Part shown: positions 1 to 64,000 of the stretch, piece after piece
Position numbering within the stretch: the first letter of the stretch is position 1
Layout of the letters: every line of letters starts with the position of its first letter
DNA from: Chloranthus sessilifolius
Taxonomy: Eukaryota > Streptophyta > Magnoliopsida > Chloranthales > Chloranthaceae
Assembly: GCA_021018995.1 (NCBI GenBank)
Contig: CM037590.1
Coordinates: forward strand, 79,144,097-79,208,096
Length of the DNA: 64,000 nucleotides
Direction of reading: 5' to 3'
Notes under the pieces: generated by a model
Database searches by the model: none
What the model was told of the DNA's origin: nothing
The model's input: only the letters and a program-made list of their open reading frames with translations
Translations under genes and position numbers: made by a program

Positions 1-80
1 CAAATATTTCTAAATAAATCATACTTCATTTTTAGCACAATGCAGTGATCACTAACATTATTTTGGATTTCTTTTCACAG

Positions 81-478
81 AGTACGGTTGCGCGATGAAC
101 ATAATAGAGAAGAGCGATGCTTACAGCTACAGGGTGGTCCTTCTTGCGATCCTCAACAGCCACAGTGCAGTTGATCCACAGATTGACGATGGGCTACACA
201 TAGTTGAGTGGGTGAAGAAGAAGATGGGGAGTTTTGAGCCTGCCATCAACGTGTTGGACTCTAAATTACCATATCAGATGGTGCAGGAGATGCTTCAGAC
301 ACATGGGATTGCAGTGTTATGCGTAAATTCAGCCCCTTCGGAGCAGCAGACTATGAAGGAAGTGGTGGCATTGTTAATGGAGGTGAAAAGCCCACCTGAG
401 GAATGGGGGAAGACTTCACAGCCTCTCATAAAGCCATCCTATGGGCATTTTTGGAATGAAGTACCCAATGAAAGCTGA
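81..478 (+). pseudogene. Terminal exon of an LRR receptor-like kinase (RGI/RCH1-type), degenerate
   Basis: The exon follows a cttttcacag acceptor and opens with a split Glu codon (g|AG), then Tyr-Gly, which is where plant RGI/RCH1-type LRR receptor kinases have an intron in the activation/APE region. The reading continues through kinase subdomain IX (EKSDAYSY), a DGLHIVEWV segment and a subdomain XI-like stretch (GIAVLCVNSAPSEQQTMKEV). It ends at a stop 3 bases before a retrotransposon LTR. Such proteins are plasma-membrane peptide receptors. Several conserved positions are altered: the Gly after SDxYSY is Arg, the Glu of the VVLLE segment is Ala, and TG is NS. Only this last exon is in the window, so a pseudogene or a diverged paralogue are both possible. 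Assignment to the RLK family is firm; the subfamily is inferred from motifs. Confidence 0.75.
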
Positions 479-481
479 CAT

Positions 482-1130
482 TATTAGTTATTTTGTCATA
501 ATCATAATCAAACTTAGATGTGCTCCCAACAATTATTAAAATGTCAAGCACATTCAATGGTCACAGACATCCGTGGTGACGGAAATACGTGAGTGATTCA
601 CAGAAGTCAGTGACCTGACGGTTAAAAGGGAAGTTAGGGAATCATGATTTTTTAATTTATGAAAATTTCTTCATTCTAAACATTCTTTTCAGAATTTCCT
701 ATTTCCCCACTCCTTGAGATAATTTATTATGATTCTAAATTGATATAAATCTCAAGGAAAACTTTACCTCTGTGATCTGAGGTTGAGTGTGTTTGTTTCA
801 AGTTTGTGTTGACTCGTGCGAATCAAGTGGACTATTGTGAGAGACGACGGTTGAATGCGATAGCTTTACACTATGAAAGGGATGATTGTGCGACGCGAAC
901 GTTGTTGATGAGAAGAGTGATAGGGCATTTCATTCTTAAAATACTGTAATAATTTATTTTGTTCATAGTGGATTGTTTGCCTTGGATCTGAGATAGATCC
1001 CGTGGTTTTTACCTGTGATAGGGTTTTTCACGTCAAAATCGTTTGTGTTCATTTTTTGGGTGTGATTGTTGATTTTTATTATTTACATTATTGTATCACT
1101 TGTAAGATCATCGATTACCCCAAAATTTCA
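482..1130 (+). repeat. 5' LTR of C1
   Basis: It is homologous along its length to 13097-13729 and ends in TTTCA two bases before the primer-binding site. It begins TATTAG where the other copy has TGTTAG, a decayed terminal TG. It holds variants of the CACGGACATCCGTG motif (568-620) and a TATA-like box TGATATAAATC at 741-751. Confidence 0.8.
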
Positions 1131-1750
1131 AATGGCATCAGATCCAGTACACTTGGATTGATTCTCACAAATCGAGTGTCATAGCCAACTCGGGATATCA
1201 TGATCTTCCTAGAGATAGTGCATCTACAACTATATCTTCTTCATTCGATGGTTCTAAATTTTTATGATTTAAACGTTTATTTTGTTGTGTTGTTCACTCA
1301 AAGAAACTTCTGATCCATTTGCATTGATTCATATTTCAGTATGATACAACATGATACACCTAAGAAATGCATATGATCTAATGTCATGAGATCTAACTTA
1401 CTCTATTTTGAGTTAATTTTCTCTTACTATGTCTCTGTTTAATCATTGTTAATTCATTACACTAATTTTTTTGTAAAAAAATATGTTCTCCATAATCATG
1501 TCATTGCAACTCTTTTGAAACTCGTCATAGGAAATTGTCGATATATTGTATATTATTTAGTGTTGCTTATATCATACTTATTCGACTCGAGTTATTAAGC
1601 CCGTAGGAGTACTTTTATACTTAATGTCCTGAGACAACTAGATTGGGACTAACACTCGTTACTTGAGTCGAATAGAAAGCAAGTAAAGTAATGCAATATC
1701 GTCTTTCTGGCTGTAAAAAAACACTCTATGACTTGCTCAACCTTCTAACC
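1131..1750 (+). other. C1 internal region, 5' part, with primer-binding site
   Basis: 1133-1145 (tggcatcagatcc) resembles the Met-tRNA primer-binding site TGGTATCAGAGC, with two or three changes. Nothing else of a gag gene is recognisable beyond a possible short N-terminal relic near 1229-1258. The last five bases, TAACC at 1746-1750, are duplicated at 11778-11782 on the other side of G1. Confidence 0.65.
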
Positions 1751-4179
1751 TGTAAAGACCCATATTTTTGGACTCGAATCAGACCGACCCTGTGTACGTA
1801 TTCGGCTCGACAATCGATGTTGCCATTTATTTGAATTTTTATCTAGATGTGATTGTCCAGATAGATTCTGATTTTGAGCCATTTGGACCCTCGTGCAAAA
1901 GTCGTGCACCGACCTTGGTGGGGCCGCTCAACATCAGGCTTGAGTTTTAAAATTAGAAGTGTATAACACATAAGAGGTGTGTGTGCTTAACTTTTTGGGT
2001 AATCCTATTATAAGAAGGAATTGCATTCTCGTATTATACTAGGCTTTGCTTAAGAGAGAAAGAGATATGAGCACCGTGAAGAATCACAGCCGTGTGATAG
2101 TCGCCCAACTATGAAAAACTCCGTCTCCTCTCTTCTTCAATCATCGTAGGAGATCGGTTTAGAAACCTCCTTCTCTAGAACCCTCTTTTGTTGAACCCTT
2201 GAACCTTAGAAAGAACTTGAATTAACCTTGGATTCGTTTTGACGTTAGGAGAGGTTGAGATTATTGGGAACATGTAAGAGTCACCCTTGTGAACTCGTAG
2301 GAGCGATCGCGGCGCGAATCGTCGAGGAAACCTGCCAGTTTCGTTCCGAAACTCCGTTCATGTGACTCATTTTTAATCAAGGAATCCTTAGATTAAAGGT
2401 ATATTTTGATTAAATTTATTGATTAAAATTGTTGGATTAGCGATGAGTTTTTGTTTTGGGATGTATATGTATCGATTCGAGTGAAAATTGGGCAAGAATC
2501 GCAATCTGAATCGAGTTCTAAAACTCATAATTCTCGTTGTCGTTGTAGCTTGCTCGAGCGAGCTCTTATCATCGCTCGAGCGAGGATGCACCAGAATTTT
2601 GACTTTAGAAGTCATATACCCGAAAAGGTGTTCTCTGCCCTCGCTTGAGCGAGCTTAAGTCATCACTCGCGTGAGAAAATTCTGAAGGATCTCACTCGAG
2701 CAAGGATTCATTTTCTTCCTGATAATATCTTGGTATTTTAGCCGTAACGTTTTACTCTGAACTTCAATTGACATGATTCTTTTTGCATTGAAAATAGAAC
2801 AGTAAACTCTATAACTTTTGTGTTTTAACCAACTCATGAATCAATCATTTTAAAGGTAAAAAATTTAGAATACGGTTACGTCAAATTCTTTGTGGGCACA
2901 AACTTGCCCGTTTCGACTCGATTTGGAGGAAACACTTAAATAGGTCTAAATTATTAGTGATTAGAGTTAACCTTGATGCATCATCATATGTTTATGATGT
3001 AAATTAAGGGTGAGAGGCCATCAATAGAATTTTGCTTCGCTTCGCACAACTCCAAGTTTTGGTAGGAGAATCTCATCTTTACAGTATCTTATTTTAACTC
3101 GCATGGATATTTTGAATTAGAATCTTTGAACTTACATATGCCATTGAAATCACATCTGTAAATTAAAATTTGAGATGAAAAATTAAAAATCTGAATCTAC
3201 CTGAACCCTGAAACCTGAATCTGCTTAAGCTCTGAAAAGCTGAAAATCTAAAATCAAGAATCTAAACTACATATAAGAAACTTGCATCTGATTTATATTA
3301 ATATCTGCATCTGTTTTATGATTGATCTGAACGATCCCTAAAAAATTTCTGAACATCTTCCTGGCACAAGTTTCCCTACTGATTGTAGGGGTTTATTGCA
3401 TCCTGAAAAAGGGTTCATGAACGACGATCGTAGGTAAGGGTTTCCATCGGCTATATCCTACTCTCGAGATATAGTTTACTCGGGAGGTATTTTAAGTTGA
3501 GGATTAAGTCATAAATTACTAAACTTTGCATATAGAAGTTACAGAAACTAAGACACTAAAACCTTGCATCTGTTCTTGAATCTGCTTTCATCTATTTAGA
3601 AACTGATCTTGCATATAAATTTCGTACTTAAATTATGTTTTACCTGCATATCTGATTTTGACATATTATGTTCCAATATTTGTTTTGAAACCCATGCTAG
3701 TTAAAATACAATGCCACTAATGATATTTTTCTACTAACCTTTGTTGGTTAGCTCACTCCGACTATACGCCATAGGTCCAGGCTGTGACGTGGTTGTTTAG
3801 GGTTGCGAGACTGATCCTAATTTCGTACCCGAGGAAGAGCCTGAGGTTCTTCCTGAGGAGTATTTCCCTGCTTAGGATCTAGTTCATTTATTTACTTTTG
3901 GTGAGAGTGTGAGACTTAGATTTGTGGGCCCACCTTTGGTTGGATATTTTTGGTTCAGTATTTATTATTTTATTATTGTTGTGAACCATGTTTCGATGAT
4001 GATCGGCCATCATCGATGATTCTTTACTTTTATTGCTTTCACAATTTTTTTCTTAGCTTTGGTTATTTATTACGCTTTACTCTTATATGTGTTCTGCTTG
4101 TCCGACTTATCATTTAATTGATAGGTTGGTGAACCGACCTTTCTTATACCTGAGGGATTGGAAAAGTCAAGTCGTCACA
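1751..4179 (+). repeat. 5' LTR of G1
   Basis: Starts TGTAAAGACC, ends GTCACA and pairs with 9328-11777. A TATA-like stretch lies at about 2006-2035, followed by a purine-rich leader. An array of GCTCGAGCGAG palindromes occupies 2548-2706, downstream of that box and so probably in the transcribed part of the LTR. The 60-75-residue ORFs in it are not conserved between the two LTRs and are not genes. Confidence 0.92.
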
Positions 4180-4181
4180 GT

Positions 4182-4193
4182 TGGTATCAGAGC
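4182..4193 (+). other. G1 primer-binding site
   Basis: TGGTATCAGAGC, complementary to the 3' end of plant initiator Met tRNA, lies two bases after the LTR end. Confidence 0.9.
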
Positions 4194-4509
4194 TAGTTAT
4201 TAGGTCTTGCTGGGACCCGAGAATATGGCAATAGGTTCTATCGGGACCTAAGAGACTCAATTAGGACCTTGTCAAAGTTAGTAGAATTTTTGGTTTTAGG
4301 TCTTTTAAGGGACTCATAGCTAGGGTTGTAGATTATATTTAGAACCTGAATTGTAGATCTCGCTATCTCTTAGAGTGGAGATAATTGATGATCATGATAG
4401 ATGTACGATTATAGTAGGTGAATGAAATTTTAGATTTTTGTCGGAACCTAGGGCCATGGTGAATGCAATCTTTATTAATTGGAACCTTGTGCCATGTTGA
4501 CAGATCAAA

Positions 4510-5138
4510 ATGGCACCACACAAGAGATTGAAGACTGTACACCTCGATGAAAATGAGTAGAATAGATAGTAGCTAGAGACAATGATCAACACAATGGCTC
4601 AGCAGACTGCATTACTCACGACAATGTTGAGTGGGACGACTCACACCTCTCCCTCCACACAGGTTGAGTTATGCTCAAGTTGTGGGAAATGACACAGGAC
4701 GGAGAAATGTAGGTGGGCCACAGGTGAGTGTTTCAAATGTGGCAGACTAGGACATCTGATGAAGGATTGCCCTATGATGGAAACGAAGAAGGCAATAGCC
4801 GTATTTTTGCAACCTATAAAAGGTGTCTATCCGAAACCGACTATATCTACACCTCTAGGGTCATTCCGTACTTCGAACCCTGCTATAACGGGAGCGTCCG
4901 GTGTTCTACAAACTTCACGCACCTCTTCATTCAACCCAATAGCATTTTGCGCAAGGTGCGAGAAACCACAAAGACTGAGGATTGTAGGAGGAACACTGGA
5001 GTGTGTTTTCGGTGTGGCACAATTGGACACATGATTAAGGATTGTCCTCAAGAGGACAAGGGAAGAACTAGTTCGGCATCTACTCAGAGATCGACCCGAC
5101 CTACTATTCAAGGTCGAGCTTATACTGTGACGGCTTAG
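4510..5138 (+). pseudogene. G1 gag remnant, capsid region deleted
   Basis: The remnant starts with an ATG at 4510 and an MAQQ-type N-terminal segment (about 4580-4640). It then jumps almost directly to the nucleocapsid. Two CCHC zinc knuckles are readable: CFKCGRLGHLMKDC (from about 4732) and CFRCGTIGHMIKDC (from about 5003), which lie in different frames. The central capsid domain that normally separates these parts by a few hundred residues is missing, and there are stops between 4550 and 4700. It cannot make functional Gag. In the family, Gag forms the virus-like particle and binds the RNA. Confidence 0.8.
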
Positions 5139-5316
5139 GAGCTGGATGTCGAACGATGTGATCCAAGGTATTACTAAAAGTTGAGATGTCTTTTTATTTT
5201 TATTTTGTTATATATTGCTTTGTATTTAATAAATTCTTTTAATAAGTCATGCATGAATACCACATACTTAGAAAATTTTAATTGAAACGCTTGTATAATT
5301 CTAAGGTACCCCTTTT

Positions 5317-5595
5317 ATGCGTCGTGAGGGCGACGTAAGCAAAACCAAAGCACGAGTGTTGATAAATCCCGGGTCTACCCATTCTTTTGTCATTTCGTTG
5401 TTCACTGAGAAGTTGGGCATCGTTCCCAAGGCCCTTGATTTCATCTTGACAATGTCAGTTCCTACAGGTAACTCAGTGAGCACCGATACCATGTGTCAAT
5501 CTGTGAGCGTGATGATCGAAGACCACAAGACTGTAGTTGATTTGATTATTTTGAGCATGGAAGGGTTTGACGTGATACTAGGGATAGATTGGTGA
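5317..5595 (+). pseudogene. G1 aspartic protease domain, active-site Asp lost
   Basis: The segment has the retrotransposon protease layout: an active-site loop read here as LINPGSTHSF, a flap region (SVPTGN), and a C-terminal GFDVILGIDW. The catalytic Asp of the expected D-[ST/P]-G loop is Asn. The frame then meets a TGA at 5593 just after IDW. It is continuous in frame with the RT downstream, showing one ancestral pol frame. The protease would have cleaved the Gag-Pol precursor. Confidence 0.85.
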
Positions 5596-5811
5596 TCTGC
5601 TTACCACGCGAGCATGGATTGTCTTCAAAAAGTTGTGACATTCCACCTGCCGAAGAGAAAATTATTCCGATTCTGCGAAGTCAAATCCTGTGTGGCACCG
5701 TTTATCTTCGCTATACAAGCAGACCGTATGATGAGGAACTGGTGTTGTGGTTATCTGGCATACTTGTAAGATCATAATGAGGAGAAGAAACATATTACAG
5801 ATATTACGATT

Positions 5812-7180
5812 GCTTGCGAGTATCCGGATGTTTTTCTTGAAGATCTACCTCGATTACCACCTGACAGGGAGACTGAGTTTGCGATTGAGTTAGCGTCGGG
5901 TACCGAATCTATATCGAAAGCTTTGTATCGAGTGGCACCTGCAGAATTGAAAGAGTTGAAGGAGCAGCTTCAGGAACTGCTAGATAAGGGTTTTATCAGA
6001 TCGAGTGTGTCACCCTGGGGTGCACCGATTTTGTTTGTGAAGAAAAAAGATGGTTCAATGTGGCTTTGCATTGATTACCGTCAGCTAAATAAGTTGACAA
6101 TTAAAAACCGTTATCCACTTTCGAGAATTGATGATCTATTTGATCAGTTATAAGGAGCAAGATTCTTTTCGAAGATTGACTTGAGGTCAGGCTACCATCA
6201 GTTGAAAGTTAAATCTGAAGACATTTAGAAGAGAACTTTCAGAACCCGATATGGACACTATTAGTTCTTGGTCATGCCATTTGGGTTGACAAGCACACCC
6301 GCGTCATTTATGGACTTGATGAACTGAATATTCAAATCACATTTGGACAAGTCTGTAGTAGTTTTTGTAGATGGCATCCTCATCTATTTAAAGACGCGAG
6401 AAGAATATGAGCAACATTTATGAGTGGCTTTACAAACCCTCAGAGATCATCAGTTATATGTAAAACTTAGCAAGTGTGAGTTTTGGCTTGAGCAGGTCAG
6501 TTTCTTAGGCCACGTTGTCTCTGAGATCGGTATTACGGTTGACCCAGCAAAGATTGAGTCGGTGATGAATTGGGAGCAGTCGAAGACAGTTACAGAGGTT
6601 CGTAGTTTCCTCGGTTTGGCAGGCTACTACAGAAGGTTTGTGGAGGGCTTCTCCAAGATATCAGGTCTGCTTACATAACTTACGAAGAAGAACACTAAGT
6701 TTGATTGGACAGAGCAGTGTGTACAGAGTTTTCAGGAACTCAAAAAACGATTAACTACTACGCCAGTACTTGCTTTACCGTCAGGCAGGGGAGGCTTTAC
6801 AGTGTACAGTGACACATCGTATGGGGGTTTAGGCTGTGTGCTTAACCAGAATGAGAGACTCATTGCTTATGAGTCTAGACAGCTAAAATACCATGAGAAG
6901 AATTATCCGACATATGACCTTGAGTTGGCTACAGTGATCATTATCTTGAAAATCTGGAGGCATTACCTTTATGGGGAGACCTTTGATATATTCACCGATC
7001 ATAAGAGCCTCAAGTATCTCTTCTCACAGAAGGAGTTGAATATGAGACAACGCCGATGGATGGAGTTCTTGAAAGATTATGATTATACCATCCAGTACCA
7101 CCCCGAGAAAGCAAACGTAGTGGCAGATGCGTTAAGTCGAAAGTTCTTTGCTCAGTTATCACATCTCACCGCAAGGGTGT
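5812..7180 (+). pseudogene. G1 reverse transcriptase and RNase H, inactivated
   Basis: RT begins around [17 protein letters not shown], followed by [17 protein letters not shown] and [20 protein letters not shown] (about 6010-6130). The palm motif is read as FVDGILIY near 6365-6390, so the second of the two catalytic Asps is Gly. The thumb/connection segment [19 protein letters not shown] is well kept (about 6500-6560). RNase H follows ([30 protein letters not shown]) to 7180. In-frame stops occur near 5775, 6151, 6226, 6262, 6327, 6421 and 6676. Most fit C-to-T changes in Gln or Arg codons. The element cannot reverse transcribe itself. Confidence 0.9.
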
Positions 7181-7194
7181 GACGATGACATCTA

Positions 7195-8256
7195 TTGGAA
7201 GATATGGCTCTAAGTAGCATGAGATTTGACATAAAAGGTTCATGTGCGTTAATGACTACGTTGGTGATATGTTCTACTCTCTATGAGAACATTCGTAGAC
7301 TTCAGATGACGGATGATGAGCTTATGGCTATCAAACGGGATGTGCTTAGGGGAGGTAAAACAAATTTTTCCATCAAAGATGATGGCACACTGTTGTTTAG
7401 AGACCAGGTATGCGTACTAATTAGTACTGACCTTCGGGACACCATTTTGGAAGAGGCTCATAAGTCTATGTATGTTATTCATCTTGGCAGTACCAAGATT
7501 TACCAAGACTTATAGAAAAGCTTCTAGTGGAGGGGTTTAAAGAAATATCTCGCTGAGTATGTCTCGAGATGTCTTGTATGCCAACAGGTCAAGGTTGATC
7601 ACCGAAATTCGGCAGGATTGTTGTAACTACTACCGATACCCGAGTAGAAATTGGAGGCCATTTCTATAGACTTTATTTTGGGGTTACCTAAGACGTTAAG
7701 GAAACACAATACCATTTGGGTAATTCTGGATCGATTGACTAAGTTGGCACACTTCCTGCCTTATAATACGCCGTATACCGCCAACAAGCTCGCAGAGTTA
7801 TACATTAAGGAAGTAGTTAGGCTGCATGGTATACCGGTCAGTATCATATCTGACAGAGACTCGATGTACACATCTAAGTTTTGGGCTTGAATACAGTACG
7901 ACATTCCATCCTTAGACCGATGGGTAGACTGGGAGGGTGAATCAGATTATAGAGGATATGCTACGTGCTTGTATGCTGGATTTTCAAGGGTTATGGGACC
8001 AACATTTACCACTGATTGAGTTCACCTACAATAACAGTTACCAGGCTAGCATTGGCATGGCACCCTACGAAGCCTTGTATGGACGGTTGTGCAGGTCTTC
8101 ACTTAATTGGAAAGAAGTGAGCGAGAAGCTCATTTGAGGCCTCGAGATCGTCGAGAGTACGACTGAGACAGTTCGATTAATCCGCGAGAGGTTTGCATTG
8201 CTCAAAGTCATCAGAAGAGCTATGCTGATCTTAAAAGGAACCATATTGAATTTCAG
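7195..8256 (+). pseudogene. G1 integrase (zinc-binding and core), inactivated
   Basis: The HHCC zinc-binding module is read near 7445-7590 (ending CLVCQQVKVDHRN). The core has SIDFILGLPK (first Asp) and SDRDSMYTSKFW (second Asp). The third catalytic residue, the Glu of the TDGQTERVNQ-type motif, is Gly at about 7932-7937 next to a TAG. A frameshift occurs near 7880, after which the frame 7937-8137 continues (DMLRACMLDFQG, EFTYNNSYQASIGMAPYEALYG). Stops at 7513, 7525, 7624 and 7648 include two TGG-to-TAG changes. Integrase inserts the cDNA in host chromatin; this copy could not. Confidence 0.88.
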
Positions 8257-8326
8257 GTGAACTTGTAGAATTGATTACATTATTATTGATGTCAAGTGTG
8301 TTTTGTCACTAATACCTGCGTTTCAG
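8257..8326 (+). other. Putative 70-bp intron in the G1 integrase
   Basis: The integrase reading ends at ATTGAATTTCAG and resumes at GTGGGAGACAACG, so the protein joins seamlessly as FQ/VGD. The intervening 70 bases start gtgaac, end gcgtttcag and contain stops. Element G2 has a 73-bp interruption at exactly the same codon junction. That makes a spliced mini-intron more likely than random decay. Confidence 0.55.
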
Positions 8327-8723
8327 GTGGGAGACAACGTATTTGTCAAAATCTCACCTACAAAAGTCATGATGCATTTGGGAAAGTGTGAGAAGCTGAG
8401 TCCGCGCTATGTTGGACCTTTTGAGGTACTAGGCCGAGTCGGCGAGGTTGCTTACTGTATAGCCTTGCCACCGCAGCTATCGGGCATGCACAATATATTT
8501 CATGTATCCATATTGCGGAAGTAAGCGAAGGATTCGACTCACGTATTGGACTACCAGCCCATTGAGCTCTAGGAAGATTTATTGTTGGTTGAGGAGTCAG
8601 TACAAATCTTAGATCGTAAAGAGCAGATCTTAAGAACCAAGAGCATTCCCTTAGTACTCGTGAAGTGGCGGAACCATTCTTCAGAGGAAGCCACTTGGGA
8701 GCGCAAAGCGGAAATTCACGAGT
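8327..8723 (+). pseudogene. G1 integrase C-terminal GPF module and chromodomain
   Basis: After the putative intron, VGDNVFVKISP, then KLSPRYVGPFEVLGRVGEVA gives the GPF/Y module of integrase. HNIFHVSILRK is followed by a stop at 8522. The tail contains a chromodomain-like segment (QILRTKSIPLVLVKWRNHS then EEATWE) near 8620-8700. Chromodomains of Ty3 chromoviruses target integration to heterochromatin. A further stop near 8571 and one at the end make it non-functional in one frame. Confidence 0.82.
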
Positions 8724-9327
8724 AATTTTCATAACTTTTTGAATAAAGGTAATCTTAAACTATGTAGATGTAAGAAAAATATAAGTATTTTTTATGTTTA
8801 AAACTCCTTCTTTTTCAAACAAACATTACATATATCTATAACGATCACACAATAAAATCTTAAATATTATATTTATTCATTTACGGTTAGAACATGTATA
8901 CCAGACATACGGTTAAGCTTCTAAACAAGTATTCGATTTTGACATCTGAAATTTCTGCTCGAGTAATTACCGACATAATATATGTGGTATAGTGAGAAAA
9001 GGGTGAGGTAGATGAGTGTGCTAGGTTTGAGTCACGGTGAAGTATGTTTCCAGACATGTGACACTCAAGAAGGTATGCATCTATGTACGAATGCAATCCT
9101 CTATGACGGTATGGAATGCCACAGGCAGTACATCCAGGTTACTATGGATCCTGACCCTTGAAAAGCGTGCTTGGTGAAGCTTATCACATCGTGACCCATT
9201 CTCTTTAAACATCGGACTGTTTCAATTATGCCTTGATAAGAACTTATGTTGGAATAAGGGTGTACCGTAGACTTACTTAAGCTACCCGTTACATTTTCGA
9301 GGATGAAAATTCCTAAGGAGGGTAGAA
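8724..9327 (+). other. G1 3' untranslated region and polypurine tract
   Basis: There is no coding signal in these 600 bases. The final stretch contains a conserved gaggatgaaaattcc block (9300-9312) and a purine tract aaggagggtagaa (9315-9327) abutting the LTR. The same block precedes the polypurine tract of G2 at about 47752-47782. Confidence 0.75.
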
Positions 9328-11777
9328 TGTAAAGACCCACATTTTTGGACTCGAATCAGACCGACCCTGTGTACGTATTCGGCTTAGCAACCGACGTTAC
9401 CATTTGTTTGGATTTTTATCTAGATGTGATTGTGTGGATAGATTCTAATTTTGAGCCGTTTGGACCCTCGTGCAAAAGTCATGCATCGACCTCGGTGTGG
9501 CCGCTCAACACCGGGCTTGAGTTTTAAAATTAGAAGTGTATAACACACAAGAGGTGTGTGTGGTTAACTTTTTGAGCAATCCTATTATAAGAAGGAATTG
9601 TATTTCCATATTATACTAGGTTTTGCTTAAGAGAGAAAGAGACGTGAGCACCTTGAAGAACTGCAGCCGTGTGATAGTCGACCAACTGTGTAAAACTCTG
9701 TCTCCTCTCTTCTTCAATCATCGTAGGAGATCGGCTTAGAAACCTCCTTCTCTAGAACCCTCTTTTATTGAAACCCTTGAACCTTAGAAAGAACTTGAAT
9801 CAACCTTGGATTCATGTTTACGTTGGGAGAGGTTGAGATTATTGAGAATGTGTAAGACTCACCCTTGTGAACTCGTAGGAGCGATCGCGGCGCGAATCGT
9901 CGAGGAAATTCGTTGATTTTGTTCCGAAACTCCGTTTGCATGACTCGTTTCTAATCAAGGAATCCTTAGATTAAAGGTATGTTTCGATTAAATTTATTGA
10001 TTAAAATCGTTGGATTAGCCATGAGTTTTTGTTTTGGGATGTATATGTATCAATTTGGGTGAAAACTAGGCAAAAATCGCGATCTGAATCGAGTTCTGAA
10101 ACTCAGAATTCTCGCTGTCACTGTAGCTCGCTCAAGCGAGCTATTATCATCGCTCGAGCGAGGATGCACCAGCAGTTTGACTTTAGAAGTCATATAGCTA
10201 AAAAGGTATTCTCTATCCTTGCTCGAGCAAGAATTCATTGCTCGCGTGAGGAAATTCTGAAGGATCTCGCTCGAGCGAGCTATTATCATCGCTCGAGCGA
10301 GGATTCGTTTTCTTCCCCATATTGTCTTGATATTTTAGTCGTAACTTTTTACTTCGAACTCCGATTTATATTATTCTTTTTGTGTTGGAAATATAACAAC
10401 AAACTCTTCAACTTTCGTGTTTTGATCAACTTGTGAATCAATCGTTTTGAAGGTCAAAATGTTAGGATACGGTTACATCAAATTCTTTGTGGGCACAAAC
10501 TTGCCCATTTCGACTCGATTTTAAGGAAACACTTAAATATGTCTAAATTATTAGTGATTAGAGTTAACCTTGATGCATCATCGTATGTTTGTAATGTAGA
10601 TTAAGGGTGAGAGCCCATCAATAGGATTTTGCTTTGCTTCACGCAACTCCAAGTTTTGGTAGGAGAATCTCATCTTTACAGTATTTTATTTTAACTCGCA
10701 TGGATATTTTGAATTAGAACCTTTAAACTTGCATATGCCATTGAAATCACATATATAAACTAAAATTTGAGATTAAAAACTAAAAATCTGAATCTACCTG
10801 AACCCTGAAACCTGAATCTGCTTAAGCTCTGAAAAGCTGAAAATCTAAAATCAAGAATCTGAACTATATATAAGAAACTTGTATCTGATTTATATTGGTA
10901 TATGCATCTATTTTATGATTGACATGAACGACCCCTCAAAAATTCTAGAATATCTTCCTGGCACAAGTTTCCCTCCTGAGTGTAGGGGATTGTTACATCT
11001 TGAAAATGGTTCATGAACAACGATGGTAGGTTGGGGTTCCCATCGGCTATATTCCTATTCTCGAGATATAGTTTACTAGGGAGGTATTTTAAGTTGAGGA
11101 TTAAGTTATGAATTACTGAACTTTGCTTATAAAAGTTAGAGAAACGAAGACACTGAAACCTTGCATCTGTTCTTAAATCTGTTTTCATCTATTTAGAAAC
11201 TGATCTTGCATAAAAATTTTACACTTAAATTCTGTTTTACCTGCATTTCTGATTTTGACATATTATGTTCCGATATTTGTTTTGAAACCCATGCTAGTTA
11301 AAATATAATGTCGTTGATGATATTTTTCTATTGAGCTTTGTTGGTTAGATCACTCAGACTATGCATCACAGGTTCAGGCACTGGCGTGGTTGTTCAGGGT
11401 TGTGAGACTGATCCTGATTTCGTACCCAAGGGAAAGCCTGAGGTTCTTCCTGAGGAGTATTTCCTGGCTTAGGATCTAGTTCATTTATTTACTTTTGGTG
11501 AGAGTGTGAGACTTAGATTTGTAGGCCCACCTTTGGTTGGATATTTTTGGTTTAGTATTTATTATTTTATTATTGTTGTGAATCATATTTCGATGATGGT
11601 CGGCCATCATCGGTAGTTCTTTACTTTTATTGCTTCCGCAATTTTTTTTTTTACCTTTGGTTATTTATTACGCTTTACTCTGATATGTGTTCTGCTTGTC
11701 TGACTTATCGTTTAACCGATAGGTTGGAGAACCGACCTTTCTTATATCTGAGGGATTGGAAAAGTTGGATCGTCACA
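9328..11777 (+). repeat. 3' LTR of G1
   Basis: Collinear with 1751-4179. Its palindrome array (10125-10303) carries an extra pair of GCTCGAGCGAG units relative to the 5' LTR, so the array expanded or contracted after insertion. Confidence 0.92.
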
Positions 11778-13096
11778 TAACCTATTTGACTCGAGCAAAT
11801 AAACTTGTAGGGAGGTCTAAACATCTAATGCCATAAAATATCTAGTTCGGAATCATTATTCTAAAGCTCACTACATGGGTCATTTAGAAAGCTTAAAAAG
11901 GTTTGAGTATTGCACAAGTCACATTGCTATTGTCTCAACAGTGTAAGTGCAAATCTTTGCTAGCATGTGATTTTAATCTTTATTTTCCCTCTTGACAAGT
12001 TTCTCATTTGTTGTCAATGACTTACTCATATATCACGCACATATTTATTTAATAGATTGCATTTCTTTATAATGAATAAACAGGGATAAACTAGTCTCAT
12101 GTAAAATGTTGATGATCTCTAGATTAGAAAGTGAAATTTGATGATCTATGCTTATATTCATTTCATGCATTGAGATCATGTTGTTGATCATAGAATCTAT
12201 GAAATATTCATGTGAGCTTTTTTGAATATTTAATAAATAGTGTGAGTATTCCTCTTGATGATTGACTAGATTTTATAACATTCCTATAGGAGGATAGTCT
12301 ATAATTAAACAAATTTTCATCATATTTTTTCGTTATTTTCACAACCTATTTGCACGTTTGCACACTGTACATCATAGATGTCCATTGTCATTTCACGAAC
12401 GTCCGCACTTTCAAGATCTCGCTGGTCGAGTGCACTTGTAATAGGACGGACATCCGTGGAAAATCAACGGACGTCCGTGAATCACAATGGTTCAACTTTC
12501 TCAAACGTTGGTCAACTGCGATTTTTGAACTGGTCTTGCACGGATGTCCATGGATCTGCAACGGATGTCCGTGAAAAAAGAAAAAATATTTTTTTAATCA
12601 TTTTCACCAGACGTCCGATTGTGTTCTTTTACTCATTTTCACCAGATTTTCATTGTTTTTACAAGCATATCTTTATAATTTTGATTCCTAATTGTTCAAA
12701 TCTATATAACATGTTGCTTGTGAATGTGTTCCTATTCATTCATGGATGCTTCTTCATTTTACTTTCATTGTCACATTATGAAAAAAAGGGAGAGATAATT
12801 TCTTGTTGGTATAATGATTTTTTTTATATTCCCTGTTACACTTGATCTTCTGTTTTGCATTGTTTCTGTAACAGGTGAATGTGGAAAATGGGTCGATGAT
12901 CATCATAAAAAAAAAACCTAGTTTTTATAGTTTTCATACTTGGTAAATAAGTTAGGGGCAGTAAATAGAGCTGTAATTTTTGCATTGAATGTTAGATTGA
13001 TATATAGGAGTTAGATGAGAGCTAATTTGATGTAATTTTTATTTTATTGAGTCCTTGTAATCTAGGTTTTGTCATGATTGTGATAAAGAGAGAGAT
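11778..13096 (+). other. C1 internal region, 3' part, with internal motif array and polypurine tract
   Basis: It begins with the second copy of TAACC. I find no pol domains. Between 12395 and 12625 several copies of a near-palindrome of the type ACGGACGTCCGTG occur, related to the motif in the C1 LTR. The overlapping 74- and 155-residue ORFs here have no recognisable content. It ends with a purine tract (13084-13095). Confidence 0.65.
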
Positions 13097-13729
13097 TGTT
13101 AGTTATTTTATCATAATTATGATCAAACCTAGAAGTGCTCTTAACAAGTGTTAAAATATTAAGTACATTCAGTGGCCACGGACATCCGTAAGTGATTCAC
13201 GGATATCCGTGACTCGACAGTTAAAAGGAAAGTTAGGGAATCGTGATTTTTGAATTTCTGAAAGTTTCTTCATTCAAAACATTCTTTTTTGAATTCTTTG
13301 TTTCTCCACTCCTTGAGATAATTTATTATGATTCTAAATTGATATAAATCCCAAAAAAAACTTTACCTCTGTGATCTGAGGTTGAGTGTGTTTGTTTCAA
13401 GTTTGTGTTGACTCGTACAAATCGAGAGGACCATCGTGAGAGACAACGGTTGAAGGCAGTAGCTTTACACTATGAAAGGGATGATCGTGAGACGTGATCG
13501 TTGTTGGTGAGAAGAGTGATAGAGTATTTCATTCTTAAAGCACTGTAAGAATTTAATTTGTTCATAGTAGATTATTTGCCTTGGATCCGAGATAGATCCC
13601 ATGGTTTTTACTTGTGATAGGATTTTTCACGTCAAAATCATTTGTGTTCATTTTGTGGGTGTGATTGTTTATTTTTACTATTCACATTATTGTATTGCTT
13701 GGAAGATCATCGATTACTCCAAAATTTCA
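13097..13729 (+). repeat. 3' LTR of C1
   Basis: TGTTAG...TTTCA, collinear with 482-1130. It contains paired CACGGACATCCGT / CACGGATATCCGTG motifs at 13175-13212. Confidence 0.82.
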
Positions 13730-14250
13730 ATTGATTCACGGACATTCGTGTCTCGACGGTTAAAAAGAGAAATTATGGTTTCGAAAAGTTGAAACTTTCG
13801 GGAAAATTTTCTTCTGATTTTCCCATTCCCCTTCTTTGAGATAAATTAGTGTTATTCTTAATTGATATATATCTCAAAGAAATTCTTGCCTCTGTGATCT
13901 GAGGTTGATCTTGATTTATTTAGTTTGTAAGTTGGCTCGTGTGAATCGAGTGGACCATCGTAAGAGATGACGGTTGAAAGCGATAGCTTTGCACTATGAA
14001 AGGGATGATCGTGAGACGCGATCCTTGTTGGTGAGAAGAGTGATAGAGCATTTCATTTTTAAAGCACTGTAAGAATATTTTTCATAGTGGAGTGTTTGCT
14101 TTGGATCCAAGATAGATCCCATAATTTTTACCTGTGATAGGGTTTTCCACGTCAAAATTATCTGTGTTCATTTTTGTGATTGTGATTGTTCCTTATATCG
14201 TTAATTTTATATTATCTCTAGTTATATCATTAATTTTCTCAAAATTTTAG
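13730..14250 (+). repeat. Third, 5'-truncated LTR of the C1 family
   Basis: It opens within the LTR at the motif TGATTCACGGACATTCGTG and follows the same order as the complete LTRs (tctgtgatctgaggttga, the repeated tgaaagggatgatcgtgag block and tagatcccat). It then diverges near 14200. It lacks the first ~110 bases of the LTR. It directly abuts the 3' LTR, suggesting recombination between family members rather than a clean insertion. Confidence 0.7.
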
Positions 14251-14279
14251 ACATATACATGGTGTGCTATTTAAAATTA

Positions 14280-14480
14280 CAAAGCTTCTTGCTAAAAAAA
14301 GCTAGAGGCTAAAACTGCTACAAGTTTAAAATTAAATGCTATAGGCTAAAAATGCTACAAGTTTAAAATTGCTACAGGCTAAAAAATTACATGTTTGGAA
14401 TGATTTAATAAATGCTACAGAATTAAAAAACGCTACAGGTTTGGATTGATTTAAAAAAAGCTACAGGTTTGGAATCATAT
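14280..14480. repeat. Degenerate short tandem-like repeat (gctacaggtttaaaat)
   Basis: About seven imperfect copies of a gctacaRg-t/a-rich unit, spaced 25-40 bases apart. No coding content and no terminal duplication found. Confidence 0.5.
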
Positions 14481-14539
14481 AATTATATGAGGAGTATTTT
14501 TTACTTTTTTTAAAAAACAAAAATTAGTGTTGGCACACG

Positions 14540-14826
14540 TTTCTGAACTGCCGGGGAAGTGATAGTTTGCTAGTGGTTCTAAACCACTGGCGAAGGTATA
14601 CTTTGCGGGTGATTCTAAACTGCAGGCATGTTAAATTAAACAATTGGAGGTAGAATATATTACCGGCGGTAATAACCGCCGGGGATATTGAGAATCACTG
14701 GCAGTTTATAACTGCCCGGGTAGATTCGAGTCACCGATAGTTATAAACCGCCGGCAATTCAATCCCTGTCATTTTCTTTCTCGGTAGTTTGAACATCCGC
14801 GGGCGAGTCTCCATAGATTTGTAGTG
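14540..14826. mobile_element. CACTA transposon end fragment
   Basis: It ends in CCATAGATTTGTAGTG, the reverse complement of a CACTACAAATC-type CACTA terminus. The 280 bases before it hold inverted copies of a subterminal motif (ACCGGCGGT / ACCGCCGG at about 14663-14685, CCGCCGGC at about 14750), typical of CACTA subterminal arrays. No opposite end with CACTAC was found to the left, so this is a truncated copy. It belongs to a different family from the large element at 18325-28380. Confidence 0.6.
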
Positions 14827-15610
14827 ATAAATGCATCTGAAGGAAAAAAAAAAATTGTGATAAGTTAAGAGCCTCCACCACTGTGTGTCAAAGCCATTAT
14901 AACCAAAAAATATCATCATGCTTTCTTTATACGAGTGTAGAGTTAAACAAAAAAAATAAAATTGAAGAAAGATGCAAACTCCAAGGTCTCATGTTCAATT
15001 TCAGCTAGACATCAAAATAATGAAGTAAAAAAAAAAAAATGGAGACAAAGATGAAAGCTTTTTTCTTGAAACGAGGTGAAAGCTTTTACGGGTAATTTAT
15101 CATTTTACCTTAGCGTTTGGTTGTGTCAAACTCCAACATCTTGAAATGACTATTTTCTAAAGGCCTTCCAAAGTATTTTGTTGTAATTGTCAGTCTTGAA
15201 ACAAAAGGCCCTTAAAAGTTGAATTAGGCAAACCCAAATTTTGGCGAGAACCAGTCCCTTCTTTAGTCCAACCCCGTACGAAAATGGAATTTTAAGTTCA
15301 ACCAATGAACTTCTAAATTTTTTGTTGAATTAATCAGTTTAATAGGTTGTTAAAAAGACTATCAATTTCAATAAAAGAAGTAGAATTTTAAGAAGGCTAA
15401 CATTATTTGCAACCGAGGATTTTTTACTTGTTTCTCAACTTTATTACATTTTAATAAACTTGTCTTTGCAACCATAAAAGTTTTTCACTGCTAAGCGACA
15501 AACAAGTTATACAGGTTACCGGTGGGAGCCCATCGACAGGTTTATAGATATGTGAGGATACCCATAGAAACATAAATAGATCTGTCGTTGTCTTCTTTTT
15601 CTTCTCTTCG
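14827..15610. other. Intergenic DNA without recognisable features
   Basis: AT-rich sequence with A-runs. No ORF with plausible coding content, RNA gene or transposon ends were seen. Confidence 0.5.
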
Positions 15611-15621
15611 ATGGTCGTGAG

Positions 15622-15878
15622 CAGGATTTAAATTTCGATATATTATAATATATCGGTTGGGTCTCAGGCTGATACATATTGGATATTAGTGGATAGGTAT
15701 CAGCAAAATCGACCGATATTTAATTGCCATTTATTATTTCTAAAATATTAAAAAATGTAAATAATAAATTAATTTATCAAAAGGACATTTTTGGTATTTA
15801 TTGTCTGATTTATATCGGATGGGGCCTCACCTGATACATATCAGCCGATATGTATCAGATGTGGCTGAGATTTAAACC
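15622..15878. mobile_element. Small Mutator-like MITE with an 11-bp flanking duplication
   Basis: A 257-bp block is flanked by direct repeats ATGGTCGTGAG at 15611-15621 and 15879-15889. Its ends are imperfect inverted repeats (GGATTTAAATTTC near the start, GAGATTTAAACC at the end). Inside are two related blocks with ATATCGGTTGGG / ATATCGGATGGG and GATACATAT. A duplication of 9-11 bp fits Mutator-like elements. No coding sequence. Confidence 0.65.
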
Positions 15879-15969
15879 ATGGTCGTGAGTGGTGGTGGGG
15901 TTGTTGCGGTGGTGGAGAGATTTAGAATAATATGTGGGAGGTGATGAGTGGGAGTGCAATGGTGGTGGT

Positions 15970-16503
15970 TAGGGGTGGGGGCTTTGGCCGGGTTATGGAA
16001 AAACCAAGCCTGGGTGGGAGGATTTGTACCTGGTCCAAGCCTGGCCCCCAACCAGTCAAAAAGTTAAAATCCTAATCTTTGTCCTGCCCGACCCATTTAT
16101 TTATAAACTATTTATTGATTTCTAAAAATAACCTCTATATTCATAAAAATAATAGAAATATTGACATATCATAAAGTTTTAATAAGAAGTTAATATCTTA
16201 ACTATTGATATATCATAAATATCTATTTCCAGGAAATTGTAGGGTGTTAGAATCAAATATGTATAGTTTTTTACCGTTTTTATTTAAAATGTGTATTACA
16301 AATGAAAATCAACATATGTATTATTTATAAGAGCCGAAGGGCTTAGGAGCCTGAGCCTAAGCCCAAGCTTGACCTGCTTCAATTTCATCCTTAAGTTGTT
16401 AGCCAAAGCATGGCCCACAGGCTTATATCAACCCCGAACTTTCCTTTAATTGGATCGGGACTAGCGGACTAGGATGGGGCTACCCAGCCCATTGCCATCA
16501 CCA
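15970..16503. mobile_element. hAT-type MITE with 8-bp target duplication
   Basis: It is flanked by GTGGTGGT at 15962-15969 and 16504-16511. It starts TAGGGGTGGGGGC and ends GCCCATTGCCATCACCA, whose complement TGGTGATGGCAATGGGC resembles plant hAT MITE termini (TAGGG-TGGCAATGGGC). The interior has GGCCNGG/CCTAAGCCC blocks but no ORF. The duplication lies in GGT-rich DNA, so the exact edges could shift slightly. Confidence 0.68.
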
Positions 16504-16511
16504 GTGGTGGT

Positions 16512-18321
16512 AGGGCCTAGTTGTAGTGATCCTAATTTTATTGCATTGATACACTTATTAAATTGTATGTGCCTAATATTATATCCATTGCATGCTTTAA
16601 ATATTCAAATGTTTAAATTAAAAATATATGTTTTGATTTTTCAAACTCGTATATTTATTTCTGTCATTAATTGACACAAATTATGTGGTAGCCTACTGGT
16701 TAGAGATTTGAATAAGAAATAAACGGAGAAAACCTTAAATTATAATCTCATTTAGAGTTCTTCTTAAAAATAGAGGTTATTTTCGTAAGAAAATCTTAGA
16801 GACCTTAGAGAAGAGATTTCAGATATTTTTTTTTCTAAAACTTTTCATTTTGAAAGATTGGCGAGACGTTTGCACCTATTCTTAAGCGGTCTTCGCCTTC
16901 ATCAAGTGTCATCGTTGTAGCAAAGAATCCGATTGAATCACAGAGATACAATCAATCTAGGAATGGAGAAATAATGCTTTCCTTTGGAACATAAAATATC
17001 GATTTAAATATGAGTTTTATTTTAATTAATATTTTTATTGCATAAATAATGAATTATATAATTAGATGTGATGCGTGCTACGATTGATGCTTTTGATGTT
17101 GATATTTTTAACTAAAAATCGGGTTAAATCCGATCATACGATTTGAGATACTTTGATGTTTCTATAATTCATAAATATGTGCTTGTGGGATGTATAATTT
17201 TAATAAGTTGAAAGGAATTGAACATAAAATGGATATCAGTGTTGCTTGAATTTATCTTTTCCTTTAAAGATAATTAAGTCTTTATTTTCATAAAAAAAAA
17301 ACAAAACTAAAACTTTATTGGTGTCAGGCCTATATTTTTTTTTAAGAGCTTAAACTCATCAAATAGATGGTATATGGTTTTGATGATAATAATGTATATA
17401 ATTTTATTTACATAGATTATGTAATTGTAATATAAATTTTGGTTAGTTAATTGTGAGTAATTGATATTATAATTTATTTTGTTATTTAAATAATTTAAAA
17501 ATGACTAAACAAAATATTTATTTTGAAGTTGATTTTTTTTTTTTTCTACAAATCATTAATTTATCTATAAATATTAAATTTCTCCTCAAAGCCATCCATT
17601 TCAAATAGGTTTGACTTGGTCCAACCCAAACCAATGGAACCAATCTGAATTTTAAAATATTTGTCTTGACATGCAGAACCATACGTAGTGATTGATTGAG
17701 ACATGAAGGCAAAATTTTAAAAAAATAATAACAAATTGAAAAGGAAAAGGTGTGACAATTGAAAACCAATTTGGCAGAGGCTTTTGTCCTTATTACACCA
17801 AACTAAGAATTGGATGGTTGACAGTTAATTGCGTCTTAGGATATTTTATAAAATATTGAAAATAAAAGATACGATTAGCTGATCGTTGTACTTAAAAACT
17901 AAAGACAATTGAAACTTACACCTCACTTTTATGTATTGACACTTAATTAGTATTCATATTAGGTAAGTGCCTAGTGTTCTGGTGACCACTTGGTAGTTGG
18001 TACTCGGGTCACTTTTGGAGCTGTCTGATAGGTGCGTCACGCATAATTTTAAATAGGGAGCTTAAATTTAGCATGAGATTTGTATCGTGACATATGATTA
18101 AAATGAAAATTTTTATTATTTTATTGATTTGAAGTCTATGATGTAAAGATTTTTGAGGCAAAAAATTAACAAAAAACATAATCTATCAGATGATGGCCTC
18201 GTCCTTTGACACAAAACATGACTCCATAGAAGCAGATGCTATAAAAATCTCTTTTCTTGTCAATCTTTTGCCTAAAAGATCTTTACATCATGGTCTTCTA
18301 ATTAGACGGCTTAGATGGTAT
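16512..18321. other. Intergenic DNA without recognisable genes
   Basis: 1.8 kb of AT-rich sequence with several A/T runs. The ORFs here (66-83 codons) show no domain signal. Nothing supportable beyond the transposon boundary at 18322-18325. Confidence 0.55.
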
Positions 18322-18324
18322 TTC

Positions 18325-18450
18325 CACTACGTCAAAATGAAAAGAAAACTACTTTTGCAATATAAAAAAGAACCATTGCCAAGCAGTGGTGTAATAATCT
18401 ACTCTCAAAATCCATTGTTTATTAAGTTAAAACAGTGGTTTAGTTCCTAA
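18325..18450. repeat. Left terminal inverted repeat and subterminal repeats of the CACTA element
   Basis: CACTACGTCAAAA terminus followed by copies of the subterminal motif (GCAGTGGTG at about 18383, ACAGTGGTTTAG at about 18432), matching motifs at the right end. Confidence 0.8.
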
Positions 18451-18842
18451 CTCTTACATCACGTGCACTCCTCTCTATTGTCACGTGTAAAACTATCGAG
18501 ACCCCAAAAATCTCCCCAAAATTCTATTTAGCTGACAATCTTTTCTGTAGCTAACAAAGCTACCGCTCCTCCTCTCTCTCGCCCCATCTCCTCTCTCTCG
18601 CCCCATCTTCCTCTTCGAAACCCTAACCTCCATTGAAGGGGATTTTGTGTTGAAGGTTGGAGACGATGTTGAAGCATCTTCTAAATCTCCAGATTCAGTT
18701 CATCTCCCTCCTCGTCAAACCTTCCTCAAACCCTAACTCAGATCAAACGACGCGCACTCCTAAAATAAATCTCTCTTTCCTCTTTTTCCTCTTTTTCTTC
18801 TCTTATCTTTTCATATATCTTCTGTAAATAGAAAAAAAACAA

Positions 18843-18953
18843 ATGGAAGCTGCGATGGATCTGATGCGGAGGATCTCTCCGAACCAGTCAGAAAGCGCTC
18901 TATTAGCTCTTCTATCCCTAATCTCTCAACACTCCTCATATCTCCTCTCTCAA
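18843..18953 (+). pseudogene. Captured exon 1 of F-actin-capping protein subunit beta
   Basis: The ATG at 18843 opens 37 codons (MEAAMDLMRR, PNQSE, ALLSLISQHSS, LLSQ) that match the start of plant capping protein beta. That protein caps actin filament barbed ends as an alpha-beta heterodimer. The exon ends at Gln with a GTAGGT donor, at the position where the family has its first intron (phase 0). Upstream, 18550-18842 is CT-rich and carries cgaaaccctaacc motifs like a captured promoter/5' UTR. The rest of the capping protein gene is absent. The next exon belongs to a different gene, so the fragment was captured as promoter plus first exon and may drive a chimeric transcript. Confidence 0.82.
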
Positions 18954-19064
18954 GTAGGTAAAAGCTACAAGGTGATAACCTGGATGTTTTATTTTCTCTC
19001 TCTCTCTCTCTCTTAATATATATATTAGCTGATTGAAACCTTCATTAATTTCTTAATACTGCAG

Positions 19065-19289
19065 TCGAGGCTTGATAATTCATGGGACCCGACTTCGGAT
19101 AGGGCGAAGAAGCTGTTGATATTGGACGATGGAGAGAGGATTGATGGTGGTTTCTTAGATGCGAGAGAAGATGTTCTTTCGATCAGTGACGATATTGGTG
19201 ATTCCTCCAATGGTGTTCTAGATAAGTGCATTGTACATCTCCCAATGAAATGGGATTCTGAGAAATTGAAGAACTATTTAGATGATCAG
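19065..19289 (+). pseudogene. Captured exon of a TRM2A/C3H24-like tRNA uracil methyltransferase
   Basis: A 225-bp open exon between ctgcag and a GTACGT donor, phase 0 on both sides. It reads NSWDPTSDRAKK near its start and KCIVHLPMKWDSEKLKNYL near its end. This matches the segment after the CCCH zinc finger and the start of the RRM-like region in plant zinc-finger C3H24-type tRNA (uracil-5-)-methyltransferase homologues. The zinc finger and the methyltransferase domain are not present. It stays in frame with the capping protein exon upstream. The family assignment rests on motif recall and could be checked with a protein search. Confidence 0.62.
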
Positions 19290-21745
19290 GTACGTCGGTC
19301 TAAAATTGAATTGATGATTTTTGGTAGTTTGATTCCACTCTGTTTTTATGAAATGGTGGAGATTAGATTACAATCTTTCTTTTTCCCATAAATTTAGGCT
19401 TAATTATTAATATATACTTTGTTATCCATAAAAAAAAAGTTCAAAAATTTAGGCTTTATTGAATTTTATACAGACTATTTAGGAGACTAATGGGTCTAAA
19501 TCCTTAATGTCTTCTGCCCTTCTTCGGAACACATTAAGGATTCCACAACATTATAAAAGTGAACTTTAGACTCTTACCAATATACATTGCCCGGTAGTTA
19601 TGGAATTCGTGAAAGAATTTCACAATATACTCTTTAAGCAACTCCCAAAACATTGTAAAGAATTCCAGCCTGAACCCATCGTACAGAGCCTTCTTTTTGC
19701 CAATAGTCATCTTATCTTAACCCTGCTTCTATAGGTGAGTCTGTTAGAACCTATGAGCTCTTTGGTGAGTCTATTAGATTCTGACTGCTTTTAGTGGGGT
19801 CCTGTTCCTTGGGAACAAGGACGCCATTCTTCCATAAAATTTAGCTCTGTTTTGGCTTTTTGCCCAGTTTTAAAATATATTCCATAGCAGCCATTCTTCC
19901 AGTTATTTCCCTGCAACTTTGCAACCCTCACTCTTAGTGGCCTGCAACTCCTCTTTTCACACTATCAACATGGCTCTTTTGTCATTTCAATAACACCTTG
20001 TTTATCTTTATAACTCCCTGAAATGGCCCCTGTTTTGCTTTTCATCTCAGCCATGCCACAACCCCGTTTTGGACTAAACACTCCTTTGGTGGAGACAGGT
20101 CCAAGCAAAACCCTCCATTTTGGTGAAGACAGGTCCGAGGGGTCTCAAAGAGGACTTATTTTGGAAGAGTTGGTATATTGTAACCAACTCATTCTAAGTT
20201 GATGTTGTGGTCTGTAATAATCATTACAACTATTAGACTTTAGGCGTCAAATTCTCTTCAAGATCTATGATCACTTAAATGCCTAAGATGACAGCCCAAT
20301 CTTCCAAGTGTAATAACGAGTTCCCAAATTCCCAGCTAGGGTCCTTGAAATCTGATTATATCTATCTCAATCTGAATAAAGGTATTAGATTAAATTGACT
20401 CCCTATTATTTGAGTAAGTCAAAGTCATTCAATTTCAAGAGCAGATATTGCATAAGGTAATCACAAGTCTAATTATTTATTCAATTTTATTTTCATAAAT
20501 TATATTTTTTAGCCCATAGTTTTCTAACAATTTATTAAGGCTTCCATCAAGGTGCCTAGTCTGAGCTCTCTAAGATCAAATTTAGACTGCGTTTGGGTTA
20601 GCTCTTTGGGGGTAAAGAGCAGCTCTTTCACTTTTGGGTCTGGCTAAAAGTTGAGACAGCTTGTATTTTTTGGGGGACAAATTGAGACTTTTTGGGGGAC
20701 AAATTGACCCATCAAACGGGGGCCAAAAAAGAATAATTTTTTTAAAAATCACATGCCCCATGGCTGATCAACCCAAAGACTTTTGTTTGTTTTTATTTAT
20801 TTATTATTGATTTAAATTTTCTCAAGTCACTTTTACAAACTGCACACATAATTATACTATGATTTAATGTTCTTGTTTCTTGTTCTTGTCATTGTAAACG
20901 TCTAGGGGGTAAGGTAGTGCTGTAGCCTTTGTTCTCTTAAACCCTTGATTAGGAGGAGATTGAGTCTCTTTTTAATTTTTTGGGGTTGATAATTGTTGGA
21001 GGTTTTCTGAGGATGGCATAGATAGTATGCTTTGGCTGTTAAAAAAGTTTTAGGTTCTCTCAATCCTTTTTTCTCGTGGTAACAGCTGAAAAAGTGGAGG
21101 GCCTTCACCTTGTGGTAGGATTTTGAGCTCTTATGCCCCTGGTAGAGTTTAGGTATTCACCTGGTTGACGCGTCTTGATAAGAGCCAAACAGGTGGGGCT
21201 GGTTGGATGGGCTTTGAGGCGTGGTCCTTAGGATTATGGGTTTGGATTGTAGGAAAAAGCCCGCCGGGCTAGAAATGGTATTTGAGACCTACCAGAATAA
21301 TGGACCCGAATGTTCAATGCTTGTGTTAAAACATCAATAGGACACAGCTAGGCTAGTCAAAACTTAGTATGCAGGCCTTGGCCCATAAATTTTTTGGGCT
21401 TAAATTTAGTTGGTAGATGGTAAGTTCCAATTTCTTTACAGTAGGAAAAAAAATTCAGAAAAGAAAAAAACAAAAATAGATGGTGGAAGCAGTATTATGT
21501 ATAATTGTTTGGAGTCCAATTTTTTCTTCCATGTAATTTTTTTGTGTTTCCATCTTTGAGATGTACAAATAAATACTGTTATCAATTCGTGCAACATAAA
21601 AAGTTTAATATTTTCTCAAGTTTTCTCTTAACCGATTGTTCTCTCTTGTAGTTATCAGATTGTTCTCTTTTTTTAATTTAATACATCCCTAAGTCTTCTC
21701 TTAACAGATGTTCTCTGCTGTGCTTCTCTTTCTCTTTCTTAACAG
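19290..21745 (+). other. Intron-like DNA between captured exons
   Basis: 2.4 kb with no further exon that I can identify. It includes a short direct repeat (tttttgggggacaaattga, about 20669-20708) in a MITE-like block beginning gcgtttgggttagctctttggg (split around 20590-20610), and repeated tgagtctgttaga-type phrases near 19735-19780. A minus-strand ORF at 20902-21108 has no domain content. Confidence 0.4.
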
Positions 21746-21808
21746 TATAAGCCAGAAACTTGTGAGATTCAGGCTCATAAAGGGAATAAAATCAAAGTAC
21801 ACTACCGG
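21746..21808 (+). pseudogene. Captured exon of an FKBP15-type peptidyl-prolyl isomerase
   Basis: A 63-bp exon (acceptor aacag, donor GTAAGT, phase 0 on both sides) reads [20 protein letters not shown] plus Arg. Plant FKBP15-1/2, ER-lumen FK506-binding isomerases, have the same segment immediately before the FKBP fold (KPxxCExQAHKGDKIKVHYR). The rest of the fold is absent. It is in phase with the two upstream captured exons. Confidence 0.75.
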
Positions 21809-22412
21809 GTAAGTATTTGTTCAACTTCAATTTTATATACAGTGGTTGACACACTAGAAAATAAGTATAGGTATGTGTCCAGTTAACCCCCATACATGAG
21901 CAATGTCAATAGTTTGACCATTTTTTTTAATAGCTTTTTTAACTCTATAACTGGATATTTGTATGCTTATCCGTTTCTTGACTTTGGTTTTGTTTGTGTG
22001 ACATCCTCTTATTTTTGCAGTATGGTAAGCTGAAACTTTTAACTTAAACCACTTTTTGTCTAGGAATATAAGGAAAATAGATGATATGGTGCTTTAAATT
22101 TTTTTTCGATTCATGAATTTATTTTTTTATCGGAAAAATCACACATAGTATAATAGTGAAAGAAGGCATGGTATCACAATTAGTTCCACTTTCAATATCA
22201 GAATTCCCATATTTTTGAAAATCTGAAGTGCATGAGTTAATGGCATAACTTTAAAACTTCGCATCTAGTCAATTTTTTTGTAGGGAGTCCTCCAAGCAAT
22301 GGAAAAATTTTATCCCAAGAGTCACATTATAATTTTTTTTGAATTCTCAAGCATCTTAGCTCATCTTATTTGTTTTGAATTCTCTTGTTCTTTAATAATT
22401 TTTTTTTTTCAG

Positions 22413-22506
22413 AATCTGCAAGAAGCTAACAGATTAATGATAGTGGACGAAATGGTGCATATGATTTGAATGCCAGAAACAATTGAATCACCTATTATAG
22501 CAAGGT
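22413..22506 (+). other. Unidentified exon-like segment with acceptor site
   Basis: It follows a long T-rich tract and ttttcag. If joined in phase 0 to the FKBP15 exon it reads NLQEANRLMIVDEMVHMI and then stops at 22467. I do not recognise it. It may be the end of a chimeric ORF or part of another captured gene. Confidence 0.35.
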
Positions 22507-23754
22507 AGTATGAAATCCCGGCTTCCTTTGTCCTTTTTATTCCTTTCAAATCTTTCAGGAAAGCTAAGATCAGCACAGTGGAAATATTAGGTCCTCATAA
22601 CTCTGTGCCTGCTGACATTTACATATTTAAGTAAATAGGTGCCAAGAGGTTGTATGGTTACCATGTGAATTATTTTAGTTTTGTTCATGTAATGGTCTCT
22701 TCTATCCTGAAGGATATAATTTGACAATTGGGAGTTTTAACTCAATTAGAATCTTACTCAAGATGTTCCTACTACTCTATTTTTATTCCCTTTTAAATGT
22801 TGGGAGCTTTCTTTGTAGTTATTAAGACATTTAATGTTTTTCATAAATTTTGCAAAAGAGCTGTGTTTGCTTTATGAACAACCTCCATCTCAGTTGTTAT
22901 ACTAGTGTATTCTATGCAAGTCCTTGACTAATATTGATGCCTTTAGGGAAATAAAGAAATTTAGTAGATGCAGCTTTGGACATCTGTAGATGGCAGTCCA
23001 GCAGGCTTGTGTTAACAACATTAGTCTATTTAAAAGCTTGATTTCTGTAATGAAGTCAATCATTTTTCCAATCCATTTTTCTGATCTTCAAAGTTTCTCA
23101 TTGGATTGTTACCGATTCTTTATTTCTCTTTTCTATTTTCTTTCTTTTGTCATTATTTTTTTCATATATACATTTTTTTGATTCCTCGATGTAATTTTAC
23201 TACTTGACAAAGATTTAGTTTCTGATCTAAGAGTTAAACTTCATTTTCCCAATTGTTGATGTGCATGGTTAAAATTTGGCTCGAAATGATGACTCTGATG
23301 AATATACTGTTTCTCAGTCATGGTTTTACGTTTTACCTGTAGTATTGTGCTGGGGATAGTAGCCTATATAGGCTTATTATAAACTTACTACTGTCTTCCT
23401 GAGATTTAAGAGCATGCTTGATTTAGTAAATAAAGTTAATGTTGTAACAGCTTGCAAGAGCAGAAACACAAAAGAGTGTGTAGTGGTTAGGTTACTAAAT
23501 ACTAATAGGGAAAATTGATGTTGCCCTGAATTACTTCCTAGGGGGCGCAGGCTCTATGCCGCAGAGTAATGGTGTCAATGTGTTGGGTTGGGCTGGGCTT
23601 TGATATACTTGGTTCCTAACCGGGCTTAAAAATTGGACTTGACCTAGCTCATTTACTAATTGGGCTTGATTATTAATTGGGTTTTGGTGATTTTCTCCTT
23701 TATAATGATAACATTTTTTCTTTGCATTCAATATTTAAGCTGTATCTTCTTTAG
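22507..23754 (+). other. Intron-like DNA between captured exons
   Basis: No exon is recognised in this 1.25 kb. A hAT-MITE-like relic may lie at about 23566-23695 (taatggtgtcaatgtg, then GGGCTxGGC-type blocks), without clear duplications. Confidence 0.4.
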
Positions 23755-23888
23755 GGTTTTGGTGATTTTCCACCGCACTCAAGTAATTCGCAGAGAACTG
23801 CTTCTCTGATTAGATTCTGTGAAAAGCGAAAAGAGCAATGTTTTGATAAGAAAGTTCGATATTCTGTCCACAAAGAGGTCGCTCAAAG
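23755..23888 (+). pseudogene. Captured CCT-domain exon of a ZML/GATA-TIFY transcription factor
   Basis: The exon (acceptor ctttag, donor GTAAAT, ends in phase 2) reads DFPPHSSN, then [20 protein letters not shown] and [12 protein letters not shown]. This is the CCT motif of ZIM/ZML (GATA24/25/28-like) factors, where RFxxKRKERCFDKKIRYxVRxEVAxR is the signature. One Arg is Cys and another is His, which suggests decay. The TIFY domain upstream and the GATA zinc finger downstream are absent: the next exon does not continue the family sequence. CCT motifs act in nuclear localisation and protein binding. Confidence 0.83.
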
Positions 23889-24310
23889 GTAAATTGATGG
23901 ATAATGTTATTCATGGTATAATTTTGTGAAGGATGGCTCTGTTTTCATGAATGTTGTGTGGATGTAATTTTATTTGAAATGCTTTGGATATGGCTTTTGA
24001 TGTTTCATATACAAAAATCTTCCTAAATAATGATGTGTTTACAAGGAAATAAAGTTTCGATATCTTCCTTCTGTTGACTAGATGACATTCTCATGTAAAC
24101 TCATTTGCAATGGTTCTTTGTGATCTCAAGTAAAATAATCAAATTAGGGGTGAATTACTAAAATATTGAATTTATAAAGCAATCACTTTTTTTATTGTAA
24201 GTAGGCTAGTTAGAAAAGCAATCACTTTTTTTATGTTAAAATTTGTTCTTATGCTGTTCCTTTTTCATGGGTTGCAAATAAATCAGTCACTGTTGCTGTT
24301 TCTTTGTCAG

Positions 24311-24476
24311 GGAACAACATAGCTGCTATAAAATCAAAGCTGTTATAAAATCATTTGAGGCAAATGTGACCAACACAATTATGGAGATCCATTTACTATG
24401 GTTGGAAGAGGGACTTGCTGCATTCCACATCAGGGAACTTATGGACCATTAGTTTCAGCAATATATGTTTCTCAAG
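24311..24476 (+). pseudogene. Captured exon of an unidentified gene (part 1)
   Basis: In one frame the 3' half reads CDQHNYGDPFTMVGRGTCC, then IPHQGTYGPLVSAIYVSQ, ending with a single base before a GTTCGG donor. The next exon (24572-24645) continues in the same phase (G|AC = Asp), which strongly suggests two consecutive exons of one gene. A different frame, continuing from the CCT exon, is open for 46 codons but resembles nothing. I do not recognise the family. Confidence 0.5.
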
Positions 24477-24571
24477 GTTCGGAAATGGTTCCTCAAATCA
24501 TAGTTCACAATTTCTGTTTTTAAATTCATTACATGCTTCAATTGACTAGTTCTGTGTTTCAATTATGGCAG

Positions 24572-24645
24572 ACTCCACAGCCATTAATTCTCCATCTGAC
24601 CATGACAAAAGGCGTGTAGGAGTTGCTGTTGGCTGTGCCATCGAG
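24572..24645 (+). pseudogene. Captured exon of an unidentified gene (part 2)
   Basis: Acceptor ggcag. It reads (D)STAINSPSDHDKRRVGVA then VGCAIE before a GTTCTG sequence. Phase and sense fit the preceding exon. The SDHDKRRVGVAVG segment looks like real protein sequence, but I cannot name it. Confidence 0.5.
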
Positions 24646-24714
24646 GTTCTGATCATTTCATTTCATTTCATTTACATTCTACTTGTATATATTCTTCCGA
24701 GGAGCTCCCACCTT

Positions 24715-25135
24715 CTGAATTCTCATCATTTTGAGAATTTCCTTTTCCACGTTCTCATTTTAAAATTTGTTGTGCATAAATGGACATAGTTTTGGCTTTT
24801 TAGGCTACCTTATGAGTCCTCATCATTTTGAGAATTTCCATTTCCACGTTCTCATTCTCAAATTTGCTTGAGATCTTTTATGCATAAATGGACATCTTTT
24901 TGAATTTTAGGCCACTGAAATTCTTTTAAAACTGGCACCCAGCATTTTTTTCTAGGAGTCAAATGGTTACTTATCAAATTTATAGAAATTATTTGAAGCA
25001 TATTTTGTTTAGGTAAAATTCTTTTAATACTGGTACCAAACATTGTCTTCTAGGAAATTAGAGGAGCATATTTTGTTTAGGTGCAATTCTTTCAACACTG
25101 GTACCAAACATCGTCTTCTAGGAAATTAGAGAAGA
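24715..25135 (+). repeat. Local tandem duplications inside the CACTA element
   Basis: A block around catcattttgagaatttcc ... gcataaatggacat occurs at about 24725-24788 and again at about 24825-24895. A second unit (aattctttYaAxactggYacc ... tcttctaggaaattag) occurs about three times between 24915 and 25130. They are non-coding. Confidence 0.65.
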
Positions 25136-25516
25136 CACACTAGGTAAGAGAGATTACTTACATTACATAATTTATAGAAATTAAGCAAAGAAAATTCTGT
25201 TTAGGTACGCATAATAGAAGTGCTGTTTCTGTCATTAAGGAAAGTAGAAGTGCTATATTTAAGTGCATTGCTGCTGCGGTACACGTTAATCTATCACCAC
25301 CAGTAACCATGTAAAGTGTTTGACCAATGGAGCACCGCCGTACTCAACTATTTAAATCAAACTTAAATACACTGTATGTCATTGGTCAACCATTTCAACG
25401 GTTGCCAAGGGTTATAGGGATATGGCCTCCAAAACAGATTTTTTTCCTATGTGTAGGTTCAATTTATTTCAGATTGATCCCACAGAAGTCTGATACAATC
25501 AAATAACTTTTGACAG

Positions 25517-25621
25517 ATCTTAGATGAATATCAGTAGAACATTGGAGATTCTTGGAGAAATGTACAAACTGATGCGAGTGAACCATGGCCTTATTTGAAT
25601 GAACTTCTAACTAAATTTCAG
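25517..25621 (+). pseudogene. Captured YKT6 exon
   Basis: A 35-codon exon (acceptor gacag, phase 0) reads ILDEYQ, a TAG stop, then IGDSWRNVQTDASEPWPYLN and ELLTKFQ. This matches the plant R-SNARE YKT6 just before the SNARE coil (VLDEYQK-FGESWR, then PWPYL). A Lys codon became TAG. YKT6 is a prenylated SNARE in ER-Golgi and vacuolar fusion. The fragment lacks the N-terminal longin domain exons. Confidence 0.85.
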
Positions 25622-25781
25622 GTTCTTGTTATGCTTATTTTTTTTCATTGAACTTACTACCATTATCAGTTCCAGCATCCAGCATAACTTCACACTATGT
25701 AGAGTTTTATTTAATGTATCAGGCTGCCTTGTCTATGGACACATTTTTCTAGGGAAAGTAATACGAGCTTTTCATTTTCAG

Positions 25782-25847
25782 GATTCTGCAGAAGCAGATA
25801 AGTTGTTGAAAATTCAAAGGGATTTGGATGAATAAAAAATTATCCTT
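25782..25847 (+). pseudogene. Captured YKT6 exon, start of SNARE motif
   Basis: Acceptor tttcag, donor GTGAGT. It reads DSAEADKLLKIQRDLDE, a TAA stop, then KIIL, matching the next YKT6 exon (DPAEADKLLKIQRELDETKIIL). Its order and phase relative to 25517-25621 are those of the parent gene, so a genomic segment including the intron was captured. It carries one nonsense change where the parent has Thr. Confidence 0.86.
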
Positions 25848-25904
25848 GTGAGTAGTAATTTGAAAACTGCATAGGATTTACATCACTTTTTCTCGTATCC
25901 CTGT

Positions 25905-25906
25905 AG

Positions 25907-25962
<56 letters not shown>
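25905..25962. repeat. (CT)n(AT)n microsatellite
   Basis: About 11 CT units directly followed by about 17 AT units. Confidence 0.9.
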
Positions 25963-25967
<5 letters not shown>

Positions 25968-26631
25968 GATCTTATGACTCAAGTCATACTGTTTTCTCAA
26001 GCATCAAACGGGTGCAATCTAGAAATGCAGCCGTTAGATGCTTCAAAACGGGTGCAATCTATAAATTTTTTTGTTCTTCTCTTAAGTTGATTTGTAAGAA
26101 AGGATGCTTGAAAAGTTCATCAAATTTTATAACTGAAATTTCTACATCGAGATTTGATAACTACGATCTATGTTTTCAGTGATAATGGGTCCTATTAGGT
26201 ACTTGATAATTTCTACAACTCATATCTTAACTCTTTTTTTTTTGGTATTCTTTGGGTATTGGTTTCATATTTTTTAGCCTATGTCTGTTGCTGCTATTAT
26301 TTTGAGCTTATAAAGGAGTTTGTGTGGCTGTTTTCCGAAGAGTTTTGAGTATCTGTTGTACTTTTAGCTACTGTCTTTTCAGAGTTGATGATTGCTCTGA
26401 GTACTACTTCTATACATTTTCTTTAATCTACAATATATCAGTTTAAGTTTTGCATAGGTTACGGCTGCTGTTTGAAGATACGGTTGGTTCTAATCTATGG
26501 CTAATACTGCAGCAGTGGTTGTGTTTTGTACAGAGAAAATAAAGATTGAATAGCTGGTTTCCACTGGTCTTTCAAACCTTATAATATAATATTTTTAATA
26601 TGATAATCAAGTATGTTTGCCTTTTTTTTTT

Positions 26632-26659
26632 GTGATAATCTGATAATCTGATAATCTGA
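26632..26659. repeat. Short tandem repeat TGATAATC
   Basis: Three to four consecutive copies of an 8-9-base unit. Confidence 0.7.
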
Positions 26660-26907
26660 CCAAAGAATTTCCAAGACGATGTGTTGTACTCTGTCTTCTA
26701 GGTGGGTTTAAGAGCTGCAAAATGAAACTTGATTGTCTAATTTCTTCAAAATTTATGAAATTTAACTTCCCCTGGTTTGACAATTGAGCTGTGTTAGCTT
26801 TGTGCCTACTCATGTACTTGTTGGTCCAGGTGATTTTTCTATTTCTTGTTCAAATTGTTGAATGGTTTAGTTTTAGACTGGGGCTTTAAAATTTTGCTTT
26901 GTTGCAG

Positions 26908-26987
26908 ATATTAAAGGCTTCCTTGTAGATGTGAAACCTGCACTGCTTAGTACACTTGATGCTGAATATGAAAAAAATCCATTCGAG
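26908..26987 (+). pseudogene. Captured exon of an unidentified gene
   Basis: Acceptor gttgcag, donor GTATAA, 80 bp. One frame is open throughout: IKGFLVDVKPALLSTL then DAEYEKNPFE. I do not recognise it. It lies 45 bases upstream of an internal CACTA-type end at 27033-27049. Confidence 0.45.
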
Positions 26988-27032
26988 GTATAACCCTCTT
27001 GTGCAAAATTGTGTGTTTTAGACAGGTTTTTT

Positions 27033-27049
27033 GGCTTTTTCACGTAGTG
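27033..27049. repeat. Internal second copy of the CACTA right terminus
   Basis: GGCTTTTTCACGTAGTG, preceded by acaggttttttgg, repeats the last 17-18 bases of the element. The following bases ctt do not match the TTC at the left end, so 28380 is the better outer border. Confidence 0.75.
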
Positions 27050-27240
27050 CTTGAAAAATTAATAGAATTTTAGTGGGTTTTGGCTGATTTTTTTTGTTGG
27101 GGTTTCATTGGGTTATTTTTTAATGAACACTCTATAGGCAGCAGAGCTACCGGGTCTTTCAATAACATTGTTATGGTGCATAATTCCTAGATTATGGGGT
27201 TTTAGGATTTTAGGATTTTTAGAAAGGATTGGTCCATTTC

Positions 27241-27277
27241 CTAGATTCCGTCAGATTTATCGAGTCATGCACCGAAG
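27241..27277 (+). pseudogene. Captured dihydroorotase exon (3' part)
   Basis: Before a GTATTT donor the sequence reads LDSVRFIESCTE plus a split Gly codon. This matches the (TT)MDAVxFVESC segment of plant mitochondrial dihydroorotase. It joins in phase (G|GA) to the next exon. Confidence 0.75.
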
Positions 27278-27360
27278 GTATTTTAGTCATTTGAATTTGA
27301 ATTTCTTGTACTAATTACTAAGTTTCTTTTCATTAATGTACTGATCTTTACATATGTTAG

Positions 27361-27510
27361 GATCTGTTGCTGCAACTGTGACACCACAACATCTTCTCCT
27401 CAACAGAAATTCTATATTTCAAGGTGGATTACTGACCACACAATTCGCCTTCGTCTTGAAAAGAGATTCATCGTTCCAATGATCCTTTTGCACAATAGTA
27501 AGCGGATTGG
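27361..27510 (+). pseudogene. Captured dihydroorotase exon
   Basis: Acceptor gttag. It reads SVAATVTPQHLLLNRNSIFQ and GG before small indels scramble the following HNYCLPVLKRE-like part, with a stop at about 27480. This is the AATVTPQHL-LNRN-LFxGG block of plant dihydroorotase, the third enzyme of pyrimidine synthesis, and it includes a metal-binding His of the family. All upstream catalytic exons are missing. Confidence 0.85.
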
Positions 27511-27929
27511 AGAGGTCTATTTACATGCTTTTGTTGTAACATAATCGCGTCCTCCATTGATTTAGGACTCGTGAAATTTCTCGTGTTTCAAATGATTGTT
27601 TTCTTAGTAAGAAACCTGATTTTTGCTTGGCATCTTGTAGTTGCTGTTGTTCCTTATTATTGAAGCATAAATGGCCATAAAAGAAGGAATAATAATTTTT
27701 GGAAGGACTAGGATGTATCTTTTGGAAATTGAGAACTCGACTAGGGTTCTGTGTTCCTAATAGAGATTATGGGATGGGACTTAAGTGACCATAAGTGATC
27801 ACGTGATATCACCTATGGGAGGGGGATCCTTTGTTCTATTCTACATAATGTATTTTACATTTTTTTTATCGGCATATATATTTTACATATTCAAGCAATA
27901 TATAAATCTAGGACCTAAAACAGGCTCTT

Positions 27930-28135
27930 TTCATGCTAAGAGATTATAAATTACATTTAAAAATTAAATTTTTTTTTCTTTATATAATTTTTTTTAAAGC
28001 ATTAAAAATTACATTTAAAAAAAGTATTACAAAAAGTATAAAAAATATTGCATTAAAAAAAAGCATAAAAAAAATATTATTTAAAAAAAATTTGCATAAA
28101 AAATTGTCGACGTAATTTTTTTAAAAAAAAATTTT
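27930..28135. other. A/T-homopolymer-rich block near the CACTA right end
   Basis: Repeated attacatttaaaaa / gcattaaaaa phrases with long A-runs. It is non-coding; ORFs through it are low-complexity Lys/Phe. Confidence 0.6.
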
Positions 28136-28140
28136 TGTAT

Positions 28141-28296
28141 AAAAAAGCCACTGCCCTAAACAGTTGTAAAAAAAGGAGTGGTTTTATTTTACCACTATAC
28201 AAGACAGTGGTTTATGAACTTCATAAACCACTGTCTTGTATAGTGGTAAAAAAAAACCACTCCTTTTTTTACAATTGTTTAGGGCAGTGGTTTTTT
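28141..28296. repeat. Near-perfect ~77-bp palindrome of CACTA subterminal repeats
   Basis: Left arm 28141-28218 and right arm 28220-28296 are reverse complements around a single C at 28219, with only three or four mismatches or gaps. Each arm contains CCACTGCCCTAAACA, GGAGTGGTTTT, TACCACTATAC and AAGACAGTGGTTTATGAA. A single strand would fold into a long hairpin. Further copies of the CAGTGGTTTTTT motif lead up to the terminus at 28380. Confidence 0.9.
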
Positions 28297-28383
28297 GAAA
28301 AAAACCCACTGTCAAAGACAGTAGTTTTTTGAAAAAATCACTGTTTAAGGCAGTGGTTTTTTGGGCTTTTTCACGTAGTGTTC

Positions 28384-29048
28384 GCGTGTCACAAATTCTA
28401 AAATAATGGTCTTTCTTTTTAAGCACGTGACAATGTACAAATCTCATGTGTAAGTTTTAGCTCCCTTTAAATTATTGGTTATGTATCAGGTTAGGCCTGG
28501 TCCTTTGATATTACTTCAATTTGATTCGGGTATAAATATCAACATATATTGGCTGATATTTATATCATATCAGTTCATATTAGCAAATATGGTCAATATG
28601 ATCTGAAATGATCTGAAGTGATCACTTGGAATCAAGAGCAACTGCTGTTCAGGCCATTTACCTAATACTAACACTTTCTTATAAATCTAATGCATCGGAG
28701 GAAAAGTTAGATGCAGATATAGTGTCATGTGAAGTAGGCTGGTAGCCACCAGATCCATCAAGGGCTTAATAAAACGGCCTTCACGGGCTTTGAAAACCAT
28801 GGAAGTCTGATTTTGACTATAGTCAAATGGCTAAAAGATGCATCTGAAAATTTTTAACCAAAAGAAATAGTTAAGTGGTGGAAACTTAAAAAGGAAAAGG
28901 AGACTTTGCCGATAATTAAGTAAAATAGAAAGAGAGTTGATGGAGCCATGCAAATAGAAAAGAAAAGAGTGGTTAAACGGGCTTTATCGACACAACTCTC
29001 TTTGCTTGTCCTTCTCCAAGACACGGATTTCAAATTTGGACTAATTGA
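28384..29048. other. Intergenic DNA without recognisable features
   Basis: AT-rich. It has some gatatttatatcatat-type repetition at 28540-28600. No gene or transposon ends identified. Confidence 0.5.
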
Positions 29049-29056
29049 CTCTTAGT

Positions 29057-29351
29057 TAGGGCTGTCAAAGGGGCCGGTCAACCCGACACCCGACCATCAT
29101 GATCCAAATTTTTTATAGGGTCAGGCACATAAACTTGAGCCATTAGGTCAGGTCAGGCAAAAGCTGGATCTCGACCTGGCCTGATATTTTATATATTAAA
29201 AATTATGAAAATAGAGATTTTCTATTGAGTCGGGTAGGGTGCACCATCAGATCGGGTCGAGTTGAGTGCACTATCAGGTCGGGTTGGGGATGCCATTTAT
29301 CCGTTGGGCCAGAATTTTTGCCCGATCAGACTTGACCTATTGATAACCCTA
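29057..29351. mobile_element. hAT-type MITE
   Basis: Starts TAGGGCTGTCAAAGGGGCC and ends ATTGATAACCCTA (complement TAGGGTTATCAAT). Flanks CTCTTAGT (29049-29056) and GTCCTAGT (29352-29359) agree at 6 of 8 positions, a decayed target duplication. The interior is GGTCAGG/CGGGTCGGG-rich and non-coding. It is similar in design to 15970-16503. Confidence 0.6.
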
Positions 29352-29552
29352 GTCCTAGTTCTTGATATGTGTAAGAAATACCCTAGTCCGATAGACAATG
29401 CGATCCAGACTATCGATGTGGCAAAAGATGATGTACATGATCCGCTATCGTCGAATCACACAACAATGGTGGCTTTTGAATTGTGAGCCATATGAATGTG
29501 GTGTCATGTCATGTCTAGAGTATAGGTGCAAATTATGATTTTGAATACTAGT

Positions 29553-30666
29553 CTTTTTTATTATTTTTTATAATAAGAAGATTTCATTGATTAAAACTTA
29601 GCAATTACAACATCAACAATTGGTGGTGGAATATCTTCCACGCAAACATGATCAATCTCAGAGTTCAAACTGAACTTTGACAAAATATCAGCAACATAAT
29701 TGACTGATCTACGAACGGATATACATTGGAACTAAGTAAAAGAAGATAACAATTGCTTGATATTTCTGTTGTTTGAGAATGCCCATGCTTTTTGGTCACA
29801 AGTAGGAGTTGCCGGTAATGGGATTTGGAGAATAGAATCTGCATCTTTCTTGAAAAATAGAGTTCGGATGAGGTCTTCATTCCACACAAAATTATGTCAG
29901 TTGATTAATTCAGATACCTATGTAGGAGCATGGCTAGTTTTAGAATGAAAACCTTGAAAGTGGAGGGTCTTGGGACCCATCTATCCTCCCAAATGTCTAT
30001 ACTAGTACCTGATCCAACACGCCAAATAAGACCACCTTCCATCACACTTCGACCCCAGAGAAGGCTTTGCCATGCATAAGAAGAATTGACACCTTTTTGG
30101 CCCCTCGGAATTTTTAATGAGGATAATATTTTACTTTTAGCATTTTTGCCCCAAGGGAATGAGGATAGTTTTCTAGTCGCCAACACTGTTTTGCAAGCAT
30201 AGCCTTATTAAAACATTCCAATTCACGGAAGTCCAATCCTTCACTGGCCTTAGACTCGCATAGCTTACTCCAAGCAATCCAGTTAATCCCGCTTTCTTTT
30301 TATATTGCCCCCACTAGAATTTTGCCACTATACTATTCAATTATTGACAAAAGAAATTCGGGAGTTTGAAACAGTTCATTGTGCCACCGATTGGATTAGA
30401 ATTTCTTTTCCGGCTTTTGACAATAGTTTCTCCTTCCACCCTTGCGTCTTCTTTTGTACCCTGTCTTTAATACTCTCAAAAGTTCTCGATTTTGCCCTAC
30501 CAAACACACAAGGGAGGCTGAGGTATTTCTCATCGTTTGATACCTCTCTAATGTTGAGAAGTTGCTTGATATTATCTCGGGTGTGGTTGGTTACATTCCT
30601 ATTGAAAGCTATGACAAATTTTTTAAAGTTGATTTTTTTCCCTAATGCATGTTCATAGTGTCATGA
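29553..30666 (-). mobile_element. LINE (L1-type) 3' portion with decayed RT-end, zf-RVT and RNase H
   Basis: Read on the minus strand from 30660 leftwards: INFKKFVIAF, then YLSLPCVFGRAKS, then GWKEKLLSKAGKEILIQSVA (about 30370-30440) from the RT connection. WIAWSKLCESKASEGLDFR and SYAWQSLLWGR ... GTSIDIWEDRW (zf-RVT region, about 29990-30100) follow. Near 29600-29720 is the end of an RNase H domain. These are standard L1-type plant LINE segments. Frameshifts and stops are frequent. The 3' end is an A-rich tail (T-rich on + at 29553-29570). The 5' part is cut by insertion of G2 at 30667. Confidence 0.83.
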
Positions 30667-33537
30667 TGTAACACCCTAATTTAAAAAAAAATCATTAATA
30701 GACACAATAGATGTATATGCTCAATAAGGCATACAATATAGACCATTTAATTCTAAAATATTTTAAACTTAAAATATACACCTTGGTCTAGAAAGGACTC
30801 ATGTATATAATTGTGTAAATAGTTACACAAGCTCTGTGAAAGTACCAGTAGGAAGAGGCTTGAATTATAAGCAAGAGGTCTAGGGATCAAGCCTTGCTAG
30901 AAACTTCAACAACTCTATTTTTGGACTTTAAACCAACAACTTATACACCTAAGCTAGGTGTGACAGCCTAACACCAAATGTTAACCAAAGAGTTGGAAAA
31001 AGACAACTCACATATACATTAGAATTGGTGGGTTCTCGAGAATACTATTTCCTAAACCCTCTAAAACTCTAATTAGAAGGACCGTAAGAAAAGCCCTAAC
31101 ATTTTCTCTTTAAATAAGAGCCTAACCTCCTCTTTTCTATTATTCATAAAATTCTCTAGCTTTCTCCTTCAACCTTCATCTTCAAACTCTCTAAGAACAT
31201 CAAGGTGTTCTCCTTAAGACGGTTTGATCACCGACATCCTTACGATTTAGAAGAAGGAGGAACCCTGAGGAGAGAACGTGTAAAGCATCAAGATCTCCCA
31301 AGCACCGTAGGATCATCGACCACACTACAAGAGGTAGTTCTAATTATTAATGATGATTTATAGGGTTGAAATGACATTAGATATTCAAGTTTTAAAATTT
31401 TCAAATCATTATAATAATAAACAGATCTTGACGACGATGACAGATCATTGTGATAAGATCCACAACGTGCTGTCATATGCCACATTGTGCTATGAGAATA
31501 CCACAGTCCGTTGTCTGACAACTGATAACAAAAGACAATTTCGAAATAAGAAATTGTAGGGGCGCAGCTCACTGTCACCTTCCAATTGCGCGCTGTCGAT
31601 GGCGAAGAAAAACTTAAAGACTAGCCACAGCTCATTGTGAACCCCATCGCAGCTCGCTATGGATACAACAAAGAGGAATTAAAAGGTATACACAATGTGC
31701 TGTCAGGTACCGCAGCTCGCTATGGTGTACCACAGCCCGCTGTGGTATATATGGATGCTCGTTGCCACAAATGACAGCTTGCTGTGGAGACACCTATAGC
31801 TCGCTGTCGTTGAAAGAAAACCAGCGCCGCTGTGAAGAGAGTGTCTTTCGAAGGCCATTACTTTTAATAAAAAAGTCTGATTGATCATTATAATATATCA
31901 TTTTAGGATAGTTCAAGACGATACATCCAATGGACTTGAAAAACAGCCACAACTCGATGTGATATGTGACAGATCACTGTGGATACCAAAAATAGAATGC
32001 ACTTTGGGAAAATCCATAGTCACCGCTCGCTGTGAACATGATCACAACTCGCTATCATAGCATAGCAGCGAGTTGTATATATTAAAATAGAATATACGTT
32101 CTGATGGTTATGCAGCTACAGCTCGCAGTGAATAGACCACAGCTCATTGTCATAGGATAGCAACAAGCTGTGAACAGTGAAATCAGAAGATGATTTACCT
32201 ATCCGAATCAGGCAGCTAATTTTGAAACTTTGATAATTTGTTTCCTTTATGTGTCAATTGTACATGGACTATAGAAGAGAGAATCATACCTATTGCAAGG
32301 GAGGTATCTCATTCCAAACCATACGATCTTCGAAATCGATGTATGGGAATTTCAATGCACAACTAAATTTAAGACTTTGAATCGTAGGCTTAATGATGGA
32401 TTTTAATATGAAATTATTAAGTATTTGAACATCGAACTCTTTGAATTGCTTTTGAATTATTGAATATTTGCACATCGAACTCTTGAATCATTGAGCATTG
32501 ATACTTCGAACTCTTTGAACTGCTCATTAATCATTGATTATTTTGAAATCTGAATTCTTCGAACTTTGAAAGAGCTTGAACTCTATTTCATATGAATATC
32601 TGGACTTTTGAGCTTGGAACCCTTTGAACTTTGAATAAGAATGAGAATTATTTATGCATCAGAACATTGTACTATGTATTAGAACTTTCCCTTTGATTTG
32701 AGGTTTATGTGAATGAATCCTGTTCTTCGGCACCTTTGAACCATTGAACCGCACAAGTATCCCTCACAATGCAGGGGCTTGGGCACATAGAAAATTATTC
32801 ATTGAGCGACGATGGTTAGTAGGAGATTTCCATCGATTACTGGAGACTGCTAATGCTATAATTGCATTGTATATTTAAGTTATGGATTTAAGATATACAT
32901 TGAATAAGAAATTGCATCTGAATTTTAATAAGAATAAAGTGAATACTCATGTGAATCCTTAGAGAATGACATTATTGAACCTTATTTGAAACTCTAATTC
33001 AGATAATAAGTTTTTGAAACTTTAGATCATTCAAATTCTGTTTTGACATTTAGATGCCATTGAATTTAATCATTGAAACTAATTACTGACTGGATGACTT
33101 ATAATCGGTATTGTGCTTTCTCTACTGAGCTTAGACTGTTAGCTCACCCTGACACTATGTATCATAGGTATCGAAGAAGTTCCGGATCTTGAGTTGGAAG
33201 AAGTTTCAGACTTTATACCAGAGGATGAGGCAGATGTTCAGCCTGAGTAGTTTTATCCGTAGATCTTCTTTGGGACACTTAGACTTGGTACATCATGGTT
33301 TTATTAGACATTGATTATCGATTACATTGTGCACCACTTTTTGTGTGACGTACGACCGTCACCGGTGGTTTTACTTATGAATTTACAGTTTCATTATGGA
33401 CTTTTATGTACTTATTTTTAGTTTAATGGCTTACTCTTCTTTAAATAATAAAGAATTTATGTAATTAGATTGTGAACTATGATCTAGCGATCCGAAATTT
33501 CCACGTGTTTTGGAGTTGAAAATTTGGGGTTATTACA
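30667..33537 (+). repeat. 5' LTR of G2 (2.87 kb)
   Basis: TGTAACACCC ... TTACA. A TATA-like ctttaaataag lies at about 31110. From 31450 to 32175 a long array of imperfect palindromes of the form CACAGCTCGCTGTGG (at least fifteen variants) fills the probable leader region. ORFs across the LTR (31288-31578 minus and others) merely run through this array. Confidence 0.9.
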
Positions 33538-33634
33538 ATTGGTATCAGAGAATGCCTTAGATTCCGTCAAAACAAAGCTTAGACTTTCGCGGTCACATTC
33601 AATTTAAACTTTTGTTCATTCGCGGCAGATCCTC

Positions 33635-34730
33635 ATGGCATCGGGTGGTAGACCAAGAACTATTAACACTAATGGCACCTCGGACGAAGTTAGAATTTCC
33701 ACAGGTGCCATTGACATTCCGTTGGGAGGCGACAATAACAACGCATGTCTCAGTCAAACCCTGGAGACTATGGTGAATATGATGGCACAAGAGACTACCA
33801 TGCTTGCGACTAGGTACCAACCATCTGGATTCCAGGAATTCAGAAGGATGAAACCTCCTAGCTTATTGGGAAAAGCAGCCCTGGTGAAGCTGAAGCATGG
33901 CTGAATCAAATGAAAAATATCTTCCCTGTAGTACCTTGCACGGAAGATAAAAAAGTCAGATGGGCATCATTCCAATTGGAAGGGGAAGCATATCCATGGT
34001 TGAAATATGTGGAAAGGACCCGAGAACAAGAAGCACTGAATACACCATGGACCTGGGCTCAGTTTGCCAAGAAGTTCAATGAAAAGTACTTCCTTGGAGC
34101 GGTCAGAGATCAATACGAGTCGAATTTATTTCACTGCAGCAAGGCCAAATGTTTGCGGCAGAATACGAGATAGAGTTTACGCGACTTTAAAGATTTGCAC
34201 CCGATCACGTGGCCTCAGAAACTATGAAGGCAAAGAAATTTGAGCGAGGATTGAAACCAACGATCCAACAATGAATCTCGTTATTCAAGTTGACGACCTT
34301 TGCGGAGGTGATGGACATGGCTCTCATTACCGAGAAAGACATCGAAAAGATGTATGAAAGAAAACAGGACCAGAATAAGAACAGAGTGAGTCGAACGCAA
34401 TCGTACAATGACGATCAATCAAATAAGAGAGAAAATTTCTTGACTTTTGTACCTTCCTGACCTGCGTCGCCTATTCGAAACCAGCTGTCTGCTCCTACAC
34501 AGCCTTTCCGTCCTTCATGACTGGCTACCTCTGATGCATTAGTAGCACAAAGGACAGTATACTACCTCCTCAATACTGATCCAGTCTTGCCCATGTTGTG
34601 GAAGGCAATATAAGTTAGAGGATTGTCAATGGAGCACGGCTTCATGCTTCAATTATATCAGGAAGGGGCATATGATAAAGGACTGTCTAGAAGTGAAGAA
34701 AGAGTAGACAACATCAGCACTACTCAGAGG
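33635..34730 (+). pseudogene. G2 gag pseudogene
   Basis: It begins MASGGRPRTIN at 33635 and keeps the capsid start FQEFRRMKPPSLLGKAA, then after a frameshift near 33900 MKNIFPVVPCTEDKKVRWAS and FQLEGEAYPWL, TWAQFAKKFNEKYF. The zinc knuckle near 34640 reads CFNYIRKGHMIKDC, in which the second Cys is Tyr. Several stops and frameshifts follow 34170. Unlike G1, the capsid part is present. Confidence 0.85.
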
Positions 34731-34849
34731 CCCTCCTGACTTACAGTTCAGGGTTGTGCTTATGTTGTCTCTGCACTCGATGCCCAAGCGACCAACGACG
34801 TTATTCAAGGTACCATACACATGTACCAAAGGTGTGATATCTGTCAACA

Positions 34850-35180
34850 CAAGGCACACATATTGATAGACCCTTGATCTATGCACTTCTTCATGACTCC
34901 TCAATTTGCATATGAATTGAGTATCATTCCTGAACCCTTGGACTTCATCTTATCAGTATCAGTCCCTACAGGGAACTTAATAGTTATAGACACTATCTGC
35001 CCATTGGTAATCATTCCGATTGAAGACCACAAGACATTGGTCGATCTGATTATTTTGGATATGCAAGGATTTGACGCAATCCTTGGTATGGACTGGCTAT
35101 CTACTCATCATGTAAATGTGGATTGCCTTACAAAGATAGTCACTTTTCACCCTAAGAGGGGAATGATTTTATGGCACTAA
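34850..35180 (+). pseudogene. G2 protease domain
   Basis: The active-site loop is read as LIDP, a stop (34876), then MHFF: the Asp is kept but Gly is lost to a stop. The rest (SVPTGN, GFDAILGMDWLSTHHVNVDC) is well preserved to 35180. Confidence 0.8.
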
Positions 35181-35267
35181 GCCGACAATTGCACCTTTTA
35201 TATCCGGCATTCGAGCTAAACGTTTGATGAATAATGGATGCCACGATTATCTCGCATTCGTATAAAA

Positions 35268-36584
35268 TCAACAGGAAGAGAAGGTCACCATTATCGATAT
35301 TCCCATTGCATGCGAGTTTCTCGACATATTTCTTGAAGAGTTACCAGGCTTGCCACCAGACAGAGAAGTGGAGTTAGCAGTGGATTTGGCTCCAGGCACA
35401 GAACCAGTATCAAAAGCCCTGCATTGCATGACACTGACCGAGTTGAAAGAACTCAAGGAGAAATTACAAGAACTCTTAGACAAAGGATTTATTAGACCAA
35501 GTGTCTCTCCATGGGGAGCACCCATCCTTTTTTTCAAGAAGAAAGATGGTTCTATGCGGCTTTGCATTGATTATCGCCAACTAAATAAGTTGACGATCAA
35601 GAATCGCTATCCACTTTCTTGTATTGATGATCTATTCGATCAACTCCAAGGCACATGATTCTTTTCGAAGATAGATATGAGATCAAGATACCATTAGTTG
35701 AAGGTTAAGGCAGAAAACATTTCCAAAATCGCTTTTCACACTAGATATGACCACTATGAGTTTCTAGTGATGCCATTCGGGTTAATGAATGTACCAACAT
35801 CTTTCATGGATTCGATGACATCCTCATCTATTCGAAGACCAGAGAAGATCACGAACAATATCTATGTCTAGCTCTTCAGATACTTCATGATCACCTGCTA
35901 TATGCGAAGCTAAGCAAGTGTAAATTTTGGCTGGAGAAAGTTAGTTTTTTGGGACATATTATACCTGAAGAAGGCATTAAAGTTGACCCAACTAAAATTG
36001 AGGCCATCATAAAATGAGAATAACCAAAGACAATGACCGAAGTTCGAAGCGTTTTGGGTTTAGCCAGGCATTACAAGAGATTCACTAAAGGTTTTTCCAA
36101 AATTGCAGGACCGCTTACTCAACTCATGAGAAAGAATGACAAGTTTGAATGGAATGACTCCTATGAGAATAGCTTTCAAGAGCTGAAGAACAAGTTAAAT
36201 TCAGCACCGATTCTTGTCATACCGTTTGGCCGTGGACATTTTGTAGTTTACTGTAATGCCTCACACAGTGGATTGGGTTGTGTACTCAACCAAAATGGGA
36301 TAGTTATCGCTTATGGCTCTCGACAACTCAAGGATCATGAGAAGAACTACCTGACTCATGACTTAGAGCTGGCAACAATTATTTTTGCCCTTAAGATTTG
36401 GAGGCATTACCTTTATGGGGAGACGTTTGAGATCCTTACCGATCATAAGAGCCTAAAATATCTTTTCACTCATAAGGACTTGAATATGATACAAAGAAGA
36501 TGGATTGAATTCTTAAGGGATTATGATTACACCATTCAGTACCACCCTGATAAAGCGAATGTAGTAGCAAACGCTTTGAGCTAA
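35268..36584 (+). pseudogene. G2 reverse transcriptase and RNase H with a deletion
   Basis: The start is [20 protein letters not shown], then [17 protein letters not shown] and [20 protein letters not shown]. At about 35812 the reading jumps from SFMDS to DDILIYSKT, so roughly 20 residues before the catalytic Asp pair are deleted. FLGHIIPEEGIKVDP and the RNase H ([28 protein letters not shown]) follow. An RNase H catalytic Asp appears as Asn (YCNAS), and the Asp of the C-terminal ADALS is Asn. Stops at 35656, 35695 and near 36015-36023 fit C-to-T or G-to-A changes. Confidence 0.88.
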
Positions 36585-36599
36585 AAGTCATCTGCTCAG

Positions 36600-37730
36600 T
36601 TGTCAAACTTCATCACGAAAACTCATAGATGGCGATTGTTTGAAGATATATCATTATATGACAAGAAGTTTGAGGATAAGAAATCTGGATCATTACTTGC
36701 TAACATCACCATCAGGCCAACAATATTCGATAACATTCGAGAACTTCAGATGACTGATGAAAAACTTATGGTGATTAGGCATAATGTGATTAGTGGGAAT
36801 AGGCTTGATTTCTCCATCAGGGAAGATGATTCCTTACTATTCAGAGATACAATTTTTTACTATTAAGAGATCGACTAAGTGTACCATCAAATACCGACCT
36901 TCGACGTCTAATTCTCGAAGAAGCACACAAGTCAATGTATGTCGTCCATCCTGATTATACAAAGATGTATCAAGATCTAAAGAAGAGCTTCTGGTGGAGA
37001 TGCATGAAGAAAGATATAATGGAATATGTATCGGCATGCCTAGTGTGCCAACAGGTGAAGGTTGAGCATCGAAACCCCTTTGGTTTGTTGCAACCTTTGT
37101 CGATACCAGAATGGAAATGGTAAGTTATATCCATGGATTTTATCCTTAGATTACCAAAACTCGTGAAAGGACACATTGCGATTTGGGTGATAGATGATCG
37201 CTTAACCAAATCTGTATATTTTCTACCATACAACATGAGATATATAGCCGGCTAGCTTGCAGAGTTGTATCTCAAGGAAATTATTAGACTGCATGGTATC
37301 CTAGCCAACATTGTCTCAGATAGAGATCCAATGTACATATCAAAGTTCTGACAATAATTTCAAGAAGGAATGGGCAAAAGACTAGACTTTAGTTCAACAT
37401 TTCACCCCCAAACAAATGGTTAGAGGAGACATGCTTTGAGCTTGCATGCTAGACTTTCAAGGGTCATGGGACAAGCACCTGCCTTTGATAGAGTTCACCT
37501 ATAATAATATTTACCAGGCTAGCATTGAAATGGCACCGTTTGAAGCACTCTTTGGCCGGAGATGTAAGTCTCTGCTCAATTGGGAAGTGACCTGGGAGAA
37601 ATTCATATTAGGCCTAAAGACTATTGAGAGTACAACTAAAGTGATTCGGTTGATTCGGGAAAGATTAAGGGTCGCTCAAAGCTGACAGAAGAGCTATGCT
37701 GATCTCAAGCAAATGAGTACCGAGTTTCAT
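36600..37730 (+). pseudogene. G2 integrase, third catalytic residue deleted
   Basis: The zinc-binding module runs to CLVCQQVKVEHRNP (about 37075). The core has SMDFILRLPK and SDRDPMYISKF. After HPQTNG the reading is broken and the segment carrying the catalytic Glu is missing. It resumes at LDFQGSWDKHLPLIEFTYNN (37446). Frameshifts occur near 36860 and 37400. The reading ends at STEF before the putative mini-intron. Confidence 0.85.
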
Positions 37731-37803
37731 GTAGACTTAGTGAAATTATTACTTTGTTCCCCTATAAACCACATGCATTACTGAGACAACGCACTCCTTG
37801 CAG
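37731..37803 (+). other. Putative 73-bp intron in the G2 integrase
   Basis: The donor side is tttcat|gtagac and the acceptor side ctccttgcag|GTGGGGGAC. It interrupts the protein at the same place (EF[QH]/VGD) as the 70-bp insertion in G1, although the two intervening sequences hardly resemble each other. Confidence 0.55.
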
Positions 37804-38172
37804 GTGGGGGACACCATCTTCGTCAAAATCTCACCTACGAAGGGTGTGATGCAATTCAGAAGACATAGAAAATTGAGTCCACGCTATGTCGGACCCTTTG
37901 AGATATTGGGTCGAGTTAGAGAAGTCGCATATGTCAGAGAAGTCGCATATGGGATTGCTTTACCACCTCAGCTGTCTGTATGCACAATGTATTCCATGTA
38001 TCCTTATTGAGGAAATACGTTAAGGATCTGAATCACATCTTGAACTACCAACCCATCGAGCTCAAGAAGGATATGACGATAGTTGAAGAACCAATTCAGA
38101 TCCCGGACCACAAGGAGCAAATCTTACGTACCAAATGAATCCCGCTCGTATTAGTCAGGTTGAAGAACCACT
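37804..38172 (+). pseudogene. G2 integrase GPF module and chromodomain, 5' part
   Basis: VGDTIFVKISP, KLSPRYVGPFEILGRVREVA with an in-frame duplication (VREVAYVREVAYG, about 37914-37955), then HKEQILRTK and a stop and IPLVLVRLKNHL. The chromodomain is cut at 38172 by T3 and continues at 47664 (SASKATWEREAEIHDQYPHL), ending in a stop near 47735. Confidence 0.82.
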
Positions 38173-40694
38173 TGTTAAGCTCTGAAAAGTACCACTTTTC
38201 ACCCCTTAACCTGACCTTTGTTAGACCCTTGAGTTGGTTAATAATGGTATTTAAGTGTGTTGTGTAGATAACATCAAAATAAGAGTGTAACTACTGCAAT
38301 CCATCATTTCAAGCCAAGAAGAATGCATTTTATGTCAAGTTGTGGAGCTGTTGAGCAGACATTGAAGGCACCATGGTGGTTCACACCATGTGGGAAATTT
38401 GGCACACCATTAGGACCATTGGGTCTGCCTAAAGGGGCCCCAGAAGTCCAATAGTGGAAGGAGTAGGGACCTAAGCAGGCGAGACAACTGCAGTAGACTG
38501 TGCACAATAGCAAAGGAGCACAGAGAGCGACCACGCCAAGCTCTCGCGAGGTTCAATTAATTCAGAATGGAGCCTCACGAGCATCTCGCATAGCTCAACA
38601 CTACAGCAGCATGAGGAAATGAGCCTCGCGAGCTTCCTGTCTTGAGCCTAGCGAGCTACACACATTTGATTCTTGCGTGGTTCTTCTCATCCTCGCGAGC
38701 ATTGCAACAGTCAGTCGCACAACCCATTTCATCCTCGCGAGCCGCACAGAGCTTTAGAAAATTCATCACGCAGTTCTCACGCAAATAGAACCTCATGAAA
38801 TTATGTCGTGAAGCTCTCGCGCAGATCCCGCATGCTTCAAAGTCAGAGCCAGCCACGTGACACATTTAATCATCCTCGTAGGCATCCTCGCGAGCTGCAC
38901 ACATAGAGCCTTGCGAGCAGCCTAAAGCTATGCATTTCATCCACGCAAGCTGCCTTCTATAGCAAAGTCAGCCACACGATAGCCCAGCGAGAGCCTAGAG
39001 AGTTGCACAAATGCAAGCCAATCCAGCCTCACGAGATCTTAGCGAGAATACACACCTAAAGTAAGTCAGCCCCTCAAGGCTCGAGTTCCTTACTTCTCAG
39101 CCACCTGTTTTCACTTTCAGGGACTGTTTAGACATTTCACACATTCTAGGGCACACCTCTCAAGGCCCTAATCTGTTCCCACACATCCCGAGGCATCTAA
39201 GGGTCACGAATGAGCCACTCCAAAGCATCTTTCTTCTGATTGGCCAATGCACATTAGGGTTCTATGGATTGTATATATATGTTGTTATCTCTCTTGTAAA
39301 ATCAACCAGGAATAGCCCGTGTTCATTTAGGGTTTTCAAACTAGGAATAGCCTGTGTTCATTTAGTGTTTTCAATCTAGGAATAGGCTGAGATCATTTAG
39401 TACTTTTCTAGAGTTAGGGTTTGGGTTTAGTTCCCCTTTCTTTTCCCCTCTTTCTTCTTGCCTTATCACAGTAGCAATGCTAGGCTAAGTTTTCTTATAG
39501 AACCTAGTTTATTTTATGTTTTTGCAATGGGTTTTGTAAAGCATTGAGAACTGTTTTGGTGATTTGCAAGGGCTACTGCCTTGAGGGCCACTCATTGTAA
39601 GTTTTATGTTTATTTAATAAAATGTCATGCTTTAATAGTCATTAAATCTATAGTTATTTCGTACTTTTTCATAGATTTCTATTGATTTGATGCTCCCATG
39701 ATTGCCTGAGCTTGTAGCCTTGTAACCATGGTGGCAGCAGCAATATTTATTGTTTTGTCTTAAACATCTGTGATTAGGATAACCGTTGAGGATAACCTGT
39801 GACTATTTAAGTGGACAAACTATAACCCCAAGGCTGGTCTAAATTACAGATTTGAGATAGATTTTTCTTCTCTGCACTTGAGGTTGTAGCCTTGTGAGAG
39901 ATTGTTGTAGAGCTAAAATCTCCTCTATTTTATATTGCATTTTCAGTATTTAGATATGAGATTTCTGTAGAGATTGCAGACTTGTGAGCTGGGTCATTGC
40001 AGGCCTTTTGTAGCAATGACCAGCTGACTCTAAAGCCTCAAATAATCTGTGAGATCTAGTGGTTCTCACCATATCTTCTTAGATTGTTTGATGTTATGGA
40101 TGCATGAGCTTGTAGTCTTGCAAACATAGTGTCTATAGTAATATTCATGTTTTGAGTTAATCCTTTGATTGAATGAAGTCCCTGAGATAGTCTATGACCA
40201 TTCTAGTGGACAGATTATAACCCTAAGATCAGTTCACATCTCTGGGTTAGGTTAGATTTTTCTACCTTGTAGGCGTGCTTGTAGCTATCTAAAGGACTGT
40301 TACAGATTCATGTCTAGATCTGAGTTGCATTACTGATTTAACCTTAGCTGTCTACTTCTCCTCCTTTTTACTTTATTTTATCACTCAATCATCTTTCTTC
40401 TTCCCCCTTTCTTTAGTTTTAGTTTATTTATTGCTTTAGTTTTAGTGTAGCATAGCTCTGTGATACTTAAACACCCTCTCTTTAGAGTTACCAGATCTGT
40501 AGTCAGATATGGAGATTACTATACAACCCTTGAGGTTTTAGATTCATACTCCGTGTGGGACAAATTCTTACTTCGTAAAACTTGCTACAACAGGTCCTGG
40601 ATTCTTGCAGGACTGTTAAATTTTTAGATTGTTGCTTTCATGTCTTTCCATTCCCCTTATAATAAAAATAACCGCACCTAAAATATCCCCAACA
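38173..40694 (+). repeat. 5' LTR of T3
   Basis: TGTTAAGCTC ... CCAACA. An array of CTCGCGAGG/CTCGCGAGC near-palindromes (38540-39050) lies upstream of a CCAAT sequence (39243-39247) and a TATA box GTATATATATG (39271-39281). The array is therefore in U3. Downstream, phrases such as gagcttgtagccttg recur several times. Confidence 0.9.
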
Positions 40695-40700
40695 AGTTTT

Positions 40701-40717
40701 TGGCGCCGCTACCGGGG
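40701..40717 (+). other. T3 primer-binding site
   Basis: tggcgccgctaccgggg, six bases after the LTR. It is one base different from the TGGCGCCGTTGCCGGGG sequence used by Athila/Tat-type elements and seen in T4. Confidence 0.8.
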
Positions 40718-41169
40718 AGTGTTGATCTAGTATAGTAAATTTTTATTTTTGTTGAGCTATATTTGTTGTAGGCAGTGTTTGAATAAATTACAACTGTAAT
40801 TTTCCTATGATTTTCTTTCATTTTTCTTCTTTATTTTCTGCTTTTAAACTTTATGGTGTCTTAGGTATGTGAATAAAATACAGCTGTAATACTTTAGTTT
40901 TGAATTTAATTTTCTGTTATTGCTTATTTACTGTTGAATAAATTTCTGCTGATATTTTTGATTTTTGCAGCTTGGAGCAGTAGAAAATAGAGGAGTTTAG
41001 CTACAACTAGAGCATTCCTGCATCAATTTGCATCACTAACTCTCCTATTTTGGTTTCATTTTTTGTCTTTTCATTTCTATAGTCTTAAATTCCAGTAGCT
41101 GTAGTTAATTTTTGGTATTTTTACTCTATCTGTTGTGTGTGTCTCTTTGTTGTGCTCTGTGTCTGTTGG

Positions 41170-42560
41170 ATGCTGAGAAGGTCTCTCAATCCCAAGCTTG
41201 AACCTTTGAATCCTGAGATTGAGAGAGTCTTGAGTCTTCGGCTAGTAACACACACCCCTGCTGAAAACTTAGTAACTGCTGAGATGGGTGAGCAACCTAG
41301 ACCCCTTAGGGAGTACAATGTACCAGGGGCATACACATCCCCCTCTTGCATTCAGCTCCCTAATACTATGGGTAGCTATGAGATTAAAGCTTCCACCATC
41401 CAAATGTTGCCGAGTTTTCATGGGCTAAGCAGAGAGGACCCCTATCAGCATATAGAGTTATTTCTTGCTCTATGCACCACTTTTCATATTGCTGGCCTGA
41501 GAGAGGAAGCAACAAAGCTGAGGCTTTTTCTTTTTTCCTTAAAGGATAAAGCCAACTCTTGACTCTCCATGCTCCTAGCCAACAACATAATTTCTTGGAA
41601 TGATCTTCAAAATTTTTCCCAGTCTGTAAGACAAGTTAGTTACGGAAGAGCATAATCACATTTGCTCAACTCCCAACTGAGTCATTTCATGAAACCTGGG
41701 AGAGATTTCAAGGGTTGCTGGGGCAGTGCCCACACCACCAAGTACCTAGGTGGCAGCTTGTACAAAGCTTCTACCAGGGGATCGATTGCAAAAGTAGATC
41801 TATGATTGATGCATCTAGTGGTGGCTCATACCTTAGCAAGACTGCTGTGGAAGCATGGGAGTTATTTGATTTGATAAGTGAAACCTCCATGCAGCAGGAG
41901 TCTTTGTCAAACAATGACATTGTGGCAGCTACTAGGAGTATAAATGAATCCACTTCTAAGGGAAAAGTGTATGAGTTGAATGCGTATAGTAACCTAGAGA
42001 GGAAGGTGGGCAGCTTGTCCATAAAATTTGATAAAGTATTGAGTGTGTTGCAGCCCCACATGGGTGCACGGGTTGGAATTTTTAAATGAGCAAGCCAATG
42101 TTGTCCAATCATATGGACAACAGCCTGTTAGGTATCAGTGGAGGAACTACCATAATTTGAGGTGGAAACAAGCTGATTTGCCTCATACCCAGCAGCAACA
42201 GGCCTTGCCCTACAGTACCAACCAGCAGTCCCCTCATGGTTATGACCAAAGACAACACTTCCCTAATCAGTCTTCTCAGTCAGGCCAGCTAGTTGTAGGC
42301 CCGCCCACCCTAGAGCCCCCTCCTTTGAGGAGCAGGTTTTGACTTCATTACAAAACCTTGGCTCCATAACACAAATTGTGGATTCCCACTCGCAGAGCTT
42401 TAGAAAAATTGAGGACCAGCTTGGTCATATCTCAAATGCTCTAATGAGAAGGAAAGAGGGTCGGCTCCCGAGCCAACTGTGAACAACCCAAGACGGGCAC
42501 ACATGGTTGCTGAAGTCTCTTCAAGTCATGAAGAAACTAGAGCGGTCAATGCCCCTAGGA
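41170..42560 (+). pseudogene. T3 gag (Tat/Athila-type), frameshifted
   Basis: The start MLRRSLNPKLEPLNPEIER is shared with T4. The capsid-like region reads FHGLSREDPYQHIELFLALC and LRLFLFSLKDKA, with a stop at 41560. Then come LLGQCPHHQVPRWQLVQSFY and QGIDCKSRSMIDASSGGSYL, the usual Tat/Athila Gag pattern. Frame changes occur near 41565-41720 and 42060, and the C-terminal part to about 42560 has more stops. No protease, RT or integrase follows. Confidence 0.8.
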
Positions 42561-45118
42561 ATGGGAAGGAGGTGGCTACCCAAGACGTAATAGATGAGAA
42601 GAGATTGTGCATTCGGCAAGAAGCTGAATAAACATGGGGCTATTGTTTAGCGCCAACTGAAAAAAATAAAACAAAATAAAAATAAAAATAAAAAAATAAA
42701 TAATATAATATATATATATATATAATTTTTTTACCATGTGAAGCCCCATTTCCTCAAGCTTTGATGGAGGCAATGTGGGTAGTTTGACAGTTGCTGCCAT
42801 TTGAGGTATGAGCTGAAATTTTTGAAAGATAGACTGAGGAGGCCCCCACCTAAGTGTTGAATAAGTACTCATTTTGGGCTGCTTAGTAGGGCGACTACAG
42901 AGTCCATTTGGACACCTGCCCTGTTGTCCCTCCCTCACTCTGTCAGTTGATTACTCACTTGATGCAGAGCTGGAGCTACTCTCTGCATCCATCATGCAAC
43001 TGTAGCCTGCTGACTTGGAAGAATCTCAGGTTTGATGCAAATGCAAAGGTATGACCTTTCATTTTTATTGTATAGTTCTTTCAAATTCAGCTGAGTTCCA
43101 GATGGGTGACCTAAATTTCTGTCATTCATGCACCCCCATCTGGACTGTTTTGTATATATTATGTTTGATCTGATTTTGTATGAATCCTGCTTTAAAATGC
43201 CTAAAATTAATGCTGAAAATTCTTTTCCATCATTTTGATTCGTACTCAGATCATGTTTAGATATTTGTGTTTAGGATTTTATTTTTTTTAGGTGTTTAGT
43301 GTAGTGATTGTTTTGTATATACCTGCTGTTTTAGGAATTTGTGTCATTGTCTTTATTTTCTTATGTAGTCATGTGTGTCTTTTCTCTTTTTCTCCCTTTT
43401 AGTTTAATTTTTTACTGTAGTTTAGTGTGTGTCTTTCTTACACCTTGCTAACCCTATACATGTTGTTGGAAATAGTGAGGACACTGTTTAACTTAGGTTT
43501 GGGGGTGTGGAAGGATAGTCCTGCCAATAGAATAGTTAATTCTAGTGCAACAGTGTGAGAAAAATTGAGATGAATAGAGGCAGCTCCCACTTAAATTGTT
43601 AGAATGAGAAAATTTTAAATTTTTGCAAAAATTTAAAATTGAAAATCTTTGAAAATTTAGTACCACCATGAAGCTAGCATTAGAAAATATTTTTTCAGTT
43701 AGTACTTAGTGAACCTAAGAGGAGAGAAAAAGGTGAAAAATTATCCCATGAGCTAAATTGAAGACCATACCTAGTGTATGAGTTTAGGCCTATCAAATTT
43801 TAGGCTTATCAAATTATCTTTGAAGAGTGTTTTTGGCAATTTTTCTGTTCTAAAGACTGATTGAGTCAAAGACTTTTTTCACTAGAAGTTAGGTACCTCC
43901 AAATCAAAACTGATTGATAGCATTCATGACACTAAGGAAATGACCCAAGGCCTTCATTTGGGCAGTTTGAACCATAAATTCTAACCTTTTAGAAACTACC
44001 CTTTGCTTACACTCTTTGAGCCTTTAAATCCAATTTTTCTGTGATAAACACCAGAGTACTTGCACCTTAACCTCATGACCTGATTCAACCTGACCCTCAC
44101 TCTGAGAATTCATAAGGTAAAGGAGAAGAAGTTGAAGATAGTTGAGAGGGGTTCAACATTTGGTGGAAGGAAAAGAGAAGCAGTCTAAAAATAGCAGTGT
44201 ATCAGTTGTATATGTGTGGTAATTCATCATAAAAATTATAAACATATAAAATAAAAAAGAGAAAAAAAAGAAAGAGAAGTCAAGAGAAGAACATCATCTG
44301 GAAATTGAAAAGAAGAGGAGAAGCTGGCCACTTTGATTTTGAAAAATATCAAGGAAGATGAAGTTGTGCTTTAATGAAGGTTGTGAAGTCATGAATCACT
44401 CCTTACCTTGCTGATTTCTCAATTTTGATCCTTTAGCCACATTATAATCCATCAAAAAGACCTTTGTGATCCAAAGTAAAAATGAGTTGTCATGTGGAGA
44501 TGAGGAGTTGTCTAATCTATGGTGAAAATACTTGAGGATGCCAGAACTTAGAAGCAAAGCCTATGCTCATGCTTATAGGCCCATTTGGGGTCTGTGACTG
44601 ATTTTGAGCTAATGAGAATGTGAACACCCTGAATTTTTATTGTTGAGAGATAGCCCCAGTAAGGATTGGGATTTTAATTTCATTGGGGTTGTATATACAC
44701 CTGATTTTTGAATCAAAGGCAAGCTTTGTACTGATTTTATGCACATTGTATTTTTGATGTGGATTGTATGGTGGTGATACACATGCATGTTGATTTTGAG
44801 TTTTAAATGGCTGCATCACTGCTGTAATTTCCATTGAATGTTAAAGAATAGGTGTGGAATGAAACTTTATTTGTTAAATTCTATTTTGTCATTGACTGCA
44901 CTATACTTAACTATTTTATTTTTGAAGTCTGTGGGTATCTTTACTGAAAACTCTCAGGAGACTTCACTCCTCCACTAGGGATCACCTAGGGATTTAAAAG
45001 GCTTAGTACATATGTTAAATGTATCTGTGCTCCCTACGAAAGTGGCATTTTCTGTTTTGAATAATTATTTTTAATTTTGTCTTTGCTCGAGGACTAGTAA
45101 AGATTAGGTATGGGGGTG
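42561..45118 (+). other. T3 3' non-coding region
   Basis: 2.5 kb with no coding signal. It includes an AT-rich microsatellite stretch (42660-42730, ataaaaataaa then (ta)n). It ends with ggtatgggggtg, a purine-tract phrase common to this lineage. Confidence 0.65.
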
Positions 45119-47663
45119 TGTTAAGCTCTGAAAAGTACCACTTTTCACCCCTTAACCTGACCTTTGCCTGACCCTTGAGCTGGTTAATAATGGTTTTTAA
45201 GTGTGTTGTGTAGATTACAACAAAATAAGAGTGTAACTATTGCAATCTATCATTTCAAGCTAAGAAGAATGCATTTTATGTCAAGCTGTGGAGCTGTTGG
45301 GCAGACATTGAAGGCACTATGGTGGTTCTCACCATGTGGGCAATTTGGCATACCATTAGGACCATTGGATCTGCCTAAAGGGGCCCCAGAAGTCCAACAG
45401 TTGAAGGAGTAGGGACCCAAGCAGGCAGGACAGCTGCAGCAGACTTTGCACAACAACAAAGTAGCACAAAGAGTGACCTCGCGAAGCTCTCGCAAGGTTC
45501 AATTAATTCAGAAAGGACCCTCACGAGCATCTCGCGTAGCTCAGCATTGCAGCATCATGAGGAAATGAGCCTCGTGAGCTTGCTGTCTTGAACCTAGCGA
45601 GCTACGCACATATGATTCTAACATGGTTCTTCTCATCCTTTCGAGTAGCACAATAGTCAGTCGTGCAGTCCATTTCATCCTCGCGAGCCGCACAAAGCTT
45701 TAGAAAATCTGTCACACAGTTCTCACACAGACAGAACCTCAGGAAATTGCGTCGCGAAGCTCTCGTGCAGATCCCACACGCTTCAATGTCAGAGCCAGCC
45801 ACGCTACACATTTAATCACCCTGGCAGGCATCCTCGCGAGTTGCGCACATAGAGCCTCACGAGTAGCCTAAAGCTGCTCATTTCATCCATGCGAGCTGCC
45901 TTCTGCAGCAAAGTCAACCACGCAACAGCCCAACAAGAGCCTAGTGAGTTGCACAAATGCAAACCAATCTAGCCTCGCGAGCTTCTTCAGCAACCCATCC
46001 AGCCTCGCGAGATCTTAGAGAGAATACACACCTGAAGCAAGTCAGCCCCGCAAGGCTTGGGTTCCTTACTTCTCAGCCACTTGTTTTCACTTTCAGGGAC
46101 TATTTCGACATTTCACACATTCTAGGGCACACCTCTCGAGGCCCTAATTTGTTCCCACACATCCTGAGGCATCCAAGGGCCATGAATGAGCCACTCCAAA
46201 GCATCTTTATTCTGATTGGCCAATGCACATTAGGGTTCTATGGATTGCATATATATGTTGTTATCTCTCTTATAAATCAACCAGAAATAGCCTGTGTTCA
46301 TTTAGGGTTTTCAAACCAGGAATAACCTGTGTTCATTTAGGGTTTTCAATCCAGGAATAGCCTGAGATCATTTAGTACTTTTCTAGGGTTAGGGTTTAGT
46401 TACCCTTTCTTTTCCCCTCTTTCTTCTTGCCTTAGAACAACAACAATGCTCGGCTAAGTTTTCTTATAGAAGCTAGTTTATTTTATGTTTTTGCAATGGG
46501 TTTTGTAAAGCATTGAGAGTTGTTTTGAGGATTTGCAAGGGTTGCTGCCTTGAGGGCCACTCATTGTAAGTTCTATGTTTATTCAATGAAATGTCATGCT
46601 TTTATGTTCATTAGATCTATAGTTTCTCTGTGCTTTTCCATTAATTTCTATAGATTTGATGCTCCCATGGTTGCTTGAGCTTGTAGCCTTGTGACCATGG
46701 AGGCATCAACAAAATTTACTATTCTGTCTTCAACATCTGTGATTAGGATAACCTCTGAGGATAGCATGTGACCATTTAAGTAGACAGACTATAGCCCTAA
46801 GGCTGGTCTAAATTACAGTTCTAAGATAGATTCTTCTTCTATACGCTTGAGCTTGTAGCCTTGTGAGAGATTATTGTAGAGCCAAACTCTCCTCTGTTGT
46901 ACGTGACATTTTCAGTACTTAAATTTGAGATTTCTGTAGAGATTACGAACTTCTGAGCTGGGTCATTGCAGGCCTTTTGTAGCAATGACCAGCTGAGTCT
47001 AAAGCCTCAATTAATCTGTGAGATCTAGTGATTCTCACTAGATCTTCATAGATTATTTGATCCTATGGATGCATGAGCTTGTAGCCTTGCAAACATAGTG
47101 ACTGCAATGATATTCATGTTCTGAGTTAATCCATTGATTGAATGAAGTCCTTGAGATAGTCTGTGACCATTCCAGTGGAGAAATTATAACCCTAAGATCA
47201 GTTCGCATCTCTGGGTTAGGTTAGATTTTTCTACCTTGTAGGTGTGCTTGTAGCCATCTAAAGGACTGCTACAGATTCATGTCTAGATCTGAGTTGCATT
47301 ACTGATTTAACCTTAGTTGTCTACTTCTCCACCTTTTTACTTTATTTTATCACTCCATCATCTTTCTTCTTCCCCCTTTCTTTAGTTTTAGTTTATTTCT
47401 TGCTTTAATTTTAGTGTAGCATAGCTCTGTGACACTTAAACTCCCTCTCTTTAGAGTTGCCAGATCTGTAGTCAGATATGGAGATTACTATACAACCCTT
47501 GAGGTTTTAGTTCCATACTCCCTGTGGGACAAACTCTTACTTCGTAAAACTTGCTACAACAGGCTCTGTATTCTTGCAGGACTGTGGTATTTTTAGATTG
47601 TTATTTTCATGTCTTTCCATTCCCCATATAATAAAAATAACAGCACCTAAAATATCCACAACA
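45119..47663 (+). repeat. 3' LTR of T3
   Basis: Collinear with 38173-40694. The motif array is at 45480-46020 and the TATA-like box at 46247-46257 (GCATATATATG). Confidence 0.9.
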
Positions 47664-47782
47664 CCTCTCAGCATCAAAAGCCACTTGGGAACGAGAAGCA
47701 GAGATTCACGATCAGTACCCACACCTGTTCAAATAAGGTACATAAATTTTTGAGGACGAAAATTCTTTTAAGGGGGGGAGGA

Positions 47783-48908
47783 TGTAACACCCCATTTTTT
47801 CAAAAAATCATTAATACACACAATAGATGTATATGCTTAATAAGGCATACAATATAGACCATTTACTTCTGAAATATTTTTAACTTAAAATATCCACCTT
47901 GATCTAAAAAGGACTCATGTATATAATTGTGTAAATAGTTATACAAGCTCTGTGAGAGCACTAGTGGTAAGAGGCTTGAATTCTAAGCAAGAGGTCTAGG
48001 GATCAAACCTTGCTAGAGACTTCAAAAACTCTGTTTTTGTTCTTTAAACCAACAACCTATACACCTAAGCTAGGTGTGTCAGCCTAACACCAAACGTTAA
48101 CCAAAAAGTTGGAAAAATGCAACTTACAAATTAGAATTTGTGGGTTCTTGAGAATACTATTTCCTAAACCCTCTAAAACTCTAATTAGAAGGATCGTAAG
48201 AGAAACCCTAACCTTTTTTCTTCAAATAAGAGCCCTAGTCTCCTCTTTTCTATTATTCATAAAATTCTCAAGCTTTCTCCTTCAACCTTCATCTTCAAAC
48301 TCTCTAAGAGCATTAAGATGTTCTCCTTAAGACGCTTTGATCACCGGCATCCTTACGATTTAGAAGGAGGAACCCTAAGTAGAGAACTTGAAAAGCATCG
48401 AGATCTCCTATCCACTGTAGGATCATCGACCACGCTGCAAGAAGTAGTTCTAATTATTAATGATAATCTATAAGGTTGAAATCACATTAGATATTCAAGT
48501 TTATGATTTTCCAAAGCATTAGAATAATAAACAGATCTCGAACTTCGGATCTTGAATACATAAGAAACTCGGATCCTGAAGACGACGATGACAGCTCATT
48601 GTGATAAGACCCACAGTGCATTGTCATATGTCATAGCGTGCTGTGAGAATACCATAGTCCGCTGTTTGAAAATTGACAGCAAAAGAAAAAGTTATAAAAT
48701 AAGAAATCATAGGGGCACAGCTCGCTGTCACCTTCCAACAGTGCGCTGTCTACGATGAACAAAAACTTAGAGACCAGCCACAGCTCGTTGTGAACCCCAT
48801 CGCAGCTCGCTGTGGATACAACAGAGAGGAATTAAAAGGTATACACAACGTGTTGTCAGGTATCCCAACTCACTGTGGTATACCATAACCCACTATGGTA
48901 TATATGGC
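47783..48908 (+). repeat. 3' LTR of G2, truncated
   Basis: TGTAACACCCC, matching 30667 onward to about 31748 (through the first part of the CACAGCTCGCTGTGG array). It stops at the X6 insertion. The polypurine tract aagggggggagga lies just upstream. Confidence 0.88.
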
Positions 48909-51434
48909 TGTGCGACCATGGATTCTCTCGAACCCGTCGCGGTGATGCACTCATGATAGAATAAATGTAGAGTCGCCACCCAGAGCTTTTGGTGACCCGG
49001 GAAACCTTTAAATCAATATTTTGAGCACCGAAGTGCTAAATATGACTCTGATTTACTAATTTTTGCCAAAGACTTTAGGGTAGGGGCTTCGGTTATCAAT
49101 CGAGAAGGGTTTAGGCACCCGATCAACCCGCACGTAGCGGTCTCTATCTATGGCCAAAATATAAAAAAAAATGGGCGGAGCTTCCCCTTGCCCAAAGGCA
49201 ATATGGTCTTATCAAGCTTTGAGCCAAAACCGAAATTTTGGCTGCGTAAACGCTTGAATCCTTGGACGGAGGAAACACCAAGAAGGTAGAGGAAGAGAGG
49301 GGTGAGCCGGAGCTCACGGGCCCTTGTTGCATCGTAGAAGACCTTCGCTTCGGCATACTTCTGATGGCTTTAAATGGTTTAAACGGTAGGGGAATGGATT
49401 CTAATGCTAAGATTCAGTAGATGGGAAGTGTAGGATGAAGCTAGGGACTAAGCTTGACTAAAAAGGGGTGATCTAATGGTTGAAATTGATTGAAAGGGGT
49501 GAACTAAGCATGCTGGAATTCTGGTTGAAGAATGCAAAAATAAAAGGGAACTTTCTCTCACTAGGGCTCTCTCTCTTAAGCTCAACTTTCAACCTTAATT
49601 TTTCAACCCTTTGGGAAGAGGGGGGGCCTCTCTATTTATAGAGAAGAGGTGGGTTAGAGAGTTACTTAAGAGCTGATTGGTTTAACAATTAGGTAATCCT
49701 CCATCTAAGGTTTTCTAGGTTTTTAGGGTCCTAGGGGTTTGGGAAAATGATTTCAAAGGCAGATGATGGGGTGAGACCATAGGTGACTTATGGGTTGCAT
49801 ATAAGCTCAAAGGAGGTGCAACCAACCTTAAGACACCCACCTCAACCAAGGGGATGGTCAAAAGGTCAAACCTAATAAAGGAATTTTGAGCATCTGATGA
49901 CAGTTACTGTAGCTAAGCTGGGCGTATATATTACATACGCCCAGTTTATATACAGTGATTTCCATGAAAACTAGAGGAGACCTGAGAAGGTTGGTGTCCG
50001 TGGTAGGCCCTACCTATGCTGGGCATATGTATTATGTACCCCCAGCCAAATTTGGCCCAAAAATGCCAGGCTATATAATATATACGCTTGACCAAAATGG
50101 CGCCAAATTTGCTGGGCGTATCTAATACATACGCCTAAGCAAAAGTCATGATTTTATGTAAAACTTCAATCGGTCATATCTTTTGAACAATAACTCAAAA
50201 TTGGGTGATCTTTGGCTCACTGGAAAGCTGGAGAAGTCCTCCTTCCAATGGTATGTGGCTCATCCTCGACAGTGATCTGTGTAAAATTTTGCAGCTCTCC
50301 TCCCATCAATTGCTCAGAAGGGTTTACGTTGAGTCTGGGAAGGGATCCTAGGGTTTAGGGGTGATCTCTAAGGGTTGGAGGGATGGTTCTAAAAGGTTCA
50401 GGGTGATTCCTAAAGGTTTGGAGTGCCATCGGAAGCACAACGGTACATCTCTCTCGGAGTACAGACTGATTGGGCCTTGGGTCAAATTTTGGTGTCTACA
50501 GATGCCCCTCTTTGGTATTCGATCACTAATGATCGGATGCCAAAGATAAGAGACATCCGAAGAGGTCCAAGGCACCCTTGATGGGTTCGCCTGGTTCAAC
50601 TCAATTCTTAAACATCCATGGTGATGGTGAGTGTACGTAAGCCCTCTCATTTCGGGATATCGTCCGTACCTCAAAGCTAACAGTTCCCAAGCGCATTGCG
50701 ACATTACTAGGCATAACTGTGATGATCGCAAAAAGTGTAAACCCGATAGCTGGGATATCATCCACTTCCTGAGGGAAATTATAGATTTGTGATGTTTAGT
50801 ATTCATCTGAACCAGACAGCTCCATGAAATTGGTTGATCGATCTATGCTTCGGAATCAACGCGAAGTACACAAAGCGAAGGCCTACAAATTGTGTCCAAT
50901 CCAGTGGGGTATCGACAGCTCCATTGGATTGGCCACGGGTGCCCTTACCTAGGTAAGGCTCAGAGTCTTTGGGCGAACCCATCAACCTCGAGGTTTCTTT
51001 AGCGTGATTTACCTAAGTGAAGCGAATATTCGCAACACTTCTTGGGAATGCATGCCCATTTTCAGAGTGAACTCTTTTTTTTACGTTTGAATTTTCTTTT
51101 GATTCGAAGCCTCTAAGCAAAGCTCAAGGACCTCCGGCAATTTTATTCTTGCACAACTCTTTAAGTGGATCAAATGCCAGTTGATATGCTTTAAGAGCAC
51201 GTGTGCTCTGTCGGGGACAGGTACACCTTGGGGATGTGCACGTTCCGGTGGTGAGGTGCTCCTAATTCACACGAATCGGAGTGCCTTAACTCGAGACAAA
51301 GCTAAAAAATATCGGGCTAGGACCAAACATCCATCAAACGAGATGGTCAATTCTAGCCTCCATCCCCAATGAAATCACATCTCACTAACTATGCACAGAC
51401 AGACATCCATCAGGGGCGATAACCAGCCAATAGG
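48909..51434 (-). mobile_element. Minus-strand LTR element X6: 3' LTR and adjoining internal end
   Basis: LTR 48909-50500 reads on the minus strand from TGTAGACACCAAAATTTGACC to TCGCACA. It is preceded by a minus-strand purine tract CCAAAGAGGGGCATC (50501-50515), which fixes the orientation. A TATA box CTATAAATAG (minus, 49632-49641) follows an upstream array of CTGGGCGTAT / ATACGCCCAG palindromes (49915-50135). The internal 0.93 kb (50501-51434) shows no coding domain. It is then cut by T4; the 5' LTR is outside the window. The lineage is undetermined (Ty3-like termini). Confidence 0.7.
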
Positions 51435-54344
51435 TGTTAAGACCTGAAAAGTACCACTTTTCACCCCTTAACTTAGCCTTTGATTAGACCCTTAGCCATC
51501 AAATAAAGGTTTGTTAAGTGTTTTTGGTAGATAATAAACAGCAATGCAATAAGGCCATAAATCATGTTAAGGAGCCTGTATTGGCACCAGAAGTCCCTCA
51601 GAAGAATGAGCCATGAATCCAGACCTGAGGCAAGCCTCGCGTAGCTGACAAAGCTCCAGAGGATTCAGAAAAATATGCTTCGTGCAGTCCTCGCGAAGTC
51701 CCAAGATTTCACAACAACTTCTCGCGCAGTTGAGTGACAGACTAGCTTCAGAATCCTGTCTCGGGCAGCTGTCGTGCAGTAGTCGCGGGATACAAATGAC
51801 AAGAGAACCGGTCGCGCAGTTCAGAAAAGCCTCAAAGCTATCGCGAGGATCCTCACGAAGTTCCATTAAGAAGTGAACTTCTCGCACAGTTCTCGCACTG
51901 TTCAAAAAGAAAGCAGCCTCGCGAAAACCAGAGTAAGCCTCGCGAAGACCAGAGTAAACCTCACGAAGATCTATTGTGAAATGGAATGTTCGCACAGTTC
52001 CCGCGCTATTCACAAGTAGCAATCCAACTGCGCAAAGCCCAATCCAGCGAGAGCTTAACTATCTACCTCGCAACTGCTCAAAGCATCAAGAAGCTGCAAC
52101 CCCGCGACGTCTAAACTTTTAATGCTAACTCATCCTCGCGAAGTCAGTGCTACCACGCGACAAGTCTGAGAATCGGCTGCAACCTAGCGAAGCTCTGAAC
52201 TCCAACTTTCATCATTCTGTAGAGGACATTCTGGGGATTTCCAGTGATTAGGGCACGCACTCCCACACTCAAATCTCTATGCATGCACCCTGAGGCATTC
52301 AAGGATCATTAATAGGCCACCTGGCATCGCTAAAATTAGGGTTTCCTAACCTTAATGCACTGCCACACCCACTGCTATATAAACCTAAGCTTGGTTTAGG
52401 TTTAGAGGACCTTTCTTTTTAGACTTAGAATGCCCGGAAGAGCTCAGACCTTATCACTGATAAGGGATCTGAGATCGTTTCCTTTTCTGTTCTTTTGTAG
52501 TTGTAAGTAGTTTTCCTTTTTCTTTTTCTTCTCTCCATGGCCCAACACTTGTTGGCCATGCCTATGTATGTTTATTGAGATTAGATTAATGGAATTTGTG
52601 ATTGGGTGTTGTACTTTTATAGGATTCGTGTGTTTGTGAGCTGCCCTGTGCAAGGCTGCTGCCTTGCGATCCGCCATTGCTTTGGCTGTGATTCAAAGCA
52701 ATGGAGGACTGATTCTAAGGACCCATTCAGATCCAAGTGACCTGTGTGTCTGGGCTATCATGGTCCGATACAGCCTTAGCCCCACCACAGGACCCACTAG
52801 ATCTGAAATCCCCATGGAAGCCTGAGCTGGTAGCCTTGTGACCATGGTGGTGGCAGCAATATTCTTGTTTTGTTTTATGCTCCGTGAGGAGGATAGCCTC
52901 TGGGATAGTCTGTGACCATTCAAGTGGACAGGTTATAGCCTTAGGGTGAATCCAATCCACCGATCCAAAATGGATCCTTTTTCTCTGAGCCTGAGTTTGT
53001 AGCCTGGTAGGAGATTGTACAAAGGCAGACTCCCCTATATTAGTATAGACCCGCCATCAAATGTTAGATCTGATCTGGGTATGGAGATTGTAGGCTTGTG
53101 ACTGGACCATTGCAGTCCCACTCAAGCAATGGACAGCTAGATCTAAGGTGGTACTCAATCTCTTGCTGGTTCTATGTGTTTCGGCTATCATGGTCCTATA
53201 CAACCTTAGCCCCACACATAGAGCTTTAGAGGTTGAGGTTCCCTATGGATTCCTGAGCTTGTAGCCTGGATGAAGTAGTGCCTACAATGATTAACTTGTT
53301 TTGACCCATCTCTGGATTGTGGTTCCCTTATGGGATAGTTTGTGATCATTTAAGTGGACAGGTTATAACCTTAAGGGATTGGATCATGACACAGGGATGA
53401 GTTGGATTCTTTCTCCTCTTTGGTGGTAATATAGCCATTAGACAGGATTTCTATACCAGCAGACCTGGATCTGAGTCATAAATTCCAGCAGATCTGAACC
53501 CCATAGCATACTTCTCACCCTTTTATATTTATTTTCCCATACTCCATCCATCTTCTCAATCCTTTCTGTAGTTAATTCATTAGGCAACCTTAGGATACTT
53601 AGAATAAGTGACCCTAAACTCCCTTCCTTTTAGGACTGCCAGATCTGTAGTCAGATCTGGAGGGACTACTAGAGATGGCTCCCTTGGAGCCGTAGATCAC
53701 TTTTCCCTGTGGGACGAACTCTTACTTATCAAAACTTGCTACAAATAGACCCTGTATCTTGCAGGTCTAGGATTTCTCAGTTGTACAGATTTTATCCCCT
53801 AGTTTACTTTGATTTTAAATTGCTTTTACCACCAACAAATAAAGTAAGCACATCTGGGGTCACAACAAGTTTTTGGCGCCGTTGCCGGGGAAAGTGATCT
53901 AATAGTAGCCCCTAGGATTTTTGTATTTTTAGTATTCTTTGTAGCTGTGAATAATTGATACTGCTCATGTAATTTTGAATCTTTCTTACAGATCTAGACA
54001 GCAGCAGAGAAGGACAGTGGGTTGCATTTAGAGATTAGCTACCTCTGTTTGCAAATTCTCTAACCTTTAAAACTCTGTCTATTTCTCTTACAATTTCCAT
54101 AGCAGTATTTAGGATAGTTGTAAATTTATGTTTTCTTAAAATAGCAATAAATTTGTTAGATAAATTCTTTGAGTCAAGTGCAATGTGCCTGCAAGGAGTT
54201 GTCCCTGCTGGTGGTGTGTTTGTATGCTAGGTAGGAGATCTCTTAGTCCTACTTTAGAGCCTTTCGACCCTGAGCTAGAAAGGGGTTGAAGACATAGAAG
54301 GAATAGGCACACCACAGTAGAGCCCCCAATTGAATCTGAGACAG
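51435..54344 (+). mobile_element. Tat/Athila-like element T4: 5' LTR and start of internal region
   Basis: LTR 51435-53867 (TGTTAAGACC ... CAACA), primer-binding site at 53874-53890 (tggcgccgttgccgggg), then a leader. A gag start at 54224 (MLGRRSLSPTLEPFDPELER) is related to T3 and hits a stop at about 54287. The element is cut at 54345 by A5. The U3 region has a CTCGCGAAG/CTCGCGCAG array (51625-52200) and a TATA box CTATATAAACC (52375-52385). Confidence 0.85.
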
Positions 54345-56156
54345 TGTTGTTGCTTCTTAGTGTGCTTGATTTATGTGTGTTTTGAAAACAGATTTATAGC
54401 TGCTAAATTACAATGGCTCTAGACTATATAAAAAAAATAAAGAAATATCAGCACAGTTAGAAGAGAATTAGCCTGCAAGATCAGGGCCAATTGTAGCAAG
54501 TTTTAAAAGTTAGTGAGTGAAAGATCGTCCACAGAGAATTTGTCTAAAATGTAAGATAAACCTCCAGATCTGAGCTACCAGATCTGGCTTCTTATCCTAT
54601 CTAGAAAACTGATAAGATGAGAGGTTTGAATTTGTCACGTTTAACTAACTAAAAACAAAGAAAAAATTTAAACTAAATGATCCAGATCTGAGTTGGGGGA
54701 ATGATTGAAACAAAGATGGAGAAGTAATATCTAAATCTGATTTGGTCTTTGAAATCTAATGAGAATAGCTGCAGCTCAATAGAGGTGATCCAATCTTCAT
54801 CTTGCTACAAGCACAGATGTAAGAGAGATAAATCTAATTCAAGGATTAGGCTTACACTTATGGCTATAGTGCATCCCACTTTAATGGCCACAAACCATCC
54901 AATAGTTTTTAATCCAAATCCTCAATTCAGAACAAGAAACATCACTACAAATGCTGTAAGAGACTAGGTTACAAACACTAATTCTCACAGGATTAATGAA
55001 TCAAGGGAAATTGCATGCAAAACAATGAATCTAAAGGAGTCTAATGTACTGAGGAGATCAGAGGGAACCCTTGACATGAGTCCAATGGAGAATGCATAGT
55101 TTATAGCAACCTTTTAAAATTCATCCTTACAATTTACAGAGCACGACTTAACTTGACTCGATTTGCGGGTCTTGGATGCAAACTCTCCTTTGAGTTCTGT
55201 TAGATCTCACACTCTCAAATGCAAGTACAAAGTAGGCTATTACAAGGATTGCGGACAAAATGGATTAGAAATGAAACTCGAAATCTGGATGCCCCAATTG
55301 GGCAAATGCTTCGTCTATTTATAGCTTTCCCCAGGTCCAGCTCAGATGTGTATCAACCAATCAGAGGTTCTCAGATCTGTATTGACCAATGGTAGTCGAG
55401 CACGGGGATCCAGATCTGTTCTGGCCAATCAGAATTCCTCGATCTGGTTCAGCCAATCAGGTGAAAAAGGCATCAATTCTGTTATGCATTTTGAAAGTTT
55501 GTTAGAGTTTCTAGAAGTTCCCGCCAAGTTATTCCCTCTCTAGGTGCTCACGTGGGGTGGAATATTCCTTCGCTTCATGCTTAGAACCCTCTGGAATGTC
55601 CCTAGGTTTTAAAATGCATTGGGACGCATGCAACAGATTACTGAATTGCCCTTGTTAAAGCTGCGAATCTCCAGAATGCCTCTTCGCACAGCTTAGGGGC
55701 CTTTTCGCAAAGTGTTGTGACTCCTGAAGCTCTTTTCGCAATGTTCTGGTTCTATTCGAATTGTGTTTTCTTCTTTTCACAAAGTTCAATCCTCTCTTCG
55801 AACAGTTCAGATGCTCTTCGAATGCTCTACTGAGTTTTATTCCTTTTCGCAGTTTGAGTTCTTTGCGAAAAGGACTCTGTAGTGCATTTTTCTGTTCGAA
55901 TTGTTCCATACTTCTCTTCCAGGTCTTTGCTTCTTCTATTCAGACCTTTCAACAGCTGATGAGGTTGTTTCTTCACTTTCTTCCTTTGGATTGACATGGA
56001 TTGTCATCTTATTGGCTTTTTTAAGCTGCTTTTATGGTTAAGTCTGTCTTTATTGTTAGCTGCAACATAAGCACTTAAAACACTTATTTAGTTCTCTCAA
56101 AGGTCTATCAAGACTCAAGTTCAAGGGTGAAAAATGATATTTTTCACTTGTCAACA
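54345..56156 (-). repeat. 3' LTR of A5 (1.8 kb)
   Basis: The outer border is inferred from the TGTTG on the + strand at 54345 (CAACA on the minus), as in T3 and T4. The U3 array of TTTTCGCAAAG and TTCGAA motifs is at 55665-55905. The TATA box CTATAAATAG (minus) lies at 55315-55324, downstream of the array in element orientation. Confidence 0.75.
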
Positions 56157-57970
56157 CACCCCCAAACCTAAGCTTTGCTAGTCCCTGAGCAAAGACAAAA
56201 TAAAAAAAACAAAGTAAAGAGCCACTTTTGTAGGGAGCACAGTTGCATTTAGCATATGCAACAAGCCTTTTAAACCCCTAGGTGATCCCTAGTGGAGGAG
56301 TGAAGTCTCCTGAGGGTTTTCAGTGAAGGTACCCACAAACTTCTTCAATAAGTTAGTTAAGATCACTGCAGTTCTGTTACAGCCACTTTCCTCAATTGAT
56401 TATTCACACCTGCATCAGTTATTTTGTAAGAAGGTTTTTCAAGAAAGATATCAGTTTAAAACTAAAATTCTGCAGTAATTCTTGTTACTACTCAGTCGAT
56501 TTATGTCAGAGGCCATTTACAAGGAAAATTAACGAACAGCTAGCCTTTGATTTAGGAATCCAGCTTCGATGTTGCCCTAATCAGTTGATTTTAAACCCAA
56601 TTCTCAGATTTTCACTCAATAAGCAAATGAGAGGGTTGTACTATTTCACACTCAAGAGCGATTCTGATCCTCAAATAGTATGGCGAAGCATAGGCATTGC
56701 TTTTAGTTATAAATTCCTTGCTCCTTTCACCATAGATTACACAAATTCTTATCTCCATGTGATAGCTCAATCCATCATTGATCGATGGGACTTTTACTTG
56801 GGTTTTATTGTGGCTTATGGGTGAAATTTCTCAAAAGGGTTGGAATGGTGTTCATATTTGAGAAGTCAGTCAAGGTCAGGAGGTTATATACAAACCCACT
56901 CTTCTTCAACATAGTTTCATCTTCCTCTTTTGAATTTCCAGAGCCAAAGTGGCCATCTCTTTCTCTTTCTTTTTCAAACTTCCAATGAAAATGCCTTCTT
57001 TCTTTTGTTTTGCTCAAATATTTTTCTTTTCTTTTTTGAATTAGCACTGACTGCATGCCACATTCCCTCTGCTGTTTCATCATTGCCTTCAACTTTTACC
57101 CTTCTTTTGCTATTAAATTGTTACTCAATTCTCCTTCCTCAGCTTCCTTCCCTTTATCTTCTGCCTTCTCGGGGTAGGGTTAGGCTAAATGAGGTTGATG
57201 AGGTTTATTGGGGGAGATTTCAAAGGAATCATAGATTTAATTAGCTCAAATGGTGTGTATCAAGGGCAGTTTCAAAAGGTAGGGCTTTGTAAGGTTCAAA
57301 CTGTCCAAAAGGAGGCCTTACATCATGTCTTTAATATCATGAGTGCTATCAAATTATTTCGATTTGGATATGTGTAACTTCTAGTGTAAGTAAGCAGATT
57401 CACATAGTCCCAAAAGCAGAAAAGATTGCCAAAGCATACCTCCAAAGAATACATTTCAGGCCCAAACCTCACTGGGTGTGGTTTTATATCAACTTCTTGA
57501 GGTATATCTTCACTGTTTTCCTTCATTTTAGGTTTACTAAAAAAAACATCAATTTTCTTTTGGAAATTTCCTGACATTTACTTCATGAAAGTCTTTTAGA
57601 ATTACACAGGAAAGTAATTTTATAGAGTTTTTTTTTTTTTTTCTTAACTTCTTAATATATTTCAAAACAACAGGTTTGAAAAATATATAAAAAAAAATTG
57701 CGGATCCAAAACTGTACTGATGTTAACTCCTTTATTGATTATTGCTATTTCTGTCACCCCCCCAAACCAAAGGGTAGCAGGGTCCACACTAATCCAAAAG
57801 CAGGAGGAAAATATATGCAAGAAAGAAAAACAACAAAAGTAATGATGGCAAGAAGACAGACAGAAATGCACAGTAGTATACACAAAACAGAATTTTCTAT
57901 TACAACTTTATAACACAAAAAGTACAATGAGAGCTAATAACTGGGGTCAAAATCTGTATCATAGGTTGGT
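56157..57970 (-). other. A5 3' untranslated region
   Basis: No convincing coding sequence on either strand. The 142-codon plus-strand ORF at 56396-56824 has no family resemblance. The purine tract adjoins the LTR. Confidence 0.55.
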
Positions 57971-59253
57971 TCAAGTGGCTCCAAACCTGGAGTCCTTTGT
58001 CGAATCGAGGCTAGAGTCGGTGTTGGAGTCGAACTTGATTGAGCTTTCTTGAATGGTGTTTTGTAGCTCGATACTCCTCAGATTTGATCTTTTGGTGAGG
58101 CCAAGGTATTTGCTAAGGCTAGTGGTCTTCAATTTTTCTTGGTCAAGTTGGGCTTGCAATATGGACACCTTGTGTTGCTCGATCCTCACCAATTTGAAAT
58201 GTTTGACCAATGAGGTCCTTCATTTCTCTCTTTCAAATTTCATAAAGATCTCCAACTTGAATCTGGTTTTCATAAGGGTGCGGATGTAAGCTTGTAAATC
58301 AGCTAGCCCCTTTTGAACATCTCTGGATATAGGGATTATCTTCCATGGCTTTGATGAGGGTGGCGTGTCGGAGGGAATGGAATGGTAGGGGACCAAAAGG
58401 TGTCCCATTTGTGGGAAGGGGAAGAAGTGTCTAGAAGGTCGGCATGAGGTGCATGCAGTGGCTTCTTTCGGAGAAAATGGGGAGTGGTGGAGGGATGCAA
58501 CCAAGGGACTTGAGTTGTTTGTGTTGCATGGGCGATAGTGGTGGGGTGGTCGGATCAACCAATAATATCTCCAGGTCGGTATGGGTGGTAGGAATCAACA
58601 ATAGGTCTGAGGGTAATGGTGGTTGTTTGGGATGTGGAAGCTAAGGTTTAGAGCAGTTCATTGGTTCTGTTGGTTGTCATGTTGATTTGGAGTTGGGCTT
58701 GGATGGATTGGAGGTAGGTAAGAATTTGGGAAATGGATGCGTGTGTGAGAGAGGTGGGCATGGCATGGAGTGGGACAAGCGATGTGGAGGTGGAGGTGCA
58801 ATGGCAGTAAAGGGAGAGGTAGGGAAGTGAGTGAAGTGATGAAGAGCAGGTATAGGGGTAGGTTCAAGTTCCATGGATTCAAAAATAGAACCCATTAAGG
58901 AAGAGTAGGCCTCTGTAGTGAAGGGCGCAGGTTCAGGTGTATGGGAGACCTCAAGTGTGTGGGCTGAATGAGCGGGGAAGGTGAGGGCTTTGGAGCGGAG
59001 GAGTGCAGGAGATGGGGCAATAAAATCTGCACTAACTCCTCTAAAACACAGGCATTGGAGGCGAAATTGGTAGTGTGAGAATGGTTGGATTGGTTGGTGT
59101 AGAGAATCCACAATTGGAATGATGGAGGTGTGGGAGATGGGACATGGGATAGGTGAAATGTCGGGGCTGGAGTAGGGAGTAGGGTGCAAGGCCAACGTCC
59201 TCCGAGTAGGTGCACCAAGAGCTGGTCACCAAAGGAAGGAATTTTATCAACAA
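57971..59253 (-). other. A5 Pro/Ser-rich and coiled-coil-like open segments
   Basis: Minus-strand open segments: 59195-58677 (172 codons, rich in Pro, Ser and His, in the same frame as the extra ORF upstream), 58558-58220, and 58210-57971 (a Leu/Gln-rich helix). They may be the decayed C-terminal part of the extra ORF. I cannot assign a function, and low complexity alone could keep them open. Confidence 0.35.
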
Positions 59254-59465
59254 TGGGAGCAGCTAAGGAGCCGGGTCACCACAGGATAAGCGAGTTGAGT
59301 TCAAGAAGTGGTGCGCTAAAGAGCCGGGTCACCACAGAGTTGGCAAACCGATCTCGCAAAGTTGATTCGATAAAATTGGATCTGCAAAATTGAAGGGGCG
59401 CTCAGTGTGCTCTCTTTCGATTCTGTGGATGGGTTCTGCTCACTCACAGTGCAGGATAGGTTCAC

Positions 59466-60539
59466 TCACCGCAGTGCTCGTGTAGCAAATAGGGCATGTG
59501 CAGGTTCACCTGCCTCTCTCATCCTTCTTAGCATAGCCTGGCTTGTAGTCCAAGCCTTTTTCCCAAAATTGTGAGGGGTAATGACTTCAAATGGCTCCTC
59601 ACTATCAATGTCAAATTTGGCTCTGAGGAGGGCTGTGATCAATCTACCAAATGGTAGGCCAGTAATCTCCTTTTTCAACTTGGCACTAATGTCAGCCATG
59701 CCTTCGAAAATTAGCATAGGGGCATTGAAAAACTGCCCCTTGGAGAAATGAAAGAGGGCCTCTAAAATTGGTGTTCTCCTCTCTTAGCTGTGCCCAGTGA
59801 CATAGAAGCTTCCCCTTAAAATGGAATCCATTAATAGAAATTGGGGGGCAAGGTCTCTTCTCATGATGGACTGCCCAGTGCCCACAATACCCTGGGTTAA
59901 ATGTGCAGCCATCTCTCTAAAGGAGGCTGTTTCTGGAGCAGCCAAAGGACCAGAGGGATCAAATTGGAATGGTATCCCTAAAGCATTCCCTATGTCTTCA
60001 AATGTCATTGTAAGATCGCAATCATCAATGAAAATGACTAGGGTAGGGACATCAGCATCTCTTTCAGTGACCTTGATTAGGTTTTGGTACCATAACTTCA
60101 CCATTCTTGGGTAAATTTTCTCTGGCAAGGGGGTAAGGATATTGCTTAGTGAAGCCTCTCTAATGTATCTTAAGGATGGTAAGCAATCTGATTTGGTGAC
60201 GAAAAAAGTTTCGTCCACCATCAGCTCAGGTATTAGTTTCTGAGCTTCAATGAAGGGGTTAGGTAAGACCAAATGAATGGGCAGAGGAGGAAGCTCAGGC
60301 TCAGGGCTAGTAGCAACAGGGATGGGTTCCTCATGTCTAATTTTCTTTCCTTTCTCCACCCTATCTGCTTTATCCATAGATAGTTTCCGTTTAGCTAAAG
60401 TTTTGGCTTTTCCTTTTGCTTTTGGGGTCGATTTGCTCACTTTCTTAGCAGAGGATTTGGGGAACATAGCAACCAATGATTTCTCTGCCTTTCCCATTCT
60501 AGATTGATGTATAAAAATGCCCAAAATAGATGCTGACAC
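59466..60539 (-). pseudogene. A5 extra ORF downstream of integrase (plant 'putative transposon protein'-like)
   Basis: From the ATG at 60539 the frame runs about 250 codons to a TAA at 59784 and then, still in the same frame, another 105 codons to 59466. It is one ORF with a single nonsense codon. The N-terminus is basic (AKKVSKSTPKAKGKAKTLAK), suggestive of a nuclear localisation signal. The middle has TMTFEDIGNALGIPFQFDPS, and further on LPFGRLITALL. This pattern resembles the 'putative plant transposon protein' domain common in Athila/Tat elements. Position after integrase equals that of the Athila env-like ORF, but I see no signal peptide or transmembrane segments. Its role is unknown. 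Confidence 0.65.
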
Positions 60540-60800
60540 AGAATCAAATTACTAAATGCTAACCAGAGAGAATGGGCAGAGAAATACCGAGATCTAGGGT
60601 TTATGTTTGAACGAGTTGTTTGCTTGCAGAAATCCCCCAGATTAAAAGCTGAAATCCTTCTCTGCAAATGCAAATGATCGAACACAGAGACAAAAGTGTA
60701 GTAAGCTTCTTAAATTGTGCAAGGAAAGAACGAAGTAGGGTTTCAGTGGAAAGAGTCGCTCTGCAGAGAGAGTTTGAAATGAAACCCCACCGTTGAAAGG

Positions 60801-61125
60801 GTTTAAATATACTCAAAGTTAATATCGCAAAGTGCCTTTAAGTTTTCGAAAAGTTCCAAAAGAGACCTTTTTACAATTGTGAATGGCATCAGTACCATTC
60901 GACAAGTTAACAGCTTCAGAAACATTTTTTTCGCAAAGGAATTAGCTTCAGAACTATCTTTTCGAAAAGAAAATGGCTTCAGCACCAACTATTCGAAAAG
61001 CAAATCCTTACTTTCGAGCAGTTCCTCACAGATCCAGAGTCTATTCGAAAAGTAAATTGGACTTTGCGAAAAGAGAATTATTACTTTGCAACTTAACTTT
61101 GAGCATGTTTAAACTATGCGAAAAG
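60801..61125 (-). promoter_or_regulatory. Internal promoter-like module of A5: motif array plus TATA-like box
   Basis: On the minus strand, 61125-60825 carries eight or more copies of CTTTTCGCAAAG/CTTTTCGAATAG-type motifs, the same set as in the A5 LTR. Next is GTATATTTAAAC (60812-60801) and a leader with AAACCCTA. The extra ORF starts at 60539. This repeats the order array, TATA box, leader seen in the LTR. Promoter activity is inferred. Confidence 0.5.
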
Positions 61126-61195
61126 AGATAAAAGCAGAAACAGAGAAAATAAGCAAAAACTATGATATACAAACATAATGTACAGTTTTCTACCA

Positions 61196-62295
61196 TCAGA
61201 TTTTTGGAGATTCGTGATGATAGATGGGCAGCACAGGCTCCTGGGTATTTTCAATGCATGGTTTGAGCCTCTGACCATTTACCTTTATGATTCTTCCATT
61301 ACTTGGATCAAGGATGTCAACAGCTCCCGAAGGGGCTGCCTGAATGACAGTGTATGGCCCTTCCCATCTGGATCTCAGTTTTCCTGGGAAAAACTTGAGC
61401 TTTGAGTTAAATAACCATACCTTAGAACCAGCTGTGAACTCTTTTCTCAATAAATTTTTATCATGAAAAGTTTTGACTTTCTCTTTATACAATCTTGAAT
61501 TTGTGTATGCATCCATTCACAGTTCTTCTAACTCAGCAAGTTTGCTTTCCTGTGATTACCAGTAGTAGTTAGATCCATGTTCAATGTTTTAATGGCCCAA
61601 AAAGCTTTATATTCTAACTCTACTGGTAAATGGCATGCTTTGCCATAGACCAACCTAAATGGGGACATACCAATTGGGGTTTTATAGGCTGTCCTATATG
61701 CCCACAATGCATCATTCAGCTTAAAGGACCAATCCTTTCATCCCTTCTTCACGATCTTTTCCAAAATATGTTTGATTTCTCTATTGGAAATCTCCACTTG
61801 TCCACTGGTTTGTGGATGATATGGAGTGGCTACTCTATGAGTCACAGAGTATTTCTTCAACAAAGTTTCAAAATGTCTATTACAAAAATGGCTTCCCCCA
61901 TCACTGATAATGGCTCTGGGAAAACCAAACCTGGAAAAAATGTGATCCTTAAGAAATTTCAGAACCACTTTGTGATCATTTGTTTTAGTAGCTGTGGCTT
62001 CAATCCATTTGGATACATAATCCACAGCTACTAAAATGAAATTATTCCCATTGGAAGGAGGAAAAGGACCCATGAAGTCTATCCCCCAAACATCAAACAA
62101 CTCAACTACCAAAATAGGCTGTAAAGGCATTGAGTTTCTCTTGGAAATGCTTCCTAATTTCTGACAGTTCTGGCAGGACTTACAATGTTGCAGGGCATCC
62201 TTGAAAAGTGTAGGCCAATAAAATCCACACTGCAAAACTTTTACAGCAATTTTGTTCCCACTAAAATGACCTCCACAGGCCTGTTCATGACACAT
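61196..62295 (-). pseudogene. A5 integrase, catalytic triad intact
   Basis: Minus strand from 62295: zinc-binding module ([13 protein letters not shown] ... [11 protein letters not shown]), then the core with [10 protein letters not shown] (Asp), [10 protein letters not shown] (Asp) and [14 protein letters not shown] (Glu), all present. The core frame ends at 61738 with a stop after KKG. A damaged stretch (61520-61737) is followed by the C-terminal domain 61516-61196 (KVWLFNSKLKFFPGKLRSRW, EGPYTV). The split means no full-length integrase can be made without a second frame, although the active site itself is untouched. Confidence 0.87.
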
Positions 62296-63130
62296 AGAAA
62301 GATTCTATGAAATTCTTGGTCAGGGACACATTTCCTTATTATTTGATCTGCACAACTCTTAAACAGATAAGGATCCTCCCAGATGAAGTGGTTAACCTTT
62401 GAGAAGAAAAGATCTTTATCCATTCTATTCCAATGTTGAGGAATTCTTCCAGTAGCCAAAAAGTTGACTATGTTTGCAAACCAAGGAGTGTGTACACTAA
62501 TGGCAAAAAGTTGCTCATCAGGGAAAGATTCATTGATAGGCAACCTATCAATCTCAGCAGTTAAAATTCTGAAGAGGTGATCAGCCACCACATTTTCCAC
62601 CCCCTTTTTATCTTTAATTAGATCAAATTCTGTAATAGGAGAATCCACGATTAATCTTGGTTTGGTGTCCTTCTTAGAGCGGAAGGTATTTCAAAGCGAG
62701 TGGTCGATGAACACCACTATTTGTGAACCCAAGACATATGACTGAATTTCTCTAAAGCAAAACAATTGTCGTGACTCCTTCTCGGTTGTTGTGTAATTGA
62801 TGCATCAATCATTGATCTCTTGGCATAAGCTATGACATGAGGCGACTTATCTTTTCTCTGTCCAAGGACGGCTCCCAAAGCATAATCGATGCATCACACA
62901 TCGATTCAAAAGGTAATGAATAATCTGGAGCGCAATATTGGGCTGAAATCAAACAGTTTTTAGGAATTCAAAAGCCTTCATGCATTCATTATTGAAAACA
63001 AAGGGACATCTTGCACGACAAATGACAAAGAGGTTTGGTTATTTCTTTGAAGTCCTTGATGAACCTTCTATAAAATCGGCATGTCCTAGAAACTTGATTT
63101 GTTTAGTTTTGGGAGGTGGTAAATGTGCAA
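62241..63130 (-). pseudogene. A5 RNase H region and integrase N-terminal linker, decayed
   Basis: Minus strand: FDLIKDKKGVENVVADHLFR marks the end of RNase H (about 62560-62625). It is followed by the linker to the integrase zinc finger ([31 protein letters not shown]). The preceding 62650-63130 holds scattered pieces (TTEKESRQLFCFREI) in shifting frames. RNase H would have degraded the RNA in the hybrid. Confidence 0.75.
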
Positions 63131-64000
63131 TTAACTCAATTTTGCTTTGTCCTCAACAACATGGCCAAGGACAATACCCTGGGTGACCATGAAATGGCTC
63201 TTTTCCCAGCTCAAAACCAGATTGGTTTCTTCACATCTTTGTAGTACCAATTTGAGATGGTGTAAACACTGGGAAAAACTGTCGCCATAGATTGAAAAAT
63301 CATCCATAAAAATCTCCATAAATTGGTCAATCATATCAGAAAAAATGGCATACATGCATCTTTGGAAGGTAGCAGGAGCATTACAAAGACCAAAAGGCAT
63401 TCTCCTATAGGCAAAAGTACCAAAAGGGCAAGTGAATGTGGTCTTTTCACGATCTTGTGGGTACACAGGGAATCTGGTTGTAACCAGAGTAACCATCAAG
63501 AAAACGAATAAGCTTTTTCTGCTAGCTTATCTAAGATCGATCAATGAATGGGAGGGGAAATGGTCTTTTCGGTCATTGCATTTAATTTTACGTAATCAAT
63601 ACAGACTCTCCATCCAGCTTGTTTGTCCGGTTGACATAAGCTCACCGAATATGAGGTTACAAGGTGATTCCAGATTTCTTAGGTACCACCGGTAGGTGCC
63701 ACCCAAGTTTGAATCAAATGGGGTAAATGACCCCTGCATCCAACAACTTAACAACCTCTTTCATGACCACTTCTTGCATATGAGGGTTCAACCTCCTTTG
63801 CATTTCCCTAGAAGGCTTTGCATCTTCTTCCAAGTGGATTTTGTGCATGCAAATAGCTGGACTGATTCCTCCTAAATCGAATAGTCCACCAATTGCCTTT
63901 TATGTTCTTTCAAGACTATCAATCTCTTCCTCTTGCTCCTTTGTGAGAGAGGAAGAAATAATGTGCAATGATTTATGATTACCTAAGAACACATACTTCA
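63131..64000 (-). pseudogene. A5 reverse transcriptase (Athila/Tat type)
   Basis: The minus-strand reading enters at the window edge with the linker EEEIDSLERT and GISPAICMHKIHLEEDAKPS. RRLNPHMQEVVMKEVVKLLD follows. After stops and shifts near 63500-63720, the frame 63499-63131 is open: TTRFPVYPQDREKTTFTCPF, MPFGLCNAPATFQRCM, and the active-site motif FMDDFSIYG with both Asps present, then VLQRCEETNLVLSWEKSHFM and GIVLGHVV. The remaining N-terminal part and gag are outside the window. Confidence 0.86.

Follow-up and report, generated by a model that had tools for sequence, protein, structure and literature searches.

The 10,056-bp segment at 18325-28380 is a Pack-type CACTA element, which is non-autonomous and carries host gene fragments between its CACTA ends. 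It belongs to a non-autonomous Pack-CACTA family with conserved left and right arms, and it contains fragments of about seven host genes, two of which (FKBP15 and MOR1) are weakly named. The reading we favor, with a probability of roughly 0.7, is that family members are moved in trans, that their modules are swapped and joined, that tandem fusion contributes to them, and that their cargo is in sense orientation as a result of selection for tolerance of transcription. The features, numbered along the window (the whole 64-kb stretch of DNA that was analyzed), are as follows.

18322..18324, no strand: left 3-bp flank TTC, target-site duplication (terminus analysis)
18325..18337, + strand: left terminal repeat CACTACGTCAAAA (terminus analysis; genome matches of the left arm)
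18325..19025, + strand: left arm common to the family, comprising the terminus, a leader, and the 5'UTR and first exon of capping protein beta (start codon at 18843), with substitute GT sites (copy alignment; Pfam/PDB)
19016..20669, + strand: TRM2A/CCCH-like module whose left edge falls in a (TA)n tract; the 5' edge of its exon (19065-19289) lies within the parental exon
20779..22332, + strand: FKBP15-like module, exon 21746-21808 (98-99% copies at C10:100.63M and C4:1.24M)
22350..24667, + strand: ZML-like module, CCT exon 23755-23888 (collinear matches at C13:73.92M, C2:80.47M, and C3:22.43M)
24680..26046, + strand: YKT6 module whose exons (25517-25621 and from 25782) carry stops
26060..26651, + strand: multi-copy module, gene not identified
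26666..27019, + strand: probable MOR1/XMAP215-like module, exon 26908-26987
27020..27049, − strand: orphan internal right end, terminal repeat 27037-27049, then CTT
27050..27241, + strand: two short repeated pieces, from the internal right end to DHOase
27233..27953, + strand: DHOase module bearing indels, in which an exon end (to 27277) is followed by an intron and by the beginning of the next exon (from 27361)
27963..28380, + strand: right arm of the family; it holds subterminal CAGTGGT/ACCACTG repeats as well as an inverted repeat of 85 nt (28134-28304)
28368..28380, − strand: right terminal repeat, reverse complement CACTACGTGAAAA
28381..28383, no strand: right 3-bp flank TTC (both right-end entries from terminus analysis)

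The terminal inverted repeats start with CACTA at 18325 and 28380, are identical at 12 of 13 bases, and are bordered by TTC on either side, in agreement with the ends and flanks proposed by the first-pass annotation. The shared subterminal motifs that it described are present as ACCACTG/CAGTGGT, for which 6 of the 12 exact occurrences in the 64-kb window lie within the arms (2 left, 4 right). To look for further copies, the left arm was used as a query against the element's own 2.17-Gb genome, and 1107 candidates yielded 40 scored matches, including the element itself. Other genomic copies with these termini, as had been anticipated, are therefore present, and because of these matches, outward-ending 13-mers with one mismatch and equal 3-bp flanks are not explained by chance. 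A six-frame Pfam scan covering all but the last ∼160 bp revealed no transposase domain in the element, and an internal transposase was rejected. An ordinary gene cluster was likewise rejected; the gene copies sit on other contigs and the breakpoints fall mid-exon. Among the literature matches listed for the terminal repeat sequence, no title concerned transposons.

Ten left-end loci, besides the element's own, were fetched from among the left-arm matches. Both ends were seen in five, and no right end was recognized in the other five. Equal 3-bp flanks border three of the five two-ended copies (GTA, CAC, and TAC), or four of six once the element itself is added, and the remaining two have unequal flanks (ATC/TAT in c3a and AAC/AGC in c1b). 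The left arm is 94.9-98.2% identical to that of the four closest copies (c14a, c3a, c1a, and c8); the interior of the element has no match of at least 60 bp in any of the 10 fetched copies. Several copies consequently have the same ends with differing cargo. All modules between the arms recur elsewhere in the genome, several of them in other combinations.

The gene assignments differ in strength. The capping protein beta exon has a Pfam match slightly below the cut-off (2.3e-5, 24.6 versus 26.3 bits) and a PDB match (5.9e-4), which supports its earlier identification. However, it is not a separate capture, as it belongs to the family-shared left arm in 8 of the 10 fetched copies, with c4 and c1c lacking it. 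In the left-arm alignment, the end of this exon is replaced in the subfamily of the element; therefore, the head is not conserved merely to serve splicing. The TRM2A/C3H24-like exon was borne out by a gene copy at C4:136.24M, in which the CCCH-type part runs on within the same exon. This exon had no Pfam match, and its PDB matches were all unrelated (best, an integrin at E 0.017) and were taken as chance. The weakest call is FKBP15: the exon comprises only 21 codons, has neither a Pfam nor a PDB match, and was tentatively named by 16/20 identity to a plant FKBP15 sequence. For the exon attributed to ZML, the CCT domain is confirmed by Pfam (3.4e-8, + strand), and the gene behind it is presumably ZML. 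A Hantavirus Gn match at 24282-24449 (E 0.018) is below its Pfam cut-off and was taken as chance.

The two YKT6 exons stood up as well, although with stops: joined, with X at the stops, they match in PDB at 1.2e-4, and a gene copy lies at C3:152.47M. Exon 26908-26987, to which no name had been given, has no PDB match by itself. It is probably MOR1/XMAP215-like, as judged from the adjacent exon at C13:32.73M, which matches XMAP215-type chains in PDB at just E 0.12-0.13. Both dihydroorotase exons were also recovered, with indels. The second matches in PDB at 1.1e-3; joining the first to it did not improve the match, and the first was therefore named by the gene copy at C5:26.87M.

The first-pass annotation described one transposon carrying exons of at least six genes. 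Read as capture by this one transposon, the view is not supported, given that the capping protein beta exon is family-wide, that TRM2A was already present in another family copy, and that the upstream DHOase junction is shared with non-parental copies. Direct serial capture, in which the element itself took the fragments one after another from the parent loci as gaps left by its excision were repaired, is consistent with the gene copies of four fragments (TRM2A, DHOase, YKT6, and the MOR1-like gene) that the search for parent loci placed on other contigs, and with the retained introns. Against it, TRM2A occurs with the same chimeric start, or a degraded form of it, at five further places, and a copy on C12 with a right arm 79% alike holds TRM2A. 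This module is derived from an already rearranged family copy, which contradicts direct capture. Similarly, CCATTTCCTAG, the upstream DHOase junction, is common to the element and three fetched non-parental DHOase copies, and the stretch running from MOR1 through the internal end to DHOase is found at four places, the element included. DHOase was thus probably derived from an already rearranged copy, and its direct capture is unlikely. The DHOase copy at C7:48.13M has no family ends within 11.9 kb, and therefore exchange between members is established for TRM2A and not for DHOase. Overall, we consider direct serial capture quite improbable.

Under the favored reading, a CACTA transposase supplied elsewhere would move the ends in trans, and modules would enter and swap when repair joins them at short sequences that they share. 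The observed junctions are in the (TA)n tract at 19016-19025, at CTGCGG/CTGCAG for TRM2A, and at CCTAG for DHOase. The exons had been reported to keep intact splice borders; in TRM2A and DHOase, this is wrong at the 5' edge. There, the two acceptor-like AGs were made by the junctions, lie within parental exons (the DHOase exon of the gene copy is uninterrupted across the breakpoint), and are not parental splice sites. The retention of introns was corroborated, in that those of DHOase and TRM2A align with the gene copies; the capture at the DNA level that had been deduced from it is plausible but follows solely from these introns.

Tandem insertion and joint mobilization of neighboring copies may have added some material. 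An orphan right end at 27049 stands between the MOR1 and DHOase pieces, and this terminus, with DHOase between the inner and outer right ends, would be the expected relic of tandem fusion. Of the features of such a composite, an internal terminus beside captured DNA is present, and a second left-end relic is absent in 27050-28100, where the left-arm comparison was no better than with shuffled sequences and a partner left end was rejected. The missing partner, the mere ∼30-38 bp of right-arm sequence, and its abutment on a MOR1-type intron would also fit a stray short copy produced by template switching. Such an origin does not readily account for an exact 13-bp terminus in the correct direction that is followed by a CTT unlike the outer flank and has captured DNA lying outward of it. 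We regard template switching as a serious contender that falls somewhat short of even odds.

The observation that all exons lie on the + strand holds and extends to the family. Pfam scans of both strands covered the element and five further loci, together with 1.8 kb from one more. At E≤0.01, eight cargo families were in sense and none in antisense; five were above the Pfam cut-offs, with 14-3-3, Vac14, and RRM below. A fair coin gives an 8:0 split either way in 0.8% of cases, and the two-sided chance for 5:0 is 0.06. Adding YKT6, DHOase, TRM2A, and the MOR1-like gene, which did not come from the strand-blind scans, twelve different genes are in sense and none in antisense. In addition, AT skew is negative in 7/7 cargo stretches and in 46 of 58 one-kb cargo windows, as compared to 45 of 93 flank windows. 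The 20-kb stretch of c4 is slightly positive (+0.007).

The cargo parallels the gene start in the left arm, and the probable reason is that cargo open to transcription and splicing through from there makes an element less harmful or longer lived than reversed cargo does. The same uniformity could be an accident of a few independent captures, with modules inherited and swapped in register. Swapping preserves orientation, and the effective sample is therefore smaller than the fragment count; the limited extent of the scans and the three families under the Pfam cut-offs point the same way. Given twelve genes without an antisense case and the 0.8% chance of 8:0, we find such an accident rather unlikely. 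Alternatively, orientation may stem from the capture mechanism, for instance if gap repair copied nascent or unspliced transcripts, rather than from selection. This would explain the strand-blind 8:0 result, which includes c1c without the capping protein beta head, and introns would survive in unspliced RNA too. However, intron loss or another hallmark of RNA was not noticed in a non-systematic look, and exchange among co-oriented elements preserves any orientation already set, and so we judge this explanation improbable.

A bolder extension of the favored reading is that the family is a promoter-led exon assembler, with a head of host 5'UTR, start codon, and first exon, cargo kept or taken up in sense alone, and new acceptor-like sites arising at breakpoints, which would allow chimeric proteins to be made. 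With two of four candidate donors, a frame stays open from the capping protein beta start through the TRM2A and FKBP15-like exons in their own frames (133 or 139 codons). We consider this extension unlikely. No printed orientation bias in CACTA cargo was found in the literature searched, which included few subscription papers and therefore does not prove its absence.

The ways in which cut-and-paste transposons gain host exons and set their order are debated from rather few cases. Here, gene copies, intermediates, junctions, and a fossil terminus occur in one genome, and serial capture, swapping, and tandem fusion are therefore separable copy by copy. With the cargo facing one way behind a first exon of host origin, the earlier remark on transcription also becomes testable by counting. 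Maize Helitrons are similar in being mosaics of multiple gene fragments. Captured fragments in maize Helitrons show a preference for sense orientation, and Helitrons are a different superfamily without terminal inverted repeats.

Among CACTA elements, the Tpn1 family of Ipomoea is alike in being non-autonomous, with conserved ends, captured genic interiors that are replaced, and 3-bp duplications; chimeric transcripts are also reported for it. A family-wide host first exon, mosaics of about seven genes, and one-way cargo are not described in the available parts of that report (PMC5105172). Soybean Tgm-Express1, a 5.7-kb CACTA element spliced into a host transcript, likewise carries exons and introns of unrelated genes, and it upholds the first-pass statement that multi-gene capture is known. 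It has five genes, as compared to about seven here with FKBP15 and MOR1 weakly named, and no statement on cargo orientation was found in its report under the terms searched (PMC1947982). Pack-CACTA and other Pack-TYPE elements of Arabidopsis, maize, and rice share the conserved ends, internal cargo, and capture from several loci by one element, with the highest number in maize Pack-CACTA (PMC8903248), and tandem insertion with joint mobilization is a published model for them (PMC8903248; review PMC13317346). The accessible portions of these two sources describe neither a fossil internal right end nor a head of the capping protein beta type, nor cargo restricted to the sense direction. CACTA elements of wheat 3B, with 140 capture events, resemble the present family in exon shuffling and in that two CACTA families are inferred to have exchanged captured DNA; there, captures are genes flanked by two elements of the same family, and a junction-level map of modules is not described in the sections available (PMC4290129). 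CACTA elements filled with gene fragments are of a kind already known (Tpn1, Tgm-Express1, and Pack-CACTA), and what is unusual here is a host-derived head together with one-way cargo.

The element at window positions 18325-28380 (10,056 bp) has CACTACGTCAAAA as its start and the reverse complement of CACTACGTGAAAA as its end, and TTC flanks it on either side, confirming the 10-kb CACTA transposon of the first-pass annotation. Exact occurrences of ACCACTG/CAGTGGT number 12 in the entire window, six of them within the two element arms, and the right arm contains an 85-nt inverted repeat (93% complementary). Since Pfam gave no transposase in six frames of 18325-28223, the element is regarded as non-autonomous. 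Beyond it, Gypsy-type polymerase frames (5770-7182, 35266-36584, and 61738-63526) and a frame resembling a receptor-like kinase in its C-terminal portion (56-478) were named by eye. The claim of a multi-gene Pack-CACTA stands, and the element is richer than stated; the picture of a lone collector does not, as the modules recur elsewhere in the genome. A more apt description of the element is a single assembly drawn from a recurring-module pool within a Pack-CACTA family. We place the probability of the whole reading (Pack-CACTA mosaic, module exchange, tandem insertion, and transcription-linked sense cargo) at about 0.72, tempered because three of eight sense families fall below Pfam cut-offs and because passage through another family copy was traced for TRM2A only.

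The window's own assembly (2.17 Gb, 32 contigs) was searched with left-arm sequence (18325-18700), giving at least 40 scored matches including the window, from 1107 candidates; 40 candidates were scored in each search, so copy counts are lower bounds. At 10 of the 39 non-window matches, 20 kb was fetched. The proposed search for copies with the same termini thus succeeded, both ends being present in five of the 10 and equal 3-bp flanks in three of these five.

Two-ended family copies
c14a, 7.5 kb, flanks GTA, equal
c1a, 12.7 kb, flanks CAC, equal
c1c, 11.8 kb, flanks TAC, equal
c3a, flanks ATC/TAT, unequal
c1b, flanks AAC/AGC, unequal

For the other five, the right end was not recognized in the fetched 20-kb stretch. 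The window left arm (to 19013-19025) is 98% identical to c14a, 97% to c3a, and 95% to c1a and c8, and matches of the 10 copies to the window are confined to the arms (E 1e-5, at least 60 bp). A block with sense clathrin-heavy-chain and 14-3-3 exons in c1a, wholly or partly common to c8, c14b, and c1b, is a further multi-gene mosaic within the family.

Genome queries with the element interior gave the module boundaries.

Modules of the element (window positions)
19016-20669, TRM2A (20704-20778 also adjoining in three copies)
20779-22332, FKBP-like
22350-24667, ZML-like
24680-26046, YKT6
26060-26651, multi-copy piece without gene name
26666-27019, MOR1-like
27020-27049, internal right end
27050-27241, two short repeated pieces
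27233-27953, dihydroorotase (DHOase)
from 27963, right arm

Adjacent modules abut within ~20 bp, except for a 34-bp gap (20670-20703), and a match on contig 15 to 20700-21121 spans the edge at 20779. Every module has matches at at least two other genomic places, and some loci carry several modules with spacing unlike the window's (loci given as contig number and Mb).

Loci with several modules
C14:32.14-32.155M, YKT6, 26060-26651 piece, MOR1, and DHOase
C15:83.85M, 20700-21121, 26060-26651 piece, MOR1, and DHOase
C10:100.63-100.64M, FKBP module and 26060-26651 piece

The suggested search for parent loci found gene copies for TRM2A (C4:136.24M), DHOase (C5:26.87M), and YKT6 (C3:152.47M), and two of them contradict the intact splice borders described in the first-pass annotation. 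The C4 locus has an open 252-residue frame in which a CCCH-type segment (named by eye) runs intronless into the captured part; therefore, the TRM2A piece begins within a parental exon. The junction reads CTGCGG|CCGAGG in the parent vs CTGCAG|CCGAGG in the copies, and this chimeric start, or an altered form of it, occurs at five further places. At one of these, C12:97.27M, a right arm of the family (79% alike) lies ~3 kb past the TRM2A module, with AAA following the right end; a left end was not found within the stretch examined. In the window, the capping protein beta (CPB) head is fused to the TRM2A module inside a (TA)n tract. Separately, a left-type end, CACTACGTGAAAATGAT, lies at position 2798 on the reverse strand of C13:46079400-46083400, a few bases from where the TRM2A copy there ceases to match the C4 gene.

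The DHOase exon at C5:26.87M reads unbroken as HITTLDSVRFIESCTEG, continuous across the window breakpoint, where the window copy starts at DSVRF. The bases ahead of the latter (CCATTTCCTAG) are unlike the gene and match all three fetched copies (C7:48.13M, C3:93.9M, and C2:51.2M), this sequence meeting the DHOase gene sequence at a shared CCTAG. The C15 copy carries the module on past 27953, where the window switches to the right arm. The C7:48.128-48.140M locus has 81-85% matches of ~70-110 bp to other family copies; family ends were not found in its 11.9 kb, and it is possibly a related gene-collecting family.

Both YKT6 exons are open at C3:152.47M (76% alike). Because C10:29.5M is 97% alike and has the stop after LDE in common with the window, the window piece came from a broken copy like it or goes back to the same ancestor. 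The C10 locus includes an extra exon, presumably the preceding YKT6 exon. At C11:96993900-96995700, a YKT6-like copy is cut at the QDPAEAD exon start by an opposite-direction family right-type end, either an insertion into that copy or a neighboring element.

The CPB exon listed as cargo is present, but as a family-wide head rather than this element's own capture. By alignment, CPB leader and exon-1 sequence occurs in eight of the 10 copies (start-codon bases lost in c2), and c4 and c1c lack CPB yet share the terminus and leader. An apparent native donor, judged by eye, follows the exon in c14b, c1b, c2, and c3b; a later replacement bringing other GT sites is common to the window, c14a, c3a, c1a, and c8. 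Given this distribution and these subgroups, a single acquisition in an ancestor would most simply explain why most of the copies examined now share this head.

Exon 26908-26987 alone had no PDB match. Its 99% match at C13:32.73M is followed by an exon that reads DGLPREDISGKITPSLLKNLGSPDWKV and has as best two PDB matches CKAP5 (E 0.13) and a Drosophila chain (E 0.12), both of which we take to be XMAP215-type; MOR1 is thus a likely name. Several genomic copies of this module at 98-99% could each be the gene. The FKBP15 name is tentative, from 16/20 identities with a plant FKBP15 sequence, and Pfam supports the CCT motif of the module we take to be ZML. When four GT sites were tested as CPB donors, the two after positions 18953 and 18971 kept a frame open across both the TRM2A exon and the FKBP-like exon, with each exon read in its own frame. 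Farther downstream are stops in YKT6 and indels in DHOase, so that a long protein is not expected.

Both-strand Pfam scans, with X at stops, covered the window element minus its last ~160 bp, c14a, c3a, c1a 5688-12168, c14b 971-2753, ~9.3 of 11.8 kb of c1c, and ~10 kb at C12. The uniform orientation noted earlier extends across these loci: at E<=0.01 all eight cargo families are sense relative to the left arm, of which EF-hand, clathrin, Aquarius, and Arf pass Pfam curated cut-offs, CCT passes as a lone exon, and 14-3-3, Vac14, and RRM fall below. CPB is likewise sense (E 0.01 in the window). No antisense cargo appeared at E<=0.01 in the scanned stretches, with a single match at 0.081; RNA_ligase (0.022), RecX (0.077), and Roc (0.049) were left out of the sense count. 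The two-sided sign test gives 0.008 for 8:0 and 0.06 for the five cut-off-passing families. The scan has low sensitivity on either strand, having missed YKT6, DHOase, TRM2A, and FKBP; adding TRM2A, YKT6, DHOase, and MOR1-like, found without a strand-blind method, makes 12:0. Because plant introns are T-rich on the sense strand, AT skew served as a second measure. It is negative in seven of seven cargo stretches (including C12, where no left end was found, and excluding c4, whose 20-kb stretch has +0.007) and in 46 of 58 one-kb cargo windows vs 45 of 93 flank windows. As modules are shared among copies, full independence of these counts does not hold.

Inside the element, a right terminus with all 13 bp perfect has its end at 27049. 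The bases after it are CTT instead of TTC, and ~30-38 bp of right-arm sequence before it abut a MOR1-type intron. The stretch from MOR1 through this end to DHOase matches at full length at at least four places including the window (95-97%) and was therefore copied as a unit. This layout fits a printed model in which two neighboring insertions are mobilized via their outer ends along with the intervening DNA (PMC8903248). Comparison of the left arm with 27050-28100 found no left end for a second element, which either counts against joint mobilization or calls for a deletion, as that model permits. Elements of this kind are already known, namely Tpn1, Tgm-Express1, Pack-TYPE elements, and wheat CACTAs, and exchange between families was inferred for the wheat elements.
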